Positions 1 through 59,534 of a stretch of 59,534 bases of DNA are shown piece after piece. Below the pieces are notes generated by a model that saw only the letters and a list, made by a program, of their open reading frames with translations, was not told the DNA's origin and searched no databases. Position numbers and translations under genes: made by a program. The stretch comes from an uncultured Alphaproteobacteria bacterium. Its GTDB lineage: Bacteria > Pseudomonadota > Alphaproteobacteria > UBA7985. The DNA lies in the NCBI GenBank assembly GCA_905479265.1, contig CAJQLX010000012.1:1-59534 (forward strand). The letters run 5' to 3'. Position 1 is the stretch's first letter, and every line of letters begins with the position of its first letter.

Positions 1-107
1 GACGTCTTATCTATTCCTGCCGCAGGCTCGTCGTCCGTGAAGGTCTTCTTCACCGACATCAGCACCTGATCCATGCTTAAAGCATGCCGCGCCGTATCTT
101 CGCCCAT
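1..107 (-). CDS. PopZ-like (DUF2497) protein, N-terminal fragment, runs off left edge
   Basis: An open frame starts at an ATG at position 107 and continues to the window edge; only 35 residues are visible. A strong ribosome binding site (AGGGGGTTT) lies just upstream of the ATG. The fragment contains SMDQVLMSVKKTFTDDE, which resembles the short N-terminal helix of DUF2497/PopZ polar-organising proteins (usually of the type SMEEILASIRRIIAED). In many alphaproteobacteria a DUF2497 gene lies directly downstream of tolC and upstream of valS, exactly this position. The family forms a polar hub that binds chromosome-segregation and cell-cycle proteins. The assignment rests on one short motif and synteny, so it is tentative. 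Confidence 0.5.
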   Translation of the reverse strand, partial: MGEDTARHALSMDQVLMSVKKTFTDDEPAAGIDKT

Positions 108-185
108 GAGAAACCCCCTGCCCCTACCAACGTCGAAATTGATCGGACAAGGGTAGCGAATCGGGGGATTAAGGTGAAGCGGTTC

Positions 186-1568
186 TTAGCGGTCGTAGAG
201 CAAGGTCGCCAGATTCTGGATTTTCCGGTTCTCAAACTCGCGCTGCGGCTCATAATACTGCACAGGCAGGCCCAAATCACGGGCTGCGAGCTGTCCCATC
301 GCCGCCACCAGATTATATGCGCCCTCCACGACGTCGACTCGAGCCGTCGATGCCGCGACTTGCGCGCCGGTCAAACTCTGCTGTGCGCTGATCACGTCTA
401 TGTTGGTTTTCGTACCCGCGTCGAGCTCGGCTTCGGCGCCACGCAGCGACAATTCCGCAGCATAAATTTGGGACGCACGCGCCTGTCCGACCGCTTGCGC
501 TGTCATGTACTGGTTCCACGCTTGAACCACCTGCAGCTCCACCTGCGACTTGATGGAGCGGAGCTGTTCCTCCAACCGATAAACGGCAATCTCATCCTGC
601 CGCACCTTAGACTTGGAAATCTGCCGATTTCCATACAGCGGGACGCTTACGCCAACAGAGGTGGAGAAGTTCGTGGTTCCGCCGCCGTTCAGGATGTCTT
701 GGTTTCGCTGCGCGCTGAGGCCCAATTGGTAAGATGGCTTCAGCTCAGCTTGCGTCACCTTCATCTTCGCGATGGCCTCCTCCAGCGCCACCACACCAGA
801 CTTCACCGCCGGGTTCCCCGCCAGCGCGACGGACATCGCCTCTTGCAGGTTCGCAGGCATACTCGCCGGCAACGGTGGGAAAATCAGGCTTTGCGGCGGG
901 GAGCCAAAGATCTGCTGGTAAGACGCCTGCGCGATGGCAAGGTTGCCCCGTGCCTGCTGAACCCCTGCCTGTGCGTCAGCTAGTGACGCGCTGACTTGAG
1001 CAATATCTGTGCGGGTTCCGGAGCCTGCATCATAACGCGATTGTGCGGCTTCAAGCTGACGCTCCAGCAACGTGATGTTGCTCGCCTGCAGGGAGATCGC
1101 CGATTGCGCTTGAATCACCCCCAAGTAGGCTTGGATGCCAGAAAGGATGATATTCTGTTCATTTTGGTCATAACCAACCCAACCAGCCTCAATCGACTTT
1201 CGGGTCTGCACCACACCGCCGGAGATCACCGGGGAAATGGTCTGACTGACCGACAACCCACCAGCGAGACTTCCACTCGTCGTAAAGTCGCCCGTATCAC
1301 GCAGAATTTCGTTGTACGTCCGGCCATAGCTCGTCTGCCATGTGGACGAGACTTGTGGCAGCGCGTTCGCGGCAACTTGGTTGAAGACTTCGTTTGTGGT
1401 CTCAGCGGCATAGCGGGCCGCCATGAGATCGGGGCTCGAATTGTAGAGTTTAACCAATGCCTGATTCAGCGTGTCAGCTTTCGCCGACGCACTCACCACC
1501 ATCATCGTCCCAACAAGAGTCACCCCCGCTACGCACACGCGCTTCAGGAAGGGTGCATTTCGCACCAT
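186..1568 (-). CDS. tolC: TolC family outer membrane channel protein
   Basis: The 460-residue protein starts with a signal peptide (basic MVRNAPFLKR, hydrophobic stretch, then SASAKA before DTLNQAL). It has the two-fold repeated outer-membrane-efflux architecture of TolC: long Ala/Gln/Ser-rich helices alternating with short beta segments, for example RYDAGSGTRTDIAQVSASLA and its repeat AELDAGTKTNIDVISAQQSL. TolC forms a trimeric outer membrane duct for type I secretion and RND efflux. Length is normal for the family. The start is supported by GGGGAT ahead of the ATG. It lies between pcm and the PopZ-like gene, the standard rhodobacterial order. The conserved C-terminal DLGLPVQYYEP is usual for alphaproteobacterial TolC. 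Confidence 0.93.
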   Translation of the reverse strand: MVRNAPFLKRVCVAGVTLVGTMMVVSASAKADTLNQALVKLYNSSPDLMAARYAAETTNEVFNQVAANALPQVSSTWQTSYGRTYNEILRDTGDFTTSGSLAGGLSVSQTISPVISGGVVQTRKSIEAGWVGYDQNEQNIILSGIQAYLGVIQAQSAISLQASNITLLERQLEAAQSRYDAGSGTRTDIAQVSASLADAQAGVQQARGNLAIAQASYQQIFGSPPQSLIFPPLPASMPANLQEAMSVALAGNPAVKSGVVALEEAIAKMKVTQAELKPSYQLGLSAQRNQDILNGGGTTNFSTSVGVSVPLYGNRQISKSKVRQDEIAVYRLEEQLRSIKSQVELQVVQAWNQYMTAQAVGQARASQIYAAELSLRGAEAELDAGTKTNIDVISAQQSLTGAQVAASTARVDVVEGAYNLVAAMGQLAARDLGLPVQYYEPQREFENRKIQNLATLLYDR

Positions 1569-1697
1569 CGCTCGATCCCCAGCATTTTGCTTTTTATTAT
1601 GCGACGAACATAGCTGGGGTTTGCGGGTAAGAGAAGGACATGTCTCAAAAATTTCGCAAATTAATCGCTTGCGAAATGAAAAAGTGGCGAAAAAGCC

Positions 1698-2381
1698 CTA
1701 GAAAGTGAATTTTTTAGGAGCAAGAAACTCAGGCAGATTCGGAATTGCGGCGTCAAACGCCGAAACTTCGCCCAAGTGGCCGCCAAATTTCGTAAACAGA
1801 GTCGCCGCGCCGTATCCCTCGTTCGATTCGGAAACGACGGCGATGGCTCGGCCACCGTCTTCGAGGAAGTCCACAAGATTGCTGGGGACTTGAGCGACAG
1901 ATCCACCGAACAGGATGACATCGAACGGGCCGTGCTCGGCCGCGGCTTCCATCAAAGCGCCCTGCTCGATCACGATGTTGGTAATCCCCATGGCCTCAAT
2001 CGTTTCGCCCGCCATTGCTGCCAAGCTGGAAACGCTTTCTTCGGCGACAACAGTTTGCGCGACGCGGGACAAAACAGCTGCCGCGTATCCGGATCCTGCG
2101 CCAACGACCAGCGCGTGGGCGTTAGAGTCGGCCTGCAATGCCTGAATCATCCGTGCGAGAACCCGGGGTTCCATGACACAACGGCCACCGTCTAAGGCGA
2201 TATCGTCGTCAACGTAGGCGATCCCGCGCAAGTCTTCGGGAACAAACGCCTCTCGCGCCACGCTTTCGATCGCTTCAATCACCGCTTCGTCGGTAACGTT
2301 GTTGGTTCGAATTTGCGATTCCACCATGTTTGCACGGCGTGCATCAAAACCGGTCTCAGAGGTGCTGCTGATCGAAGACAT
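1698..2381 (-). CDS. pcm: Protein-L-isoaspartate O-methyltransferase family protein
   Basis: This 227-residue protein belongs to the PIMT family of SAM-dependent methyltransferases, which repair isoaspartyl residues in damaged proteins. Visible features are the N-terminal RRANMVESQIRTNNVTDEAV block, REAFVPEDLR, and SAM motif I VVGAGSGYAAAVLS, followed by FDVILFGGSV. The frame is open 20 codons further upstream, but MSSISS (2381) has GGGAAAG just before it and the upstream extension has no homology look, so 2381 was chosen; 2393 is an alternative. Rhodobacterial copies beside tolC are often divergent from classical Pcm, and whether this one repairs isoaspartate or has another substrate cannot be read from sequence. 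Confidence 0.85.
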   Translation of the reverse strand: MSSISSTSETGFDARRANMVESQIRTNNVTDEAVIEAIESVAREAFVPEDLRGIAYVDDDIALDGGRCVMEPRVLARMIQALQADSNAHALVVGAGSGYAAAVLSRVAQTVVAEESVSSLAAMAGETIEAMGITNIVIEQGALMEAAAEHGPFDVILFGGSVAQVPSNLVDFLEDGGRAIAVVSESNEGYGAATLFTKFGGHLGEVSAFDAAIPNLPEFLAPKKFTF

Positions 2382-2483
2382 AGACTTTCCCATTAACAAG
2401 GAGATGTTGTTCCAAAAGGTTCTTAAAGTGCCTTTGCCCACAGCAGAAGCGCGAAAAACGCCATGCGCTGTTCGAATTTTTGC

Positions 2484-2915
2484 TTAGACACGCTTTCGAG
2501 CCGCGTCTTGGATCGCCGTGACCATCGACGCCAGCCCATTTTTGCGCGTTGGGCTCAAGTGATCGTCCAGACCAATCTCGCTGATAAACGCGGGCGGATT
2601 GTTGAGAATTTCTGTAGCAGGTTGGTCGTCGTAGACTTTCAGCATCAGGGCGACCAAACCCTTTACGATCGCAGCGTCAGACGTCCCGCGCAGGCGAATG
2701 CGCCCGGCATCATCGCTGGAATTGACCAGCCAAACCTGACTCTGACATCCCTTGAGCAAATTGGTTTCCACCATCTCCTCCGACGAAAGCACGGGCATCG
2801 CCTCCCCCATCTGGATGATGTAGCGATAGCGGTCCATCCAATCATCGAAGAACGAAAAGTCTTCGATAAGTTCTGCCTGAATTTCGGAAACTGAGGCTTT
2901 GTTCGTCATAGACAT
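2484..2915 (-). CDS. sufE: SufE family cysteine desulfurase sulfur acceptor
   Basis: A 143-residue SufE protein. SufE accepts persulfide sulfur from the SufS cysteine desulfurase and passes it to SufB for Fe-S cluster assembly in the cytoplasm. The acceptor cysteine is Cys57 in the family motif LLKGCQSQVWL, and the N-terminal EDFSFFDDWMDRYRYIIQMG matches the helix that opens SufE proteins. Length is typical. There are no suf genes around it; stand-alone sufE genes are common in this order. Start is the ATG at 2915, with a second ATG two codons later that could equally be used. Confidence 0.93.
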   Translation of the reverse strand: MSMTNKASVSEIQAELIEDFSFFDDWMDRYRYIIQMGEAMPVLSSEEMVETNLLKGCQSQVWLVNSSDDAGRIRLRGTSDAAIVKGLVALMLKVYDDQPATEILNNPPAFISEIGLDDHLSPTRKNGLASMVTAIQDAARKRV

Positions 2916-3095
2916 TCAACCTTTGGGTTCAAAAAGGGGATAACTTTTTAACATAATGCCGTCACAACCGTTGCAAATGCGGTGCATCAGCCTGTTTTTC
3001 CCTGTGGTTCGTGATACAAATGACTGATCGGCAGGCAGTAAATGATCATGCCGAGCAGAAAAACAATTGTCTAAAAACTCTCGAGGGATAGATCC

Positions 3096-4103
3096 GTGAA
3101 ACGTATTATGGCGTTCGCAGCAGCTGCAATTGCTGTTGCTGGTACTGCAGCAGCTGACTTCATGCCTGCTGTTATCTTCGATATGGGCGGTAAGTTCGAC
3201 AAGTCTTTCAACGAAAGCGCATACAATGGCGCTGAGCGTTTCAAAGCTGAAACCGACGTTGAATACCTTGAGTTCGAAATCACCGACCCGTCTCAGCGTG
3301 AAGGCGCACTGCGTCAAATGGCTGAGCTTGGCGCAAACCCTATCGTCGTGATGGGCTTTGCTCAGGCTGACGCTATGGCCGTTGTGGCAGCTGAATTCCC
3401 TGACACCAACTTCGGCATCGTCGATGTTGGCTGGCTTGGCGGCGACAACCTTCGTCAATACATCTACAAAGAGCACGAAGGTTCGTTCCTCGTTGGTGCT
3501 CTCGCAGCAATGGCGTCCGAGACCGGTGCTGTATCCTTCGTTGGCGGCATGGACATTCCGCTGATCCGTCGTTTCGCCTGTGGTTACGAGCAGGGCGTTC
3601 GCGCTGTAAATGCTGACGCGACCGTGATCGTAAACATGACCGGCACCACACCTGCTGCTTGGGGCAACCCAACCCGCGGTGCAGAATTGGCACGTGGCCA
3701 GTTCGACCAAGGCGCTGATGTTGTGTTCGCGGCTGCTGGTGGTACCGGCGTTGGCGTATACCAGGCTGCTGCCGATTCCGGCAAAATGGCCATCGGTGTA
3801 GACGCAAACCAGAACTACCTGCACCCCGGTGTGATGCTTTCCTCCATGGTTAAGCGCGTAGACAACGCTGTTTACGACACGTTCATGTCCGCAATGAACG
3901 ATGAGTTCGAAGCTGGCGTATTCGACCTGGGCTTGGCTGAAGCTGGCGTAGGCGCTGCAATGGACGAGTACAACGCTGACATGGTTTCCGACGAAATGAT
4001 GGCTTCTCTCGCTGAGCTTGAGGCAGGAATCATCGCTGGTGACATTGTTGTACAAAACTTCACCGACGCAGACTTCTCCTTCGAAGGTTCCTGCGTGAAC
4101 TAA
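3096..4103 (+). CDS. BMP family ABC transporter substrate-binding protein (nucleoside-type)
   Basis: A 335-residue periplasmic binding protein of the BMP/Med/PnrA family, whose characterised members bind purine or pyrimidine nucleosides. A signal peptide MKRIMAFAAAAIAVAGTAAA is cut before DFMPAV; no lipobox is present, as expected for a Gram-negative soluble binding protein. Family landmarks are FDMGGKFDKSFNESAYNGAE near the N-terminus and GAVSFVGGMDIPLIRRFACG in the middle. The start is GTG, set by GAGGGA seven bases upstream; an internal ATG would lose the basic n-region. A strong terminator follows the gene, consistent with higher expression than the transporter genes behind it. Substrate is inferred from the salvage genes downstream. 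Confidence 0.93.
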   Translation: MKRIMAFAAAAIAVAGTAAADFMPAVIFDMGGKFDKSFNESAYNGAERFKAETDVEYLEFEITDPSQREGALRQMAELGANPIVVMGFAQADAMAVVAAEFPDTNFGIVDVGWLGGDNLRQYIYKEHEGSFLVGALAAMASETGAVSFVGGMDIPLIRRFACGYEQGVRAVNADATVIVNMTGTTPAAWGNPTRGAELARGQFDQGADVVFAAAGGTGVGVYQAAADSGKMAIGVDANQNYLHPGVMLSSMVKRVDNAVYDTFMSAMNDEFEAGVFDLGLAEAGVGAAMDEYNADMVSDEMMASLAELEAGIIAGDIVVQNFTDADFSFEGSCVN

Positions 4104-4160
4104 GTTTGATGGCGGGGAAGGCCGGAAACGGCCTGCCCTCACCGTTAAAACATATCGTAA

Positions 4161-4202
4161 AAATGCCGTTGCTCCCGCCGAGCAACGGCATTTTGCGTTT
4201 TG
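4161..4202 (+). terminator. Intrinsic terminator after bmp
   Basis: A 14-bp perfect stem (4161-4174 with 4180-4193) with a CCGCC loop is followed by TTTTGCGTTTT. It separates the highly expressed binding protein gene from the ATPase and permease genes. Confidence 0.88.
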
Positions 4203-4427
4203 GGGTTGGGCGCCTAAGGAACGGCGGGAAACCGTTCAGGATTCGGAGTTATCCGCTTTAATCTCAGCTTATGTTTGCCTTTTTACCTGATTTAAGGTCG
4301 AAATCAGGCCAAAGGCGCTTCCTGCCTTTGGGTTGGTGCGGTGGCAAACGCACGGGCCGGTCATTCTTTGCGCTGGAAACGGGGTTATCCCCTACCAAGC
4401 GCAGGATATTTTGAGCTAAATAGACGC
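4203..4427 (+). promoter_or_regulatory. Hairpin-rich leader ahead of the nucleoside importer ATPase gene
   Basis: Between the bmp terminator and the ATPase ATG there is no gene, but there are four hairpins in series. One pairs 4219-4224 with 4232-4237 (GAACGG/CCGTTC). The second pairs 4277-4282 plus 4286-4293 with 4301-4308 plus 4311-4316. The third pairs 4336-4340 with 4349-4353 (GTGCG/CGCAC). The fourth pairs 4369-4376 with 4395-4403 and encloses GGGGTTATCCCC. In addition CCAAAGGC (4309-4316) can pair perfectly with GCCTTTGG (4324-4331), which would open the base of the second hairpin. This looks like a regulated or processed mRNA leader. No known riboswitch consensus was recognised. Confidence 0.45.
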
Positions 4428-5963
4428 ATGACAAACTTAGCAATCGAACTGAACAGCATTTCGAAATCCTTTGGCCCCGTTCAGGCCAACAAGGATATCG
4501 ATCTCGCCGTCGAAACGGGCACGATCCACGGGATCGTTGGCGAAAATGGCGCAGGGAAATCGACGCTGATGTCGATCCTCTACGGGTTCTATGTCCCCGA
4601 TGAAGGATCCATCAACGTGTTCGGCGAACCGCTTGAGTTCAACTCCTCGCAAAAAGCCATCGAAGCCGGCATTGGCATGGTCCACCAGCACTTCATGCTG
4701 GGCGAGCCTTTCACGGTTTTGGAAAACATTATTCTTGGCGCTGAAGGTGGGTTTCTGCTCGGCGGTGCCATGTCCAAGGCGCGGAAAGCGCTGCTGGATC
4801 TGTCCGAGCGCTATGGGCTGAGTGTTGACCCCGATGCTGTGATCGGCACCCTGCCCGTCGGTGTGCAGCAACGTGTGGAAATCCTGAAAGCCCTGTACCG
4901 CGGTGCCAAGGTATTGATCCTCGACGAGCCAACAGGCGTGCTGACCCCGCAAGAGGCGGACGCCCTGTTCGATATTTTGCGCTCGTTGAAGGAGCAGGGA
5001 ACAACGATCCTGCTGATCACGCATAAACTGCACGAAATCATGGATGTTACGGACCGAGTTTCGGTTATTCGCCGGGGCGAAATGGTTGGGCACAGAGAAA
5101 CAGCCGCAACCTCCCCCGAAGAGCTGGCCGAATTAATGGTTGGTCGCAAAGTCCTGCTGGAAGTCGATAAGGCTCCGGCTCAGCCCAAGGACGTCGCGCT
5201 ATCCGTGCGGAACTTGGACTATGTGGACGAGCGCGGCATTCAGCGCCTGTCCAATGTCTCTTTCGATGTTAAGGCCGGCGAAATTCTGGGCGTCGCCGGT
5301 GTTTCCGGAAACGGACAAGCCTATTTGCTCGAAGTGCTGTCCGGCATGCACACGGCAACCGGCGGCGCGATTACCATCAACGGTGAACCGCTGGCCAGCA
5401 CCCCCGACACTGTGCGGGGGCAGTCCATTGGCCACGTCCCCGAGGACCGGCAGCACATGGGCTTGGTGACATCATTCCCGGCATGGGAGTCGGGCATTTT
5501 GGGTTTCCAAGCCTCTGCGCTCTATTGCAACGGCGGCGCCATGAAAACCAAGGCGATTAAAGACGCCATGGGCGCGCTGATGGAAAAGTTCGATGTGCGC
5601 CCCCCGAATCCTTTATTGGGAACGGCAAAGTTCTCTGGCGGCAACCAGCAAAAAATTGTCTTGGCCCGCGAAATCGACAAAGCGCCAGACGTCCTGCTGG
5701 TTGGGCAACCGACCCGTGGTGTCGATATTGGCGCGATTGAGTTCATCCACCGTCAAATCATCGCAATGCGCGATGCTGGCGCAGCGATCTTGCTGGTCAG
5801 TGTGGAGCTCGAAGAAGTCCTGAGCCTTTCCGACCGCGTAGTCGCCATGTTCGACGGCTTTTGCTCGCCCGATCGGATCACAGCGGAAACGGACGAACGC
5901 AGTCTGGGCTTGCTCATGGCTGGTGAATTTGAGCGAACCACCAGTGAGGGGATGGCAGCATGA
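4428..5963 (+). CDS. Two-domain ABC importer ATPase (nucleoside, BMP-type)
   Basis: The 511-residue protein carries two ABC domains as in RbsA/YufO-type importers. The first has Walker [10 protein letters not shown] (38-46), a degenerate signature VGVQQRVEI and Walker [10 protein letters not shown]. The second has a degenerate Walker A (GVSGNGQAY, no GKS) and a clear signature [15 protein letters not shown]. One sound and one degenerate site is normal for this class. It energises uptake through the two permeases encoded next. The frame is open for 29 more codons upstream, but that stretch is the structured leader and homology starts at [16 protein letters not shown], so the ATG at 4428 was chosen although its ribosome binding site is weak. 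It overlaps the next gene by 4 bases. Confidence 0.92.
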
Positions 5964-7258
5964 GCCAGTCACGCGAACTCCATCCGATCATCAACTACGG
6001 CGTCGTTCCGATCCTGCAGCTCGTGCTGGCATTCGCCGTCGCAGGCTTGCTGATTGTTTTGATCGGCCAGAACCCGGTTCAGGCGGTGCAATTGTACGTC
6101 ACGGACGTTCTGCTCAGCCCCGTTGGGATTGGTCAGTCGATCTACTACGGCACCACGCTGATGTTCACCGGAATGGCGGTTGCCTTGGCCTTCCATGCCG
6201 GCTTGTTCAACATCGGCGGTGAGGGCCAAGGGCTGGTCGGCGGTATCGCCATGACCGGTATCGCGCTGCTCATGATGGGGCATTTTACCGGCGACGTCGG
6301 GCTGTTGGTGCCAGGCTTTTTGGCGGTCCCCCTGCTGTTTATCTTTGCCGCTCTGGGCGGAGCAGCATGGGCAGCGATCCCCGGTTATTTGCAAGCCTAT
6401 CGCGGCTCGCACCTGGTGATTACCACCATTATGTTCAACGCCATCGCGTTCTCGCTGGTGCTGTTCCTGCTGACCGGCTGGTTCCAGAATCCAGAAACGC
6501 CCGGCGATCCAAAATCGCCGCTATACCCCGAAAGCTGGTGGCTGTGGAAGCTCGGCGACTACTTCCAATATCAACTGGTTGGCTTGGAAGCACAGTATCA
6601 GGAATTCAAGGACGCTGGCCTGAAGGTCAAGGACATCAAGGCCCAACACGCTGAGTTCTGGGAACAGCGCTCGCTGGCACGGTCGATGAAGAACAGCGCG
6701 GCGAACGTGTCGTTCTTGTTCGCTTTGCTGCTGGCGGTCGGGTTCTGGTTTTTCGTGTGGCGCACCAAGTGGGGCTACGCCATCCGCGCCATTGGCTTCA
6801 ACCAAACCGCCGCGCGCTATGGCGGCGTCAACGTTCCACGCACGATGGTGATGACGGTCTGCCTGTCTGGCGCGCTGGCTGGTCTAGCGATGACAAACAT
6901 CATCCTTGGCAATGGCTCAGACTCCGAACACGTATTGCGAGAAACCGGGCTTGTGGGGCTGGGGTTTGTTGGCATTGCCGTCGCGCTCATGGGCCGAAAT
7001 CATCCCTTTGGCATCATTCTCGCGGCGCTGCTGTTCGGCTCGCTGTTCCAATGGGGCGAAGTCATCCAGCTCAAAGGACAGTTCATCCGACCAAAGCTCG
7101 ACATCGATAAAGAGATCGTTGTTGCGCTCCAAGGTCTCGTCGTCCTGTTCACCGGTGCGCTGTATCTGATGGTGGTTTGGGGCGTTCAGTGGTTCGCGCG
7201 GCGCGTGCTGGGCGGCTGGGGCTTTGCCAAAGAAGAAGTTGGTGAGGAGCGCGCGTGA
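5960..7258 (+). CDS. BMP-type ABC importer permease, first subunit
   Basis: A 432-residue membrane protein of the BPD_transp_2 class (as YufP/RbsC). It has about nine to ten hydrophobic segments and the family motif AFHAGLFNIGGEGQGLVGG. The central cytoplasmic or periplasmic loop is large and charged (about residues 175-240, WLWKLGDYFQYQLVGLEAQY and on). Such a loop is common in BMP-linked first permeases. It starts in an ATGA overlap with the ATPase stop codon, so the two genes are translationally coupled, and it ends in an overlap with the second permease. It should pair with that permease as a heterodimer in the inner membrane. Confidence 0.92.
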   Translation: MSQSRELHPIINYGVVPILQLVLAFAVAGLLIVLIGQNPVQAVQLYVTDVLLSPVGIGQSIYYGTTLMFTGMAVALAFHAGLFNIGGEGQGLVGGIAMTGIALLMMGHFTGDVGLLVPGFLAVPLLFIFAALGGAAWAAIPGYLQAYRGSHLVITTIMFNAIAFSLVLFLLTGWFQNPETPGDPKSPLYPESWWLWKLGDYFQYQLVGLEAQYQEFKDAGLKVKDIKAQHAEFWEQRSLARSMKNSAANVSFLFALLLAVGFWFFVWRTKWGYAIRAIGFNQTAARYGGVNVPRTMVMTVCLSGALAGLAMTNIILGNGSDSEHVLRETGLVGLGFVGIAVALMGRNHPFGIILAALLFGSLFQWGEVIQLKGQFIRPKLDIDKEIVVALQGLVVLFTGALYLMVVWGVQWFARRVLGGWGFAKEEVGEERA

Positions 7259-8250
7259 TGGACTTCCTCGAACTCCTGCTTTCACTGGCGCAATCCACCC
7301 TGCGCTTCACCCCCATTCTGATTTTCGCAGCGATGGCAGGCGTGTTCTCAGAGCGCGCTGGAATCGTTGATATTGGTCTGGAAGGCAAACTGCTGATTGG
7401 TGCGTTTGTCAGCGCGACCGTCGCACACTACGTCGGCTTTGGCCTCGCAGGCATGCTGGCCGCGATGGGCGCCTGTATCGTCTTTGGCTGGCTGCACGGT
7501 TTGGCGACCATCACCTTCCGCGGTGACCACGTGATCTCGGGCTTGGCCATCAACTTCCTTGCCGTTGGCCTGACCAAAACCATCGGACATGCCTTATTCG
7601 CCAAAGGCGGGGATACGCCGAATTTGGGTGGCCCAGATTCGACGGGATGGGAACGCTTACAAGCGCTGATCCCCAAGCAAGTCTGGCTCGACATCGCGCC
7701 GGGATTGAGTGAAAACCCGCTGCTGCTCAGTATTGTCTCCATCCACGGTTGGCTGATCATCTTGGCCTTCGTTACGGTCTTCGGAACGTGGTGGGTGCTG
7801 ATGCAAACGCGGTTTGGCCTGCGCCTTCGCTTTGTGGGGGAGGAGCCGCAAGCGATTGATACAGCCGGGGCCAGCGTCACCGCCTATCGCTTCGCCGCCG
7901 TAACAATCGCCGGAGCCCTGTGCGGGATCGGCGGCGCGTATCTTTCGACCTCGAACATCGCCAGCTTCACGCCGGGCATGTCGGCAGACATGGGTTACCT
8001 TGCGCTGGCCGCCGTGATCTTCGGCAAGTGGCGTCCGTTCCAAGCTATGCTGGGCTGTTTGCTGTTCGGGTTCCTGTTCGCGGTAAAAGACCGTTTGGAC
8101 GGCGCGTCTCAAGGCATTCTAACCCAGATCCCAAGCCAGTTCTTCGAAGCCCTGCCGTACATCCTCGTTGTTGTGGTTCTGGCTGGTTTTGTCGGAACAG
8201 CGCGCGCGCCTAAAGCGGTGGGCCGACCCTATGTCAAGGAGCGTGAATAG
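7258..8250 (+). CDS. BMP-type ABC importer permease, second subunit
   Basis: A 330-residue inner membrane permease (YufQ-like) with motif SERAGIVDIGLEGKLLIGAF, the counterpart of the NIGGEGQ motif in the first permease. Its repeat-rich hydrophobic segments and GMSADMGYLALAAVIFGKW near the C-terminus fit the family. The start could be GTG at 7255 or ATG at 7258; ATG lies eight bases after GAGGAG and overlaps the previous stop by one base (TGATG), so it was preferred. The gene ends in an overlap with the cytidine deaminase start, placing uptake and salvage in one transcript. Confidence 0.92.
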   Translation: MDFLELLLSLAQSTLRFTPILIFAAMAGVFSERAGIVDIGLEGKLLIGAFVSATVAHYVGFGLAGMLAAMGACIVFGWLHGLATITFRGDHVISGLAINFLAVGLTKTIGHALFAKGGDTPNLGGPDSTGWERLQALIPKQVWLDIAPGLSENPLLLSIVSIHGWLIILAFVTVFGTWWVLMQTRFGLRLRFVGEEPQAIDTAGASVTAYRFAAVTIAGALCGIGGAYLSTSNIASFTPGMSADMGYLALAAVIFGKWRPFQAMLGCLLFGFLFAVKDRLDGASQGILTQIPSQFFEALPYILVVVVLAGFVGTARAPKAVGRPYVKERE

Positions 8251-8654
8251 TGTCCCAAGACCTCTTCGAAGCTGCCAAAGCAGCTCAAGCGCGCGCCCAC
8301 GCGCCGTACTCCAACTTCTTCGTTGGCGCGGCAATCCGGGATGAGAACGGCGACGTACACGCCGGCTGCAACATTGAAAATGCGGCCTACCCCTCGGGCT
8401 GGTGCGCGGAACCCGCTGCCATTTCCCATATGATTGTGGCCGGTGGGTTGAAGGTGAAAGAGCTGCTGGTCATTGGCAACTCTGAGGATCCTTGCATGCC
8501 CTGTGGTCTGTGCCGTCAGCGCCTGCTGGAGTTCATCGATGATACCTCCAGCGTCACCGTTCACCTTGCGCACCCCGAACGCGGCGTTATCAAGACGCTG
8601 ACGTTTGCCGATCTCTACCCCCACGTCTTTGGCGCGGAACAACTGCACAGCTAG
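8250..8654 (+). CDS. cdd: Cytidine deaminase
   Basis: This 134-residue protein is a homotetramer-type cytidine deaminase, converting cytidine and deoxycytidine to uridine and deoxyuridine in the cytoplasm. The zinc site is intact: C52-A-E54, with Glu54 as the catalytic proton shuttle, and P84-C85-x-x-C88. APYSNFFVGAAI and NIENAAYPSGWCAEPAAI are family blocks. The start is GTG at 8250, whose G is also the last base of the permease stop. The gene sits between the importer and thymidine phosphorylase, so imported cytidine is deaminated and then phosphorolysed. Confidence 0.96.
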   Translation: MSQDLFEAAKAAQARAHAPYSNFFVGAAIRDENGDVHAGCNIENAAYPSGWCAEPAAISHMIVAGGLKVKELLVIGNSEDPCMPCGLCRQRLLEFIDDTSSVTVHLAHPERGVIKTLTFADLYPHVFGAEQLHS

Positions 8655-8664
8655 GAGCCCTTCT

Positions 8665-9993
8665 GTGGCGTATATTCCCCAGGAAACCATCATCCGGAAA
8701 CGGGACGGTAAAGAGCTTTCTGATGCCGAAATTCATGCCTTTATCGAAGGTGTGACCAATGAAACTGTCGCGCGCGAGCAGGTCTCAGCCTTCGCGATGG
8801 CGACGATTTTCCAGAAGATGACGGTGGAAGAGCGCCGCGCCCTGACGCTGGCCATGCGCGATAGCGGGGAGCGGTTGCGGTGGGATGATCTCGACCTGCC
8901 CGGCCCCATTGCTGACAAGCATTCAACCGGCGGCGTTGGCGATAAAGTCTCGCTGCTGCTGGGTCCAATGGCGGCGGCCTGTGGCTTGTTTGTTCCGATG
9001 ATCGCCGGACGCGGCTTGGGGCATACAGGCGGCACTGTTGATAAATTTGAAGCGATTCCCGGCTATACCGTGGCCCCTGACAACGCGACCTTCCGGGGGC
9101 TGGTCAAGAACAACGGCGTTGCCATCATTGGCCAAACAGCCAACCTCGCTCCGGCAGACCGCATCATCTATGGCGTGCGCGATATCACCGGAACGGTTGA
9201 GAGCATTGACCTGATTACAGCTTCGATCCTGTCAAAGAAGCTGGCTGCTGGGCTTGGCTCGCTGGTCATGGACGTAAAGGTTGGCAACGGCGCCTTTATG
9301 GCCACGCTGGACGACGCGCGCGGATTGGCTCGGTCGATCGTGGATGTTGCCAATGCGGCGGGGTGTCAGACCTCGGCTTTGATCACCAACATGAATTGGG
9401 TTTTAGGCCAGACCGCAGGGAACGCCGTCGAAGTGCGAGAATCGGTGATGGCGATGGCGAACCCGGCCCAGGCTGATACACGGCTGGTGACCATCTGCGT
9501 GGCTTTGGTTGGCGAAATGCTGGTGAACAGTGGGCTGGTCGATAGCCCCGTTACAGCGCGAGAACGCGCGCGCGCGTCATTGGATGACGGCTCCGCCTTA
9601 GAACGCTTTGCGAAGATGGTGGCCGGTTTGGGTGGCCCGACTGATTTTGCAGAAAACCCCGATAAACATTTGGCTCAAGCGGCCATCGTACGCCCCGTTT
9701 ACGCGGAAACCGGCGGCTATGTCTTTGCCCACGCAACACGCGACCTTGGCGTGGCGATCATCGGATTGGGCGGCGGACGCACGCAGCCCGGTGCGCCCAT
9801 TGATCACGCGGTTGGCCTCAGCGATATCGCCGGCGCAGGAGCAGAGGTTGCCCCCAACGGGCGCCCCCTCGCTGTGGTCCACGCCGCAGATGAAGCGGCC
9901 TTTGATGCGGCGGCACAGGCCGTGCGCGCAGCGATGGAAGTCTCAGAGGACCAACCCGCCCCTCGCCCGCTTGAACTCGACGTGGTGCGCTAA
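8665..9993 (+). CDS. deoA: Thymidine phosphorylase
   Basis: A 442-residue pyrimidine nucleoside phosphorylase that splits thymidine or deoxyuridine with phosphate to the base and deoxyribose-1-phosphate. The family signature is visible at DKHSTGGVGDKVSLLLGPM, with GRGLGHTGGTVDKFEAIPG and the substrate loop SKKLAAGLGSLVMDVKVGNG. The frame extends upstream over the end of cdd, but AGGAG at 8653-8657 sits seven bases before GTG 8665, giving VAYIPQETIIRKRDG, which matches the usual N-terminus; the earlier ATG is rejected. Its product feeds the next enzyme, DeoB. Confidence 0.95.
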   Translation: MAYIPQETIIRKRDGKELSDAEIHAFIEGVTNETVAREQVSAFAMATIFQKMTVEERRALTLAMRDSGERLRWDDLDLPGPIADKHSTGGVGDKVSLLLGPMAAACGLFVPMIAGRGLGHTGGTVDKFEAIPGYTVAPDNATFRGLVKNNGVAIIGQTANLAPADRIIYGVRDITGTVESIDLITASILSKKLAAGLGSLVMDVKVGNGAFMATLDDARGLARSIVDVANAAGCQTSALITNMNWVLGQTAGNAVEVRESVMAMANPAQADTRLVTICVALVGEMLVNSGLVDSPVTARERARASLDDGSALERFAKMVAGLGGPTDFAENPDKHLAQAAIVRPVYAETGGYVFAHATRDLGVAIIGLGGGRTQPGAPIDHAVGLSDIAGAGAEVAPNGRPLAVVHAADEAAFDAAAQAVRAAMEVSEDQPAPRPLELDVVR

Positions 9994-9996
9994 ACC

Positions 9997-11232
9997 ATGG
10001 CGCGCGCTTTTATCCTGCTGTGCGACAGCGTGGGCTGCGGTGGCGCACCCGACGCTGCTGACTTTGTGAACATCGACGTCGAAACTGGCGAGACCATCCC
10101 CGATACCGGTTCAGACACGCTTGGCAACATCGCCCGGTGGCGGGCGCAGCAGGGGCAGCCGTTGGACATCCCAAACTTGTCCAGTCTGGGCTTGGGGCTG
10201 GCCTGTGAAAATGCAACCGGGCAGGTTCCACCGGGGCTTGAGTGGCCAGCAGACGGTTATACGGGCGTGGTTGGCTCGGCGATTGAAACCTCGCTTGGCA
10301 AAGACACCCCCAGTGGCCATTACGAAATCTGTGGTTCACCGGTTGCGGTGGACTGGGGCTACTTTCCGCGCGAAATCCCATGCTTTCCCGACGATCTCAT
10401 ATCGACGCTGATGCAAGAATGCGGGCTCTCTGGCGTTTTGGGCAACAAGCACGCCAGCGGCACAGCGATTATCGCCGAACTGGGCGCTGAGCATTGCCGC
10501 ACCGATCAGCCCATCGTCTACACCAGCGCTGATTCCGTGTTGCAAATCGCAGCGCACGAAGAAACCTTTGGGCTCCAGCGCCTCTATGACATGTGCGAGG
10601 TGGCGCGCAGGCTCTGTGATCCTCTGAACATTGGCCGGGTGATCGCGCGGCCCTTTGTTGGCAGCGACGCCGCGAGTTTTCAGCGCACAGGAAACCGCAA
10701 GGACTACGCGACACCGCCGCCTCAGAACAACCTGCTCGACCGTGTGGTGCAGGGGGGCGGAGCCGTGTGGTCTGTGGGCAAAATCGAAGATATCTTTGCC
10801 CACCGCTCCATCTCTCACCGCAACAAGGCCAGTGGGCTTGAGGCGCTGTGGGACGGTACACTTGATGCAGCGCGGCGCGCGGGCGATGGCGATCTGATCT
10901 TTGCCAACTTTGTCGATTTTGACAGCAAGTATGGTCACCGTCGCGAGCCCGGTGGCTATGCTGATGCGCTTGAATACTGGGATCGCCGCTTGCCTGAACT
11001 GCTGCCACTGCTGCGTGACGGCGATTTGGTGCTTTGGACCGCCGACCACGGCAACGATCCAACTTGGCAGGGAACAGACCACACGCGGGAACAAGTGCCC
11101 GTGCTGTTTTTTGGCCCCGCCGCGCCAAAGGGCTTGAACGTCGGCGTGTGTTCTACGTTTGCCGATATGGGCGCAACTTTGGCGAAACACCTGCGTCTTG
11201 AACATCTTTCTGCCGGAAATTCAGTACTTTAG
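9997..11232 (+). CDS. deoB: Phosphopentomutase
   Basis: The 411-residue protein isomerises (deoxy)ribose-1-phosphate to the 5-phosphate. It has the alkaline-phosphatase-superfamily metal sites: LLCDSVGCGGAPDA at the N-terminus, DTPSGHYEICG in the middle and TADHGNDPTWQGTDHTRE near the C-terminus. The gene starts three bases after the deoA stop. No deoC (deoxyribose-phosphate aldolase) is in the window, so the final cleavage step must be encoded elsewhere. Length matches bacterial DeoB. Confidence 0.96.
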   Translation: MARAFILLCDSVGCGGAPDAADFVNIDVETGETIPDTGSDTLGNIARWRAQQGQPLDIPNLSSLGLGLACENATGQVPPGLEWPADGYTGVVGSAIETSLGKDTPSGHYEICGSPVAVDWGYFPREIPCFPDDLISTLMQECGLSGVLGNKHASGTAIIAELGAEHCRTDQPIVYTSADSVLQIAAHEETFGLQRLYDMCEVARRLCDPLNIGRVIARPFVGSDAASFQRTGNRKDYATPPPQNNLLDRVVQGGGAVWSVGKIEDIFAHRSISHRNKASGLEALWDGTLDAARRAGDGDLIFANFVDFDSKYGHRREPGGYADALEYWDRRLPELLPLLRDGDLVLWTADHGNDPTWQGTDHTREQVPVLFFGPAAPKGLNVGVCSTFADMGATLAKHLRLEHLSAGNSVL

Positions 11233-11324
11233 CCACCTTTCTTGCGCATAAAGTTGAAGAAAAGAGCTTTTCACCTCATACCCCTGTCTGCTATAGAGAC
11301 GCAGAATATTTTGGGAATTTCCTC

Positions 11325-11888
11325 ATGAAGACTCTTGTTTTGGGCGTAATTTCGGCCCTCTCGATTTCCGTTTCCGCCGCTGCTGAACCCCTGATTGGGG
11401 CCGACATGTCCCTCGCGTTGGGGGGAAAAATGCTGGCGGGAGATGACGGCAAATTTTATCGCTTTTACGCCAATGGCTTGCTTGAAGTCACCGGCGAGGA
11501 CGACAGCAAACAGGCCATGTCCTTTGGCAAATGGGAAGCCGGTCCAAAGTACCTATGCTTGAGCCTACCCGGCAGCGAAGAACGCAGCTTCTACACCATG
11601 GACGCACAGAGCGCAGACATGGACGCACTGGGTAATGAAGGCTTTGAAGGCGCGCTGAGAATTGTCATGGAGCCAACCGACAGCGGCACCGTGGTTTCCG
11701 GCATGCTCGACACGCCCCAGACAATCCGCCTGCAACGCCTGTTGGAAGAAGGGTCAGAAGCCGCTGCGCTGCGACCCATGCCTGACATTGTGAACGAGAT
11801 TAAGCCCGTCCTGCTGGCCGCTGATGCCCTGCGTTTGCTGGAGCGTGAAAACACGCTGCCCAGCGACGGCGTCGAGGGCGCGGAATAG
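11325..11888 (+). CDS. Uncharacterised secreted protein (187 aa)
   Basis: No family was recognised. The protein has a clear signal peptide (MKTLVLGVISALSISVSAAA, cut before EPLIG), so it is probably periplasmic. The mature part contains GKMLAGDDGKFYRFYANGLLEV and FGKWEAGPKYLCLSL, short beta-like segments with a single cysteine, and an acidic tail. It follows deoB on the same strand after 92 bases and faces upp across 21 bases. GGGAA lies eight bases before the ATG. Its place at the end of the nucleoside operon may be chance. Confidence 0.7.
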   Translation: MKTLVLGVISALSISVSAAAEPLIGADMSLALGGKMLAGDDGKFYRFYANGLLEVTGEDDSKQAMSFGKWEAGPKYLCLSLPGSEERSFYTMDAQSADMDALGNEGFEGALRIVMEPTDSGTVVSGMLDTPQTIRLQRLLEEGSEAAALRPMPDIVNEIKPVLLAADALRLLERENTLPSDGVEGAE

Positions 11889-11909
11889 CGTCTTCGTGAT
11901 GCTGGGGGA

Positions 11910-12536
11910 TTACGTCCCGTACAGACGGTCTCCCGCATCGCCCAATCCCGGCACGATGTAACCTTTTTCATTCAGGTGATCGTCCAGTGACGCTGTGTAA
12001 ATCGGCACGTCCGGATGATCTTCGCTGAACTTTGCAACCCCTTCTGGGGACGCCAGCAGGCAGATGAACTTCAAGTCTGTGGCCCCCTGATCCTTGACCA
12101 ACTGAACCGCATGGGACGACGAACCGCCCGTGGCCAGCATGGGGTCACAAATGATTGTCACACCTTCGCTGACGTCCGGTAGGTTCAAGTAGTACTGCTC
12201 GGGCATCAGCGTATCTTCGTTCCGCTTGAGGCCCACAAAGCCCACTCGGGCCGTTCGCTCCAGCGCCAGCAATCCATCCAAAAAACCGTTGCCCGCCCGC
12301 AAAATTGATACGACGTTCAAGTGGTGAGGCTCGCGAACCGGTGCATTGAACGTTGTCAGGGGCGTTTCAACGGGGCGCTTGGACATGGGCCAGTCCCGCA
12401 GCGCTTCGTACCCCAGCATAAAGCTGACCTCGTGCATCAGCGACCGAAACCGCGCCATGTCGGTCGCGACGTCGCGCAGTTGGCTCAGTTTGTCGGTTAC
12501 CAGCGGATGGTCAACAACGGTCAATGTATCGGACAC
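11910..12536 (-). CDS. upp: Uracil phosphoribosyltransferase
   Basis: This 208-residue enzyme joins uracil and PRPP to give UMP. The PRPP-binding loop CDPMLATGGSSSHAVQLV is intact and the C-terminal GLGDAGDRLYGT is the family hallmark that contacts uracil. The start codon is GTG at 12536, with TGGGGA upstream. It lies 17 bases after the stop of adenosine deaminase and is surely co-transcribed with it. Uracil comes from uridine phosphorolysis, so upp closes the pyrimidine side of the salvage cluster encoded on the other strand. Confidence 0.97.
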   Translation of the reverse strand: MSDTLTVVDHPLVTDKLSQLRDVATDMARFRSLMHEVSFMLGYEALRDWPMSKRPVETPLTTFNAPVREPHHLNVVSILRAGNGFLDGLLALERTARVGFVGLKRNEDTLMPEQYYLNLPDVSEGVTIICDPMLATGGSSSHAVQLVKDQGATDLKFICLLASPEGVAKFSEDHPDVPIYTASLDDHLNEKGYIVPGLGDAGDRLYGT

Positions 12537-12553
12537 AGGGAATCCCCACTTGT

Positions 12554-13573
12554 TTAGGCGGCTTCGGACGCACTCACCCGCATCATCAGCGCGGCGCGCG
12601 TTGTCTCGTCCATAAAGCCAGCGTTCAGAGCATTTCGCGTAATGGTGTAAAGGTCTGGCACAGACAGTCCAGCAACATCCACTGCAAAACGGTACTCAGC
12701 CCCCAAAGATGTGTGGAAATATGGCGGATCGTCAGAGGCAAGGGTGATCGTACACCCGGCATCCCACAGACCTTTGAGCGCGTGCTCCTCCGGCGTTGGA
12801 AAGACTTTGAGCGCAATGTTGGAGCCGGGGCAGACCTCGAACGGGATCTTACGCTCGGCCAGCTCCTTTACCAGCGCCGGGTCTTGGATCGCCCGAACAC
12901 CGTGGCCCAAGCGCTCGACCATCGGCAAAGCGGCAAGCGTTTCACGGATGGAATCAGGCCCCAGCCACTCGCCCGTGTGCGCTGTGCAGCGCAAACCAGC
13001 CTCGGCTGCGATGTCGTAAGCAGGCCGGAAATCCGCCGGCGTATAGGCGTCCTCTGCCCCCGCCATCTGGAACCCTGTGATATACGGGTGCAAATGCTCA
13101 ACAGCCGCTTTCGCCGCTGCGACTGAGTTCTCTGGCCCGTAATGGCGGACGATGGTTTGGCTGATGCGTGTTTCAACCCCAAACCGCTCGCGCGCGTCGT
13201 CGATGGCTTGGATCAGCGCGTCGAGTTGGTCTTTCAGGGCCATCCCAAGGTTCAAAACGTGGTCTGGACTGACCAGAATTTCGACGTAAAGACCGCCCTC
13301 CATCGCAACGCGTTCGAGGTAATCAAGGGTCAGGTCATAGTAGTCTTCGGGCGTTTTGATCGCGGCCGTCGCCAGATCGTAAACCTTCAAGAAGTCGTTG
13401 AAGTCGGTCCAGAGATAGTTGTCTTGGTCATCCAGAACACCGTCCGGCAGGGTAATCCCGTTTCGCGCTGCGAGTTTCCGTAAAACGGGCGCGTGGATGG
13501 TGCCTTCTAAATGCGCGTGCAGTTCAGCCTTTGGCACCCGGTCCGCCGGGTGCGCTCCAAAATCTTTGAGCAT
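12554..13573 (-). CDS. add: Adenosine deaminase
   Basis: A 339-residue zinc enzyme that converts adenosine to inosine. The zinc ligands HAHLEG, the catalytic glutamate in CTAHTGEW, the histidine in ERLGHGVRA and the aspartate pair in LASDDPPYFHTSLG are all present. The start is well defined by AGGAG seven bases before the ATG. It heads a two-gene unit with upp. Some proteins of this subfamily act on adenine instead of adenosine, but the neighbouring nucleoside importer supports adenosine. Confidence 0.94.
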   Translation of the reverse strand: MLKDFGAHPADRVPKAELHAHLEGTIHAPVLRKLAARNGITLPDGVLDDQDNYLWTDFNDFLKVYDLATAAIKTPEDYYDLTLDYLERVAMEGGLYVEILVSPDHVLNLGMALKDQLDALIQAIDDARERFGVETRISQTIVRHYGPENSVAAAKAAVEHLHPYITGFQMAGAEDAYTPADFRPAYDIAAEAGLRCTAHTGEWLGPDSIRETLAALPMVERLGHGVRAIQDPALVKELAERKIPFEVCPGSNIALKVFPTPEEHALKGLWDAGCTITLASDDPPYFHTSLGAEYRFAVDVAGLSVPDLYTITRNALNAGFMDETTRAALMMRVSASEAA

Positions 13574-13644
13574 CGTGCTCTCCTTTTTTTATCGTTGTGC
13601 CGGGCGTCTGAAACAAGGTTGCGCCCGGTTTGGTCTGGACCCGG

Positions 13645-14538
13645 TCAGACGGCGGTGGTCATCTTTTCACCAAAGGTCCGGAGCGGCAGGTCGTCTCGCC
13701 GCCGTAACCAATTGTCGCTCGGATAATTGGCCGAAGCGTCAATTGTATGAAGGGTAAAAGCATAGCGTGACTTGTCAGACATGTTCGCTGAGGAACGATG
13801 CGGCAAACGGCCATGCAACATCACCAGCGAGCCCTTTGGCGCGACCAGTGGTACAGCCTCGTCCAGCGGCCAATCCGCTGTTTCAAGGTGTTCAAAATCA
13901 GTTCCATGCCCCTCGCCCGTGCGGAAAAACCGCTTTTCGAGTGGCCCTTTGTGCCAGCCTGGCAAGGCGTACATCGCCCCGTTTTCCGTGGTTGCATCTT
14001 CCAATGCAAACCAAAATCCAATGCAGGTTTCTGGCTCGGAATAGATAAACGTGCTGTCTTGATGCATGGTCACTTCACCGCCCACATGGGCGTGTTTGAA
14101 GATCACCATCGACTGCAGCAATAACGGCTTTCCCAAGCCCAGTTGTTGTGTGAGTTGTCCCAGCTGCTTTTGGTGGGTAAAGGCTTCGAAATCAGGATCG
14201 AGGTCATGCATGGCGTGGCCAAGCTTGTTAACCGCTCTCACCCGGTCAACGCCTTCCACCTTCTCTTCCATAAAGGCGCGCATGACATCGCCGGAACTGA
14301 GGAAGTAATCCTCGCCCGCGTGCTGATTATCGACAGCATCAAACGAGTGACCATCGGCGGCGTCCACCAACTCTTTGGAGAGTCGATCAGAAGCGGCCAT
14401 GAGGTCATCACAGGCTTTTTCGGAAACAAATCCTTCAAGGATGAGGCAACCGGCCTCTTCCCATGCGGCTTTAGCACCCGCAGGTGCGCCGGTTACAGGA
14501 TCATAGGTGAAACGGGGAGCTGGCACAGTTTTTATCAT
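13645..14538 (-). CDS. Phytanoyl-CoA dioxygenase (PhyH) family protein
   Basis: A 297-residue Fe(II)/2-oxoglutarate dioxygenase. The iron-binding HxD lies near residue 159 in TMHQDSTFIY and the distal histidine in GRLPHRSSANMSDKSRYAFT, where the arginine after the histidine region probably binds 2-oxoglutarate. IGFWFALEDATTENGAMYALPGWHKGP is a typical PhyH core. Members hydroxylate very different substrates, including acyl-CoAs, ectoine and phosphonates; many plain eukaryotic PHYHD1-like proteins look like this one. It is 62 bases downstream of the oligopeptide-type ATPase gene on the same strand, so it is likely the last gene of that operon and may act on the imported compound. The ribosome binding site is weak. 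Confidence 0.88.
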   Translation of the reverse strand: MIKTVPAPRFTYDPVTGAPAGAKAAWEEAGCLILEGFVSEKACDDLMAASDRLSKELVDAADGHSFDAVDNQHAGEDYFLSSGDVMRAFMEEKVEGVDRVRAVNKLGHAMHDLDPDFEAFTHQKQLGQLTQQLGLGKPLLLQSMVIFKHAHVGGEVTMHQDSTFIYSEPETCIGFWFALEDATTENGAMYALPGWHKGPLEKRFFRTGEGHGTDFEHLETADWPLDEAVPLVAPKGSLVMLHGRLPHRSSANMSDKSRYAFTLHTIDASANYPSDNWLRRRDDLPLRTFGEKMTTAV

Positions 14539-14600
14539 AGTGCATCTAAGGTTCGCTCATAAGACCCGCTTTGGCAATCAGATTTTCACGCCAACGGGCC

Positions 14601-16823
14601 TCAAGCAGACCCCAGCGCCGGTTTCTCGCTATTTTCCCGGCTCAAGGCCCGTCGAACGCGCCCAATAAGCCCCGGCTTTGAGGCTTCAGAGCCAAGAAGA
14701 TCCGCCCCCTCATCCGCCGCCGCTGTGATGGCGTCGGTCTGGATGACGGCTTCCATCTCGTCGAGAATGCTTTGCGCCAAATGGCATTTGACTTGATGAC
14801 CATCAGACAGGGTGCGCATCGGCGGCAGTGTCGTCTCGCACAGATCGCCTTCGACCTGCGCCTTGCGCGGGCAACGTGTCTGAAACGGACAGCCCGAAGG
14901 CGGATTCAACGCCGACGGAATATCGCCATCCAGAATGATACGGCGCTTCTTGACCCGAGTATCAGCAATGGGAACAGCCGACAGCAGGGCTTCGGTATAG
15001 GGATGATAGGGCGGCGAGAATACTTGCTCGGTGCTGCCCTGCTCGACCACGTGGCCGAGGTACATGACCACCACGCGATCCGACAGATACCGCACAATCG
15101 ACAGATCATGAGAGATGAACAACAGGGTGGTTCGGTGCTCGCGCTGAATGTCCATCAGCAGTTGAGACACCGCAGCCTGCACCGATACATCCAGCGCCGA
15201 TACGGGCTCATCCGCCACAACAACCGCCGGATTTCCGGCAAAGGCGCGCGCGATGCCGATGCGCTGTTTCTGACCACCGGATAACTGGCGCGGCATGCGA
15301 TTGGCGAAATCGCGGGGCAGTTTAACCAAATCCAGCAAATCCAACATGCGCGATTCGCGTTCACCGTCGGTCGTGCCGATACCAAATTTCTCCAACGCAC
15401 GAATAATCTGCGCGCCAACGGTTTGGCTGGGGTTTAGCGTGTCGAATGGGTTCTGAAACACCATTTGCAGGCTGCCCAGCGTTTCGGGTGCGCGGGATTG
15501 TACGGGTGTGTTCGAGATCACTTGGCCGTTGAGTTTGGCTTCACCCTTTGTTGCGGTTTCCAAGCCCAATAACACCTTGGCCAGTGTGGACTTGCCGCAC
15601 CCTGACTCACCAACAATCGCAACGGTCTCCGCTTCGCGGGCGACCAAATCAACCTCTTCGTTGGCCTTGATCGTGCGGCGCTCGCCGGCGCTTAGAAAGG
15701 CATTGGCCGCGACTTCGTAGTATTTCTTGAGGTCTTTGACGTCCAAAACGATGTCACCGGCCAAGGCGGATTCCGCCTGTGCTTCAACCTTTGGCGGTGC
15801 TGTCCAATCGATCTCGTTAAAGCGCAAACAGCGGCTTAGATGGCCCGGCTGATCCTGCACGGCGCGCATGTCGATATCAGCCTGATCGCACCAGCCCGGC
15901 TTGTAATGGTCACAGCGGTCCTGAAAATTACAGCCCAGCGGGCGGTCTTGGGGCAAGGGCAGTTGACCCCGGATCGGCACCAGCGGGCTGGCGTTCTTGT
16001 CCGTGCCGGGTAACGGGATCGAGCGAAACAGACCTTGGGTGTAGGGATGACGCATCTTGTTAAAGACCTCGTCCACCGTCCCAAACTCCACCGCCTCACC
16101 CGCGTACATCACGTTTATTCGATCACAGGTGTCGAGGATCAGTCCCAGATTGTGGGAAATATAGACCATCGACGTCCCAAACTCAGCCGCCAAGTCGCGC
16201 ACCAAGTCGACGATCGACGCCTCCACCGTCACATCCAAGGCCGTTGTCGGCTCGTCCAACAGCAGCAAAGACGGCTTGGAGAGCAGCGCCATCGCGATCA
16301 CCACCCGCTGTTGCTGTCCACCGGAGAGCTGGTGCGGGTAAGCATTCATGATCCGGTCAGGATCGGGCAAGCGTACAGCTTCCAAAATATCCCGCGACCG
16401 CTGGCGCGCTTCCTCCCGCGTGACGTCCTCGTGCAGCAGCGGCACTTCCATCAGTTGGTTGGCGATTTTCATGGATGGGTTCAGGGAAGCCATCGGCTCC
16501 TGATAGACCATCGCGATTTCGGAACCGCGGATTTGCCGGGTTTCCTCGGGCGACATGGTCAGGATGTCTCGCCCTTTATACAAAATCTGGCCGCTGACGA
16601 CTTTACCCGTCGAACCCATGTAGTTCATGACGCCAAGGGCGACCGTAGACTTGCCACAGCCGGATTCTCCGACCAAGCCGACGGCCTCGCCCGGCATCAC
16701 GGTCATGTTGAAATCAACAACAGCCGGAATTTCGCCTGCGCGGGTAAAATACGACAGCGACAGGTTCCGGCATTCGAGGACGGGGGCGTTGGGATCCAGA
16801 CCGGCGATTTCGACTTTCGACAT
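14601..16823 (-). CDS. Fused double ATPase of an oligopeptide-type ABC importer (DppD-DppF fusion)
   Basis: This 740-residue protein has two complete ABC ATPase domains of the peptide/nickel family. Walker A sites are GESGCGKST at 52-60 and again at about 401-409; signatures are LSGGQQQRVVIAMALL and LSGGQKQRIGIARAF. Each half ends in the oligo_HPY region with four cysteines (CNFQDRC...WC...SRC and CPFQTRC...LC...VKC), a pattern that in some DppD/DppF proteins holds a [4Fe-4S] cluster. About 50 further residues after the second half are acidic and unique. It starts four bases after the permease gene. Such fusions are common in alphaproteobacteria; the substrate is unknown. Confidence 0.93.
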   Translation of the reverse strand: MSKVEIAGLDPNAPVLECRNLSLSYFTRAGEIPAVVDFNMTVMPGEAVGLVGESGCGKSTVALGVMNYMGSTGKVVSGQILYKGRDILTMSPEETRQIRGSEIAMVYQEPMASLNPSMKIANQLMEVPLLHEDVTREEARQRSRDILEAVRLPDPDRIMNAYPHQLSGGQQQRVVIAMALLSKPSLLLLDEPTTALDVTVEASIVDLVRDLAAEFGTSMVYISHNLGLILDTCDRINVMYAGEAVEFGTVDEVFNKMRHPYTQGLFRSIPLPGTDKNASPLVPIRGQLPLPQDRPLGCNFQDRCDHYKPGWCDQADIDMRAVQDQPGHLSRCLRFNEIDWTAPPKVEAQAESALAGDIVLDVKDLKKYYEVAANAFLSAGERRTIKANEEVDLVAREAETVAIVGESGCGKSTLAKVLLGLETATKGEAKLNGQVISNTPVQSRAPETLGSLQMVFQNPFDTLNPSQTVGAQIIRALEKFGIGTTDGERESRMLDLLDLVKLPRDFANRMPRQLSGGQKQRIGIARAFAGNPAVVVADEPVSALDVSVQAAVSQLLMDIQREHRTTLLFISHDLSIVRYLSDRVVVMYLGHVVEQGSTEQVFSPPYHPYTEALLSAVPIADTRVKKRRIILDGDIPSALNPPSGCPFQTRCPRKAQVEGDLCETTLPPMRTLSDGHQVKCHLAQSILDEMEAVIQTDAITAAADEGADLLGSEASKPGLIGRVRRALSRENSEKPALGSA

Positions 16824-16827
16824 GGTG

Positions 16828-18396
16828 TTAATCCTTCAACGACTGTTCGCGCAGCGTATCGGCCAGCAGGTTTAGGCCCAACACCAGCGAGACAATGCAA
16901 AGCGCCGGTATGACCGCCATCTGCGGCTCAAACCGAAGCTGACCGCGCCCGTGGGCAATCATGGAACCCCAATCAGCGCTTTCTTGCGGCAAGCCCAGCG
17001 CGAGGAAGCCCAAGGTGCCCAGCAAGATCGCCGTGTATCCAATCCGCAGCGCCGCATCGACCATCAGCGGTCCGCGCACGTTGGGGAGAATCTCAAAAAT
17101 CATGATGTAGAACTGGTTTTCACCCCGCGTCTGAGCAGCGGCAACGTAGTCGCGGTCTTTGACATCGAGTGTCAGCCCGCGCACCAGCCGGAACGCACCC
17201 GGGGCCGAGGAAAAGGCAACCGCGACAAAGACATTGAGCATGCGCGGTTCCATCTGCGCAAAGTTGGTCACCGCGATGGCGATATCCGCCTCGCGCTGTG
17301 CATTCCCACCACCAAAAATCGCCGCAACCCATGCGCCCACGCCGCTCAAATCCGGCAGTCCCCACGTGTTGCGCAGGTACAGGAACAGCGCGATGGGAAG
17401 AAAGACCACAAGGATCGCAATCAAACGACCCATTTTGACCGAATATAGCCCCCACAACCCAGCGAGAACCAGCAACAGAGGAAAGGCGAAAATGGCGGTT
17501 GCGAGGATCCGGCTGAGGTTGCCGTCCTTACCAACCAAGACGATCAGGTAAAACAGCACGATGACCGGAAACGCCAGAATGGCATTGGCGGCAAAGGTGA
17601 TGACTTGGTCAAACCAGCCGCCGCGATAACCCGCGAGCAAGCCAAGGGTGATACCGACGGTAAAGGATACCAAAGTTGCACCAATGGACAGGGGCAAAAC
17701 GGTTCGTGCGCCGTAAATCAGGCGGGAGAAAATATCGCGATTGGCTTTGTCCGTTCCCAGGATTGCTGGCAGTTTTTCCCCTTCATCACCAACCCAAGAA
17801 ACCAACGGCGCACCGCCGCGGATGTTGGACTTATAGAGCTTGCCGTATTCTGCGGCATCGGCCAACGAAAGCCGGACGTAATCGGCGTAGCTCAACCCGT
17901 TGAGCGCTTCGGCACCGAGTTTAAACTTGCGCGTAACGCCTTGAACAATGGTGCCGTTGTTCTTCGACAGGGCCTCCAACGGACCATAGAGCGGCAGCAG
18001 ATCGGCCATCAGCGCGGCAATGATCCAAAAGAAGCAAATCGCCAAGCCAACCATGCCAATGGGACTGTCAAAAATGCGTCCATAGAGGCCCAATCTGGCC
18101 TTGAACAGGCGGCTCACGATCATGACCCCAGCGAGCACGGCAAAAACGGGCCACAGCACGTAGAGCGCCCAGACCGTTGCGAGCCCCATCTTGGGGGAAC
18201 TGAACAGCGCAACAAAGACCATCCCGGCTGTCCCAAGGATCAACGCCAGCGACGTTAGGGTATTGAATGGTGGCCGTTTCAGCGCATTGATCACATTGGA
18301 ACCAGCAGAGAGCAGCAAGGCAAAGCCGAGAAGCGTGGCCCAGACGGTCCAGAACGAGGCGATGGTGCCGCCGAGAATAGCGAGATTTGCAAGCAT
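16828..18396 (-). CDS. Oligopeptide-type ABC permease, DppC-like, oversized
   Basis: The 522-residue protein is a DppC/OppC-type permease but far longer than the usual 280-320 residues. Additional hydrophobic segments lie at the N-terminus (about residues 1-120) and in the middle (about residues 285-345, ILATAIFAFPLLLVLAGLWG onward). The core landmarks are LGTDKANRDIFSRLIYGAR before the transmembrane domain and GFLALGLPQESADWGSMIAHG at the C-terminal end. It follows the DppB-like gene by 15 bases and has GAGGGG before its ATG. No frameshift is needed to explain the length: the frame is clean and the extra parts are membrane-like. Confidence 0.9.
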   Translation of the reverse strand: MLANLAILGGTIASFWTVWATLLGFALLLSAGSNVINALKRPPFNTLTSLALILGTAGMVFVALFSSPKMGLATVWALYVLWPVFAVLAGVMIVSRLFKARLGLYGRIFDSPIGMVGLAICFFWIIAALMADLLPLYGPLEALSKNNGTIVQGVTRKFKLGAEALNGLSYADYVRLSLADAAEYGKLYKSNIRGGAPLVSWVGDEGEKLPAILGTDKANRDIFSRLIYGARTVLPLSIGATLVSFTVGITLGLLAGYRGGWFDQVITFAANAILAFPVIVLFYLIVLVGKDGNLSRILATAIFAFPLLLVLAGLWGLYSVKMGRLIAILVVFLPIALFLYLRNTWGLPDLSGVGAWVAAIFGGGNAQREADIAIAVTNFAQMEPRMLNVFVAVAFSSAPGAFRLVRGLTLDVKDRDYVAAAQTRGENQFYIMIFEILPNVRGPLMVDAALRIGYTAILLGTLGFLALGLPQESADWGSMIAHGRGQLRFEPQMAVIPALCIVSLVLGLNLLADTLREQSLKD

Positions 18397-18411
18397 GATT
18401 GTCCCCTCGCC

Positions 18412-19599
18412 CTAAGCCACACGAATACGTGGATTGAGCAGCACGTATCCAACATCTGAAATGAACTGGGTCAGCAGGACCACGATGACCGACACGACGG
18501 AACAGGCGAGGATCAGGTTGTAATCCATGTTCGATGCTCCCGCGTTCAGCGCCCAGCCAAAGCCTTTCCACGAGAAAATAACTTCGACCACCACCAGCCC
18601 AGAAAGCAGATAGGGGAACTGCAGCATGATGACGGTGAAAGGCGCGATGAGAGCGTTGCGCAAGGCATGCTTCAGCACGACTTGGTGCCGAGGAACGCCC
18701 TTGAGCACGGCTGTACGCACGTACTGAGACCCCATTGCCTCCGCCATTGACGCGCGGGTCATGCGGGCGATGTAGCCGAAGCCGTAAATGATCACGGCTG
18801 AAACCGGTAAGACCGTGTTGGCGAAGGTAATGCCGTCTTTGTCGAGGTTTGCCGACCCTTGCAACGGGCTTTTCCGCGCCCATTTATCGGCGCCGAGGAA
18901 GGTGTCTGCGATCGGCAGCACGTCGATGACGTTGCCCAAAGCCGCAAAAACCATGGAGTTCCCCGCCAGCAAAACCACCAGCAGAATCCCCATCACGTAT
19001 TCTGGCATCGACGTTGATCCAATCGCGACCACCGACAGGGTTCGGTCGCGGACAGAGCCTTCATTCATGCCCGCCAGAATGCCCACGCACAAACCCAAGC
19101 TGACCATAATGCCAAAGACCCAAAGTGCGAGCATGCCGGTGTTGGCCAAGCGCTCGTTTATCACGCCCCAAGGGTCGGCGTTGGGTCGCTCGTTGCCTTG
19201 TGAGTCCACGAGTACGCCTCGGTAACCGGCAACGTGCTTCTTAAAGACGATGGATTCTCCCCAATCCCCGCGCAAAAAGCCAAACAACCACGTGCCATAG
19301 CGTTCAGCGAGGGAGAGCTGGCGGCACTTTTCGGGGTCGATGAAGAAACCCTTTGGATGATTGGGATCGTCCGGCGCTTCGATCACCACTTCAGCCCCTG
19401 TGCCAGGCTCGCACTGGTGGAAAATGGTGCGCTGGATAAAGCGATCCTGCTCGGTCTGAGGCGTTCGCGGACCAAGCTCTAGCACGGCAATCGTCCGAAG
19501 CGCCCGCGCGTTGCCGCCCACAATAACAAAAACAACCGCCGAGACGACCAAGAGCGTCAGCAGCAGAATGATCAATTTTCGTATAGCAAAGGTGAGCAT
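18412..19599 (-). CDS. Oligopeptide-type ABC permease, DppB-like, long
   Basis: A 395-residue DppB/OppB-type inner membrane permease. The N-terminal helix LIILLLTLLVVSAVVFVIVG is followed by a long soluble insertion (about residues 30-130) that includes LSLAERYGTWLFGFLRGDWG, the usual family motif, plus extra sequence with two cysteines. The core RASMAEAMGSQYVRTAVLKG and KHALRNALIAPFTVIMLQFP is standard, as is VVVEVIFSWKGFGWAL. Normal DppB proteins have 310-340 residues. AGGGA precedes the ATG. It pairs with the oversized DppC-like subunit, and both belong to the same transcript as the double ATPase. Confidence 0.92.
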   Translation of the reverse strand: MLTFAIRKLIILLLTLLVVSAVVFVIVGGNARALRTIAVLELGPRTPQTEQDRFIQRTIFHQCEPGTGAEVVIEAPDDPNHPKGFFIDPEKCRQLSLAERYGTWLFGFLRGDWGESIVFKKHVAGYRGVLVDSQGNERPNADPWGVINERLANTGMLALWVFGIMVSLGLCVGILAGMNEGSVRDRTLSVVAIGSTSMPEYVMGILLVVLLAGNSMVFAALGNVIDVLPIADTFLGADKWARKSPLQGSANLDKDGITFANTVLPVSAVIIYGFGYIARMTRASMAEAMGSQYVRTAVLKGVPRHQVVLKHALRNALIAPFTVIMLQFPYLLSGLVVVEVIFSWKGFGWALNAGASNMDYNLILACSVVSVIVVLLTQFISDVGYVLLNPRIRVA

Positions 19600-19707
19600 G
19601 TGTCCCTACTGCGCCTTACCCGTTCAGGGAAGCCAGCACCCGCTGTCTGGCTCGCCTGAACCGGCCGGAATTCACCGACCCATCAAGGTTGATTTTCGAA
19701 TTTCTAG

Positions 19708-19743
19708 GCAAAAAGAAAGGAGGCGACAGGGCCGCCCCCTTTT
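19708..19743 (-). terminator. Terminator-like hairpin between the binding protein and permease genes
   Basis: On the minus strand AAAGGGGGCG (19742-19733) pairs with CGCCTCCTTT (19725-19716), one G-T pair, followed by CTTTTT. It lies 24 bases after the binding-protein stop and would cut most transcription before the permease genes, the usual way to make more binding protein than permease. Confidence 0.75.
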
Positions 19744-19766
19744 CCCAAAACTGAACCGGCGTCGGT

Positions 19767-21392
19767 CTATGCGACGGAGACGGTTTCGTAGTGGTGCTCA
19801 AACGACTGGTGCATCTGGTAGCCCACGACACGGTCACTCGCGTGCGAGAAAATACCGCGCCAGTAAGGCTGGATGATCACACCATCGTCCTGCATCATCT
19901 TTTCCAACTTCGCCATGACTTCACGACGGGCGTCCGGATCAGCAAGTCCGTTAGCCATGTCGAGCGTCTGGTCGAACATTGGATTGTTGTAGTGCGACTC
20001 GTTCCAATCAACACCGCTGCGGTAAGCGAGGTTCAGGATCTGAACACCCAGCGGACGACCGTTCCAGTTTGTCGTGGAGAACGGGTAGTTGATCCAGTTG
20101 CCCCAGAAATCCGAAGACGGACGACCATCAGCAATCACATTCAGGCCCGCTTCGCGGAACTGGTTGATCATCGCGACGGACGTGTCTTCACGGTAGTCAC
20201 CGCCAGCGAGGTAAGAGTAGGTGATTTCCGCGCCGGAAAGCCCCTCTGACTCGAGCAGTGCCTTTGCCGCTTCGACGTTGCGCATCGGCTTTTCGCCGAG
20301 GTCAGCGTACTCTTCGTGCATCGGACCAACGTGGTGGTTTTCCGCAACGGCACCCAGACCAGCCTGACCCAGCTCCAACATATCTTCGTTGGAAACAGCC
20401 AGCGCCAGAGCGCGACGGAAGTTCGCGTTGTCGAACGGAGCGATGTCCTGGTTACCACGGGCAATGATCGTCGCGCCCGTTGCCACTTCGTTGCGCCCAA
20501 AGCCCAGATCATCCATCAGCTCAACCTGAGAGGCCGCTGTCTGGAAGTTCAGGTCAACTTCGCCCGCTTCATAAGCTGCAATTTCCGGCGCAGGATCGTT
20601 GCCGTAGTCCGTGTAGACGATCTCGTCGAGGTAAACTTCACCCCAAACCGCGTCGCCATACCAAGAACCCGCAGGACGCTTCACCAAGCGCGCGCCAACT
20701 TCCACTTCGAACTCTTCGAGCGAGTATGGGCCGGTGCCAATTGGGTTCGCCTTGAGGTCACCACCAAAGTCAGGGTGAACGATCAAAGCGGGGTAGTCAG
20801 ACATACCCGGAATGATGGTGATGTCAGGCTGCGACAGGTTAAGCCGGATTGTCATCGCATCAACAATCTCAACACCATCGGCGTTCAGCGTACCAACACG
20901 CGCCCGCATGGAGTTACCCTCAGTCTCTTCCGTCCAGCGGCGCAGGTTCCACGCGATGTGCTCTGCGGTCAGCGTATCGCCGTTAGACCACTTCACCCCA
21001 TCACGCAGCTTGAGCGTATAAACGGAAGCATCTTCATTCGCTTCCCAACCCGCCAACAAGCGCGGCGAGAACGTGAAATCTGTATTCCAACGCACCAAAG
21101 GCTCAACAACGTGGCGGGCCACGTTGCCCATTTCTGACCAATCAAACAAACGCGGGTCGCGGATGTCCTTGATGATCATGGAAACATTGAGCGTGCCGCC
21201 CATCTTTTTGTGCCCATCAGCCAGCGCAGCAGGGGCCGCGCCGATCATCGCTAGAGCAGCTGCACTGGTGACGCCCAGTGCGGTGGCGGTTGCAAGAAAC
21301 TCGCGTCGAGACGTGCGGCCTTCGCGCGCGTCTTCTGCCATTTTCAATACGGACTTATGCATTTCGCCACCAAGCCAAGTTTTCTCTGGCAT
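19767..21392 (-). CDS. Oligopeptide-type ABC substrate-binding protein with Tat signal
   Basis: A 541-residue SBP_bac_5 family protein. The N-terminus carries a twin-arginine signal, SRREFLATATALGV, preceded by about 25 charged residues and followed by a hydrophobic stretch ending in PAALADG, so it is exported folded. Family parts include VVEPLVRWNTDFTFSPRLLA, LRDGVKWSNGDTLTAEHIAW and NPIGTGPYSLEEFEV. The frame is open 30 codons further, but GGGAGG lies just before the ATG at 21392. Proteins of this family bind peptides, but also opines, sugars, glycosides and amines, so the ligand cannot be read off. It leads the importer operon. Confidence 0.92.
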   Translation of the reverse strand: MPEKTWLGGEMHKSVLKMAEDAREGRTSRREFLATATALGVTSAAALAMIGAAPAALADGHKKMGGTLNVSMIIKDIRDPRLFDWSEMGNVARHVVEPLVRWNTDFTFSPRLLAGWEANEDASVYTLKLRDGVKWSNGDTLTAEHIAWNLRRWTEETEGNSMRARVGTLNADGVEIVDAMTIRLNLSQPDITIIPGMSDYPALIVHPDFGGDLKANPIGTGPYSLEEFEVEVGARLVKRPAGSWYGDAVWGEVYLDEIVYTDYGNDPAPEIAAYEAGEVDLNFQTAASQVELMDDLGFGRNEVATGATIIARGNQDIAPFDNANFRRALALAVSNEDMLELGQAGLGAVAENHHVGPMHEEYADLGEKPMRNVEAAKALLESEGLSGAEITYSYLAGGDYREDTSVAMINQFREAGLNVIADGRPSSDFWGNWINYPFSTTNWNGRPLGVQILNLAYRSGVDWNESHYNNPMFDQTLDMANGLADPDARREVMAKLEKMMQDDGVIIQPYWRGIFSHASDRVVGYQMHQSFEHHYETVSVA

Positions 21393-21600
21393 GTTGCCTC
21401 CCAATATAACGGATGTTTTCTGCATGATTTTGCTGTCCAGCAGCGTGCAGCTTTTATGCGCCTCGCCACGTATGACAGCCATGCAACCCTATCATCATAG
21501 ATCAGCAAGCCGTCTTAGCAAGATTAAATTGCCGATAAACGGTGACCCACCCCGCTTATCGGCATCAAAAGCGCATTCTAGAAATCGAGATTGGGGCGGA
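21393..21600 (-). promoter_or_regulatory. Intergenic region upstream of the importer operon
   Basis: There is no gene in these 208 bases. They should contain the promoter of the binding-protein gene and the 3' end of the enolase-superfamily transcript. No clear -35/-10 pair, operator palindrome or U-tracted hairpin was recognised. Confidence 0.3.
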
Positions 21601-22719
21601 TTAGACCCGAACCGACGCCAAATAGTCTTCGTTCAGCTCGACACCCCAACCCGGCTTCTCGCTCAGTCGCAAGTTGCCGTCTTCGGCTTTCAGGTGATCC
21701 ATCAGCAGCATATCGCGCGGCGATTCTGTGAATTCTGGTGGGTCATGAGCAAATTCCAACCACACAGGCTTTTCCCCACGAATGCCTGCGATGGCTGCAA
21801 CCAAGTGCGCATTGGTCACAATACCGAGCCCGTTGCCCCACGTGTGCGGGGTGAACCAATGGCCCATCTCAAACGCCTTGAGGCCCAGAGTGATGAGCTG
21901 CTTCATCCCGCCGACAAAGACCACGTCCGGCTGGTAAACATCCAGACAATCATCGCGCATCACCTGATCCCACTCGTGCATCTCACGCGTGATTTCACCG
22001 CCAGCGATCTTGCATTGCGCCACGTCCCGCAGCTTTTTCATGCCGACATAGTCGCCGCGGTGCAGTGGTTCTTCGAGCCAGAACAGATTGTGTTCACGCG
22101 TCCGCTGCTCTAGCGCCATGATTTCCTCAAGGCTCGGGCCGGGGTGGATGTCCCACGGCATGCGCCAGCCGTGGTTCACGTCAACCATCAGCGATACCTC
22201 GTCGCCAACAGCCTCACGCACCCGCGCCAAAGCCTCGATATCGGTGTCTTCCGAGGGTCGGCCAAAGCGCAGCTTGATCGCTTCATAGCCCTGCGCCTTG
22301 TACTCGCGCCCCATCTCAGCCAGCACCTTTGGATCCCGCAAAGAACCGGTGGAGGCATAGAGCGGAACGTCAGGGCTGGTGCCGCCCAGCAGCTTCCAAA
22401 CCGGCTCGCCTTCGATCTTACCGTTCAAGTCCCACAGCGCCAGATCCAGCGGCCACATGCGGCAGTGATGCGCGCCGATGTTGTCGATGATCGCGGTGTG
22501 GCGGTCCATGTCGCGTGGGTCTTGGCCCAGGAAGTACTTCTTGTAATCTTCGATGCCGTAACACGGATCGCCAGAGCCAAAACCTTCCAGACCGGTGTCC
22601 GTCTTGACCCGAACAATCGTCGTCGGCAACGTGGCACGAGGAATGGAGTCCCATGCCGCAGGATAGGCCGGCTCACAGGGCACGATGTGGGTTGAAACCT
22701 GAATGTCCGTGATTTTCAT
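21601..22719 (-). CDS. Enolase superfamily enzyme, mandelate racemase/acid-sugar dehydratase type
   Basis: The 372-residue protein has the MR_MLE fold. The active site is legible: KLR in YEAIKLRFGRPSE (first base, KxR form), Asp in VDVNHGW, Glu in LEEPLHRGD, and Glu in AGGEITREM as the three metal ligands, and a His-Asp type dyad at QPDVVFVGG and PHTWGNG. A K-x-R together with a C-terminal histidine places it with the mandelate racemase subgroup, most of whose members dehydrate sugar acids. DIHPGPSLEEIMALEQRT is a long loop near the active site. It lies 50 bases downstream of an iron-containing dehydrogenase gene and upstream of the ABC importer, so it likely acts in the same pathway. Substrate unknown. 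Confidence 0.88.
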   Translation of the reverse strand: MKITDIQVSTHIVPCEPAYPAAWDSIPRATLPTTIVRVKTDTGLEGFGSGDPCYGIEDYKKYFLGQDPRDMDRHTAIIDNIGAHHCRMWPLDLALWDLNGKIEGEPVWKLLGGTSPDVPLYASTGSLRDPKVLAEMGREYKAQGYEAIKLRFGRPSEDTDIEALARVREAVGDEVSLMVDVNHGWRMPWDIHPGPSLEEIMALEQRTREHNLFWLEEPLHRGDYVGMKKLRDVAQCKIAGGEITREMHEWDQVMRDDCLDVYQPDVVFVGGMKQLITLGLKAFEMGHWFTPHTWGNGLGIVTNAHLVAAIAGIRGEKPVWLEFAHDPPEFTESPRDMLLMDHLKAEDGNLRLSEKPGWGVELNEDYLASVRV

Positions 22720-22769
22720 GGAACCATCACTTTCGTTGAGTGCTGTGTGTTTTAGGGGTGTTGGCCGAC

Positions 22770-23900
22770 CTAAGCCTTGCCGTAAGTCTGCATGATACTT
22801 TCACAAATATCCGCCCACTTCGACTCACTGAACGTCATCGGCGTGTTATCGCGCATCGCTTTGTTTTCTTCCGCGCACGCAGCTGCTGTCAGTTCAGCGC
22901 CGTTCGAGCCGGAGCCATCAAACTGTAACCCCGTTCCGCAATCACGGACCAACTTGGCCCAAACATGATCCAATGGCCCCCGATCCAAAGCGCGTTCGAG
23001 GTCAACATAAGCCTCCGGCGCGCCGTCGCGGGTGAGTGTGATGGTGGCGTCGGTGACAACCGCCACGGCCTGACCATGGGGAACCGGCAACACAGAACCC
23101 AGCGCATGACCGATAGAGTGACCAATCGTCGTACCGCCCAGATTCAGCGCTTCACCAGCCTGAAACGACCCCCACTGCGTCAGCCGAGCGGCTTCACCGC
23201 TCTCACCCCGAACATAGGCGGGCAAGTGGTCGCAAAGATGCGCGATGGCAGCCGCAGCAAAGGCGACGCCTTCGGGTGAGCGGCCATTGCCCGTGGCGCT
23301 TTCGTGCGCATGGGCAAAGGCGTCGAAGCCGCACATGGCCTTGAAACGCTGCGGAACCGTCTCTGTCAGTTCAGGCCACAAGCACGCTGCCGTTGTCTTG
23401 AGCTCTTCGCCCCAAAACCACATCTTTGCGCCTTCTTTGGTTGAGGCGATCGAGGTGCGGGAGGCTTCTGAACCGGTGCCAGAGGTTGTTGGAACACAGA
23501 TCGTCGGGATCGGCGCGCCTTTAAAGTCCTGCGCGCACAGGGCGTAGCCAAGGGTTTCATCTTGCGCAATCGCCACTGCGGCGGCCAGCTTGGCCCCGTC
23601 CATCGTGGAACCGCCACCAACGGCGACCACAACCGGGTTTGCCACAGCGCGAATCTCCGCCGCCAGCGCATCGACTTGTGGAATTTTTGGCTCTCTGGGA
23701 AAGGCTGTCGCCGCCACAACCGAAGCAATGCCACCTTGGCTCAGCGTAGCGGCCAGATCACTCAAGGGACCATCCCCTGCCCCCGGTGCCACCAGCGCCG
23801 GATCAACGACCCAAACCACGGTTGGCGCGCCTTCGCGGCCTGCGAGTCCTGCGATGAAATCAGCAGAAGCCAACTCAGAACGACCAATTACTTGCGTCAT
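22770..23900 (-). CDS. Iron-containing alcohol dehydrogenase family protein
   Basis: A 376-residue NAD(P)-dependent group III alcohol dehydrogenase. Nucleotide binding is seen at AVGGGSTMDGAKLAA and PTICVPTTSGTGSEAS; the metal histidines lie in FDAFAHAHESATG, GTTIGHSIGHALGSV and VPHGQAVAV. Relatives reduce maleylacetate, aldehydes or phosphonoacetaldehyde-like compounds. The frame is open 23 codons further upstream, but GAGGG precedes the ATG at 23900, giving MTQVIGRSELAS. It is the first gene of the minus-strand set and diverges from the first MttB-like gene across 118 bases, a likely shared control region. Confidence 0.9.
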   Translation of the reverse strand: MTQVIGRSELASADFIAGLAGREGAPTVVWVVDPALVAPGAGDGPLSDLAATLSQGGIASVVAATAFPREPKIPQVDALAAEIRAVANPVVVAVGGGSTMDGAKLAAAVAIAQDETLGYALCAQDFKGAPIPTICVPTTSGTGSEASRTSIASTKEGAKMWFWGEELKTTAACLWPELTETVPQRFKAMCGFDAFAHAHESATGNGRSPEGVAFAAAAIAHLCDHLPAYVRGESGEAARLTQWGSFQAGEALNLGGTTIGHSIGHALGSVLPVPHGQAVAVVTDATITLTRDGAPEAYVDLERALDRGPLDHVWAKLVRDCGTGLQFDGSGSNGAELTAAACAEENKAMRDNTPMTFSESKWADICESIMQTYGKA

Positions 23901-24018
23901 AGCGACCCTCTTTTTTATCCCGGCATCACGGGTAATTTGACCATTGACCTTCAAGCCGAACCCATACATGGCAACCTAGGAATGACAAACAAAAACGCGC
24001 AGCTGATGGGTAAGAAAA

Positions 24019-25590
24019 ATGGCGAGAGACGATAATGGTGGCCGCACCCGTCGGCGCAGTGGCGGACGCGATGCAAAAAACGCAGCAGCAGCGGCGACTT
24101 CGGCGGTCAAACAGCTTCCACGCGGCGCAGTGCGCAACCCCATTTCCCCCATCGAGCCCCTGTCCGCCGACCAAATTGAGATGATCCATCACGCCTCCCT
24201 TCGCATTCTAGCCGAGGTAGGGATGGAGATTTTGGGCGACGATGCCAAAGCCGTGTTCAAGGGTGCTGGCGTGGAGGTGAAGCCCGACACGGACCTGATC
24301 AAGTTCGACCCCGCCTTTATCGAGGAATCCATCAAAACCGCGCCCTCGACCTTCAAACTGCACGCCCGTAACGCCGACCGTACGGTGTCCTTTGGCGAAG
24401 GCTACATCAACTTCTGCCCCGTAGCTTCAGCGCCCAACGCAACCGATGCCGATCGTGGACGGCGGCAAGGCAACTGGGAAGACTTCCGCAACCTCACCCG
24501 GCTGACCCAAAGCCTGAATTGCATGTCCTTTATTCCCGGTTACCCGGTTGAGCCGACCGACATCGATCGACGGACACGCCATCTGGAAGCCATGCGGGAT
24601 TTCAGTTTTCTGACCGACATGGCGTTTCACAACTATTCACTCGGACCGCAGCGGACCAAGGACGGGCTGGATCTCGCGAGAATCGTGCGCGGTAATATCA
24701 CCGAAGAACAGTTTCTCGCCGAACCGTCGATCATGACGATCGTCAACACAAACTCGCCGCTGAAACTCGATAGCCCCATGGGGCACGGCATCATCGAACA
24801 TGCCAAAAACGGCCAGATCTCGGTGGTGACGCCCTTTACCTTGGCGGGTGCCATGGCGCCGGTCACCATTGCTGGTGCCTTGGCGCAGCAGAACGCGGAG
24901 TTTCTCGTGGGCCTGTCGCTGGCTCAATGCGCCAAGCCCGGCGCGCCCGTGGTCTACGGCGGCTTTACCTCCAACGTCGACATGAAAACCGGCGCCCCGG
25001 CCTTTGGCACACCGGAATACGTCAAAGCCGCTCAAGCGGGGGGACAGCTGACCCGCCGCTATGGTGTACCCTACCGCTCATCCGGTGTTTGCGCCGCAAA
25101 CATTCCTGACGCTCAGGCCGCTTGGGAGACGCAGATGTCGCTTTGGGCGACCATGACAGGCGGGGCCGATATGGTCATGCACGCGGCGGGATGGATGGAA
25201 GGCGGACTTTCCGCGTCGTTTGAGAAGATGGTCATCGACGCCGACATGATCCAAATGCTGCAAGCCTATATGCAGCCCATCGAAGTCTCCGAGGCGACGC
25301 TCGGCCTCGACGCCATCGCGGACGTTGGCCCCGGCGGACATTTCTTTGGAACGCCGCAGACGATGGAGCGCTTTGAAACCGCATTTTACTCGCCCATGCT
25401 GTCCGATTGGCGGAACTATGAAACCTGGTCCGAAGACGGCAGCAAGACCGCTTATCAGCGGGCAAACACGGTCTACAAACAGCTTTTGTCCGAATACGAA
25501 GAGCCCGCGATCGATCCTGCGACCAAAGACGCAATCAACGACTTCGTGGACCGTCGCATCGCCGAAGGCGGATCTTTTGACGACGACTAG
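24019..25590 (+). CDS. MttB-superfamily (trimethylamine methyltransferase-like) protein, copy 1
   Basis: A 523-residue COG5598 protein. Characterised relatives demethylate trimethylamine, glycine betaine, proline betaine or carnitine and pass the methyl group to a corrinoid protein. Here no in-frame TAG occurs, so it is a non-pyrrolysine member. Family blocks include IHHASLRILAEVGMEI, FTLAGAMAPVTIAGALAQQN, GGFTSNVDMKTGAPAFGTPE and DVGPGGHFFGTPQTMERF. The first 40 residues are a basic Arg/Gly/Ala-rich tail not expected in the fold. No corrinoid-binding or reactivase gene is in the window. It is followed after 118 bases by a paralogue. Substrate unknown. Confidence 0.88.
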   Translation: MARDDNGGRTRRRSGGRDAKNAAAAATSAVKQLPRGAVRNPISPIEPLSADQIEMIHHASLRILAEVGMEILGDDAKAVFKGAGVEVKPDTDLIKFDPAFIEESIKTAPSTFKLHARNADRTVSFGEGYINFCPVASAPNATDADRGRRQGNWEDFRNLTRLTQSLNCMSFIPGYPVEPTDIDRRTRHLEAMRDFSFLTDMAFHNYSLGPQRTKDGLDLARIVRGNITEEQFLAEPSIMTIVNTNSPLKLDSPMGHGIIEHAKNGQISVVTPFTLAGAMAPVTIAGALAQQNAEFLVGLSLAQCAKPGAPVVYGGFTSNVDMKTGAPAFGTPEYVKAAQAGGQLTRRYGVPYRSSGVCAANIPDAQAAWETQMSLWATMTGGADMVMHAAGWMEGGLSASFEKMVIDADMIQMLQAYMQPIEVSEATLGLDAIADVGPGGHFFGTPQTMERFETAFYSPMLSDWRNYETWSEDGSKTAYQRANTVYKQLLSEYEEPAIDPATKDAINDFVDRRIAEGGSFDDD

Positions 25591-25708
25591 CCACCTTTTC
25601 CCGTTTCCGGCGCAAGGTCGTAGGTTTTGTCGCAATTTCCTATGTTCCGGCACCGCGGGGGGCTAGCGTTGAACGCCTAGACTGTTTTCAAACACAAAAG
25701 GTGTCATC

Positions 25709-27313
25709 ATGCCCACCCAACGCGCTCCTTCGAGCGCCAGTTCGGACCCCGAACCTTCCTCGTCGCGCTCCCGTAAATCTCGCTCCGGCGGCCGGGCTGC
25801 CCGCGCCGCTCAAGCGAAACAGGCATTAGCCTCCGCTGGAAGCGCCTACGCCAAGCCCCGCCGCAATACGGTTGGCGGCTTGAACATTGTCTCGGATGAA
25901 GCCCTCCAGCAAATCCATGACGCCTCCCTGCACATCCTTGAAAATTTCGGTATCGAGTTCATGGCTCAGGACGCACGCGATACCTTTGTTCGCGCTGGCG
26001 CTTTGGCGGATGACGAAACCGGGCGCGTTCGTTTGGGCCGCGAGTTGGTGGATGCCGCCCTCGCCACCTGCCCCTCCTACTTCGAGCTAACCCCGCGCAA
26101 CCCGGATCGAAAGCTGCGGCTGGGTGAGAACTTCATGAACTTCACGCTGGTGGCTGGCCCGCCATCGGTTCACGACGAAATCAACGGGCGCCGCTCTGGC
26201 GGCATGTCGGACTACGTCGATTTGGTCAAGCTCGCCCAATCGTTTGATGTGATCCATGCCGTCGGGAACCAACCTGTTGCCCCCATGGAGCTGCCAGCCA
26301 ATACCCGGCACCTCGATACCTATTACGCCAATCTGCGTTACACCGATTTGAGCTTTCACGCTTCTGCTATTGGCGAAGAACGCGCGCTGGATGCCATTGA
26401 TATGATGGCCATTTCCCGTGGTTTAACGCGCGAAGAACTCAAAAGCAGCCCTTCGCTGGCCACGGTTATCTCCGTCAACTCTCCGCGCAAAGTTGATAGC
26501 GCCATGACCGACGGTTTGCGCGCCATGGCCACGTGGGGACAGGCCGTCTCAATCACGCCGTTCTGCCTCATGGGTGCGATGGCCCCCATTTCCGTTCCGG
26601 CTGCTGTGGCGCAATCAAACGCCGAGGCTTTGGCCTGCATTGTCCTGACGCAACTGATCAACCCCGGCTCGCCGGTGATTTACGGCTCCTATATCTCTAA
26701 CGTCGATCTGCAGTCCGGCGCGCCAGCATTTGGCACACCGGAGCACGTGCAGGCGACGATGATCGCCGGACAGTTGGCCCGCCGATACAACCTGCCCTAC
26801 CGCGCCTCCAACGCCTGCGCGTCAAACGCTTGCGATGCTCAGGCGGCTTACGAGTCCATGAATGCGCTCTGGGCCTGCGCCTTGGGTGGCGCACACCTAA
26901 TTTATCACGGCGCTGGATGGCTCGAAGGGGGGCTGCAAGCATCTTACGAGAAAGTCATTTTGGACGTGGAAATGGCGCAAGAGATGGTTGAAACCTGCTC
27001 TCCTGTATCCGTGAACGCGGAAACGCTCGCTCTGGAGGCCGTCGCAGGCGTTCCGCCGGGTGGTCACTATTTCGGCGAAGCGCACACCTTAGCCAAGTTC
27101 GACAGCGCCTTTTACAAGCCGCTCGTCTCCGACCTTACGAACCATGAAAATTGGTTAGACGCCGGGGCCAAGACCGCCACGGAGCGTTGCACCGAGATTT
27201 GGCAGAACAAATTGCGGGAATACGAGGAACCGAAAATGGCGACCGATCGGCTTGAAGCCTTGGAGGCCTTTATGGCCAAGCGGAAAGAAGAGCTAAAAGA
27301 CGCTTATATCTAA
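25709..27313 (+). CDS. MttB-superfamily (trimethylamine methyltransferase-like) protein, copy 2
   Basis: The 534-residue paralogue of the preceding gene product, also without an in-frame amber codon. Shared blocks are IHDASLHILENFGIEF, FCLMGAMAPISVPAAVAQSN, GSYISNVDLQSGAPAFGTPE, GAGWLEGGLQASYEKVILD and GVPPGGHYFGEAHTLAKF. It again has a long N-terminal tail, rich in Ser, Arg and Ala (about residues 1-55), of different sequence from copy 1. The two proteins are clearly divergent, so the pair may bind different substrates or form a heteromer. AAAAGGTG precedes the ATG and a strong terminator follows. AlphaFold-type modelling would show whether the corrinoid-facing cavity is kept. Confidence 0.88.
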   Translation: MPTQRAPSSASSDPEPSSSRSRKSRSGGRAARAAQAKQALASAGSAYAKPRRNTVGGLNIVSDEALQQIHDASLHILENFGIEFMAQDARDTFVRAGALADDETGRVRLGRELVDAALATCPSYFELTPRNPDRKLRLGENFMNFTLVAGPPSVHDEINGRRSGGMSDYVDLVKLAQSFDVIHAVGNQPVAPMELPANTRHLDTYYANLRYTDLSFHASAIGEERALDAIDMMAISRGLTREELKSSPSLATVISVNSPRKVDSAMTDGLRAMATWGQAVSITPFCLMGAMAPISVPAAVAQSNAEALACIVLTQLINPGSPVIYGSYISNVDLQSGAPAFGTPEHVQATMIAGQLARRYNLPYRASNACASNACDAQAAYESMNALWACALGGAHLIYHGAGWLEGGLQASYEKVILDVEMAQEMVETCSPVSVNAETLALEAVAGVPPGGHYFGEAHTLAKFDSAFYKPLVSDLTNHENWLDAGAKTATERCTEIWQNKLREYEEPKMATDRLEALEAFMAKRKEELKDAYI

Positions 27314-27340
27314 GCCGGGTTGGATAGAGCCCTAAAACGG

Positions 27341-27382
27341 AAAAAGCCGTTTCCCAGCAATATGGGAGACGGCTTTTTCTTT
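27341..27382. terminator. Strong bidirectional terminator after the MttB-like pair
   Basis: AAAAAGCCGTTTCCC (27341-27355) pairs with GGGAGACGGCTTTTT (27364-27378), with a run of T on the plus strand and of A on the left flank. It lies between convergent genes and can serve both. Confidence 0.88.
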
Positions 27383-27419
27383 AGTCTCGTGTTGAGACTG
27401 GGCAGACAACCAGCTCGCG

Positions 27420-27656
27420 CTAGTCTGCGCAGTACTCGCCAGTCTTTGAGTATGCGATTTCTTCGCAAGACGACAAAGAGCTGGAAACCACAGTTGTGGA
27501 CGCGCCGGTCAGAACCTGACCGTGAGTCGTACCTGTTGTAATCACTGTACCAGTGGACCCAACACCGATTCCGCCGCTCGTAAGAACGACTTCTTCGGAT
27601 GGTACGCATGCACCCAATGTAAGAGCAGCAATAGCTGCCAAAGCGAAACGCTTCAT
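27420..27656 (-). CDS. Small lipoprotein (78 aa), uncharacterised
   Basis: The short protein has a lipoprotein signal, MKRFALAAIAALTLGAC, with lipobox LGAC at 14-17. The mature 61 residues are rich in Gly, Thr, Ser and Val (GGIGVGSTGTVITTGTTHG) and end with a two-cysteine segment, SCEEIAYSKTGEYCAD, that could form a disulfide. Start chosen at 27656 because GGGAG is nine bases upstream; the longer open frame has no support. No family was recognised. It shares its strand with the L,D-transpeptidase gene located upstream, 271 bases away. Confidence 0.72.
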   Translation of the reverse strand: MKRFALAAIAALTLGACVPSEEVVLTSGGIGVGSTGTVITTGTTHGQVLTGASTTVVSSSLSSCEEIAYSKTGEYCAD

Positions 27657-27927
27657 TTGTATTTTCTCCCGAATTACGGACGACGGCACTTTAGTAACCG
27701 ATTGCGACAGAAGAGTGGCTTTTGACGGCCACACACGCGCCGACGTCGCTGCTACGGCACTATGTGTCCGTTTAGACGATTCGTGCAAAGAAACGCAAGT
27801 TTCTTAGAGGGTTATGTGAAAAATTTTCCTAAGAGTTACAGAAATACCGCGCTTAGGATCGAGTCCTAAAGTCGTATTCACTAGTTTTCCCTTAATTTTC
27901 ACCTAGTCCCATAACTGAGGCGCAGAA

Positions 27928-29502
27928 TCAGAAGATGTCACCAATATTGGTCACGCCGCCCAATCGGCTGGTCGCCAGAGACTCGGAGCCGGAAGGGTAG
28001 CCCATGCGAGCGCGCAGCGATGCGTTTTGCTCGTAAATATCGGGCATAATCACCAACTCCCCATCGTGGCTGGGCCAGGCGTTGTAATAGATGGTGTAGA
28101 CCGGCACATCGCGATTCAGGCTGACATGCGTAATCTCCCGCGATTCCATGCGCGCCACGATTTCTTCGAACGTGAACTCGCCGGGCTTGTCGCCGGCAAG
28201 AAGCCAATGCGCAAAGTGCTCCGAAGCGCCAACCCGGACACAGCCGGACGATTTTGCGCGCTCTGGCAATTCGAACAACGAGTCATCCGGGCTATCGTGC
28301 ATGTAGATCGATGAGGAATTCTCAAGGTTAAACCGAACCCCACCCAGCACGTTCTGCGGCCCTGATTCCTGCTTCCAGGTATAATTTCGGACATTGATGT
28401 TGTTGAAATCCAAATCAAACGGGCTGACACGGCGGGAGCCGGAGTAGATCGACAGCCCCATTTTGTTGAGGAAGTCCGGCCCCTTTTCCAAGGCCAGCGG
28501 CACCAAATCCTTCTCCACGATGGAATAGGGCGCGGTCCAATCTGGGCTAAACTTCAGGCCCGTGATCCTGTCATTGCTCAACGGCGTTCGGCGTGTTGGC
28601 CGACCAACGACAACGTTGACGCCAAAGGCAACGCTGGAACCTTCCATGGCCATCAACTCAGCCGCACCGATATTCAGCATAACCCAACGCCCTTGCGACG
28701 GCAGATTAGGCTCGCCCCACCGCAACTTCTCCATATTCACGCGATAGGTCACAAACTCAGCCGGTGACAGGTACGGCAAGTCAGTCTGTGCCGCTTGCTT
28801 CATGGCGGAATAGAACCGCGTCTTGGGTGACAGACCATTGAGCCAGCCAGAGAAATCCGCCGTTTGCAGGCCTCGGGTCAGCTCGGAGGCGGGATCAATC
28901 CGTGGAGCCGGGTTGTACCGACCCTCTTTTACATCACGGATATACCGCAGCAATCCGGCTGTAAGCTCCAGATCAATCTGTGAAACTTGGGTGCCATCGA
29001 GCGTTCCGCCCGGCAAACCGCGATCGGCTGGCAGGTAATCATTCGGCACCAAACCGTCTATTTTCGAGCCCTGAAACTGCCGAATGAGGACTTGAGCGGC
29101 AGGCAGCCAACCATCTTGGGTAAACCAGATGGGGTTGTATCCGTTCTGCGCGTAAATCCGGTTGAGCTGTGAGGGCGAAACGCCAGAGGCTCGCACCGGC
29201 AAGGGCGACTTTCCCGTCAGATAGGGTCGAATGGTATCTGCGCCTGACCGGGGCAATGCATAGGTTGCCGTGGTCTCAGGGACCGCAACCCTCGACGCCA
29301 CTTCCGTGGTGCCCGGCCCTTCTTCGATATTGGCAATCAACACCGTTTCAGCGCCAGCCGCCTCGGACGAAATAAACTCCGTCCCGCCCTCATACGGCAC
29401 TTCTTCAACAATCACACACGCCGCGAAACCAAAGCTGAGGGCCAGCAGCCCTGAGACAACCAAGCGCTTCATCGGCAAATTACGATTTAACGTGCGATAC
29501 AT
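27928..29502 (-). CDS. L,D-transpeptidase, YcbB/LdtD-like
   Basis: A 524-residue murein L,D-transpeptidase that makes 3-3 crosslinks. The catalytic YkuD domain is near the C-terminus: YMHDSPDDSLFELPERAKSS followed by GCVRVG, with catalytic cysteine at about residue 421. A peptidoglycan-binding-like scaffold precedes it (RIYAQNGYNPIWFTQDGWLP, VLIRQFQGSKIDGLVPNDYL). The N-terminus looks like a lipoprotein signal (LALSFGFAAC), slightly off the lipobox consensus, so an anchored or a soluble periplasmic form are both possible. The ATG at 29502 is preceded by GGAAGGGA; the open frame extends 25 codons further and an internal ATG at 29472 lacks a binding site. Confidence 0.9.
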   Translation of the reverse strand: MYRTLNRNLPMKRLVVSGLLALSFGFAACVIVEEVPYEGGTEFISSEAAGAETVLIANIEEGPGTTEVASRVAVPETTATYALPRSGADTIRPYLTGKSPLPVRASGVSPSQLNRIYAQNGYNPIWFTQDGWLPAAQVLIRQFQGSKIDGLVPNDYLPADRGLPGGTLDGTQVSQIDLELTAGLLRYIRDVKEGRYNPAPRIDPASELTRGLQTADFSGWLNGLSPKTRFYSAMKQAAQTDLPYLSPAEFVTYRVNMEKLRWGEPNLPSQGRWVMLNIGAAELMAMEGSSVAFGVNVVVGRPTRRTPLSNDRITGLKFSPDWTAPYSIVEKDLVPLALEKGPDFLNKMGLSIYSGSRRVSPFDLDFNNINVRNYTWKQESGPQNVLGGVRFNLENSSSIYMHDSPDDSLFELPERAKSSGCVRVGASEHFAHWLLAGDKPGEFTFEEIVARMESREITHVSLNRDVPVYTIYYNAWPSHDGELVIMPDIYEQNASLRARMGYPSGSESLATSRLGGVTNIGDIF

Positions 29503-29902
29503 AGGGTCCCTTCCGGACGGTGACGCGAGAGAGAGTGTGTGAAGGCGATTCACGTCGAAGCTGTCTCCATATGACATTCTGCGAATTTCTCAACAGGTGG
29601 CACGACAATCTGAGCCGATGATCCGATAATTCACGGTCTTTTGTTCAATAATGCGCTGTTTTTGCGACGCTTTCTCGTGACCTTTGACGCCAAATCGATG
29701 TCTTCGCGTTTCAGCGTTGAGGTTAAATTTACAATTTTTATGCATCTCCCCGCTTTAGATTCGCAGAGACGGTTTCAGGCGCTCGGTTTGTGGGTGGCTG
29801 CTTTCAACCATCCTCGTGGCTGCAAACTTGCGTGCATTGCCACGGGCCTCCATACCCTTAGTATCAAAAGTTGAACCTTTTTAGGCAAAGTGAGAGGCCA
29901 GA
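29503..29902. promoter_or_regulatory. Divergent intergenic region between L,D-transpeptidase and cysK
   Basis: There is no convincing gene in these 400 bases; a 77-codon open frame with a TTG start has no ribosome binding site. A sigma70-like pair for cysK is TTGCCA (29837-29842), 16 bases, then TAGTAT (29859-29864), which would give a leader of about 30 bases. GAGAGG before the cysK ATG is its ribosome binding site. The transpeptidase promoter must lie in the left half but was not recognised. Confidence 0.4.
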
Positions 29903-30925
29903 ATGTCCGAGAACTTCAAAATGCCCATCCGCGACGGATTTGTGGAAGCCATTGGAAACACGCCTCTTGTGCGGCTGAGAAAGGCATCAGAAGAAACCGG
30001 CTGCACCATTCTCGGCAAAGCAGAATTCATGAACCCCGGTGGTTCCGTCAAGGATCGCGCCGCCCTGGGCATCGTCCAAGCGGCCGAGGCCTCAGGCCAG
30101 CTCAAGCCCGGTGCAACAATCGTTGAAGGCACCGCTGGCAATACGGGTATTGGCATTGCGCACGTCGCCGCGGCGCGGGGTTACAAAGCGACGATTGTCA
30201 TGCCGGAAACCCAAAGTCAGGAGAAGAAAGACGCCCTGCGCCAATTGGGTGCTGAGCTGATTTTGGTCCCTGCGGTGCCGTATCGTGACCCGAACAACTA
30301 CGTGAAATATTCGGCGCGCCTTGCCGAAGAGCGCGCTGCTGCCACACCCGGCATGGCGATTTGGGCCAACCAGTTCGACAACACCGCGAACCGCGATACA
30401 CACGCACGCACAACGGGACCAGAGATCCTGCGCGATCTGGACGGCAAGGTTGATGCTTTCATTTGTGCGGTCGGTTCAGGGGGCACGCTTGCGGGTGTTG
30501 GCAGCGCCTTGCGCACCGGAAATCCCAACGCAAAAATTGGTCTGGTTGATCCCTACGGCGCCGCTCTCTATGCCTACTACACCGACGGTGAGCTGAAATC
30601 CGAGGGCGGTTCGATCACCGAAGGCATTGGCCAAGGTCGCATCACGGCGAACTTGGAAGGCTTCAAACCGGATCACGCTTACCGCGTGTCGGATGAAGAA
30701 ATGCTCCAGCGGGCTTACCAACTCATGCAGGATGAAGGGCTGTTCCTTGGCGGTTCAGCGGCTTTGAACGTCGAAGGCGCGGTAAAAATGGCCGCAGACA
30801 TGCCAAAGGGCTCGACCATCGTTACCATCCTTTGCGATGGTGGTGGTCGCTACGCTTCGAAAATGTACAACCCAGATTTCCTACGCAGCAAGGGTCTCCC
30901 CACGCCGCCTTGGATGGAAGGCTAA
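29903..30925 (+). CDS. cysK: Cysteine synthase A
   Basis: The 340-residue PLP enzyme makes cysteine from O-acetylserine and sulfide. The PLP lysine lies in NPGGSVKDRAAL, the substrate loop is EGTAGNTGIGIAHVAAARG, and phosphate binding is at GSGGTLAGVGSAL. It is somewhat longer than E. coli CysK and has a C-terminal extension SKGLPTPPWMEG typical of a subgroup found in alphaproteobacteria. It overlaps nothing and is followed after five bases by a sulfurtransferase gene, which suggests a shared role in cysteine and sulfane-sulfur metabolism. Confidence 0.93.
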   Translation: MSENFKMPIRDGFVEAIGNTPLVRLRKASEETGCTILGKAEFMNPGGSVKDRAALGIVQAAEASGQLKPGATIVEGTAGNTGIGIAHVAAARGYKATIVMPETQSQEKKDALRQLGAELILVPAVPYRDPNNYVKYSARLAEERAAATPGMAIWANQFDNTANRDTHARTTGPEILRDLDGKVDAFICAVGSGGTLAGVGSALRTGNPNAKIGLVDPYGAALYAYYTDGELKSEGGSITEGIGQGRITANLEGFKPDHAYRVSDEEMLQRAYQLMQDEGLFLGGSAALNVEGAVKMAADMPKGSTIVTILCDGGGRYASKMYNPDFLRSKGLPTPPWMEG

Positions 30926-30930
30926 GTCTC

Positions 30931-31773
30931 ATGGCATCCGCGCTTATCTCCGCCGCTGATCTGGCCCAACGGATCAAATCCGGTGAGTCGGTCAAGCTGC
31001 TCGACGGAACATTTTACCTTCCCAATGAAGGCAAGGATGCCAAGGCGCTGTTTGAACAAGCCCACATCGCTGGTGCGCAGTTCTTTGATATTGATGCGGT
31101 TTGCACGCCCTCCGACCTGCCCCACACGGCCCCGACGCCTGAGATTTTTGCGACGGCGGTGGGTGCGCTCGGGATTGGTGCGCAGGACTTGGTGGTAGTC
31201 TACGACCAGAAAAACCTGTTCAGCGCCCCGCGCGTTTGGTGGACTTTCCGAATGTTTGGCCATGATAGCGTTTTGGTGCTCAACGGCGGTTTACCCGCGT
31301 GGATTGCCGCGGGCGGTGATGTTGTATCCGGCTCTGCCTCGCCCCAATCCGTGACCTACACCCCACGCGGTGATTTTCGGTCAACCTTCCTCGCTGACAA
31401 AGACGATGTCCAATCGGCGCTCGATGCCGGGCAGCCCGTGACGGACGCGCGTCCTGCGGGTCGCTTCACCGGCGCGGACAAGGAACCTCGGGCGGGGATG
31501 CGCAGCGGGCACATGCCGGGCGCAACCAGCGTACCGCTATCAACATTAGTAGCGCATAACGGCGAAATGGTCGCAAAATCTGAAATTCAGACTGCATTTA
31601 AGGATATTGATCCAGAAAGTCCGATAATCACGACCTGCGGCTCAGGCGTCACCGCTGCGGGATTGAGCCTCAGCCTCCACGAAATCGGCCTCAATAGCCG
31701 TGTTTACGATGGTTCTTGGTCCGAATGGGGTCGCGAAACATCAGACGGCGCAGTCATTACCGGCGATTCTTAA
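30931..31773 (+). CDS. sseA: Sulfurtransferase, 3-mercaptopyruvate/thiosulfate type
   Basis: The 280-residue protein has two rhodanese domains. The C-terminal one has the active loop CGSGVTAAG, whose CGSGV form is typical of 3-mercaptopyruvate sulfurtransferase, and is preceded by MRSGHMPGATSVPLSTL. The N-terminal inactive domain has LLDGTFYLPNEGKDA and AHIAGAQFFDIDAVC. The frame continues 33 codons upstream inside cysK, but the ATG at 30931 directly after the cysK stop fits the family start MASALISAADLAQRI. It probably runs with cysK in one transcript. Confidence 0.92.
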   Translation: MASALISAADLAQRIKSGESVKLLDGTFYLPNEGKDAKALFEQAHIAGAQFFDIDAVCTPSDLPHTAPTPEIFATAVGALGIGAQDLVVVYDQKNLFSAPRVWWTFRMFGHDSVLVLNGGLPAWIAAGGDVVSGSASPQSVTYTPRGDFRSTFLADKDDVQSALDAGQPVTDARPAGRFTGADKEPRAGMRSGHMPGATSVPLSTLVAHNGEMVAKSEIQTAFKDIDPESPIITTCGSGVTAAGLSLSLHEIGLNSRVYDGSWSEWGRETSDGAVITGDS

Positions 31774-31876
31774 ACGGCGGTAAATCGCTGGCACGCCATT
31801 TGCTCCCTCCGGCTTGAACAAAAAGAGCGAAAACAATTGCTCTATCGAACCTAAGTGGAATGGGCGAACCAAAGTC

Positions 31877-32518
31877 ATGAAAAACGACATGTTTGCGATT
31901 ATCGTCGCAGCCGTCGGCATCAGCGTCACGGGCGCTGCGGTGTCGCAGAATTTAGTCGACTCAGTTTCAAACGAAACCGACCTGAAAATTTACTCGCAGT
32001 CTTTGGGCCGCACGGTAGCCGATAGCAATTACTACACGGAAATCATCCGAACCGCAGTGGACCGCGATCCGTATCTTGCCGCAACATCAGTGGCTTATCA
32101 GAACCAGTACGGCGACACGTCCGCACAGACCCGCCAATTGGATTACCAAAATCGAGCGTCCGGCTGGCGATTGGTCGGTGTTGAACCAGCGCCGATTTCC
32201 GGTGAAATTGTGGGCCTGCAGCCCGTCGCAAGCGGCCTGCCTGCAGGATCGGTTGAGGTTGTCGGTGCCGAACTCGCGCGGTTTCGTGTGAACCCCGGCG
32301 TTCGGCTATACCGCGCTCCGTCGGGCAAATTCTTCTACGTCGAAGACCCAACCGCGCCCGGCTCCGTTGGTGCTAACCTGGTCTATGGCCAAGCGCCAGA
32401 AGGATCCGTGGCTGTTGACCCGCTCAGCGTTGGTGTGACGGAAGTGCCAGAAGGCTTCGCGGTTGTTCGCGGGCCAGACGGCCGCCTCTACCTCGCACCT
32501 GCGGCGGCGTACCAGTAA
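31877..32518 (+). CDS. Uncharacterised secreted or membrane-anchored protein (213 aa)
   Basis: No family was recognised. An N-terminal hydrophobic segment, MFAIIVAAVGISVTGAAVSQ, is a signal peptide or anchor. The remaining sequence is rich in Gly, Val, Pro, Ala and Tyr with beta-like stretches (GEIVGLQPVASGLPAGSVEV, AVVRGPDGRLYLAPAAAY). The frame reaches back to 31814 but that part is polar and unlike a signal, so the ATG at 31877 is preferred; its ribosome binding site is weak. A terminator-like hairpin follows. Confidence 0.65.
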   Translation: MKNDMFAIIVAAVGISVTGAAVSQNLVDSVSNETDLKIYSQSLGRTVADSNYYTEIIRTAVDRDPYLAATSVAYQNQYGDTSAQTRQLDYQNRASGWRLVGVEPAPISGEIVGLQPVASGLPAGSVEVVGAELARFRVNPGVRLYRAPSGKFFYVEDPTAPGSVGANLVYGQAPEGSVAVDPLSVGVTEVPEGFAVVRGPDGRLYLAPAAAYQ

Positions 32519-32526
32519 ACGGAAAA

Positions 32527-32563
32527 CGGCGCTGCTGACTTGGGCCGTCAACAGCGCCGATTC
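32527..32563 (+). terminator. Terminator-like hairpin
   Basis: CGGCGCTG-C-TGAC (32527-32539) pairs with GTCA-A-CAGCGCCG (32547-32559), interrupted by one mismatch. The tail is only ATTCTCT, so strength is doubtful. It separates convergent genes. Confidence 0.5.
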
Positions 32564-32584
32564 TCTGTGCTGAACAGCGTTAGG

Positions 32585-33010
32585 CTAGGGTTTCAAAACC
32601 TTGGCCAGCGCCTGAACATAAGCCTGATTGACGCCGTAAGCGCGTCGGCCAAACACGGACCACGCATACAAACTGACCCGCAGCTCACCGTTTTCAGTCT
32701 CGTTGATCCAATAGGATAAACCGTTAGGAAAGCGCAGCGTCCGGGTGCGAATGACGAAAACACCCGATAAATCACGAATCTCGCGCGCTTCACCCTTCTT
32801 CCGGTCAACGGCAAAGGCCTCAATCGCTGCGTGAATCCCCTCGGCGTCCAAACCCGTGACGACGATCGAGCTTCCGTTGGCCTCAATCGCAGCAAGATCA
32901 GCGTCGGCATAGAGATAATCATTCCCCCGCCGCGTCCGACGAAGTTCATCCAAAGAGCGCAGTTTGATCGAGTCATCGGCAAAGAGACTCTCAAAAAATT
33001 CACCGAACAT
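32585..33010 (-). CDS. DUF1499-like protein (141 aa)
   Basis: The protein resembles DUF1499 members: RTRTLRFPNGLSYWINETEN is like the RxxxxRFPDDV segment and VSLYAWSVFGRRAYGVNQAY stands where the usual SxSRxGxxDxGxN motif is found. The similarity is partial and was judged by eye. The function of DUF1499 is unknown. There is no signal peptide. It diverges from the UbiH-type gene across 77 bases. The ATG at 33010 has no good ribosome binding site, so the exact start is uncertain. Confidence 0.6.
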   Translation of the reverse strand: MFGEFFESLFADDSIKLRSLDELRRTRRGNDYLYADADLAAIEANGSSIVVTGLDAEGIHAAIEAFAVDRKKGEAREIRDLSGVFVIRTRTLRFPNGLSYWINETENGELRVSLYAWSVFGRRAYGVNQAYVQALAKVLKP

Positions 33011-33087
33011 GACAAAACTCGTTTTGGGGATTGCTACGACCCAGCCGCGACAGGCTGTACCTTGTTATAACCGGTTACATAACGCAC

Positions 33088-34290
33088 ATGAGCCATATGG
33101 AAACATCTAGTTCAGAATTGTTGGTTATTGGTGGCGGCCCGGTTGGCTTGTCTCTCGCGCTTGGTTTGGCGCAGCGGGGGCATGGGGTAAAATTATTGGA
33201 TGCTGGCCCCGACCCTCGTCAGTTGAAAACACCACCACCCGCGCGTTCAACAGCGCTTATGCCGCTTAGTCTGGAAACCCTGACCGATCTGGGCGCATGG
33301 CCTCGTGTTGCACATATGAGTCAGCCGCTGGACAAACTTCGTCTGATTGACGATCAGGCTGACCGGTGGACCAACCCGGTTATCGAAGTTTTCAGCGCGG
33401 ATGAGATCACAGACACGCCCTTTGGTTCGAACATCATCAACACGGATTTGACCGCGGCCTTGCTGGATTTGGCAGACGACACCGACGGGCTTTCGCTGCA
33501 CTACGACAGCGCTGTTGAAAGCTGGAAACCCGGCGAAGTCACACTGGCCGATGGCGTCGTCATGACCGGCGACCTGATTTTCGACTGCGCAGGCCGACAT
33601 TCCCCCGTCCCAGCCCAAGCCGGGATCGCCATCAAGGACCACCGCCCCAACCAAATCGCGCTGGTGTGTCAGATCGAGCATTCCATCGATCACGACAACA
33701 TTTCCACGGAATTTCAGCGTCGCGAAGGGCCATTGACGACCGTCCCCCTGCCCCGATCAGACCGCGACAAACCGCGTTCGGCGATCGTGTGGGTGCATCG
33801 CCCAGAGAATGCGGAAAAACTGGGTGATTTGGACGACGACGCCTTCCAAAAGACCCTGCAAAGTGCGCTGCGCGGGGTTTTGGGAGAGATCACTGGCATG
33901 CGTGCGCGGGGTGGGTTCAAAGTCGGAACGCAAATTGCCGAAACCTTCCACGGTCCGCAATTGGCGCTGGTCGGCGAAACGGCGCACGTCCTGCCGCCAC
34001 TCGGGGCTCAGGGGCTGAATTCATCGTTCGCAGACGTGGCCGTCTTACTGTCTCTTTTTGACCATCCATCCAAAGTCGCAGACCCCGATATGCTAAGGCG
34101 CTATGGTGCCAAAAGGCGGAGCGATGTAATAAGTCGTTTAACGGCGACCCACTTTTTGAACCAAGCGATACAAAACGATCGTTTGGGGCTCGATCACGCT
34201 AGACGCGGGGCTTTAAAAAGCCTCGGTTGGCTAAAACCGGTTCGCCACGGATTGATGCGCGCAGGAATGCGCCCTTTTGGAGTGGGCTGA
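33088..34290 (+). CDS. UbiH/COQ6-family FAD monooxygenase
   Basis: The 400-residue flavoprotein belongs to the UbiH/UbiF/VisC family of ubiquinone-ring hydroxylases. FAD motifs are LLVIGGGPVGLSLALGLAQR, DLIFDCAGRHSPV and LVGETAHVLPPLGAQGLNSS; in the last one the usual GDAAH reads GETAH. Which ring position it hydroxylates cannot be told from sequence, so no symbol is given. Starts at 33088 and 33097 are both possible; neither has a clear binding site. The eda gene follows after six bases, a tight pair without obvious metabolic link. Confidence 0.88.
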   Translation: MSHMETSSSELLVIGGGPVGLSLALGLAQRGHGVKLLDAGPDPRQLKTPPPARSTALMPLSLETLTDLGAWPRVAHMSQPLDKLRLIDDQADRWTNPVIEVFSADEITDTPFGSNIINTDLTAALLDLADDTDGLSLHYDSAVESWKPGEVTLADGVVMTGDLIFDCAGRHSPVPAQAGIAIKDHRPNQIALVCQIEHSIDHDNISTEFQRREGPLTTVPLPRSDRDKPRSAIVWVHRPENAEKLGDLDDDAFQKTLQSALRGVLGEITGMRARGGFKVGTQIAETFHGPQLALVGETAHVLPPLGAQGLNSSFADVAVLLSLFDHPSKVADPDMLRRYGAKRRSDVISRLTATHFLNQAIQNDRLGLDHARRGALKSLGWLKPVRHGLMRAGMRPFGVG

Positions 34291-34296
34291 ACCGAA

Positions 34297-34941
34297 ATGA
34301 CCAATGCGACTGCTACTGATTTTGTGATTGATGCAGCACCAGTTATTCCAGTCGTGGTTATCGAGGATGCGAGTAAAGCCGCCGATCTCGCCAAGGCGCT
34401 GGTTGACGGCGGATTACCCTGCATCGAAATCACTCTCCGCACGCCGGCGGCCATGGCTGCACTGGAAGCCGTCGCTGGTGTCGAGGGCGCCATTCCCGGT
34501 GTGGGCACTGTCGTGACGCCGGCGCAGTTGCAAGCGGCAAAGGACGCGGGCGCGCAGTTCGCGGTTTCACCGGGCCATACGGCTCAGTTGCTGGACGCAG
34601 CAGACGTCCTTGGCATGCCCTACCTGCCCGGCGCGGCGACGCCAGCGGAAATGCAGAGCTTGATGGAACGCGGGTACAAAAACCTGAAATTCTTCCCTGC
34701 CGAAGCCTCTGGCGGTGCCGCCTATTTGAAGAACTTTGCCAGCGTCTTCAAGTCGATCCGGTTCTGTCCAACCGGGGGTGTTTCGCTCAAAAATATGGAC
34801 CAATACCTCAGCTTGCCCAACGTCGACGTGGTCGGCGGATCTTGGGTCGCGCCTAAAAGCGCGGTGGAGACCGGCAATTGGGGTGAGTTGACGACCCTAG
34901 CGAAGGACGCCATCAAGGCCGCTCACGCCATTAACGGTTGA
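34297..34941 (+). CDS. eda: 2-dehydro-3-deoxyphosphogluconate aldolase
   Basis: A 214-residue class I aldolase that splits KDPG to pyruvate and glyceraldehyde-3-phosphate. The Schiff-base lysine is in KNLKFFPAEASGG and the acid/base glutamate in CIEITLRTPAAM; phosphate is bound at FCPTGGVSL. It is the last Entner-Doudoroff enzyme and faces the glk-edd-pgl-zwf genes across one small gene, so all steps from glucose are encoded within 7 kb. It may also serve 4-hydroxy-2-oxoglutarate, as E. coli Eda does. Confidence 0.95.
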   Translation: MTNATATDFVIDAAPVIPVVVIEDASKAADLAKALVDGGLPCIEITLRTPAAMAALEAVAGVEGAIPGVGTVVTPAQLQAAKDAGAQFAVSPGHTAQLLDAADVLGMPYLPGAATPAEMQSLMERGYKNLKFFPAEASGGAAYLKNFASVFKSIRFCPTGGVSLKNMDQYLSLPNVDVVGGSWVAPKSAVETGNWGELTTLAKDAIKAAHAING

Positions 34942-34950
34942 GGTCCGACC

Positions 34951-35247
34951 ATGTCTTCCGATTCATCAATGCCCCAGACGTCCGCAGAACTTCGCGAAAT
35001 GGTGGAACGTGCCACGGCGGAACAGCGCCTTGCACTCGCCAAAGCGGGAATCACGCTCGCCGTTTTGCAGGAAAAGCTCCGCATGGGCTTTACCAACGAA
35101 GAGGTCGCAACGGTTCTCGCGACTGACGAAGACGACGAGGTCATCACTGAAGCCTATGAGCTATGGCGGCAGCGGTTGGAACAGTTCACAGAGACGTTGA
35201 ACGACGAAGGCCAGCTGAACGACGACGGCAGCTTTGACGAAGAATAG
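34951..35247 (+). CDS. Uncharacterised small acidic protein (98 aa)
   Basis: No family was recognised. The protein is helical and acidic, with no signal peptide or membrane segment. It has ELREMVERATAEQRLALAKA, then MGFTNEEVATVLATDEDDEV, and an acidic tail GQLNDDGSFDEE. GAGG lies before the ATG, nine bases after eda, so it is likely co-transcribed with it. Codon use looks like that of its neighbours and the frame is clean, which argues for a real gene. Confidence 0.7.
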   Translation: MSSDSSMPQTSAELREMVERATAEQRLALAKAGITLAVLQEKLRMGFTNEEVATVLATDEDDEVITEAYELWRQRLEQFTETLNDEGQLNDDGSFDEE

Positions 35248-35252
35248 GCGGC

Positions 35253-36227
35253 TTACGTATAGGACGCCGCCGCCACGCAACCCGTCAGCGCCGGCGTATC
35301 GCCGATCAGCAAGTAAGTCGGAATATCCGCGTTAAATTTCTGCATCCGGCCCTTGTCTTCAAAACGGGTGCGGAAAGCGGACGTGGGCAAGAAATCGCGA
35401 AGCGCCAAAGCGACACCACCGGCGAGATAAACCCCGCCACGCGAGCCAAGCGTAAGCGCCAAGTCACCGCCAAACTTTCCCAACAGCCCGCAGAACAGCG
35501 AAATTGTTTGCCGCTGCAGCGATGTTTCCTCGGCCATGCCGGTTTCTACGATCTCTTTCGCGGATTGCGGCAGCACGGGGATTTGCTCGATCTCTGCCAA
35601 AGCCTCAAACAGCATTTCCAGGCCGGAACCACACAGCAGCCGCTCAGCGGAAACACGGCCACCGGGAATGCGTCGCCGCAGAATCTGCAGAATTCGGTCT
35701 TCGATTTCACGGCGCGGGGCAAAGGCAACGTGTCCGCCTTCGCCTGACAACACAATCCATCCCCCAGCACGATCAGGCACCGCACCCGAAACGCCGAGCC
35801 CGGTGCCCGGGCCAAAGATCGCTTTGGGTGAACCCTCGACCGGCTCTCCGCTACCGAGCTTGAGCAACTCACGCTCAGGCAAGTAGGGAATCGCATTGGC
35901 CAAGCCGCTGAAATCATTGATCAGCAGAAAATCGAGATCGAACAATCGCGCAATGTGAGCCTTGTCGATCAACCACGATCCGTTGGTCAGGGAAACAACA
36001 TCGTCCTCGACCGGACCCGCAGCGGCGAAACAGGCCTTCTTAATCCCGCCAATTTCAGCTTCAGACAGGCCCAGATCGTCAAAATACTTGCGAACAGCGG
36101 TTTCCGGGTTGGGGAACGTGCTGATCTGGTACTTCAGGATTTGTTCCACGGGCTTTTGCGGCTCGGTTCCCAGGCCAAAGCGAACGTTGGTTCCGCCAAT
36201 ATCAGCAACCAGAATCGGGCCTGCCAT
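35253..36227 (-). CDS. glk: Glucokinase
   Basis: The 324-residue ROK-unrelated bacterial glucokinase phosphorylates glucose with ATP. ATP phosphate binding is at VADIGGTNVRFGLG and FGPGTGLGVSG, and the catalytic aspartate in LLINDFSGLANAIPYL. It starts three bases after the edd stop, so it closes a zwf-pgl-edd-glk operon. Glucose-6-phosphate made here enters Zwf, the first gene of the same operon. Length is normal. Confidence 0.94.
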   Translation of the reverse strand: MAGPILVADIGGTNVRFGLGTEPQKPVEQILKYQISTFPNPETAVRKYFDDLGLSEAEIGGIKKACFAAAGPVEDDVVSLTNGSWLIDKAHIARLFDLDFLLINDFSGLANAIPYLPERELLKLGSGEPVEGSPKAIFGPGTGLGVSGAVPDRAGGWIVLSGEGGHVAFAPRREIEDRILQILRRRIPGGRVSAERLLCGSGLEMLFEALAEIEQIPVLPQSAKEIVETGMAEETSLQRQTISLFCGLLGKFGGDLALTLGSRGGVYLAGGVALALRDFLPTSAFRTRFEDKGRMQKFNADIPTYLLIGDTPALTGCVAAASYT

Positions 36228-36230
36228 GGT

Positions 36231-38105
36231 CTAGCCCACCACTACTTTTTCGGTATCCGAGGCTTCCGGCACGGTCAGGCTCGGCTCGCCAAAGACGCCC
36301 GCCCCCGTCTCAGAATCTCCAACCGTAGCGCGGAACGCGGCGAACAGCTCGCGGCCCATCAGGATGTGACTTTGACTGACATCATCGACCGCCGCTTCGC
36401 GTGCGTCGAATTCAGCCGCAGGCACCAACACTTCGAGCCCGCCGTTTTCGGCATCAAGCCGGATCACATCGCCGTCGCGAATTTTCGCAATCGGCCCGCC
36501 ATCGCTTGCCTCTGGTGTCAGGTGGATCGCCGAAGGAACTTTGCCCGAAGCGCCTGACATCCGCCCGTCGGTTACCAAAGCAACCTTGAACCCCAGCTTC
36601 TGCAAAATTGACAGCGGCGGAGTGAGCTTGTGGAGCTCGGGCATGCCGTTGGCCTTTGGCCCCTGCGACCGCAGCACGCAGATAAAGTCGCCGTGCAACT
36701 CACCGGCTTTGAAGGCTGCCTGAATCTGGTTTTGGTCGGTAAAGACCTTCGCAGGCGCTTCGATCAAGCGATGCTCCGGCGCGACAGCAGAAATCTTGAT
36801 AACGGACCGACCCAAGTTGCCCTTAAGAACTTTCAGGCCACCATTGGCTTGGAACGGCTTATCGGGCGTGGTCAACACATCCGGCATCAGTGATTCGGCG
36901 GGCGCAGGCTCAAACTCCAGCGTATCTGGCGTTGCGATTTTGGCGACTTTGCCATAGTCGGCAAGGCCATTTTCCGTGATCGTCATGGCGTCCGCATGCA
37001 GGTATCCAGCACCGCGCAGTTGATCGATCAAGAACGGCAAACCACCCGCCGCTTCCATCGCGTTCACGTCGGCTGAGCCGTTGGGATAGACCTTCGCCAG
37101 CAGCGGTGTGGCGTCGGAAATGTCGTTCATGTCATCCCACGTCAGTCGAATGCCACCAGCCGCAGCCATGGCGATGATGTGCAGGGTCAGATTTGTCGAG
37201 CCACCTGTGGCCATCAAACCGACCAAACCGTTTACAAAGGCACGCTCGTCGAGAACATGGCCAATCGGGCGATAGCCTGCGCCTCGGTCGATACAGCGCA
37301 AGGCCGTTCGTGTGCTTTCATGCACAGCAATATCACGCGCCAGTGTTCCAGGCCCAAAGAAGGTCGTACCCGGCACATGCAGTCCCATGAATTCCATCAG
37401 CATTTGGTTGGAATTCGCCGTTCCGTAGAAGGTACAGGTGCCGGCGGAGTGATAGGATTTACTCTCGCTTTCCAACAACTCCTCGCGGCCAATTTCACCC
37501 TTGGCAAAGGCCTCGCGAACCTTGGCTTTTTCATCATTCGTCTGGCCGGTTCCCATGGGTCCAGCCGGCAGGAATACCGCGGGCAGGTGACCAAACGACA
37601 GCGCGCCAATGACCAGTCCGGGAACGATCTTGTCACACGTGCCAAGGAACATCGCCGCGTCGAACATATTGTGAGACAGAGCAACCGCCGTTGCCATCGC
37701 GATCACATCGCGGGAATAGAGCGACAATTCCATCCCCGGCTGCCCTTGCGTCACGCCATCACACATGGCCGGAACGCCGCCAGCAACCTGCGCAACGCCC
37801 CCTTCGGCAATCGCCGTTGCCTTGATCATGTCTGGATAGTCTTTCAGCGGCTGGTGCGCTGAAAGCATGTCGTTGTAGGCGGTGACGATGGCAATATTGG
37901 GCTGGTCCGTTTTGGCCAACGCCTTCTTCTCATCCGTCCCGCAAGCGGCAAAACCGTGGGCCAAATTGCCGCAAGACAGCTCGCTGCGATGCGGCTTGTT
38001 CCGCCGCGCCGCTTCGATCCGTTCCAGATAGGCCGCGCGGGTTGGGGCCGAGCGCTCAATAATACGATCCGTGACGGCTTGAATGGTGGGGTTCAGCTTT
38101 GTCAT
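36231..38105 (-). CDS. edd: Phosphogluconate dehydratase
   Basis: A 624-residue [4Fe-4S] dehydratase of the IlvD/Edd family that converts 6-phosphogluconate to KDPG. Cluster cysteines are probably in FAACGTDEKK or FLGTCDKIVPG and in AGTCTFYGTANSNQM, with MCDGVTQGQPGMELSLYSRD as the Edd-specific block. VTDGRMSGASGKVPSAIHLT near the C-terminus is the family signature. Length agrees with Edd (about 600) and is longer than IlvD. It lies between pgl and glk. Confidence 0.96.
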   Translation of the reverse strand: MTKLNPTIQAVTDRIIERSAPTRAAYLERIEAARRNKPHRSELSCGNLAHGFAACGTDEKKALAKTDQPNIAIVTAYNDMLSAHQPLKDYPDMIKATAIAEGGVAQVAGGVPAMCDGVTQGQPGMELSLYSRDVIAMATAVALSHNMFDAAMFLGTCDKIVPGLVIGALSFGHLPAVFLPAGPMGTGQTNDEKAKVREAFAKGEIGREELLESESKSYHSAGTCTFYGTANSNQMLMEFMGLHVPGTTFFGPGTLARDIAVHESTRTALRCIDRGAGYRPIGHVLDERAFVNGLVGLMATGGSTNLTLHIIAMAAAGGIRLTWDDMNDISDATPLLAKVYPNGSADVNAMEAAGGLPFLIDQLRGAGYLHADAMTITENGLADYGKVAKIATPDTLEFEPAPAESLMPDVLTTPDKPFQANGGLKVLKGNLGRSVIKISAVAPEHRLIEAPAKVFTDQNQIQAAFKAGELHGDFICVLRSQGPKANGMPELHKLTPPLSILQKLGFKVALVTDGRMSGASGKVPSAIHLTPEASDGGPIAKIRDGDVIRLDAENGGLEVLVPAAEFDAREAAVDDVSQSHILMGRELFAAFRATVGDSETGAGVFGEPSLTVPEASDTEKVVVG

Positions 38106-38146
38106 GGTCCATTCTTTCTATTTTTACGCCCGCAGTGCTGGGCTTA

Positions 38147-38833
38147 TTAAGGTGCCCAGTAGGTTTCCACAGGGCATTCCGGATGATGCAAAAACCACGA
38201 AACGGGCATCAGCGAAGGCGCATCTTTGCTGCGTGCTTCTTCATAGACCCCGCGCTTGCCTGCGCCTTCGAAGTGCAGGAACACATGGGGTGACGTGGCC
38301 AAAAACGGCCCCGAGTACGTCAGGCGTGTGACCATCGGCTCCATCGTTGGTTCCGCTGCGAGAACAGCCGGCGCGTTGGCGCTCAGGCCTTGTTCCAATT
38401 GCGGTGAGCCGGGGAACAGGCTGGCGGTATGACCATCACCGCCCAAGCCCAGAACAACGACATCTGGCCGCTCTGCTGAACCGTTGGCCCATTCAGCCGA
38501 CTTTTCAACGCCAAGCTCCGGGTCAAACAGCGGTTGGAATGTTGCGGCAAAAGCGTCACCAACCAACAGGTTCTCACCCACCAACTTCGCATTTGAGTTG
38601 GGATCAAAGCTTTCGACGCAGCGATCATCAACCAAACCAATGGTCACCCGTTCCCACGCCAACGATTGCTGCGACAGGGCGGCAAAAAACTTCTTTGGCG
38701 TCGAGCCACCCGAGACGAGCAAGCGGGCTTCCCCGCGCTCGGCAATGGCGTCAATCAGCGTCTTTGCCGTATTCCACGCCAGTCGTTCAGCGAGAATGTC
38801 GGAGGAGGCATAGAGGTGTTCAGCTAGAATCAT
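38147..38833 (-). CDS. pgl: 6-phosphogluconolactonase
   Basis: The 228-residue DevB-type lactonase hydrolyses 6-phosphogluconolactone. Family motifs are LLVSGGSTPKKFFAAL, IGLVDDRCV (the usual VDER is DDR here) and VVLGLGGDGHTASLFPG. It starts nine bases after the zwf stop, which makes it part of the zwf operon. Length is typical for the short DevB form. Confidence 0.95.
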   Translation of the reverse strand: MILAEHLYASSDILAERLAWNTAKTLIDAIAERGEARLLVSGGSTPKKFFAALSQQSLAWERVTIGLVDDRCVESFDPNSNAKLVGENLLVGDAFAATFQPLFDPELGVEKSAEWANGSAERPDVVVLGLGGDGHTASLFPGSPQLEQGLSANAPAVLAAEPTMEPMVTRLTYSGPFLATSPHVFLHFEGAGKRGVYEEARSKDAPSLMPVSWFLHHPECPVETYWAP

Positions 38834-38842
38834 AACGGCTCT

Positions 38843-40321
38843 CTATTTCATATCTTCGTGCCAGTGACGGCCATCGCGGTCCATCATCATGGCCGCCGCG
38901 GTTGGTCCCCAGCTGCCCGACTGATAGGGCTTGGGTTCTTCATCAGAAGCCGCCCAGTGATCCAGAATGGGCGTCACCCATTCCCAAGCCGCTTCCAGCT
39001 CGTCTCGGCGCATGAACAGCGTCCGGTTACCACGAACCACGTCTAACAGCAGCCGTTCGTAAGCGTCTGGGAAGCGCTCTAGCTCGAACTCATCCTTAAA
39101 GGACAGATCCAGACTCGCGGCGCGCAAGCGCATGCCGCCCGGTCCCGGATCCTTTGTCATCAAGCGCAAGCTCACGCCCTCATCAGGCTGCAAGCGGATC
39201 ACCAATCGGTTCGGCACAGCTTCATCGGTCGTGTAGGGCCGAAAAATGGAGTGTGGGATCGATTTGAAGTGAATGACAATCTCGGATGACCGCACGGGCA
39301 ACCGCTTCCCGGTCCGCAGATAAAACGGCACACCCGCCCAGCGCCAATTATCAACGTGCGCCTTCAGCGCGACGTAAGTCTCCGTTTTCGTCGGTTCGCC
39401 CAATTCCGTTGCATAGCCCGGCACGGACTCGCCTTCGATTGCGCCGGCGGCATACTGCCCGCGCACCACATTGGTTTTAAGATCTTCGGGCGTGAATGGG
39501 CGCAAAGAACGCAGGACTTTGAGCTTTTCGTCCCGCACGCTGTCCGCGTCCATGCTCGCAGGTGCTTCCATCGCCGTCAGGCACAGCAACTGCGCCAAAT
39601 GGTTCTGGACCATGTCCCGCAGCGCGCCGGATTTGGAGTAGTACGCCGCACGATCACCCGCGCCGATGTCTTCGGCCACGGTAATCTGCACGTGGTCCAC
39701 GACAGCGTTCGACCAGATGCTCTCAAACAGCACATTGCCGAAGCGCAGCGCCATCAGGTTCTGAACCGACTCTTTCCCCAGATAGTGATCGATGCGGTAA
39801 ACGTGCGCCTCGTCAAAGGCCTTGGCCACGTCCGCGTTGATTTCCTGACTGGACGGCAAATCGTGACCCAGCGGCTTTTCCAGCACCAAACGATCGCGTG
39901 GTCCGTTCAAGCCGACCTCGGCCAAGAATGCCGAAACTGGGCCGAACAGCGACGGTGGGGTCGCGAGATAAATGACCCGAACGCGGTCCGGGAACTCATC
40001 GAGCGTTGCTTTCAGAACCTTGTAGCCATCAACGGTAAAGGCGTCGTTGGACTGATAGGAAAACCGGCTGAGGAACTTGGAAATCTGAGCGTCGTCAATA
40101 TCAGAGGCAGGCACAAACTCGCGCAAGCCCTTCTCGACCTGCGCGCGGAATTCGTCATCGCTGAAAGACGAACGCGCAACACCGATGATCCGCGCCTCTT
40201 CTGGCAACTGACCGTCTAACTCACGATGGTAGAGTGCTGGAAACAGCTTCCGCTTGGCAAGGTCGCCTGTGCCGCCAAAGACGACATAATCAAACGGGTC
40301 AACAACAATGATCTTCGACAT
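38843..40321 (-). CDS. zwf: Glucose-6-phosphate 1-dehydrogenase
   Basis: The 492-residue enzyme oxidises glucose-6-phosphate to the lactone with NAD(P). The nucleotide motif is VVFGGTGDLAKRKLFPALY and the substrate motif RIDHYLGKESVQNLMALRFG with the catalytic histidine region. The frame reaches back seven codons to a TTG, but MSKIIVVDPFDY (ATG 40321) is the natural start. It leads the zwf-pgl-edd-glk operon; the promoter must lie in the 90 bases before it, or transcription comes through the terminator behind the ATPase gene. Confidence 0.96.
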   Translation of the reverse strand: MSKIIVVDPFDYVVFGGTGDLAKRKLFPALYHRELDGQLPEEARIIGVARSSFSDDEFRAQVEKGLREFVPASDIDDAQISKFLSRFSYQSNDAFTVDGYKVLKATLDEFPDRVRVIYLATPPSLFGPVSAFLAEVGLNGPRDRLVLEKPLGHDLPSSQEINADVAKAFDEAHVYRIDHYLGKESVQNLMALRFGNVLFESIWSNAVVDHVQITVAEDIGAGDRAAYYSKSGALRDMVQNHLAQLLCLTAMEAPASMDADSVRDEKLKVLRSLRPFTPEDLKTNVVRGQYAAGAIEGESVPGYATELGEPTKTETYVALKAHVDNWRWAGVPFYLRTGKRLPVRSSEIVIHFKSIPHSIFRPYTTDEAVPNRLVIRLQPDEGVSLRLMTKDPGPGGMRLRAASLDLSFKDEFELERFPDAYERLLLDVVRGNRTLFMRRDELEAAWEWVTPILDHWAASDEEPKPYQSGSWGPTAAAMMMDRDGRHWHEDMK

Positions 40322-40357
40322 TTTCGAGGACCCTATCTTCAATTTTGCTTTGTCTCG

Positions 40358-40390
40358 AAAAAGCGCCCGTGGTGGGCGGGCGCTTTCTTT
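40358..40390 (-). terminator. Terminator after the sugar-importer ATPase gene
   Basis: AAAGCGCCCG and CGGGCGCTTT (40360-40369 with 40377-40386) form a 10-bp stem followed, on the minus strand, by TT and a short T-rich tail. It separates the ATPase gene from zwf. Confidence 0.8.
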
Positions 40391-40414
40391 GATCTTGGCC
40401 CGGTTAAAAGGGGC

Positions 40415-41500
40415 TTAGGCTGTACCAGCCGTGACGCTAACCTCGTCAGCGCCGAACATGTGCAAGCGATCCGCCGGCAGCTCGATGCCAACCTGTGAAC
40501 CCGGCTTGATGATCTGCGAGCCTTCTGCCTGAACGGTCAGCATGGTGTCGCCAACCTTTACGTAAGCAAAGGACACGGAACCCAAGCGCTCAACAACGGC
40601 AACTGTGCCTTTGAGCGGGCTGTTATCGACCAGCGCGGTGTGCTCAGGACGCAGACCCAGCGAAATCTTTTCGCCCGACTGAACCGGACGCGCCAGCGGG
40701 ACGATGATGTCTTCAGACGCATTGTCGAGCTTCACGGTCGCCTTTGCATCGCCCCCTTCGGCAACCACACCAGAAACGAAGTTCATGGCCGGAGAACCGA
40801 TGAAGCCGGCAACAAACTTGTTGGCTGGACGGTGGTAAAGATCGAGCGGCGCGCCCACTTGCTCGACGTGGCCGGCGCGCAAGACAACAATCTTGTCCGC
40901 CATGGTCATCGCCTCAACCTGATCGTGCGTTACGTAGATCATGGTTGTCTTCAGCTGGGAGTGCAGCTCGGCCAATTCCTGGCGCATCTGCACGCGGAGT
41001 TTCGCATCGAGGTTCGACAGTGGCTCGTCAAACAGGAAAACTTCAGGGTTACGAACAATCGCACGACCGATTGCCACACGCTGACGCTGACCACCGGACA
41101 TGTCCTTTGGCTTGCGCTGCAGCAGTTCTTCGATCTGCAGAATGCCCGCAGCGCGCATCACGCGCTCTTCAATCTCGGCCTTGGGACGTTTCGCGAGGCG
41201 CAAGCCGAAAGCCATGTTCTCGAACGTCGTCAGGTGCGGGTACAGGGCGTAGGACTGGAACACCATCGCAATACCGCGCTTAGCCGGTGGCACCGCGTTC
41301 ATTTCCTGATCGCCGATAAACAGACGTCCGTCCGTGATATCTTCCAAACCAGCGACCATGCGCAGCAGCGTGGACTTACCACAGCCGGACGGGCCGACGA
41401 ATACGGCGAATTCACCGTCATCAATTTGAAGGTCTACGTCGTGAATTACACGGGTCGCGCCGTAATCCTTAACGGCCTTTTCTAAGCGAACGCCAGCCAT
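40415..41500 (-). CDS. Sugar-type ABC importer ATPase (UgpC/MalK/AglK-like)
   Basis: The 361-residue protein has a single ABC domain, Walker A GPSGCGKST, signature MSGGQRQRVAIGRAIV and LFDEPLSNLDAKLRVQM, and a C-terminal TOBE-type domain (ISLGLRPEHTALVDNSPLKG). This is the CUT1 class that serves maltose, alpha-glucoside, glycerol-3-phosphate and similar importers. In several Rhodobacterales and Rhizobiales a gene of this kind (aglK) lies beside sugar catabolism genes. No permease or binding protein is nearby, so it is an orphan here, perhaps shared among importers. GGAGA precedes the ATG. Confidence 0.92.
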   Translation of the reverse strand: MAGVRLEKAVKDYGATRVIHDVDLQIDDGEFAVFVGPSGCGKSTLLRMVAGLEDITDGRLFIGDQEMNAVPPAKRGIAMVFQSYALYPHLTTFENMAFGLRLAKRPKAEIEERVMRAAGILQIEELLQRKPKDMSGGQRQRVAIGRAIVRNPEVFLFDEPLSNLDAKLRVQMRQELAELHSQLKTTMIYVTHDQVEAMTMADKIVVLRAGHVEQVGAPLDLYHRPANKFVAGFIGSPAMNFVSGVVAEGGDAKATVKLDNASEDIIVPLARPVQSGEKISLGLRPEHTALVDNSPLKGTVAVVERLGSVSFAYVKVGDTMLTVQAEGSQIIKPGSQVGIELPADRLHMFGADEVSVTAGTA

Positions 41501-41611
41501 CGGTCAGTCTCCATAGATTGAAACGTTTGTTACAGGATAATTTCATAGCCTAAGGGCTCCAACGTCGCAAATCATAGACGAGTGGTCAAAGCCGCATAGG
41601 AACCATAAACG

Positions 41612-41650
41612 AAAAAAGGACCATGAGCCGATACTCAAAGTCCTTTTTCA
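41612..41650. terminator. Terminator-like hairpin after the 41680 lipoprotein gene
   Basis: AAAAAGGAC (41613-41621) pairs with GTCCTTTTT (41640-41648) around an 18-base loop. Both flanks have A/T runs, so it could act on either strand; the gene it best serves is the minus-strand lipoprotein gene that ends at 41680. Confidence 0.65.
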
Positions 41651-41679
41651 CACTTGATTCAGCAGAATCCGGTTCCTTG

Positions 41680-42213
41680 CTACAGCGCTTTAGGCAAACG
41701 CTCGATGGGAATCGTGTCTCCGCGCTGAATATCGTCGATGAAAACCGTCGGATTAATCCCGTCTTCTACCCGCGCGAAGTAGTAGATGTGGACACCATTG
41801 GCCTGCGCCGAAGATCGGAACAGAGCGGAACAGAACTCTTCATTACCCAATTGGTAACAAAGCTGATCCCGCTCAATCCGCCAGCGGCCCAAGACCAAGC
41901 GGTCGGGACGAGGGTTGATCGCGAGTAACCCGTCGCGCTTAAAAAACGAATATTGCATCGCTGCGGTTTCATCGATGGACCGGGAAATAACCGTCTGCCC
42001 GCTCAGCAGCAGGCTGATATCCACACCGGACAATCGCTCATCCGCAGGAACATTAATAAATTTCGGTTTTTCGTAGTAAGGAATATCGGACATTTGGAAC
42101 TGCGTTGGTCCACTGCCGCGCGGTTGAGTGATCAGTACCGACCGATCAGAATGCCCACACGCGGCAAGGAACGTTATCGCCAATAGCGAAAATCCAATCA
42201 AAATTCTTTTCAT
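41680..42213 (-). CDS. Uncharacterised lipoprotein (177 aa)
   Basis: The N-terminus is a lipoprotein signal, MKRILIGFSLLAITFLAAC with lipobox LAAC. The mature part has SDIPYYEKPKFINVPADERL, a region that resembles short repeats of beta strands, ERDQLCYQLGNEEFCSALFR with a likely disulfide, and RGDTIPIERLPKAL at the end. No known family was recognised. ATG 42213 was chosen because it opens the signal peptide; AGG lies upstream but the site is weak. Confidence 0.72.
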   Translation of the reverse strand: MKRILIGFSLLAITFLAACGHSDRSVLITQPRGSGPTQFQMSDIPYYEKPKFINVPADERLSGVDISLLLSGQTVISRSIDETAAMQYSFFKRDGLLAINPRPDRLVLGRWRIERDQLCYQLGNEEFCSALFRSSAQANGVHIYYFARVEDGINPTVFIDDIQRGDTIPIERLPKAL

Positions 42214-42313
42214 TATGCCTAGCGCCATGACCGTTTATCAAATTGAATGACGGTCTTGCAAACACGGTGCCGAATGGCGCTGATCTTTAAATTAGTGGTC
42301 GAAGGAACAGATT

Positions 42314-43309
42314 TTGCCAAACGCACGCGTCATAGAAATCAGTCAGAGCGGTGGGCCAGAGGTTCTTGTTCCGGCCCTGCGACCCATCCCAACGCCAGCG
42401 CCCGGCGAACTCGTTCTCAAGGTTCAGGCCGCCGGTATAAACCGGCCCGATGTGCTGCAGCGGCGCGGTCTCTATGCCCCGCCGCCGGGTGCGAGCGATC
42501 TGCCAGGACTGGAAGCTGCTGGAACGGTCTATGATGTGGGCGCCGGTGTCCCGCCGGCACTGATCGGCCAGCGGTTGACGGCACTTTGTCCCGGTGGCGG
42601 CTATGCGGCTTATGTCGCGGTGCCGTGGCGGCATGCTTTGCCGTGGCCGGAGAACCATTCCGCGATCCAAGCCGCAGCCTTGCCCGAAACGTTTTTCACG
42701 GTTTATGGCAATATGGTCGCTCGTGGACGCCTGAGCGCGGGTGACACCGTGCTCATCCATGGCGGATCATCCGGCATCGGCACAACAGCCATCCAGATGG
42801 CCAAAGGGCTGGGTGCGGCAAAGGTCATTGTAACGGTTGGAACGGCGGAAAAGGCGAATGCCTGCTTGGAACTGGGCGCTGACCACGCCCTGATCTACCG
42901 CGATACGGCATGGGAAGACACCGTCCTGACGCTCACAGATGGCAAGGGCGTGGACGTTATTCTCGATATGGTCGCCGGGGATTACGTGGCGCGCGGGCAA
43001 AAGTGCCTCGCCGTGGATGGACGATTGGTCATCATTGCTGTCCAAGGCGGCACGGACGCCAACTTCCATGCGGCAATGGCAATGGTCAAACGACAGACAT
43101 TCACCGGCTCCACTTTGCGCCCCCAGTCAATCGAAGCGAAAGATGCTTTGGCGATGGGGTTGAACGAGCATGTTTGGCCGCTGCTGAACAACGGTACAAT
43201 CAAGCCCGTCATCCACGCCACTTTCCCGCTGGAACAGGCCAGCGACGCCCATGCGATGATGGAAGGCGGCGCGCATATCGGCAAAATCGTCTTGACGTTA
43301 GGAGACTAA
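42314..43309 (+). CDS. NAD(P)H-quinone oxidoreductase (PIG3/QorA-like)
   Basis: A 331-residue medium-chain dehydrogenase/reductase without the catalytic zinc site, of the PIG3-type quinone oxidoreductases. Substrate and cofactor regions are AAGINRPDVLQRRGLYAPPP and the Rossmann loop IHGGSSGIGTTAIQMAKGLG. The start is TTG at 42314: AAGGA lies seven bases upstream and the following PNARVIEISQSGGPEVL matches the family N-terminus, while no ATG is suitably placed. A thioesterase gene follows after four bases. Confidence 0.9.
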   Translation: MPNARVIEISQSGGPEVLVPALRPIPTPAPGELVLKVQAAGINRPDVLQRRGLYAPPPGASDLPGLEAAGTVYDVGAGVPPALIGQRLTALCPGGGYAAYVAVPWRHALPWPENHSAIQAAALPETFFTVYGNMVARGRLSAGDTVLIHGGSSGIGTTAIQMAKGLGAAKVIVTVGTAEKANACLELGADHALIYRDTAWEDTVLTLTDGKGVDVILDMVAGDYVARGQKCLAVDGRLVIIAVQGGTDANFHAAMAMVKRQTFTGSTLRPQSIEAKDALAMGLNEHVWPLLNNGTIKPVIHATFPLEQASDAHAMMEGGAHIGKIVLTLGD

Positions 43310-43313
43310 GACC

Positions 43314-43751
43314 GTGGCCCGACAGGAACCCCATACCCGCGCCGACTATCCCGTGTTTCAGACCATCTCAACCCGCTGGATGGACAACGACGTTTATGGC
43401 CATGTGAACAACGTGGTTTACTATTCCTACTTTGATACCGCCGTGAATGGCTATTTGATGGCCCAAGGCGTGCTTGATTTCCGCGCGGGGCAAACGGTGG
43501 GTCTGGTTGTGGAAACCGGGTGCCAATTCTTTGCGCCCATCGCGTTCCCCGACACGGTAAATGCCGGTATTCGCGTGCAAAAGATTGGGACATCATCGGT
43601 GCGCTACGAAGTGGGGCTGTTTGCCAATGATGATCCGTCCGCCGCAGCACAAGGTCATTTTGTACATGTTTACGTTAGCGCTGCCGACCATCGGCCCATG
43701 CCCCTGCCAGAAGACTTCCAAGCAGCGCTTGCCCCCCTGCGGAACCGTTGA
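43314..43751 (+). CDS. Acyl-CoA thioesterase, 4HBT/YbgC-like
   Basis: A 145-residue hotdog-fold protein. The catalytic segment is RWMDNDVYGHVNNVVYYSYF, where DNDVYGHVNN carries the usual aspartate of the 4-hydroxybenzoyl-CoA thioesterase family. It starts with GTG four bases after the quinone reductase gene and so is probably co-translated with it. Substrate chain length cannot be inferred. Its stop codon overlaps a short palindrome, TTGA-N6-TCAA. Confidence 0.88.
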   Translation: MARQEPHTRADYPVFQTISTRWMDNDVYGHVNNVVYYSYFDTAVNGYLMAQGVLDFRAGQTVGLVVETGCQFFAPIAFPDTVNAGIRVQKIGTSSVRYEVGLFANDDPSAAAQGHFVHVYVSAADHRPMPLPEDFQAALAPLRNR

Positions 43752-43960
43752 AAAAAATCAACGTCAGCCTTGCCCTAGCGACACTTCCGCGCCACACTCC
43801 GGGCATGTGCGTTTCGTGAGAAGCGCTGGGTAAACATCACCTTCGTTCGAAGGCCGAAAATCGAATTGAGGCTTCGCTCTTCCACTAAAATAGGGGCGCA
43901 AGCCCGTTTTGCTGTGTTTCGGACTGAAGAATGCAAAAAGTGAGACTTTAGGAGAGTGCC

Positions 43961-45598
43961 ATGAAAGGCCTGATGCAAGACGGACCCCTGATGATTTCGT
44001 CGCTGATACAGATCGGCGCAGACGTCTATGGTGGCTCAGAAGTTGTGTCTGTTGTCGCTGGTGAGGGCGTGGTTCGTCACACCTACCGTGATATCAACAA
44101 GCGCGCCAAGCAACTGGCGCAGGCGCTGCAGTCTGCGGGCATTGGGATGACGGATCGCGTTGCCACTTTGGCATGGAACGATCACCGCCACCTCGAAGCC
44201 TATTACGGCGTTTCGGGGATGGGTGCTGTTGTCCACACCATCAACCCGCGCCTGTTCCCTGAACAGCTGATTTACATCATCAATCACGCGGAAGATCGCA
44301 TCCTGCTGACGGATCCAATGTTCCTGCCGCTGATTGAAAAGATCATCGACAACTGCCCAAAGCTGGAAAAAATTGTTGCGATGTGTACGGCGGAAAACCT
44401 GCCGGAAAGCTCGCTTGATATTATCGCTTATGAAGACTTTATCGGCGGATTTGACGGCAACTACACATGGCCTGAGTTCGAAGAAACAGCCGCATCGTCG
44501 CTCTGCTACACCTCCGGCACAACGGGCAACCCAAAGGGCGCGCTCTACACCCATCGTTCAACAGTGCTGCACGCGCTGATGGCTGGAACGCCATCGGTAA
44601 CAGGCACGGGATCAAACACGACGCTAATGCCCGTGGTTCCCATGTTCCACGTTAACGCGTGGGGCCAGCCGTACTATGCGCCGCTGACCGGTTCAAAGCT
44701 GGTCCTGCCGGGGCCGGGATTGGACGGGGCAAGCCTGTACAACATCATCCATGCCGAGGGCGTGACCAACACCGCCGGCGTGCCAACAATCTGGCTAAAC
44801 CTGCTCAAGCACACCCGCGAAGTTGAGGGCAATCTGGACGTTCTGGAGCACGTTATCATCGGCGGTTCTGCGGCACCGAGCGCGATGATTGAGGAATTCC
44901 AGACGACTTACGGCACGCAGGTTGTTCACGCGTGGGGCATGACGGAAATGAGCCCACTGGGATCGTCCGGCGTCTTGCCACCACACATCGAGAAAACCGC
45001 GACCGAGGCTGAAAAGTTCGACCTGAAGGTCAAGCAGGGACACCGCGTATGGGGTGTGGACATGAAAATTGTTGATGATGAGGAAGTGCCGCAACCCCAC
45101 GACGGCAAGGCACGCGGCCATCTGGTTGTGCGGGGGCCGTGGATCATCTCCAGCTATTACAACAACCACGACGCCAACGAAAAGGCCTTCACCAAGGACG
45201 GCTGGTTCTACACCGGCGACATCGCGACCATCGATCCAGACAACTTCTTGCAGCTGGTCGATCGATCAAAAGATGTGATCAAATCCGGCGGTGAGTGGAT
45301 TTCGTCCATTGATCTGGAAAACGAAGCCGTCGGCGCTGCGGGCGTTGGTGAGGCAGCGGTTATTGGTGTTGCTCACCCGAAGTGGGACGAGCGGCCTGTG
45401 TTGGTTATCGTACCTGAAGACAGCGATAACCCGCCCAGCGAGGACAGCATTCGCGATCACCTCTCCACCCGGATTGCAAAGTGGTGGATGCCGGATCTGA
45501 TCGTGTTCAGAAATGAAATCCCACACGGCGCGACCGGCAAAATCCTGAAAACGGACCTGCGCGATGAGCTTAAAGACGTGCTGCAGGACGCTGGCTAA
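43961..45598 (+). CDS. Acyl-CoA synthetase, DmdB-like (AMP-forming)
   Basis: The 545-residue ANL-superfamily ligase has the P-loop [44 protein letters not shown] and the catalytic lysine in [12 protein letters not shown]. Roseobacters often encode several such proteins; the ones of about 540 residues with [20 protein letters not shown] are similar to DmdB, which activates 3-methylmercaptopropionate in DMSP demethylation, and to medium-chain acyl-CoA ligases. No dmdA, dmdC or dmdD gene is next to it, so the DmdB label is tentative. AGGAG precedes the ATG and a strong terminator follows. Confidence 0.88.
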
Positions 45599-45618
45599 GA
45601 CGACAGCCTAACGGTTGA

Positions 45619-45661
45619 CAAAAAAGCCCTCGGACCATGATCGGTGCGAGGGCTTTTTTTT
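45619..45661. terminator. Strong bidirectional terminator
   Basis: AAAAAGCCCTCG (45621-45632) pairs perfectly with CGAGGGCTTTTT (45647-45658); the right arm ends in a long T run. It lies between the convergent ligase and hydrolase genes. Confidence 0.9.
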
Positions 45662-45665
45662 GGGT

Positions 45666-46730
45666 TTAAGGAAGGATCTTGCTGATCCAATCCAAATCGA
45701 TCTCTCGAATGGCCTTGTAAGCCCACTGCGGATTGCGGTCCTTGTCGACCAACAGGGCGCGGACGCCTTCGCGGAAATCGCCGTGTTCCAGCATATTCAG
45801 CGACAGCTGCAACTCCGCATCCAGACAATCGCGCAAACTGGCGTGCTTGACGCGTGCGAAGAAGGCCATGACAGCAAAGGCTGAACCGGGCGCGCCGTGG
45901 GACGTCCCCTCGCCCACACGCTTGAGGAACGGGTCATCATCGTCTTTCAGCGCAACCAGATTATCGAAGCGCTCTTGGAAATAGGGGGTCGCCATGCACG
46001 CGGCGAGGCGTTCGCGGTGCGGCATCAGCTTGTGCGAGGCCTTGGGTGGCGTTGTGGCAGCAACTGACCGAACGGCAGCCTCGGCAAAGGCTTTATTGGC
46101 GCGCGCATGGTCGCTCCAATCCGTCGCTTCCAAGGCTGCGAGAATAGCGTCCTTGCTGTCATTGGCGACCAGCACGTCTGCGAGCCCCAAATCGACCGCA
46201 TCGGCCCCGCTAAAGTGCACACCCGTGATGGCGATGACTTCGCCCATCGGCGCAGAAACGCGCTGGAGAAACCATGAACCGCCCACGTCAGGGTGAAAGC
46301 CAATGGCGCATTCGGGCATGGCGAGGCGAGAGGTATCGCTGACAATGCGCGTGCTGCACCCTTGAAGCAGCCCAAAACCGCCACCCATGCAGATCCCGCC
46401 GCCCCACACCAGCAACGGCTTGGGGAACGTGTGCATGAAGTAATTCAGGTCATACTCAGTCGAAAAGAACGTGCGGCCAACGGCCATATCCGGCGAATCA
46501 TCCGTGGTCACAGCAACCACGTCACCCCCCGCACAAAAGCCCTTTTCCCCCGCACCATCGAGGAACACGGCTTTACAAGCCTCGTCCTGGGCCCACGCTT
46601 CGAACTGGCGGTGCAGCAGAGCAATCATTTCTGTGGTCAAAGTATTGAGTTTCTCGGGCCGGTTCAGCGTGGCGCGCCCGATGTAGCCGTTTGAGGCCTT
46701 GCGTTCTTCAAACAGTACGACGTCTGACAT
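45666..46730 (-). CDS. 3-hydroxyisobutyryl-CoA hydrolase-like enoyl-CoA hydratase family protein
   Basis: The 354-residue crotonase-fold protein fits the hydrolase subgroup HIBCH: GFCAGGDVVAVTTDD, PLLVWGGGICMGGGFGLLQG and MPECAIGFHPDVGGSWFLQR. The longer length compared with enoyl-CoA hydratases (about 260) also fits. HIBCH releases 3-hydroxyisobutyrate in valine catabolism. The frame continues 10 codons upstream to 46760, inside the GMC gene's end, but ATG 46730 begins MSDVVLFEERKA, with AAGGGA upstream. It follows the GMC oxidoreductase gene by 20 bases. Confidence 0.88.
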   Translation of the reverse strand: MSDVVLFEERKASNGYIGRATLNRPEKLNTLTTEMIALLHRQFEAWAQDEACKAVFLDGAGEKGFCAGGDVVAVTTDDSPDMAVGRTFFSTEYDLNYFMHTFPKPLLVWGGGICMGGGFGLLQGCSTRIVSDTSRLAMPECAIGFHPDVGGSWFLQRVSAPMGEVIAITGVHFSGADAVDLGLADVLVANDSKDAILAALEATDWSDHARANKAFAEAAVRSVAATTPPKASHKLMPHRERLAACMATPYFQERFDNLVALKDDDDPFLKRVGEGTSHGAPGSAFAVMAFFARVKHASLRDCLDAELQLSLNMLEHGDFREGVRALLVDKDRNPQWAYKAIREIDLDWISKILP

Positions 46731-46750
46731 GTATTGTTGTCCCTTAGATA

Positions 46751-48388
46751 TTAAGTCCACGCCTTGGCGATAATCTCTGCGGCTTTTTCCGCGATCATCA
46801 AGGTTGGCGAATTGGTGTTTCCCGATGTGATCGAAGGCATGACCGAGGCATCCACAACGCGCAAGCCCGTAAGCCCGTGCACTGCCAGATCGCTGTCAAC
46901 CACCGCCTGCTGATCCTGCCCCATTTTGCAGGTTCCCACGGGGTGAAAAATGGTGGTGGAGATGTCGCCCGCCGCTGTCGCGAGGTCTTCATCAAGGTTG
47001 ATGTCTGGACCGGGGCGAAACTCCTCCGGCTGGTAACGAGCCAGCGCCTGCTGCGCGACGATAGTGCGCGTTAGGCGCAAGGCGTCGGCGGCGACTTTGC
47101 GGTCGGCTGCGGCAGAGAGATAGTTGGGCGCAATCGCCGGGGCGTCTTGGTGCTGGGCAGAGCGGATGTGGACGCTGCCCCGGCTTTCCGGGCGCAGATT
47201 GCAGACGGAAGCGGTAAAGGCGTCAAAGCTGTGCAGCGGCTCACCAAAGGCATCAAGCGACAAAGGCTGGACGTGATATTGAAGGTTTGCGGTGGACCGG
47301 CTTGGGTCGGATTTGCAGAAAACCCCAAGCTGGCTGGGCGCCATCGTCAGCGGACCCCGGCGGGCAAAGACAAAGTCCATCCCCATCTTGGCACGGCCCA
47401 ACAAGGACGCGCTGAGGGTGTTCAGCGTCTGGACACCCGACACCTTAAATGCGGCACGGATTTGCAGGTGGTCGGACAGGTTCTCACCCACGCCCGGCAG
47501 GTCATGCAAGGGCTGGACGCCAAGATCGCGCAAGCGGTTCGCGTCACCAATGCCTGAAAGCTCCAAAATCTGCGGTGAACCAATCGAACCCGCCGACAGG
47601 ATAATTTCGCGGCGCGCGCCAACGGTCTTCGACTCGCTGCCCTTGGGGTGCACAACCAAAGCCCGCGCTTGGCGGCCTTCGAGCAAAACGCGCTCGGTCT
47701 GGGTTTTGGTCCAAACGGTCAGATTGCTGCGCTTCATCGCCGGGCGCAAAAAGGCTTTAGCCGTGTTCCAGCGCAAACCATCTTTTTGGTTCACTTGGAA
47801 GTACGACACGCCCTCATTATCACCGGTGTTAAAGTCGGCGATCTTTTGGATGCCAGCCTGTTCGCAGGCGTCGGTAAAGGCTTCGAGGATTTCCCACTGC
47901 AAGCGCTGGGGCGAGACATTCCACTCCCCGCCTTCGCCGTGCAGTTCGGTTTCCCCGTCGTAGTGATTTTCGCTTTTCTTGAAGTAGGGAAGAACATCAT
48001 CCCAGCCCCAACCCGCATTCCCCATCTGCCGCCAACCGTCATAGTCCGCCGCCTGTCCGCGCATGTAGATCATGCCGTTGATGGACGAGCAGCCGCCCAG
48101 AACTTTCCCGCGGGGATAGTTCAGTGACCGTCCATTCAGGCCCGGATCGGCTTCGGTTTTGTAACACCAGTCAACCGCAGGGTTGCCCATGTTGTAGAGA
48201 TAGCCGACGGGAACGTTGATCCAAAAGCGCCGGTCGCTGCCCCCGGCTTCGACCAGCAAAACACTGACGTTGGGATCAGCGGAAAGCCGGTTGGCCAACA
48301 GGCAACCGGCTGTACCACCGCCTACGATGACATAATCGAATTCAACGTCAGTCTTTATGCCTGTCGCAACAGGATCGGCTCCGGACAT
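46751..48388 (-). CDS. GMC oxidoreductase (choline/alcohol dehydrogenase family)
   Basis: A 545-residue FAD enzyme. The N-terminal FAD motif is YVIVGGGTAGCLLANRLSAD and the first family signature lies at GKVLGGCSSINGMIYMRGQ. The C-terminal catalytic histidine region is FHPVGTCKMG with RVVDASVMPSITSGNTNSPT. It resembles BetA-type choline dehydrogenases, but this family includes alcohol, glucose and long-chain alcohol oxidases and no bet genes are near, so the substrate is open. GAGAGGGTGATCC precedes the ATG. It is likely co-transcribed with the hydrolase gene. Confidence 0.92.
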   Translation of the reverse strand: MSGADPVATGIKTDVEFDYVIVGGGTAGCLLANRLSADPNVSVLLVEAGGSDRRFWINVPVGYLYNMGNPAVDWCYKTEADPGLNGRSLNYPRGKVLGGCSSINGMIYMRGQAADYDGWRQMGNAGWGWDDVLPYFKKSENHYDGETELHGEGGEWNVSPQRLQWEILEAFTDACEQAGIQKIADFNTGDNEGVSYFQVNQKDGLRWNTAKAFLRPAMKRSNLTVWTKTQTERVLLEGRQARALVVHPKGSESKTVGARREIILSAGSIGSPQILELSGIGDANRLRDLGVQPLHDLPGVGENLSDHLQIRAAFKVSGVQTLNTLSASLLGRAKMGMDFVFARRGPLTMAPSQLGVFCKSDPSRSTANLQYHVQPLSLDAFGEPLHSFDAFTASVCNLRPESRGSVHIRSAQHQDAPAIAPNYLSAAADRKVAADALRLTRTIVAQQALARYQPEEFRPGPDINLDEDLATAAGDISTTIFHPVGTCKMGQDQQAVVDSDLAVHGLTGLRVVDASVMPSITSGNTNSPTLMIAEKAAEIIAKAWT

Positions 48389-48472
48389 GGATCACCCTCT
48401 CTTCCACTTGGCGTGAAAGTAGGACCGTGGCCGCGCTAGATCAAGCAAGGCCAGCGAGACTGTGTAGAAAGG

Positions 48473-48970
48473 TTAATTACACGCACCAGAGGTGAAGCAC
48501 GCAGCGATGCGATCGATGGTGTCAATGGTGCGCGAAAACGATGCGCCGCCACAGGGCAGCGGCTCGAATGTGCGGGCACCGGTTGGGGGACGTTCGAAGA
48601 AACCCACTGCTTCTTCGCCACCGCTGGGGTATTGGGCGCACCACGGACCAGCGCACTGCGGCGCGACCTTGACGCGAAAGCTGCGGATCGGGCCAAAGGC
48701 GCCCTGTGGCCCCACCATCCGTCCGCGAAAGCGATACAAGACCGGCTCGGGCTTCGTCCCGCTGTTGGGGTCAACATAGCCCTCGGTCTGGGGGATCGGG
48801 TTGGTTTGGATCCAGCGACCCGACCACACCTGATACAATTCTGGCGCGTCATGAAACTGGGCAAAGCTGCGCTCGGGCGTTGGGCGCAAGCAGGAAAGAG
48901 CCTGACTGGGTGCGGCAAAGGTGAGCGCAGAAAGGATGGCGATTGCCGCAACGGAGAACTGACGAACCAC
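48473..48970 (-). CDS. Cys-rich secreted protein of unknown function (165 aa)
   Basis: The protein has a signal peptide, FSVAAIAILSALTFAAPSQA, and seven cysteines in the mature part, including PQCAGPWCAQYPSGG, EPLPCGGASF and the C-terminal AACFTSGACN. These probably form periplasmic disulfides. The start is GTG at 48970 with AGGAG five bases upstream; no ATG is suitable. No family was recognised. It stands alone, 84 bases upstream of the GMC gene. Confidence 0.75.
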   Translation of the reverse strand: MVRQFSVAAIAILSALTFAAPSQALSCLRPTPERSFAQFHDAPELYQVWSGRWIQTNPIPQTEGYVDPNSGTKPEPVLYRFRGRMVGPQGAFGPIRSFRVKVAPQCAGPWCAQYPSGGEEAVGFFERPPTGARTFEPLPCGGASFSRTIDTIDRIAACFTSGACN

Positions 48971-49147
48971 GGGAGCTCCTTGTCTAGGTCATTGATTTCA
49001 CTTGATGTTCGGAAGCTGACGCCCAAATAAGGCTCTAACGCGGCAATTGCGTTGCATCAGGTTTCAGGGCGTGACGCTTGACACATTCACGGGTCGCGTC
49101 TTCAAGACCTATGAAACAAAACACGATGGTAGAAGGGATTCGGATCC

Positions 49148-49915
49148 ATGGAAATCAACGGCCTTGCGGCGATTGTCACCGGCGGTGGCTCTGGACTAGG
49201 CGCGGAAACAGCGCGTCAATTGGCTGCGAAGGGCGCGAAAGTTGCGCTCTTGGACGTCAACATGGAAGGCGCAGAAGCCGTCGCAAAAGAAATCGGCGGT
49301 CTGGCCATTGAGTGCGACGTGACCTCTGACGAAGGCGTCGCAGCGGCAATCGCAACGGCGCAAGCGGCAAACGGTGTCGCGCGCATTGTCATCAATGCCG
49401 CCGGTATTGCACCAGCCAAGCGGATCATCGACCGCGAAGGCAACGCAACCTCGCTGGACTACTTCCGCAAAGGCATCGAGATCAACCTCGTGGGTGCTTA
49501 CAACGTGATGTCCAAAGCAGCAGCGGAAATGTCCAAGGTTGAGCCGATCAACGGCGACAACGAGCGCGGCATCGTGATTTCGACCGGCTCGATTGCAACC
49601 CAAGAAGGCCAAGTGGGTCAGGCGTCTTACTCTGCCTCCAAGATGGGCTTGATGGGCATGATGCTGCCAGCGGCGCGGGAATTCACGCGGTACGGCATTC
49701 GGGTGAACACCATCAACCCCGGCGTCTTCGAAACCCCCATGCTGACGAACATGCCCCAAGAAGTGCAAGACTCCTTGGGCAAGCAAGTGCCTTTCCCGGT
49801 TCGCCTTGGCACGTCGGACGAATACGCGCGATTGGCGATCCACATGATCGAGAATGCGTACATCAACGGCGAAACCATCCGTCTTGATGGCGCAATGCGG
49901 ATGGCGGCACGCTAG
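49148..49915 (+). CDS. SDR-family 3-hydroxyacyl-CoA dehydrogenase, type II (HSD17B10-like)
   Basis: A 255-residue short-chain dehydrogenase. The NAD loop is TGGGSGLGAETARQLAAKGA, the catalytic Tyr and Lys are in ASYSASKMGLMGMM, and an acidic residue after strand 2 (LLDVN) favours NAD. INGDNERGIVISTGSIATQE is typical of type II 3-hydroxyacyl-CoA dehydrogenases, which oxidise 2-methyl-3-hydroxybutyryl-CoA in isoleucine catabolism and other acyl-CoAs. It fits with the branched-chain-type hydrolase 2.5 kb away. AAGGGA lies upstream, rather far from the ATG. Confidence 0.9.
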   Translation: MEINGLAAIVTGGGSGLGAETARQLAAKGAKVALLDVNMEGAEAVAKEIGGLAIECDVTSDEGVAAAIATAQAANGVARIVINAAGIAPAKRIIDREGNATSLDYFRKGIEINLVGAYNVMSKAAAEMSKVEPINGDNERGIVISTGSIATQEGQVGQASYSASKMGLMGMMLPAAREFTRYGIRVNTINPGVFETPMLTNMPQEVQDSLGKQVPFPVRLGTSDEYARLAIHMIENAYINGETIRLDGAMRMAAR

Positions 49916-50110
49916 GGCTCGGCATGACTCGGCTTAGGCTCCAACCCAAGGGTTTGGGCCTAGGCCAACCCGCACGTTGCGGTTCGTTCAGATTATCGGG
50001 TCTTCAGCGCAGCGAATAACGGGGTTCCCTGTCGCAGTAGGTGACAAGCCCCCTCGCCCCCGGTACATCAGGAACAGTCGATTTATCCACAGACCGGGAC
50101 CAGCAGCATC

Positions 50111-51736
50111 ATGACTGCGAGCGCGGCTACAGCAGCCACAGACTCAAAACGCATTTACCTCTTCGACACGACCCTCCGCGATGGCGCGCAGACCCAGGGC
50201 GTGGATTTCTCTGTCCATGACAAGCGCATGATTTCCGATGCGCTTGATACCTTGGGCATTGACTACATCGAAGGCGGTTGGCCCGGCGCTAATCCGACCG
50301 ATACTGAGTTCTTCGCCAAGGATCCGGGCTTCAAACGCGCAAAATTTGTTGCCTTTGGCATGACACGGGGCAAGGGCCGTTCGGCGGCCAATGACCCGGT
50401 CGTCGCGCCCATTCTCAACGCGCCGACCGTTGGCGCGTGCTTCGTTGGCAAATCGTGGACCTATCAGGTCGATGTTGCGCTGAAAGTGTCCTACGACGAA
50501 AACCTTGCCATGATCGGCGATACGATTGCCGCAGCCGCTGCAGCGGGCAAAGAGGCCATGTACGACGCCGAGCACTTCTTTGACGGGTACAAGGCTGATC
50601 GGGACTATGCCATTGCCTGCGCGAAAGCGGCCTTTGATAACGGCGCACGATGGGTGGTTTTGTGCGACACCAACGGCGGAACCCTGCCCCACGAAGTCGA
50701 AGCGATCGTCAAAGACGTTTTGACCATGATCCCCGGTGACCGCTTGGGCGTGCATTTTCATGATGATACCGGGCACGCGGTTGCCAACAGCTTGGTTGCC
50801 GTCCGCTGTGGCGCGCGTCAGATTCAAGGGACGCTGAACGGCTTGGGCGAACGCTGTGGCAACGCCAATCTGACATCCCTCATCCCCTCGCTGAAGCTCA
50901 AAACAGACTTTGAGATTGGCGTGGATGAAGCCGGTCTGCAAAGCCTGACCAAAGTCAGCCGCTTGGTTGATGAGATCCTCGGCCGCGCCCCGAACCGGCA
51001 CGCGCCTTACGTCGGCGCGAACGCGTTTGCGCACAAAGGGGGCTTGCACGCTTCGGCGGTCGCGAAAGACCCGCGCACCTATGAGCATGTGCCGCCTGAG
51101 ACGGTGGGCAACGAACGCCAAGTGCTGGTTTCCAACCAAGCGGGCCGCTCAAACGTTCTTGCGCAACTGAAAGCCATGGGCCTGGAAGTTGACGCCAAAG
51201 ACCCCCGGATCAATCACCTGACATCCAGCATCAAAACGCTGGAGGCTGAACAAGGGCTAACCTTTGACGGCGCTGATGCTTCGTTCGAGCTCTATACCCG
51301 CCGACAGTTTGGCCAGAGCGTTTCCTTCTTCCAACTCGACCGCTTTCGCGTGATCGACGAGCGTCGGCACAACGCGAAGGGCGATCAGGTCACGGAATCC
51401 ATGGCTATGGTCCAGTTGGAAATCACGGACCGCGTGTTTATCGAAGCAGCACCGGGCAATGGTCCCGTTGATGCCCTGAACGCGGCGCTGCGCAAAGCCT
51501 TGCTGGAGGTCTATCCAAGCCTCACCGATATGCACCTGACCGACTATCGCGTGCGCATCCTTGACGGTCGCAGCGGGACAGCGGCGAAGACCCGTGTGAT
51601 GATCGAAAGTGAAGACAGCGCGGGCCGGACGTGGACGACCGTCGGTGTGAGCACGAACATCATCGACGCGTCGTTTGACGCCCTGCTCGACGCCATCGCT
51701 TGGAAGCTGTTGAAGGAAGGCGCGCATGCCATCTGA
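50111..51736 (+). CDS. cimA: Citramalate synthase (CimA type)
   Basis: The 541-residue protein joins pyruvate and acetyl-CoA to give citramalate for isoleucine synthesis that bypasses threonine. Catalytic elements are LFDTTLRDGAQTQGVDFSVH and the metal-binding GVHFHDDTGHAVANSLVAVR. GTLNGLGERCGNANLTSLIP and the C-terminal regulatory domain (FSVHDK-independent, from about residue 400) match CimA. Its GAQTQG form and the length separate it from 2-isopropylmalate synthase, although members can be mis-annotated. The C-terminal 11 bases overlap the next gene. Confidence 0.93.
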   Translation: MTASAATAATDSKRIYLFDTTLRDGAQTQGVDFSVHDKRMISDALDTLGIDYIEGGWPGANPTDTEFFAKDPGFKRAKFVAFGMTRGKGRSAANDPVVAPILNAPTVGACFVGKSWTYQVDVALKVSYDENLAMIGDTIAAAAAAGKEAMYDAEHFFDGYKADRDYAIACAKAAFDNGARWVVLCDTNGGTLPHEVEAIVKDVLTMIPGDRLGVHFHDDTGHAVANSLVAVRCGARQIQGTLNGLGERCGNANLTSLIPSLKLKTDFEIGVDEAGLQSLTKVSRLVDEILGRAPNRHAPYVGANAFAHKGGLHASAVAKDPRTYEHVPPETVGNERQVLVSNQAGRSNVLAQLKAMGLEVDAKDPRINHLTSSIKTLEAEQGLTFDGADASFELYTRRQFGQSVSFFQLDRFRVIDERRHNAKGDQVTESMAMVQLEITDRVFIEAAPGNGPVDALNAALRKALLEVYPSLTDMHLTDYRVRILDGRSGTAAKTRVMIESEDSAGRTWTTVGVSTNIIDASFDALLDAIAWKLLKEGAHAI

Positions 51737-52472
51737 GGCTGGAACAGCGCCCTGCGTGATCCTATGCGGCCCGCAAATGGGCGAAAATATCGGGGCTTGC
51801 GCGCGGGCCATGAAGAACTGTGGCTTGAGCGATTTGCGGCTGGTGGATCCACGAGACGGCTGGCCAAACCCTGCCGCCAACGCCATGGCCGCCCACGCCG
51901 AAGATATTGTTGAAGCGGCTACGGTGTTTGACACACTCGAAGAAGCCGTCGCCGACCTGACCTACACCTACGCCACCACCGCCCGCGGTCGCGATCAGGT
52001 CAAACCGGTTTTCACCGCCCGAGGCTTCGCGACCGACGCAAGAGCGCGCAGCACAAAGGGCCAGCGCTTGGGCTTGCTGTTTGGGCGTGAACGCGAAGGG
52101 CTTTGGAACAGCGAGATCAGCCTGTCGTCAGCCATGATCACGGTTCCGCTCAATCCGGGGAATACCTCGTTGAACATCGGCCAAGCGGTTCTGCTGGTTG
52201 GCTATGAATGGTGGACGGCAGCCGACGAGACGCCGGCGTCGGTGCTGGAGGCCAGCGGCGCAGCGCCAGCGTCCCAGCACATGCTCGACAATTTCTTGAA
52301 TCGGTTGGTTGCCGACCTCAGCGACCGCTCGTTTCTGGCCATTCCAGAAAAACGCGAGCGGATGATCCGGAACGTGCGCAACATCTTTCAGCGTAACGAT
52401 CTAACCGAAAACGAAATCAATACTCTCCACGGCATCTTTTCTTTCCTTAAAGGACAGGGTGGACCCCGCTAG
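51726..52472 (+). CDS. TrmJ-like tRNA/rRNA 2'-O-methyltransferase
   Basis: The 248-residue SPOUT-class enzyme has the knot segments ILCGPQMGENIGACARAMKN, LGLLFGREREGLWNSEI and ITVPLNPGNTSLNIGQAVLL. Members of the TrmJ group methylate ribose 32 in tRNA. A C-terminal helical tail follows. The ATG lies inside the end of cimA (overlap 11 bases), so translation is coupled although the products are unrelated in function. Confidence 0.9.
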   Translation: MPSEAGTAPCVILCGPQMGENIGACARAMKNCGLSDLRLVDPRDGWPNPAANAMAAHAEDIVEAATVFDTLEEAVADLTYTYATTARGRDQVKPVFTARGFATDARARSTKGQRLGLLFGREREGLWNSEISLSSAMITVPLNPGNTSLNIGQAVLLVGYEWWTAADETPASVLEASGAAPASQHMLDNFLNRLVADLSDRSFLAIPEKRERMIRNVRNIFQRNDLTENEINTLHGIFSFLKGQGGPR

Positions 52473-52545
52473 CTCCTCTTCCCGACTGGCCTTGGCTGTG
52501 CCAATCTTGGTCTAAGGAAGAGAGAAATTAACGGGAGGAAATTTC

Positions 52546-53322
52546 ATGTTTCGATTGGATGGCGAAGTCGCCCTGATTACCGGCTCTAGCCGCGGCATTG
52601 GCCGGGCCATTGCTGAGCGTATGGCCGAAGCGGGGGCAAAAGTTGTTGTTTCCGGCCGCAATGCTGAGCCCTGCCAAGAAGTCGTGGACGCGATCACAGC
52701 CGCCGGCGGTGAAGCCATGGCGTACCCTTGCCATATCGGTCGCAAGGAAATGGTGCAAACCATGTGCGCCGATGTGAAAAGCAAGTTTGGCAAAATCGAC
52801 CACTTGGTCCTGAACGCTGCGACGAACCCCCATATGGGTCCGTCTCACACCATCTCTGACGAAGCCTTTGACAAGACCTTCACCACCAACCTGAAATCCG
52901 CCTACTGGTTCATTCAGGAGTGTGTGGAGGATATGGCTGCACGGGGTCACGGGTCCATGACCTTCCTCGCCTCCATCGCTGGCATCACCGGCAACGGCGC
53001 GATCGGCACCTATGGCATCACTAAAGCCGCGAATGCGCATCTTGCGAAGAACATGGCGATTGAATGGGGCCCAAAGGGGATCCGCTCGAACGCGATTGCG
53101 CCGGGCTTGATCAAGACGGACTTTGCCGAAGCGCTATGGAAGAACCCGAAACTGGCCGAAGCAACCATCAACGCGACACCGCTTCGTCGCTTGGGTGACC
53201 CCGATGACATCGCGGGAATCGCGGTATTTCTGGCGTCCAAGGCGGCGGCTTTTGTGAATGGTCAAACCATTGTCGCGGACGGCGGCGTTACCGTGGCGGA
53301 CCGCTTGTCCGGCACGCACTAG
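52546..53322 (+). CDS. SDR family oxidoreductase
   Basis: A 258-residue short-chain dehydrogenase with TGSSRGIGRAIAERMAEAGA, the catalytic Tyr-Lys in GTYGITKAANAHLAKNMA and the C-terminal IVADGGVTVAD. VSGRN after strand 2 points to NADP. The group resembles DHRS4-type carbonyl and retinal reductases and a large number of uncharacterised alphaproteobacterial SDRs; no specific substrate can be given. GGGAGGAA precedes the ATG. A terminator-like stem lies 45 bases behind the stop. Confidence 0.92.
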   Translation: MFRLDGEVALITGSSRGIGRAIAERMAEAGAKVVVSGRNAEPCQEVVDAITAAGGEAMAYPCHIGRKEMVQTMCADVKSKFGKIDHLVLNAATNPHMGPSHTISDEAFDKTFTTNLKSAYWFIQECVEDMAARGHGSMTFLASIAGITGNGAIGTYGITKAANAHLAKNMAIEWGPKGIRSNAIAPGLIKTDFAEALWKNPKLAEATINATPLRRLGDPDDIAGIAVFLASKAAAFVNGQTIVADGGVTVADRLSGTH

Positions 53323-53366
53323 CGCGGATCATGCGGAAGTGCATTACAGCTCTTCGCCCCATAATG

Positions 53367-53406
53367 AGGCGCGCCCTTTGACAGCGGCGCGCCTTGCCTT
53401 TAATCA
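53367..53406 (+). terminator. GC-rich hairpin between SDR gene and rpsD
   Basis: AGGCGCGCC (53367-53375) pairs perfectly with GGCGCGCCT (53386-53394), with a weak T-rich tail (TTGCCTTTAAT). The loop contains TTGACA (53378-53383), so the same DNA may hold the rpsD promoter. Confidence 0.5.
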
Positions 53407-53535
53407 CCCCATATCTCTTTGAGATACGCCGGGAAAGTTGGTGTCACCCCTGATCTAAGTGGCTCCACGCTCACGTGCTTGCACGCGGGACTATCGGCAC
53501 CATCAAAATAACACCTCGCAAACGAAGGGTTACAT

Positions 53536-54153
53536 ATGTCAAAGCGTATTTCCGCTAAGTACAAGATTGACCGCCGCCTCGGCGTCAACCTCTGGGGTCG
53601 CCCAAAGTCCCCAATCAACAAGCGTTCCTACGGTCCCGGCCAGCATGGCCAAGGTCGTAAGAAGAAAGATTCCGACTTCGGTCTGCAGCTCAAAGCCAAG
53701 CAGAAGCTCAAGGGCTACTACGGCAACATCACCGAGAAGCAGTTCCGCAAGTACTACGCCGAAGCTGTGCGCCGGAAAGGCGACACCGGCGAGAACCTGA
53801 TTGAGTTGCTTGAACGTCGGCTGGACACGGTTGTTTACCGCTCCAAGTTTGTACCGACCGTGTTCGCAGCACGTCAGTTCGTGAACCACGGCCACGTGAC
53901 CCTGAACGGCAAGAAAGCCAACATCGCCTCCATGATGGTGCGCGACGGCGACGTTGTTGAGGTCAAAGGCAAGTCCCGCGAAATCGCAATGGTTCTGGAA
54001 GCCCTCGCTTCACCAGAGCGTGACGTTCCGGATTACGTCGAAGTCGACGTGAAGAAGATGACCACCCAATACCTCCGCGGTCCAAAGCTGGAAGACGTTC
54101 CGTACCCAGTGACCATGGAACCAAACCTGGTGGTGGAATACTACTCTCGTTAA
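53536..54153 (+). CDS. rpsD: 30S ribosomal protein S4
   Basis: The 205-residue S4 organises the 5' domain of 16S rRNA and serves in NusA-like antitermination in some species. The zinc-free alphaproteobacterial N-terminus is seen ([20 protein letters not shown]), then the S4 RNA-binding domain [20 protein letters not shown] and [22 protein letters not shown] precedes the ATG. It stands alone, away from the main ribosomal operons, as is usual in this order, and ends with a strong terminator. Confidence 0.98.
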
Positions 54154-54174
54154 TCGCAACGAGTTTCGCTTTCG

Positions 54175-54210
54175 AAAAGGCCTCGCACATCCGGTGCGGG
54201 GCCTTTTTTT
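54175..54210 (+). terminator. Strong terminator after rpsD
   Basis: AAAGGCCTCGCAC (54176-54188) pairs with GTGCGGGGCCTTT (54194-54206), with one G-T pair and a following T7 run. Confidence 0.92.
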
Positions 54211-54257
54211 GTTGGGCCGGTCATAAGATCGAAAACGCCAAGGTCAACGCCGCCAGA

Positions 54258-54296
54258 AACAAAAACGCCCCCGCGAGGTACTCTCACAGGGGCGTT
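54258..54296 (-). terminator. Terminator after nusG
   Basis: On the minus strand AACGCCCC (54296-54289) pairs with GGGGCGTT (54271-54264), followed by TTTGTTT. It lies 30 bases behind the nusG stop, which means nusG is the last gene of this transcript. Confidence 0.82.
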
Positions 54297-54325
54297 CCAA
54301 TGCTTTGACGGGAGGATGAGGGCGC

Positions 54326-54862
54326 TTAGGCCTTTTCCACCTGGCTGTAGTCCAGCTCGACCGGTGTGGCGCGACCAAAGATCGAAACCGCAACCTTCAG
54401 GCGCGCTTTTTCCAAATCGACTTCCTCGACAACGCCTGCGAAGGACGTGAAGGCACCATCGGTGACGCGGACGTTCTCGCCAACTTCGTAAGTGATGGAC
54501 GGACGCGGCTTCTCTGCGCCTTCCTCCATCGACTGCATGATCTGCTTGGCTTCACGCTCGGAGATCGGAACCGGGCGCCCCTGCCCGCCCAGGAAGCCCG
54601 TCACACGCTGTGTGTTCTTCACCAGGTTCCATGCGGCGTCCGACAGTTCCATTTTCGCGAGGATGTAGCCCGGGAAAAACTTGCGCTCGGCGTTGTACTT
54701 CTTACCGCGACGGACTTCGACGACCTCTTCGGCTGGGACCATCAGCTCTGAGAACTGTTCCTCAATGCCCTTCTTCTCAGCTTGTTCCATAATCGATTCA
54801 ACGATCTTGGATTCAAAGCCGGAATAGACGTGGATGACGTACCATTTGTGGTTTTCGGACAT
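54326..54862 (-). CDS. nusG: Transcription termination/antitermination factor NusG
   Basis: A 178-residue NusG. The NGN domain begins HKWYVIHVYSGFESKIVESI and the KOW domain lies at the end: GAFTSFAGVVEEVDLEKARL and AVSIFGRATPVELDYSQVEK. It binds RNA polymerase clamp and couples to Rho or ribosomes. An upstream GTG five codons earlier is in frame but the ATG at 54862 gives the normal MSENHKWY start. It follows secE on the same strand, and a terminator follows; the usual rplK gene is absent downstream. Confidence 0.97.
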   Translation of the reverse strand: MSENHKWYVIHVYSGFESKIVESIMEQAEKKGIEEQFSELMVPAEEVVEVRRGKKYNAERKFFPGYILAKMELSDAAWNLVKNTQRVTGFLGGQGRPVPISEREAKQIMQSMEEGAEKPRPSITYEVGENVRVTDGAFTSFAGVVEEVDLEKARLKVAVSIFGRATPVELDYSQVEKA

Positions 54863-54913
54863 GTGTCTGTTCAGCACTTCTTGTCGTGATGGGGCGTGGC
54901 GCGAAACGCAGCC

Positions 54914-55105
54914 TTAGCCAAGGTTGATGCCCAGCAGGAAACCCATCAGGTTGCGGAATACGAAATCAACAGCGATGAAGAACAACGCGGCCAACGTCGC
55001 AAGGATCAGGACCAAGATGGTCGTAACCGTTGTCTCGTTGCGCGATGGCCAGGATACCCGAGCTATTTCTTTTCGCACTTGGCCAAAAAACCGAAACAGT
55101 GCCAT
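54914..55105 (-). CDS. secE: Preprotein translocase subunit SecE
   Basis: The 63-residue SecE has the cytoplasmic segment FFGQVRKEIARVSWPSRNET and one transmembrane helix, ILVLILATLAALFFIAVDFV. Single-helix SecE is normal outside enterobacteria. The frame continues 11 codons upstream, but AAAGGCGG sits just before ATG 55105 and the family starts at this point. It lies between tRNA-Trp and nusG, the classical order. Confidence 0.95.
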   Translation of the reverse strand: MALFRFFGQVRKEIARVSWPSRNETTVTTILVLILATLAALFFIAVDFVFRNLMGFLLGINLG

Positions 55106-55236
55106 GCATGCCGCCTTTACTTTTTCTTCTATTATCAAAGGACTGGAAGCGAACCAGCGAGTGCCTTACGTCATGCCAATTTCTAGGCATGGTGTCGGCA
55201 CGGGTGATTGTCCGTCCCGTAAACCCGCTGTGGAAA

Positions 55237-55312
55237 TGGCAGGGGCAGAAGGACTCGAACCCTCGACCCTCGGTTTTGGAGACCGATGCTCTACCAACTG
55301 AGCTATACCCCT
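55237..55312 (-). tRNA. tRNA-Trp (anticodon CCA)
   Basis: The minus strand folds as a full cloverleaf: acceptor AGGGGTA with TGCCCCT, D arm with AGTTGGTA, anticodon stem TCGGT/ACCGA around CTCCAAA, and T arm with GGTTCGAGTCC. The CCA end is encoded (55239-55237). It precedes secE as in many proteobacteria. Confidence 0.97.
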
Positions 55313-55395
55313 ATGGGCCATCCACAGACCGTGTATTAGGCCATTTCACCCTTGCGAAACAAGGCTTAATGGCAAATTCGCCCCCTCAAAACGAC

Positions 55396-55435
55396 ATACG
55401 CCCGGTGCGTTTCGTGCACCGGGCGTATTCGAAGC
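55396..55435 (-). terminator. Hairpin downstream of amtB
   Basis: ATACGCCCGGTGC (55396-55408) pairs perfectly over 13 bp with GCACCGGGCGTAT (55416-55428). On the minus strand the stem is followed by GTCGTTTTGA, a weak T tract. It is placed correctly to terminate amtB. Confidence 0.7.
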
Positions 55436-55488
55436 TTTCGAAGGGGACTTTAGAGGAGGATCCAGTCCCGTCCGTTTGCAGGTTTGGC

Positions 55489-56727
55489 TTACGTCAGGTC
55501 GTAAGCGCGCTCACCATGGGAAGCGAGGTCAAGGCCATCAGCCACAGCTTCGTCTTCAGCACGCATGCCAACCACAGCGCGACAGATGACCGCGATGATG
55601 AAGGTGGCAATTGCGACGTAGGCAGCAGAGAAGACAACCGACCAGAGCTGCGTAATGAACTGCTTCATCACACCAACTTCAGCAACCAGCGCAGCGTCAC
55701 CGTTGGTGCCGATGAATGCGAGGAATGGCAGCAGAAGCGTACCGGTGATACCCGCCACACCGTGGACCGCGAACACGTCGAGAGCGTCGTCGATCTTGAA
55801 GGTGGACTTGATCAGTGGAATAGCCAGCTGTGGCAGGACACCGGCGATCAGGCCGAGGATCAGTGCGCCAGGGACGGAAACAACACCCACCGCAGGGGTA
55901 ATCGCAACCAGACCAGCAACAGCACCCGTCGCAGCACCAACCAGCGTTGGCTTACCGGTGCGCATGGTTTCGAACAGAACCCAAGCGATAGAAGCACCAG
56001 CCGCAGCAACCTGCGTCGAGAAGATCACGTAACCAGCGTTTGCTTGGTCACCAGAGAGGCCAGAGTTAAAGCCGAACCAACCGATCCAGAGCATGGAAGC
56101 GCCGATCATGACCATGCCAGGCTGCGCTGGTGGCTGAAGGGCGTTCGGGAAGCCTGCGCGCTTGCCAAGCATGACGGCGATAACCAGAGCGGCAACACCA
56201 GCAGCTTGGTGAACGACAAGACCACCAGCCCAATCGAGCGGAGCAACACCTGTAACCCACTCAAGCGGAGAAGCGCCAGCGTACTCGCCTTCGCCGCCAA
56301 GACCGACCATCCAGACCCAGTAAGCGAGTGGGCAGTAAACCACCACGACCCAAATCGCGGAAAACAGCATGACGAAGGAGAACTTCACACGTTCAGCGTA
56401 CGCGCCCAAAATCAGCGCCGGGGTAATGATCGCAAACGTCAGACCGAAGGCTGCGCCCGCCATGTCAGCGTGCGGCGTTGTCGCCATAAAGATCTGTGAG
56501 AAGTCGAGGCCAATGTAGGGGTTGGCTGGACCGTCGCCGCCGGTGGTCGACGAAAGGACGTAACCGATGACCATCCAAACAATGGAAATCAGGCCGGTGA
56601 TCGCGAAACACTGCATCAGGACTGAGAGGAAGTTCTTAGCGCGGACAAGACCGCCGTAGAACAGGGCGAGACCGGGGATCGTCATAAACAGAACGATCGC
56701 GGTTGAGGTGAGAAGCCAAGCGTCCAT
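55489..56727 (-). CDS. amtB: Ammonium transporter
   Basis: The 412-residue Amt/Rh protein has eleven expected transmembrane helices and no cleaved signal. The conduction-pore histidines are in LVVHQAAGVAALVIAV and FAVHGVAGITGTLLLPF, and the first helix is FMTIPGLALFYGGLVRAKN. The selectivity region and FAIITPALILGAYAERVKFS are well kept. The usual partner glnK, which encodes the PII protein that blocks the channel, is not adjacent on either side. AAAGG precedes the ATG. Confidence 0.96.
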   Translation of the reverse strand: MDAWLLTSTAIVLFMTIPGLALFYGGLVRAKNFLSVLMQCFAITGLISIVWMVIGYVLSSTTGGDGPANPYIGLDFSQIFMATTPHADMAGAAFGLTFAIITPALILGAYAERVKFSFVMLFSAIWVVVVYCPLAYWVWMVGLGGEGEYAGASPLEWVTGVAPLDWAGGLVVHQAAGVAALVIAVMLGKRAGFPNALQPPAQPGMVMIGASMLWIGWFGFNSGLSGDQANAGYVIFSTQVAAAGASIAWVLFETMRTGKPTLVGAATGAVAGLVAITPAVGVVSVPGALILGLIAGVLPQLAIPLIKSTFKIDDALDVFAVHGVAGITGTLLLPFLAFIGTNGDAALVAEVGVMKQFITQLWSVVFSAAYVAIATFIIAVICRAVVGMRAEDEAVADGLDLASHGERAYDLT

Positions 56728-57248
56728 TTGGGAAACCTTTTTTTACAACATACAACGTGAAGCCAGTCAGAACCGGCGTGTGATGAACGGACCAAAGGCC
56801 TCAAAGACGGGTCTCGCAACGAGTGCGCGCCCAAAAAACGGGCAAAGAATAGAATTTACGCACAAATGGTGAAAATTTAGGCAGTGTGTATTTGTTTGCT
56901 GGAGAAACTCGGTCAAGCTTCTCTCAAAATGCGACCCGAAGAAGCGGTTTTTGCGAATTCTATGACGAACGAGTCCTCATTTCGCACGCCGCCTGCGCGC
57001 CTCACTTCACTTTCGCGCCTTTAAAGCACCAGCCAAGCTGCACCTCGTTCAACAATGCTTCTGACCGCGATCAAGCATCGGGTGAAGCGGCGCTTAGAAA
57101 GCGAGCGGCGCTCGCTATACCCGTCCAGCTGAGACAAATGGCCCCAAATCGCTGCCTTCATAATCTTTAGATTTTGTTTCTATCTTGTCTCTAAGTATGA
57201 TTTAGTTACGTGACGAACTTGACGTAAATCAAATGAAAGGCCGCCGTG
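56728..57248. other. 521-base gene-poor region between amtB and the cupin gene
   Basis: It should hold the amtB promoter (minus) and the cupin promoter (plus). A 94-codon frame from a GTG at 56886 has no ribosome binding site or protein-like character. Two hairpins stand close together at 57085-57095 (AAGC/GCTT) and 57100-57116 (AGCGAGC/GCTCGCT), both with GGC loops. No sigma54 consensus was found before amtB. An FNR-like site is at the right end. Confidence 0.5.
57219..57232. promoter_or_regulatory. FNR/CRP-type palindrome before the cupin gene
   Basis: TTGAC-GTAA-ATCAA differs from the FnrL consensus TTGAT-N4-ATCAA at one base. Its centre is only about 24 bases before the cupin start codon, so it is too close to activate a promoter in the usual -41.5 place unless the transcript is leaderless; a roadblock or repressor role is more likely if it is functional. 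Confidence 0.4.
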
Positions 57249-57605
57249 ATGGCTACCGTTGAAGCAAAAAATTTCTCTAGAGATGCCGATGAAGTCGCGA
57301 CGCCAAACAATGCGCGCGTCGAAACCGTGAACGTACTGGGCCAACGGGTCATGCGCCTGACGGTACAGCCGGGCTGGAAATGGTCTGAAGACATCAAGCC
57401 AATGGTTGGCACAGATAGCTGTCAGGCCAAGCACGTTGGCGTCATCATCGAGGGCTCGATCATGTGTCGTCACGACGATGGCAGCGAAATCACCTATTCC
57501 GCCGGTGACGCCTACGCCATCGAGCCGGGCCACGATGCCTGGGTTGTCGGAGACTCGCAGGCCGTAGCCTATGAGTTCCACGGCGTTTGGGGCGAAAAGC
57601 ACTAA
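57249..57605 (+). CDS. Cupin domain protein (118 aa)
   Basis: A small single-domain cupin. Cupin motif 1 is probably GVIIEGSIMCRHDDGSEITY (metal-ligand histidines partly replaced) and motif 2 GDAYAIEPGHDAWVVG. RVMRLTVQPGWKWSEDIKPM is a frequent start of these proteins. There is no signal peptide. Function of such small cupins ranges from metal-dependent dioxygenases to sensors and cannot be told. AAAGG is eight bases before ATG 57249; a GTG one codon earlier is also possible. It is the first of three small genes in a row. Confidence 0.85.
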   Translation: MATVEAKNFSRDADEVATPNNARVETVNVLGQRVMRLTVQPGWKWSEDIKPMVGTDSCQAKHVGVIIEGSIMCRHDDGSEITYSAGDAYAIEPGHDAWVVGDSQAVAYEFHGVWGEKH

Positions 57606-57727
57606 TCCAACCCACGCCCCTCCCGTCGCCGCGCGTCCCTTGGGCGCTCAAGTAAAACCGCGGCTGGAGCACGCCCCCCTTGACCACCGACCGATGACAT
57701 CAACGCAGAAAAAGAGAGAGGATCACC

Positions 57728-57997
57728 ATGAAAATCATATCATCCGTAGAACTCACCAAAGGTTACGCTCACTGGAGAAACCTTTTTGACTCCAACAACG
57801 CACTCCGCGAAGAACACGGCGTAAAGGTGCTGGCCGTGGGCCATGACAAAGACAACGAGAACAAGGTCTGGACCTGCATCGAAGTTGAATCCATGGAAAA
57901 AATGATGGCGATGGCCAACTCCCCCGGCATGATCAAATTGCGCGAAGAAGCTGGCGCCAAGCTCGACACCCAAACATGGGTTGCGCTGGTCGAATAG
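57728..57997 (+). CDS. Small alpha/beta-barrel-like protein (89 aa)
   Basis: The protein resembles dimeric ferredoxin-fold proteins of the DUF3764 or antibiotic-monooxygenase kind: it opens with KIISSVELTKGYAHWRNLFD and continues HGVKVLAVGHDKDNENKVWT and VESMEKMMAMANSPGMIKLR. This assignment is by appearance, not by a definite motif. It has no signal peptide. GAGAGAGGATC precedes the ATG. It lies 122 bases behind the cupin gene and 78 bases before an uncharacterised gene. Confidence 0.75.
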   Translation: MKIISSVELTKGYAHWRNLFDSNNALREEHGVKVLAVGHDKDNENKVWTCIEVESMEKMMAMANSPGMIKLREEAGAKLDTQTWVALVE

Positions 57998-58000
57998 GGC

Positions 58001-58040
58001 CAAAAGCATTGGAGCAGGTGGCCTGCTCCAATGCAACAAA
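58001..58040 (+). other. Perfect 13-bp hairpin between two small genes
   Basis: GCATTGGAGCAGG (58006-58018) pairs with CCTGCTCCAATGC (58022-58034) around TGG. There is no T tract (AACAAA follows), so it is not an ordinary terminator; it may protect the 3' end of the upstream message or bind a protein. Confidence 0.6.
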
Positions 58041-58075
58041 CTCAAATGCCGGACTTAATCATTTAGGAGATGACG

Positions 58076-58480
58076 ATGATTGGTGAAAAAGTAGGTTCGC
58101 TCAACCTGACAGAGCTCAGCAAGCCGATAGAATCTGGCGCATTTGGTCTGCCAGCGATGGAAACAAACAACATGGGTGGCGGCACCCTCGTCGGCCATGA
58201 AGTTATGGCGCGTGCAACGTTTACTTCAGCAATGCGGCCCGACGGTTCATGGCTAGGCGATTGTCCAGCTGGCGTCATTTTCTGTGCCGAGGGCGTCGCG
58301 ACATTCATATGCCATGGCATTGGTAATATGACTGAAGCCGGCGGCGTATCGTTCCGTGGTGGGGCTTCATTTGAAACAACATCAGACGCCCTGTCTGAAC
58401 TTAACGGCAAATACTACATGTTCACTTACGAGTCTGATGCAGACGGAAATGCAGTGTGGGAGCTTTACCCCTGCCTGTAA
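58076..58480 (+). CDS. Uncharacterised protein (134 aa)
   Basis: No family was recognised. The protein is mixed and neutral, with GGGTLVGHEVMARATFTSAM, DCPAGVIFCAEGVATFICHG and FRGGASFETTSDALSELNGK; it has four cysteines and no signal peptide. It could fold as a beta-barrel (calycin-like). The RBS AGGAG (58065-58069) decides the start: ATG 58076 is six bases downstream, while ATG 58070 touches it. A stem-loop follows the stop. Confidence 0.75.
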   Translation: MIGEKVGSLNLTELSKPIESGAFGLPAMETNNMGGGTLVGHEVMARATFTSAMRPDGSWLGDCPAGVIFCAEGVATFICHGIGNMTEAGGVSFRGGASFETTSDALSELNGKYYMFTYESDADGNAVWELYPCL

Positions 58481-58793
58481 AAAGATTGGCTTAGGGTCAT
58501 GGCTCTAAGCCAATTATCCGCGTGTTAAGGGTTTTACTCAAACTATTTACTGAGACAAATACGCCAAAATCGTGCTCAGCAGTAGTATTAATATAATATT
58601 TTACGGCATAAATTCCTCATTTTAATTTAACTTGTATTCGTGAATCGATTTTGTACGATTATCGTAATATTATTATCTCGGTTCGGTCGATATCGTTTGT
58701 TGTACATATTTTTTAGTGTCAGATTCATGCCTGTAGTGGCGTCTGATCCCAAGGTTCCCTGCACAATGTACGGGTTGCTTAGGAACTTCAGTC
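58481..58793. other. AT-rich gene-free region
   Basis: A perfect 10-bp stem, ATTGGCTTAG/CTAAGCCAAT (58485-58494 with 58505-58514), stands right behind the previous gene without a T run. The rest is AT-rich (58540-58700), unlike the rest of the window, with several TATAAT-like hexamers that may belong to the promoter of the gene at 58794. No convincing gene: a 65-codon frame from 58640 overlaps that start and lacks a ribosome binding site. Confidence 0.5.
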
Positions 58794-59534
58794 ATGACGT
58801 CGTTTGCCTTTTCAGATTTCGACCGGAAATTAACTGAACAGCGACAGGCGCGGTCCCATAGCTTAGCTTCGGTGCTTGGATTGTCAGCAGGGGCGCTTGG
58901 TTGGGCAAATATGGCCCAAGCTTCGAGCGAAGACGCCGGACTCAAGACGATTTTGCCCAAAGAATTCTACACACTCCATGACGACGGCAGCGCCATCATT
59001 GGGCTGTCGACGGGCGGCCAGCTTTCGCTGGCTCAAGACCAGTACGTCATTCTTGACGATGGACTGCTGCTCATCGTCGATGAACTGGCACAAAATGCCT
59101 TGGTCCAACTCCCCGTGATGGGCGCCCTTCGCACCGAAATGTCTTCTGAGACCCAGCAACCCGTCCGCTCGCCGGACGGCGGCGTGGTCGAAGCCTCAGA
59201 CGCCCAACCCCTTTGGTCAGGCGATGGTGACGCCCCGCGGCTGTTTACCGAAGTCGATATTAGGCGTTTTGAGCTCGCAAGCCATGAGAGCAGCGCATCA
59301 GGCGACCATCCGGACGGTTGGCATCCCGCAGAAGGTGGGATGATTCTCGGTGGATTGCTCGCAGCCGTCAGCTTGTTTTCCAACACGCCCCAAGCAACCG
59401 AAGAAGGCGAAACAGACACAGAAACCGGTAGCTCCGCAGCGCCAGCCTTGCCTGACATCAGCAGCGCAGGCCCAATATGGATGGATTCCGAAGTCCCAGA
59501 TTCTGGTGATTTCTCAATCATAGGAGGCGCTGGT
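58794..59534 (+). CDS. N-terminal part of a long uncharacterised protein, open at the right edge
   Basis: The frame runs from ATG 58794 (AGGAA eight bases upstream) to the last base; 247 residues are visible and no stop is seen. It begins MTSFAFSDFDRKLTEQRQAR, then a weakly hydrophobic stretch SVLGLSAGALGWANMAQA that could be a signal or anchor, and a beta-like block TILPKEFYTLHDDGSAIIGL, LAQDQYVILDDGLLLIVDEL. After it the sequence is acidic and rich in Ser, Glu and Asp, with a second hydrophobic segment (MILGGLLAAVSLFSN). This layout is like the starts of large secreted calcium-binding or adhesin proteins of Roseobacters, but no repeat is visible yet. No family is claimed. Confidence 0.7.
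   Translation, partial: MTSFAFSDFDRKLTEQRQARSHSLASVLGLSAGALGWANMAQASSEDAGLKTILPKEFYTLHDDGSAIIGLSTGGQLSLAQDQYVILDDGLLLIVDELAQNALVQLPVMGALRTEMSSETQQPVRSPDGGVVEASDAQPLWSGDGDAPRLFTEVDIRRFELASHESSASGDHPDGWHPAEGGMILGGLLAAVSLFSNTPQATEEGETDTETGSSAAPALPDISSAGPIWMDSEVPDSGDFSIIGGAG

Follow-up and report, generated by a model that had tools for sequence, protein, structure and literature searches.

A tandem pair of non-pyrrolysine MttB-type proteins that probably shares a corrinoid protein encoded elsewhere in an alphaproteobacterial genome

Two neighbouring genes of an uncultured alphaproteobacterium encode MttB-type proteins, MttB1 and MttB2, that are very probably corrinoid-dependent demethylases of betaine-like compounds and share a corrinoid protein encoded elsewhere in the genome, which would be why none is found beside them. 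The stretch of DNA analysed here (the window) is a complete contig (C12) of 59,534 bases from an assembly of 2.9 Mb that is 96% complete.

Results

The genes of MttB1 (24019..25590, 523 amino acids, terminal stop TAG) and MttB2 (25709..27313, 534 amino acids, terminal stop TAA) lie on the forward strand and were defined by the list of open reading frames and a Pfam profile. Both proteins match the PF06253 (MttB superfamily) profile over its whole length, with scores of 637 and 616 bits, respectively, against a cut-off of 25, and neither reading frame contains an internal stop, in line with the initial annotation, which had stated that both lack an in-frame TAG; both are non-pyrrolysine members of the superfamily. 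The sole TAG is the terminal stop of MttB1 and, because the PF06253 match runs as far as residue 518 of 523, it sits at the normal C terminus. With no internal TAG in either gene, we rejected a reading of the pair as pyrrolysine enzymes; the TIGR02369 model of pyrrolysine trimethylamine methyltransferases gave 321.5 and 283.8 bits, below its NCBIfam equivalog cut-off of 525.

AlphaFold models point to an MtgB/MttB fold for both proteins. The model of MttB2 superposes on MtgB with a TM score of 0.80–0.81 by query length and 3.4 Å, whereas that of MttB1 is poorer (mean pLDDT 75.7, TM score 0.71 with 15.9 Å). MtgB of Desulfitobacterium hafniense (PDB 2QNE, 9YCE) ranks first or close to first among the structural matches of both models, but it is only 33–34% identical (Foldseek), lies on a separate branch and carries a leucine at the pyrrolysine position, which is deleted in the pair. 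No paper to accompany 9YCE turned up in the collection searched. The best sequence match of both proteins among solved structures is the ‘trimethylamine methyltransferase’ of Sinorhizobium meliloti (PDB 4YYC), which nevertheless groups with two other proteins of this genome, C22 and C4b, and not with the pair. MttB of Methanosarcina barkeri (PDB 7XCL/7XCN) belongs to the same superfamily and fold but is a pyrrolysine enzyme.

MttB1 and MttB2 are 41% identical to each other. A quick tree of 39 rows, several of which drew long-branch warnings, placed them in separate subclades (95 and 97% SH-aLRT) of one 29-row clade (100%) that takes in a further protein of this genome, C4a, and leaves out MtgB, 4YYC and C22. 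This level of identity and the separate subclades, each with relatives in other genomes, led us to reject a recent tandem duplication, and the tandem appears to unite old paralogues. Within the genus (six genomes) the two genes are adjacent in four (G000, G002, G003, G004); in G005 MttB2 lies at a contig start, and in G001 (63% complete) MttB1 has a different context that does not include the alcohol dehydrogenase–enolase module described below.

The active site was mapped by alignment to the M. barkeri MttB residues named in PMC9842639. Pyl334 aligns to a one-residue deletion in both MttB1 and MttB2, Met249 is replaced by Phe and Gly110 by Ala in both, Thr111 by Ser in MttB1 and by Gly in MttB2, and Gly372 remains Gly in both. 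The MttB active-site residues are thus not conserved one for one in the pair; at the positions of Pyl334, Met249, Gly110, Thr111 and Gly372, MtgB, which itself works with a corrinoid, carries Leu, Leu, Tyr, Gly and Phe, respectively. The corrin-binding rim glycine of MttB is retained in both proteins. By sequence, the deletion is the one real difference.

The same deletion is found in 80/80 MttB1-like rows (the best 80 of at least 596 matching stretches) and in all five aligned MttB2 relatives, these being the five of the ten fetched that passed the length filter for the active-site alignment and the tree. The loop at the pyrrolysine position is 10 residues long in the pair versus 11 in MtgB. 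A motif pattern applied to the ten MttB2 relatives together with loci L152 and L154 returned a 10-residue loop in nine of the 12; the three that fail the pattern (L245, L246 and L247) nonetheless show the gap in the alignment. Among 103 rows with MttB1 as the best query, the loop has 10 residues in 91, 13 in three and nine in two, with seven giving no pattern match. Within the genome, the deletion is common to MttB1, MttB2 (24019–27313) and C4a (L018:9537-11114) and is absent from C22, C24 and C4b, as it is from MtgB and 4YYC. The pair belongs to a PF06253 clade that is shorter by one residue at this position; this, the old paralogy of MttB1 and MttB2 and their company of Fe-ADH and enolase genes in the genus (described below) are the modestly new points.

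Profile searches of the organism’s own genome turned up neither a corrinoid protein nor a RACo reactivase nor a pterin-binding methyltransferase in the window, upholding the observation of the initial annotation; every match (two to PF02310, one to PF14574 and two to PF00809) is on another contig. Since the edge of the window is the edge of the contig, this absence says little about the genome. The search elsewhere that the initial annotation had proposed uncovered one MtgC-type corrinoid protein (C36:56354-57058) with PF02607 and PF02310 domains and a D-x-H-x-x-G motif, followed by a DUF1638 gene; one RACo/RamA reactivase (PF14574) on contig C22; and one methyl-THF:corrinoid methyltransferase (C20:42068-42997; 337 bits versus an NCBIfam cut-off of 259). 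The corrinoid protein scores below the NCBIfam MtgC cut-off (208.8 versus 370 bits), and the reactivase below those of AcsV (381.7 versus 800) and Rama_corrin_act (104.9 versus 500). In gene content, a corrinoid protein, a reactivase and a corrinoid:THF methyltransferase are available to the pair.

Two further candidates were rejected. A 297-residue frame at C1:5572 resembles FolP beside FtsH (by eye) and was set aside as the corrinoid:THF methyltransferase, the C20 protein being the one that passes a curated cut-off. MetH was discarded as a corrinoid source because the only two PF02310 matches are MtgC and a 697-residue frame near the end of C20, which we take for methylmalonyl-CoA mutase. 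The presence of MtgC, the C20 methyltransferase and one PF02574 protein (C1:50273) in a genome in which MetH was not seen fits a split methionine synthase.

Of 385 genomes of the class, 55 encode a close relative of the pair; MtgC is present in 52 of these, compared with 22 of the 330 remaining genomes (Fisher p 8e-43, a value that overstates the case as the genomes are related). A relative was defined as an MttB2 relative with an E value no higher than 1e-125, a threshold that lets in MttB1-type proteins as well, and MtgC as a match at E 1e-60 or better, with two 47%-identity matches (G134, G374) dropped. The three family genomes lacking MtgC by this definition are G081 (82% complete) and G234 (70% complete), with no match, and G185 (93% complete), which has only a 32% match in a 1251-residue frame and whose genus mate G280 has MtgC. 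Beyond the 385-genome test, an MtgC match was found in G001, G002, G003, G006 and G010 and none in G005 and G008.

Direct linkage is seen at two loci, L221 and L035, in which an MttB1 gene that is divergent from an alcohol dehydrogenase–enolase module clusters with RamA (55%), MtgC (77–78%), DUF1638 and a second MttB gene. The L224 stretch ends inside a frame resembling RamA (by eye). In the fetched flanks of MttB1-like loci (the best 80 of at least 596), MtgC occurs at 5/80, RamA at 2/80 and DUF1638 at 3/80, so linkage to MtgC is the exception. An FAD-GcvT enzyme of the N-demethylation type lies within 5 kb of 44 of these 80 loci, and 29 FAD-GcvT genes directly adjoin the MttB1-like gene on the same strand; as a rough control, only one of the 22 enolase loci from other genera has such a gene in its flank. 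Where 5 kb is available on each side of the MttB1-like gene (62 loci), 16 loci carry none of the eight partner types that were counted.

In the window, MttB1 is divergent from two reverse-strand genes. The first encodes an Fe-containing alcohol dehydrogenase (Fe-ADH, PF00465; 22770..23969) with metal-ligand-like D...H and H...HG motifs, and the second an enolase-superfamily enzyme of the mandelate-racemase/acid-sugar-dehydratase type (PF13378/PF02746; 21601..22719) with K-x-R, QPD and HTWG motifs. The same divergent arrangement is found in L152, L153 and L154, and the Fe-ADH occupies the same place in L221, L224 and L035. Among 22 enolase relatives outside the genus, on stretches some of which end early at contig ends, four lie near an MttB1-like gene (L220, L221, L224, L233) and nine near an Fe-ADH; the enolase and Fe-ADH thus occur also without MttB. 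In the collection of papers searched, none connected MttB-type enzymes to a mandelate racemase or an enolase. Together with the importer and the L242 locus described below, this neighbourhood may serve a pathway for a betaine-like compound whose carbon skeleton bears a hydroxyl or similar group.

Further along the reverse strand are the genes of an ABC importer, whose binding protein (SBP_bac_5; 19767..21482) is a probable member of the group, with two permeases (18412..19599 and 16828..18396) and an ATPase of two fused ATPase domains (14601..16823) named by eye, followed by a PhyH-type Fe(II)/2-oxoglutarate dioxygenase (13645..14538). The importer genes (14601–21482), the binding protein included, are missing from the same place between enolase and PhyH in G004 (L154), where PhyH directly follows the enolase, so the importer was gained or lost within the genus. 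In L242, a locus of the same order, a similar importer is divergent from an MttB2 relative, and genes of a GbdR-like regulator and of an FAD-GcvT enzyme accompany them. Beside the PhyH gene ends what looks by eye like a nucleoside uptake and salvage cluster (3096–13573) with a BmpA-like binding protein, an ABC transporter, a phosphorylase, phosphopentomutase, adenosine deaminase and uracil phosphoribosyltransferase, the last two of which also follow PhyH in L154.

The genome holds ten PF06253 genes, including the pair. Local BLAST placed four of the other eight (C22, C4b, C1 and C37) near FAD-GcvT or SoxA-like enzymes (SoxA named by eye) and found a Rieske oxygenase in the fetched flank of C4a, C8 and C19; Pfam confirmed the FAD-GcvT architecture near C4b, C1 and C37 and Rieske domains near C4a and C8. 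C19 is a very divergent protein, 21–28% identical to the other nine; in the region L024:2673-7598 it has as neighbours a flavoprotein of the old-yellow-enzyme type and a GbcA-like Rieske protein that scores below the GbcA cut-off. C24 is part of a run (L017:6357-14002) in which a GntR-type regulator, a DHDPS-family protein, an aldehyde dehydrogenase, two SDR proteins and an FAD oxidoreductase were recognised by eye.

Discussion

The initial annotation had offered two explanations for the missing partner, a distant corrinoid protein and corrinoid-free chemistry. The former is strongly supported by the genes present in the genome, the linkage to the same module in relatives and the co-occurrence with MtgC. 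That the pair no longer requires a corrinoid protein is, by comparison, very improbable: the empty window, the deletion and altered residues at the pyrrolysine site and the three family genomes without a close MtgC could be read in this way, but MtgC accompanies the family far more often than it occurs in other genomes, L221 and L035 carry it next to RamA and MttB1, the exceptions are incomplete assemblies save G185, whose genus mate has MtgC, and the rim glycine that contacts the corrin in MttB is kept in both proteins. Corrinoid-free chemistry finds no support. The initial annotation had also held that a co-regulated corrinoid protein gene elsewhere plus intact active sites would make the pair an ordinary methyltransferase; the gene content agrees with this, while the active site departs from it by the one-residue deletion.

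What the pair acts on is a separate matter, and we favour a quaternary ammonium compound. MttB1 and MttB2 are unlikely to be mere isozymes of the glycine betaine methyltransferase MtgB. They are predicted to share its fold, and on glycine betaine Ruegeria pomeroyi produces two proteins of the PF06253 family (PMC12478193), but the pair falls outside the groups of both MtgB 2QNE and 4YYC in the quick tree and has the shorter loop, glycine betaine needs neither Fe-ADH nor an enolase, and C22 is a better candidate for this role because the tree joins it to 4YYC and a SoxA-like gene is only 1.7 kb away from it. A sulfonium substrate (DMSP-like), still demethylated through MtgC, is similarly doubtful. 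A DddP-like M24 protein, which scores 414 bits with the DddP model and so falls short of the cut-off of 600, is encoded within 5 kb of 21 of the 80 MttB1-like loci (the best 80 of at least 596), its gene in L221 (14077-15327) is just upstream of MtgC, between RamA and MtgC, it also occurs in L035 and L233, and the present genome has such a protein at C27:54323-55474 (42%). However, in the set of 62 loci that have 5 kb on each side, 21/21 DddP-like loci also carry the FAD-GcvT N-demethylation-type enzyme, and the mapped part of the window has no DddP-like gene.

Corrinoid-dependent demethylation by the pair is further favoured by the frequent FAD-GcvT neighbours of MttB1-like genes and the match of the MttB2 model to MtgB, and we propose the following model for it. 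The importer probably brings in the substrate, which would bind in the TIM barrel of MttB1 or MttB2, and its methyl group would be transferred to Co(I)-MtgC. The resulting methyl-Co(III)-MtgC would pass the methyl group to tetrahydrofolate via the MtgD-like C20 methyltransferase or, alternatively, to homocysteine via the PF02574 protein, and Co(II) would be re-reduced by RamA, possibly with DUF1638. Fe-ADH and the enolase-superfamily enzyme probably process the carbon skeleton of the substrate. A more specific version, which we put forward tentatively, is that the two proteins, Fe-ADH and the enolase form a dedicated unit dismantling a methylated compound new as an MttB substrate, e.g. a hydroxylated betaine or a sulfonium compound; MttB1 and MttB2 might each take off a different methyl group or work together in a mixed oligomer.

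A shared corrinoid protein has precedents, here compared by published description. R. pomeroyi has one corrinoid protein common to several PF06253 proteins (PMC12478193), and its MtgBCD system resembles the present one in its PF06253 proteins (such bacteria have as many as seven of these ORFs), single MtgC, DUF1638, RamA and MtgD, partly scattered over the genome, as well as in MetH, which was not seen here either (only two PF02310 matches). It differs in its glycine betaine substrate, whereas the pair belongs to another PF06253 clade, with Fe-ADH and enolase, in a genome of ten PF06253 genes. In Eubacterium limosum, an anaerobic acetogen with 42 MttB members, several non-pyrrolysine proteins (MtpB, MtcB and MtyB) share MtqC, RamQ and MtqA (PMC8604678). 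Sharing is not universal: MthB of E. limosum, which acts on phosphocholine, has its own MthC (PMC12155760).

These results remove the apparent puzzle of corrinoid enzymes without a partner, absence from one contig being weak evidence, and mark out a well-defined, uncharacterised PF06253 clade and a recurring Fe-ADH–enolase module. The parts worth following are the substrate, the loop deletion and this module; once the substrate is found, the methylated compounds that enter carbon cycling through B12-dependent enzymes would be one more in number.
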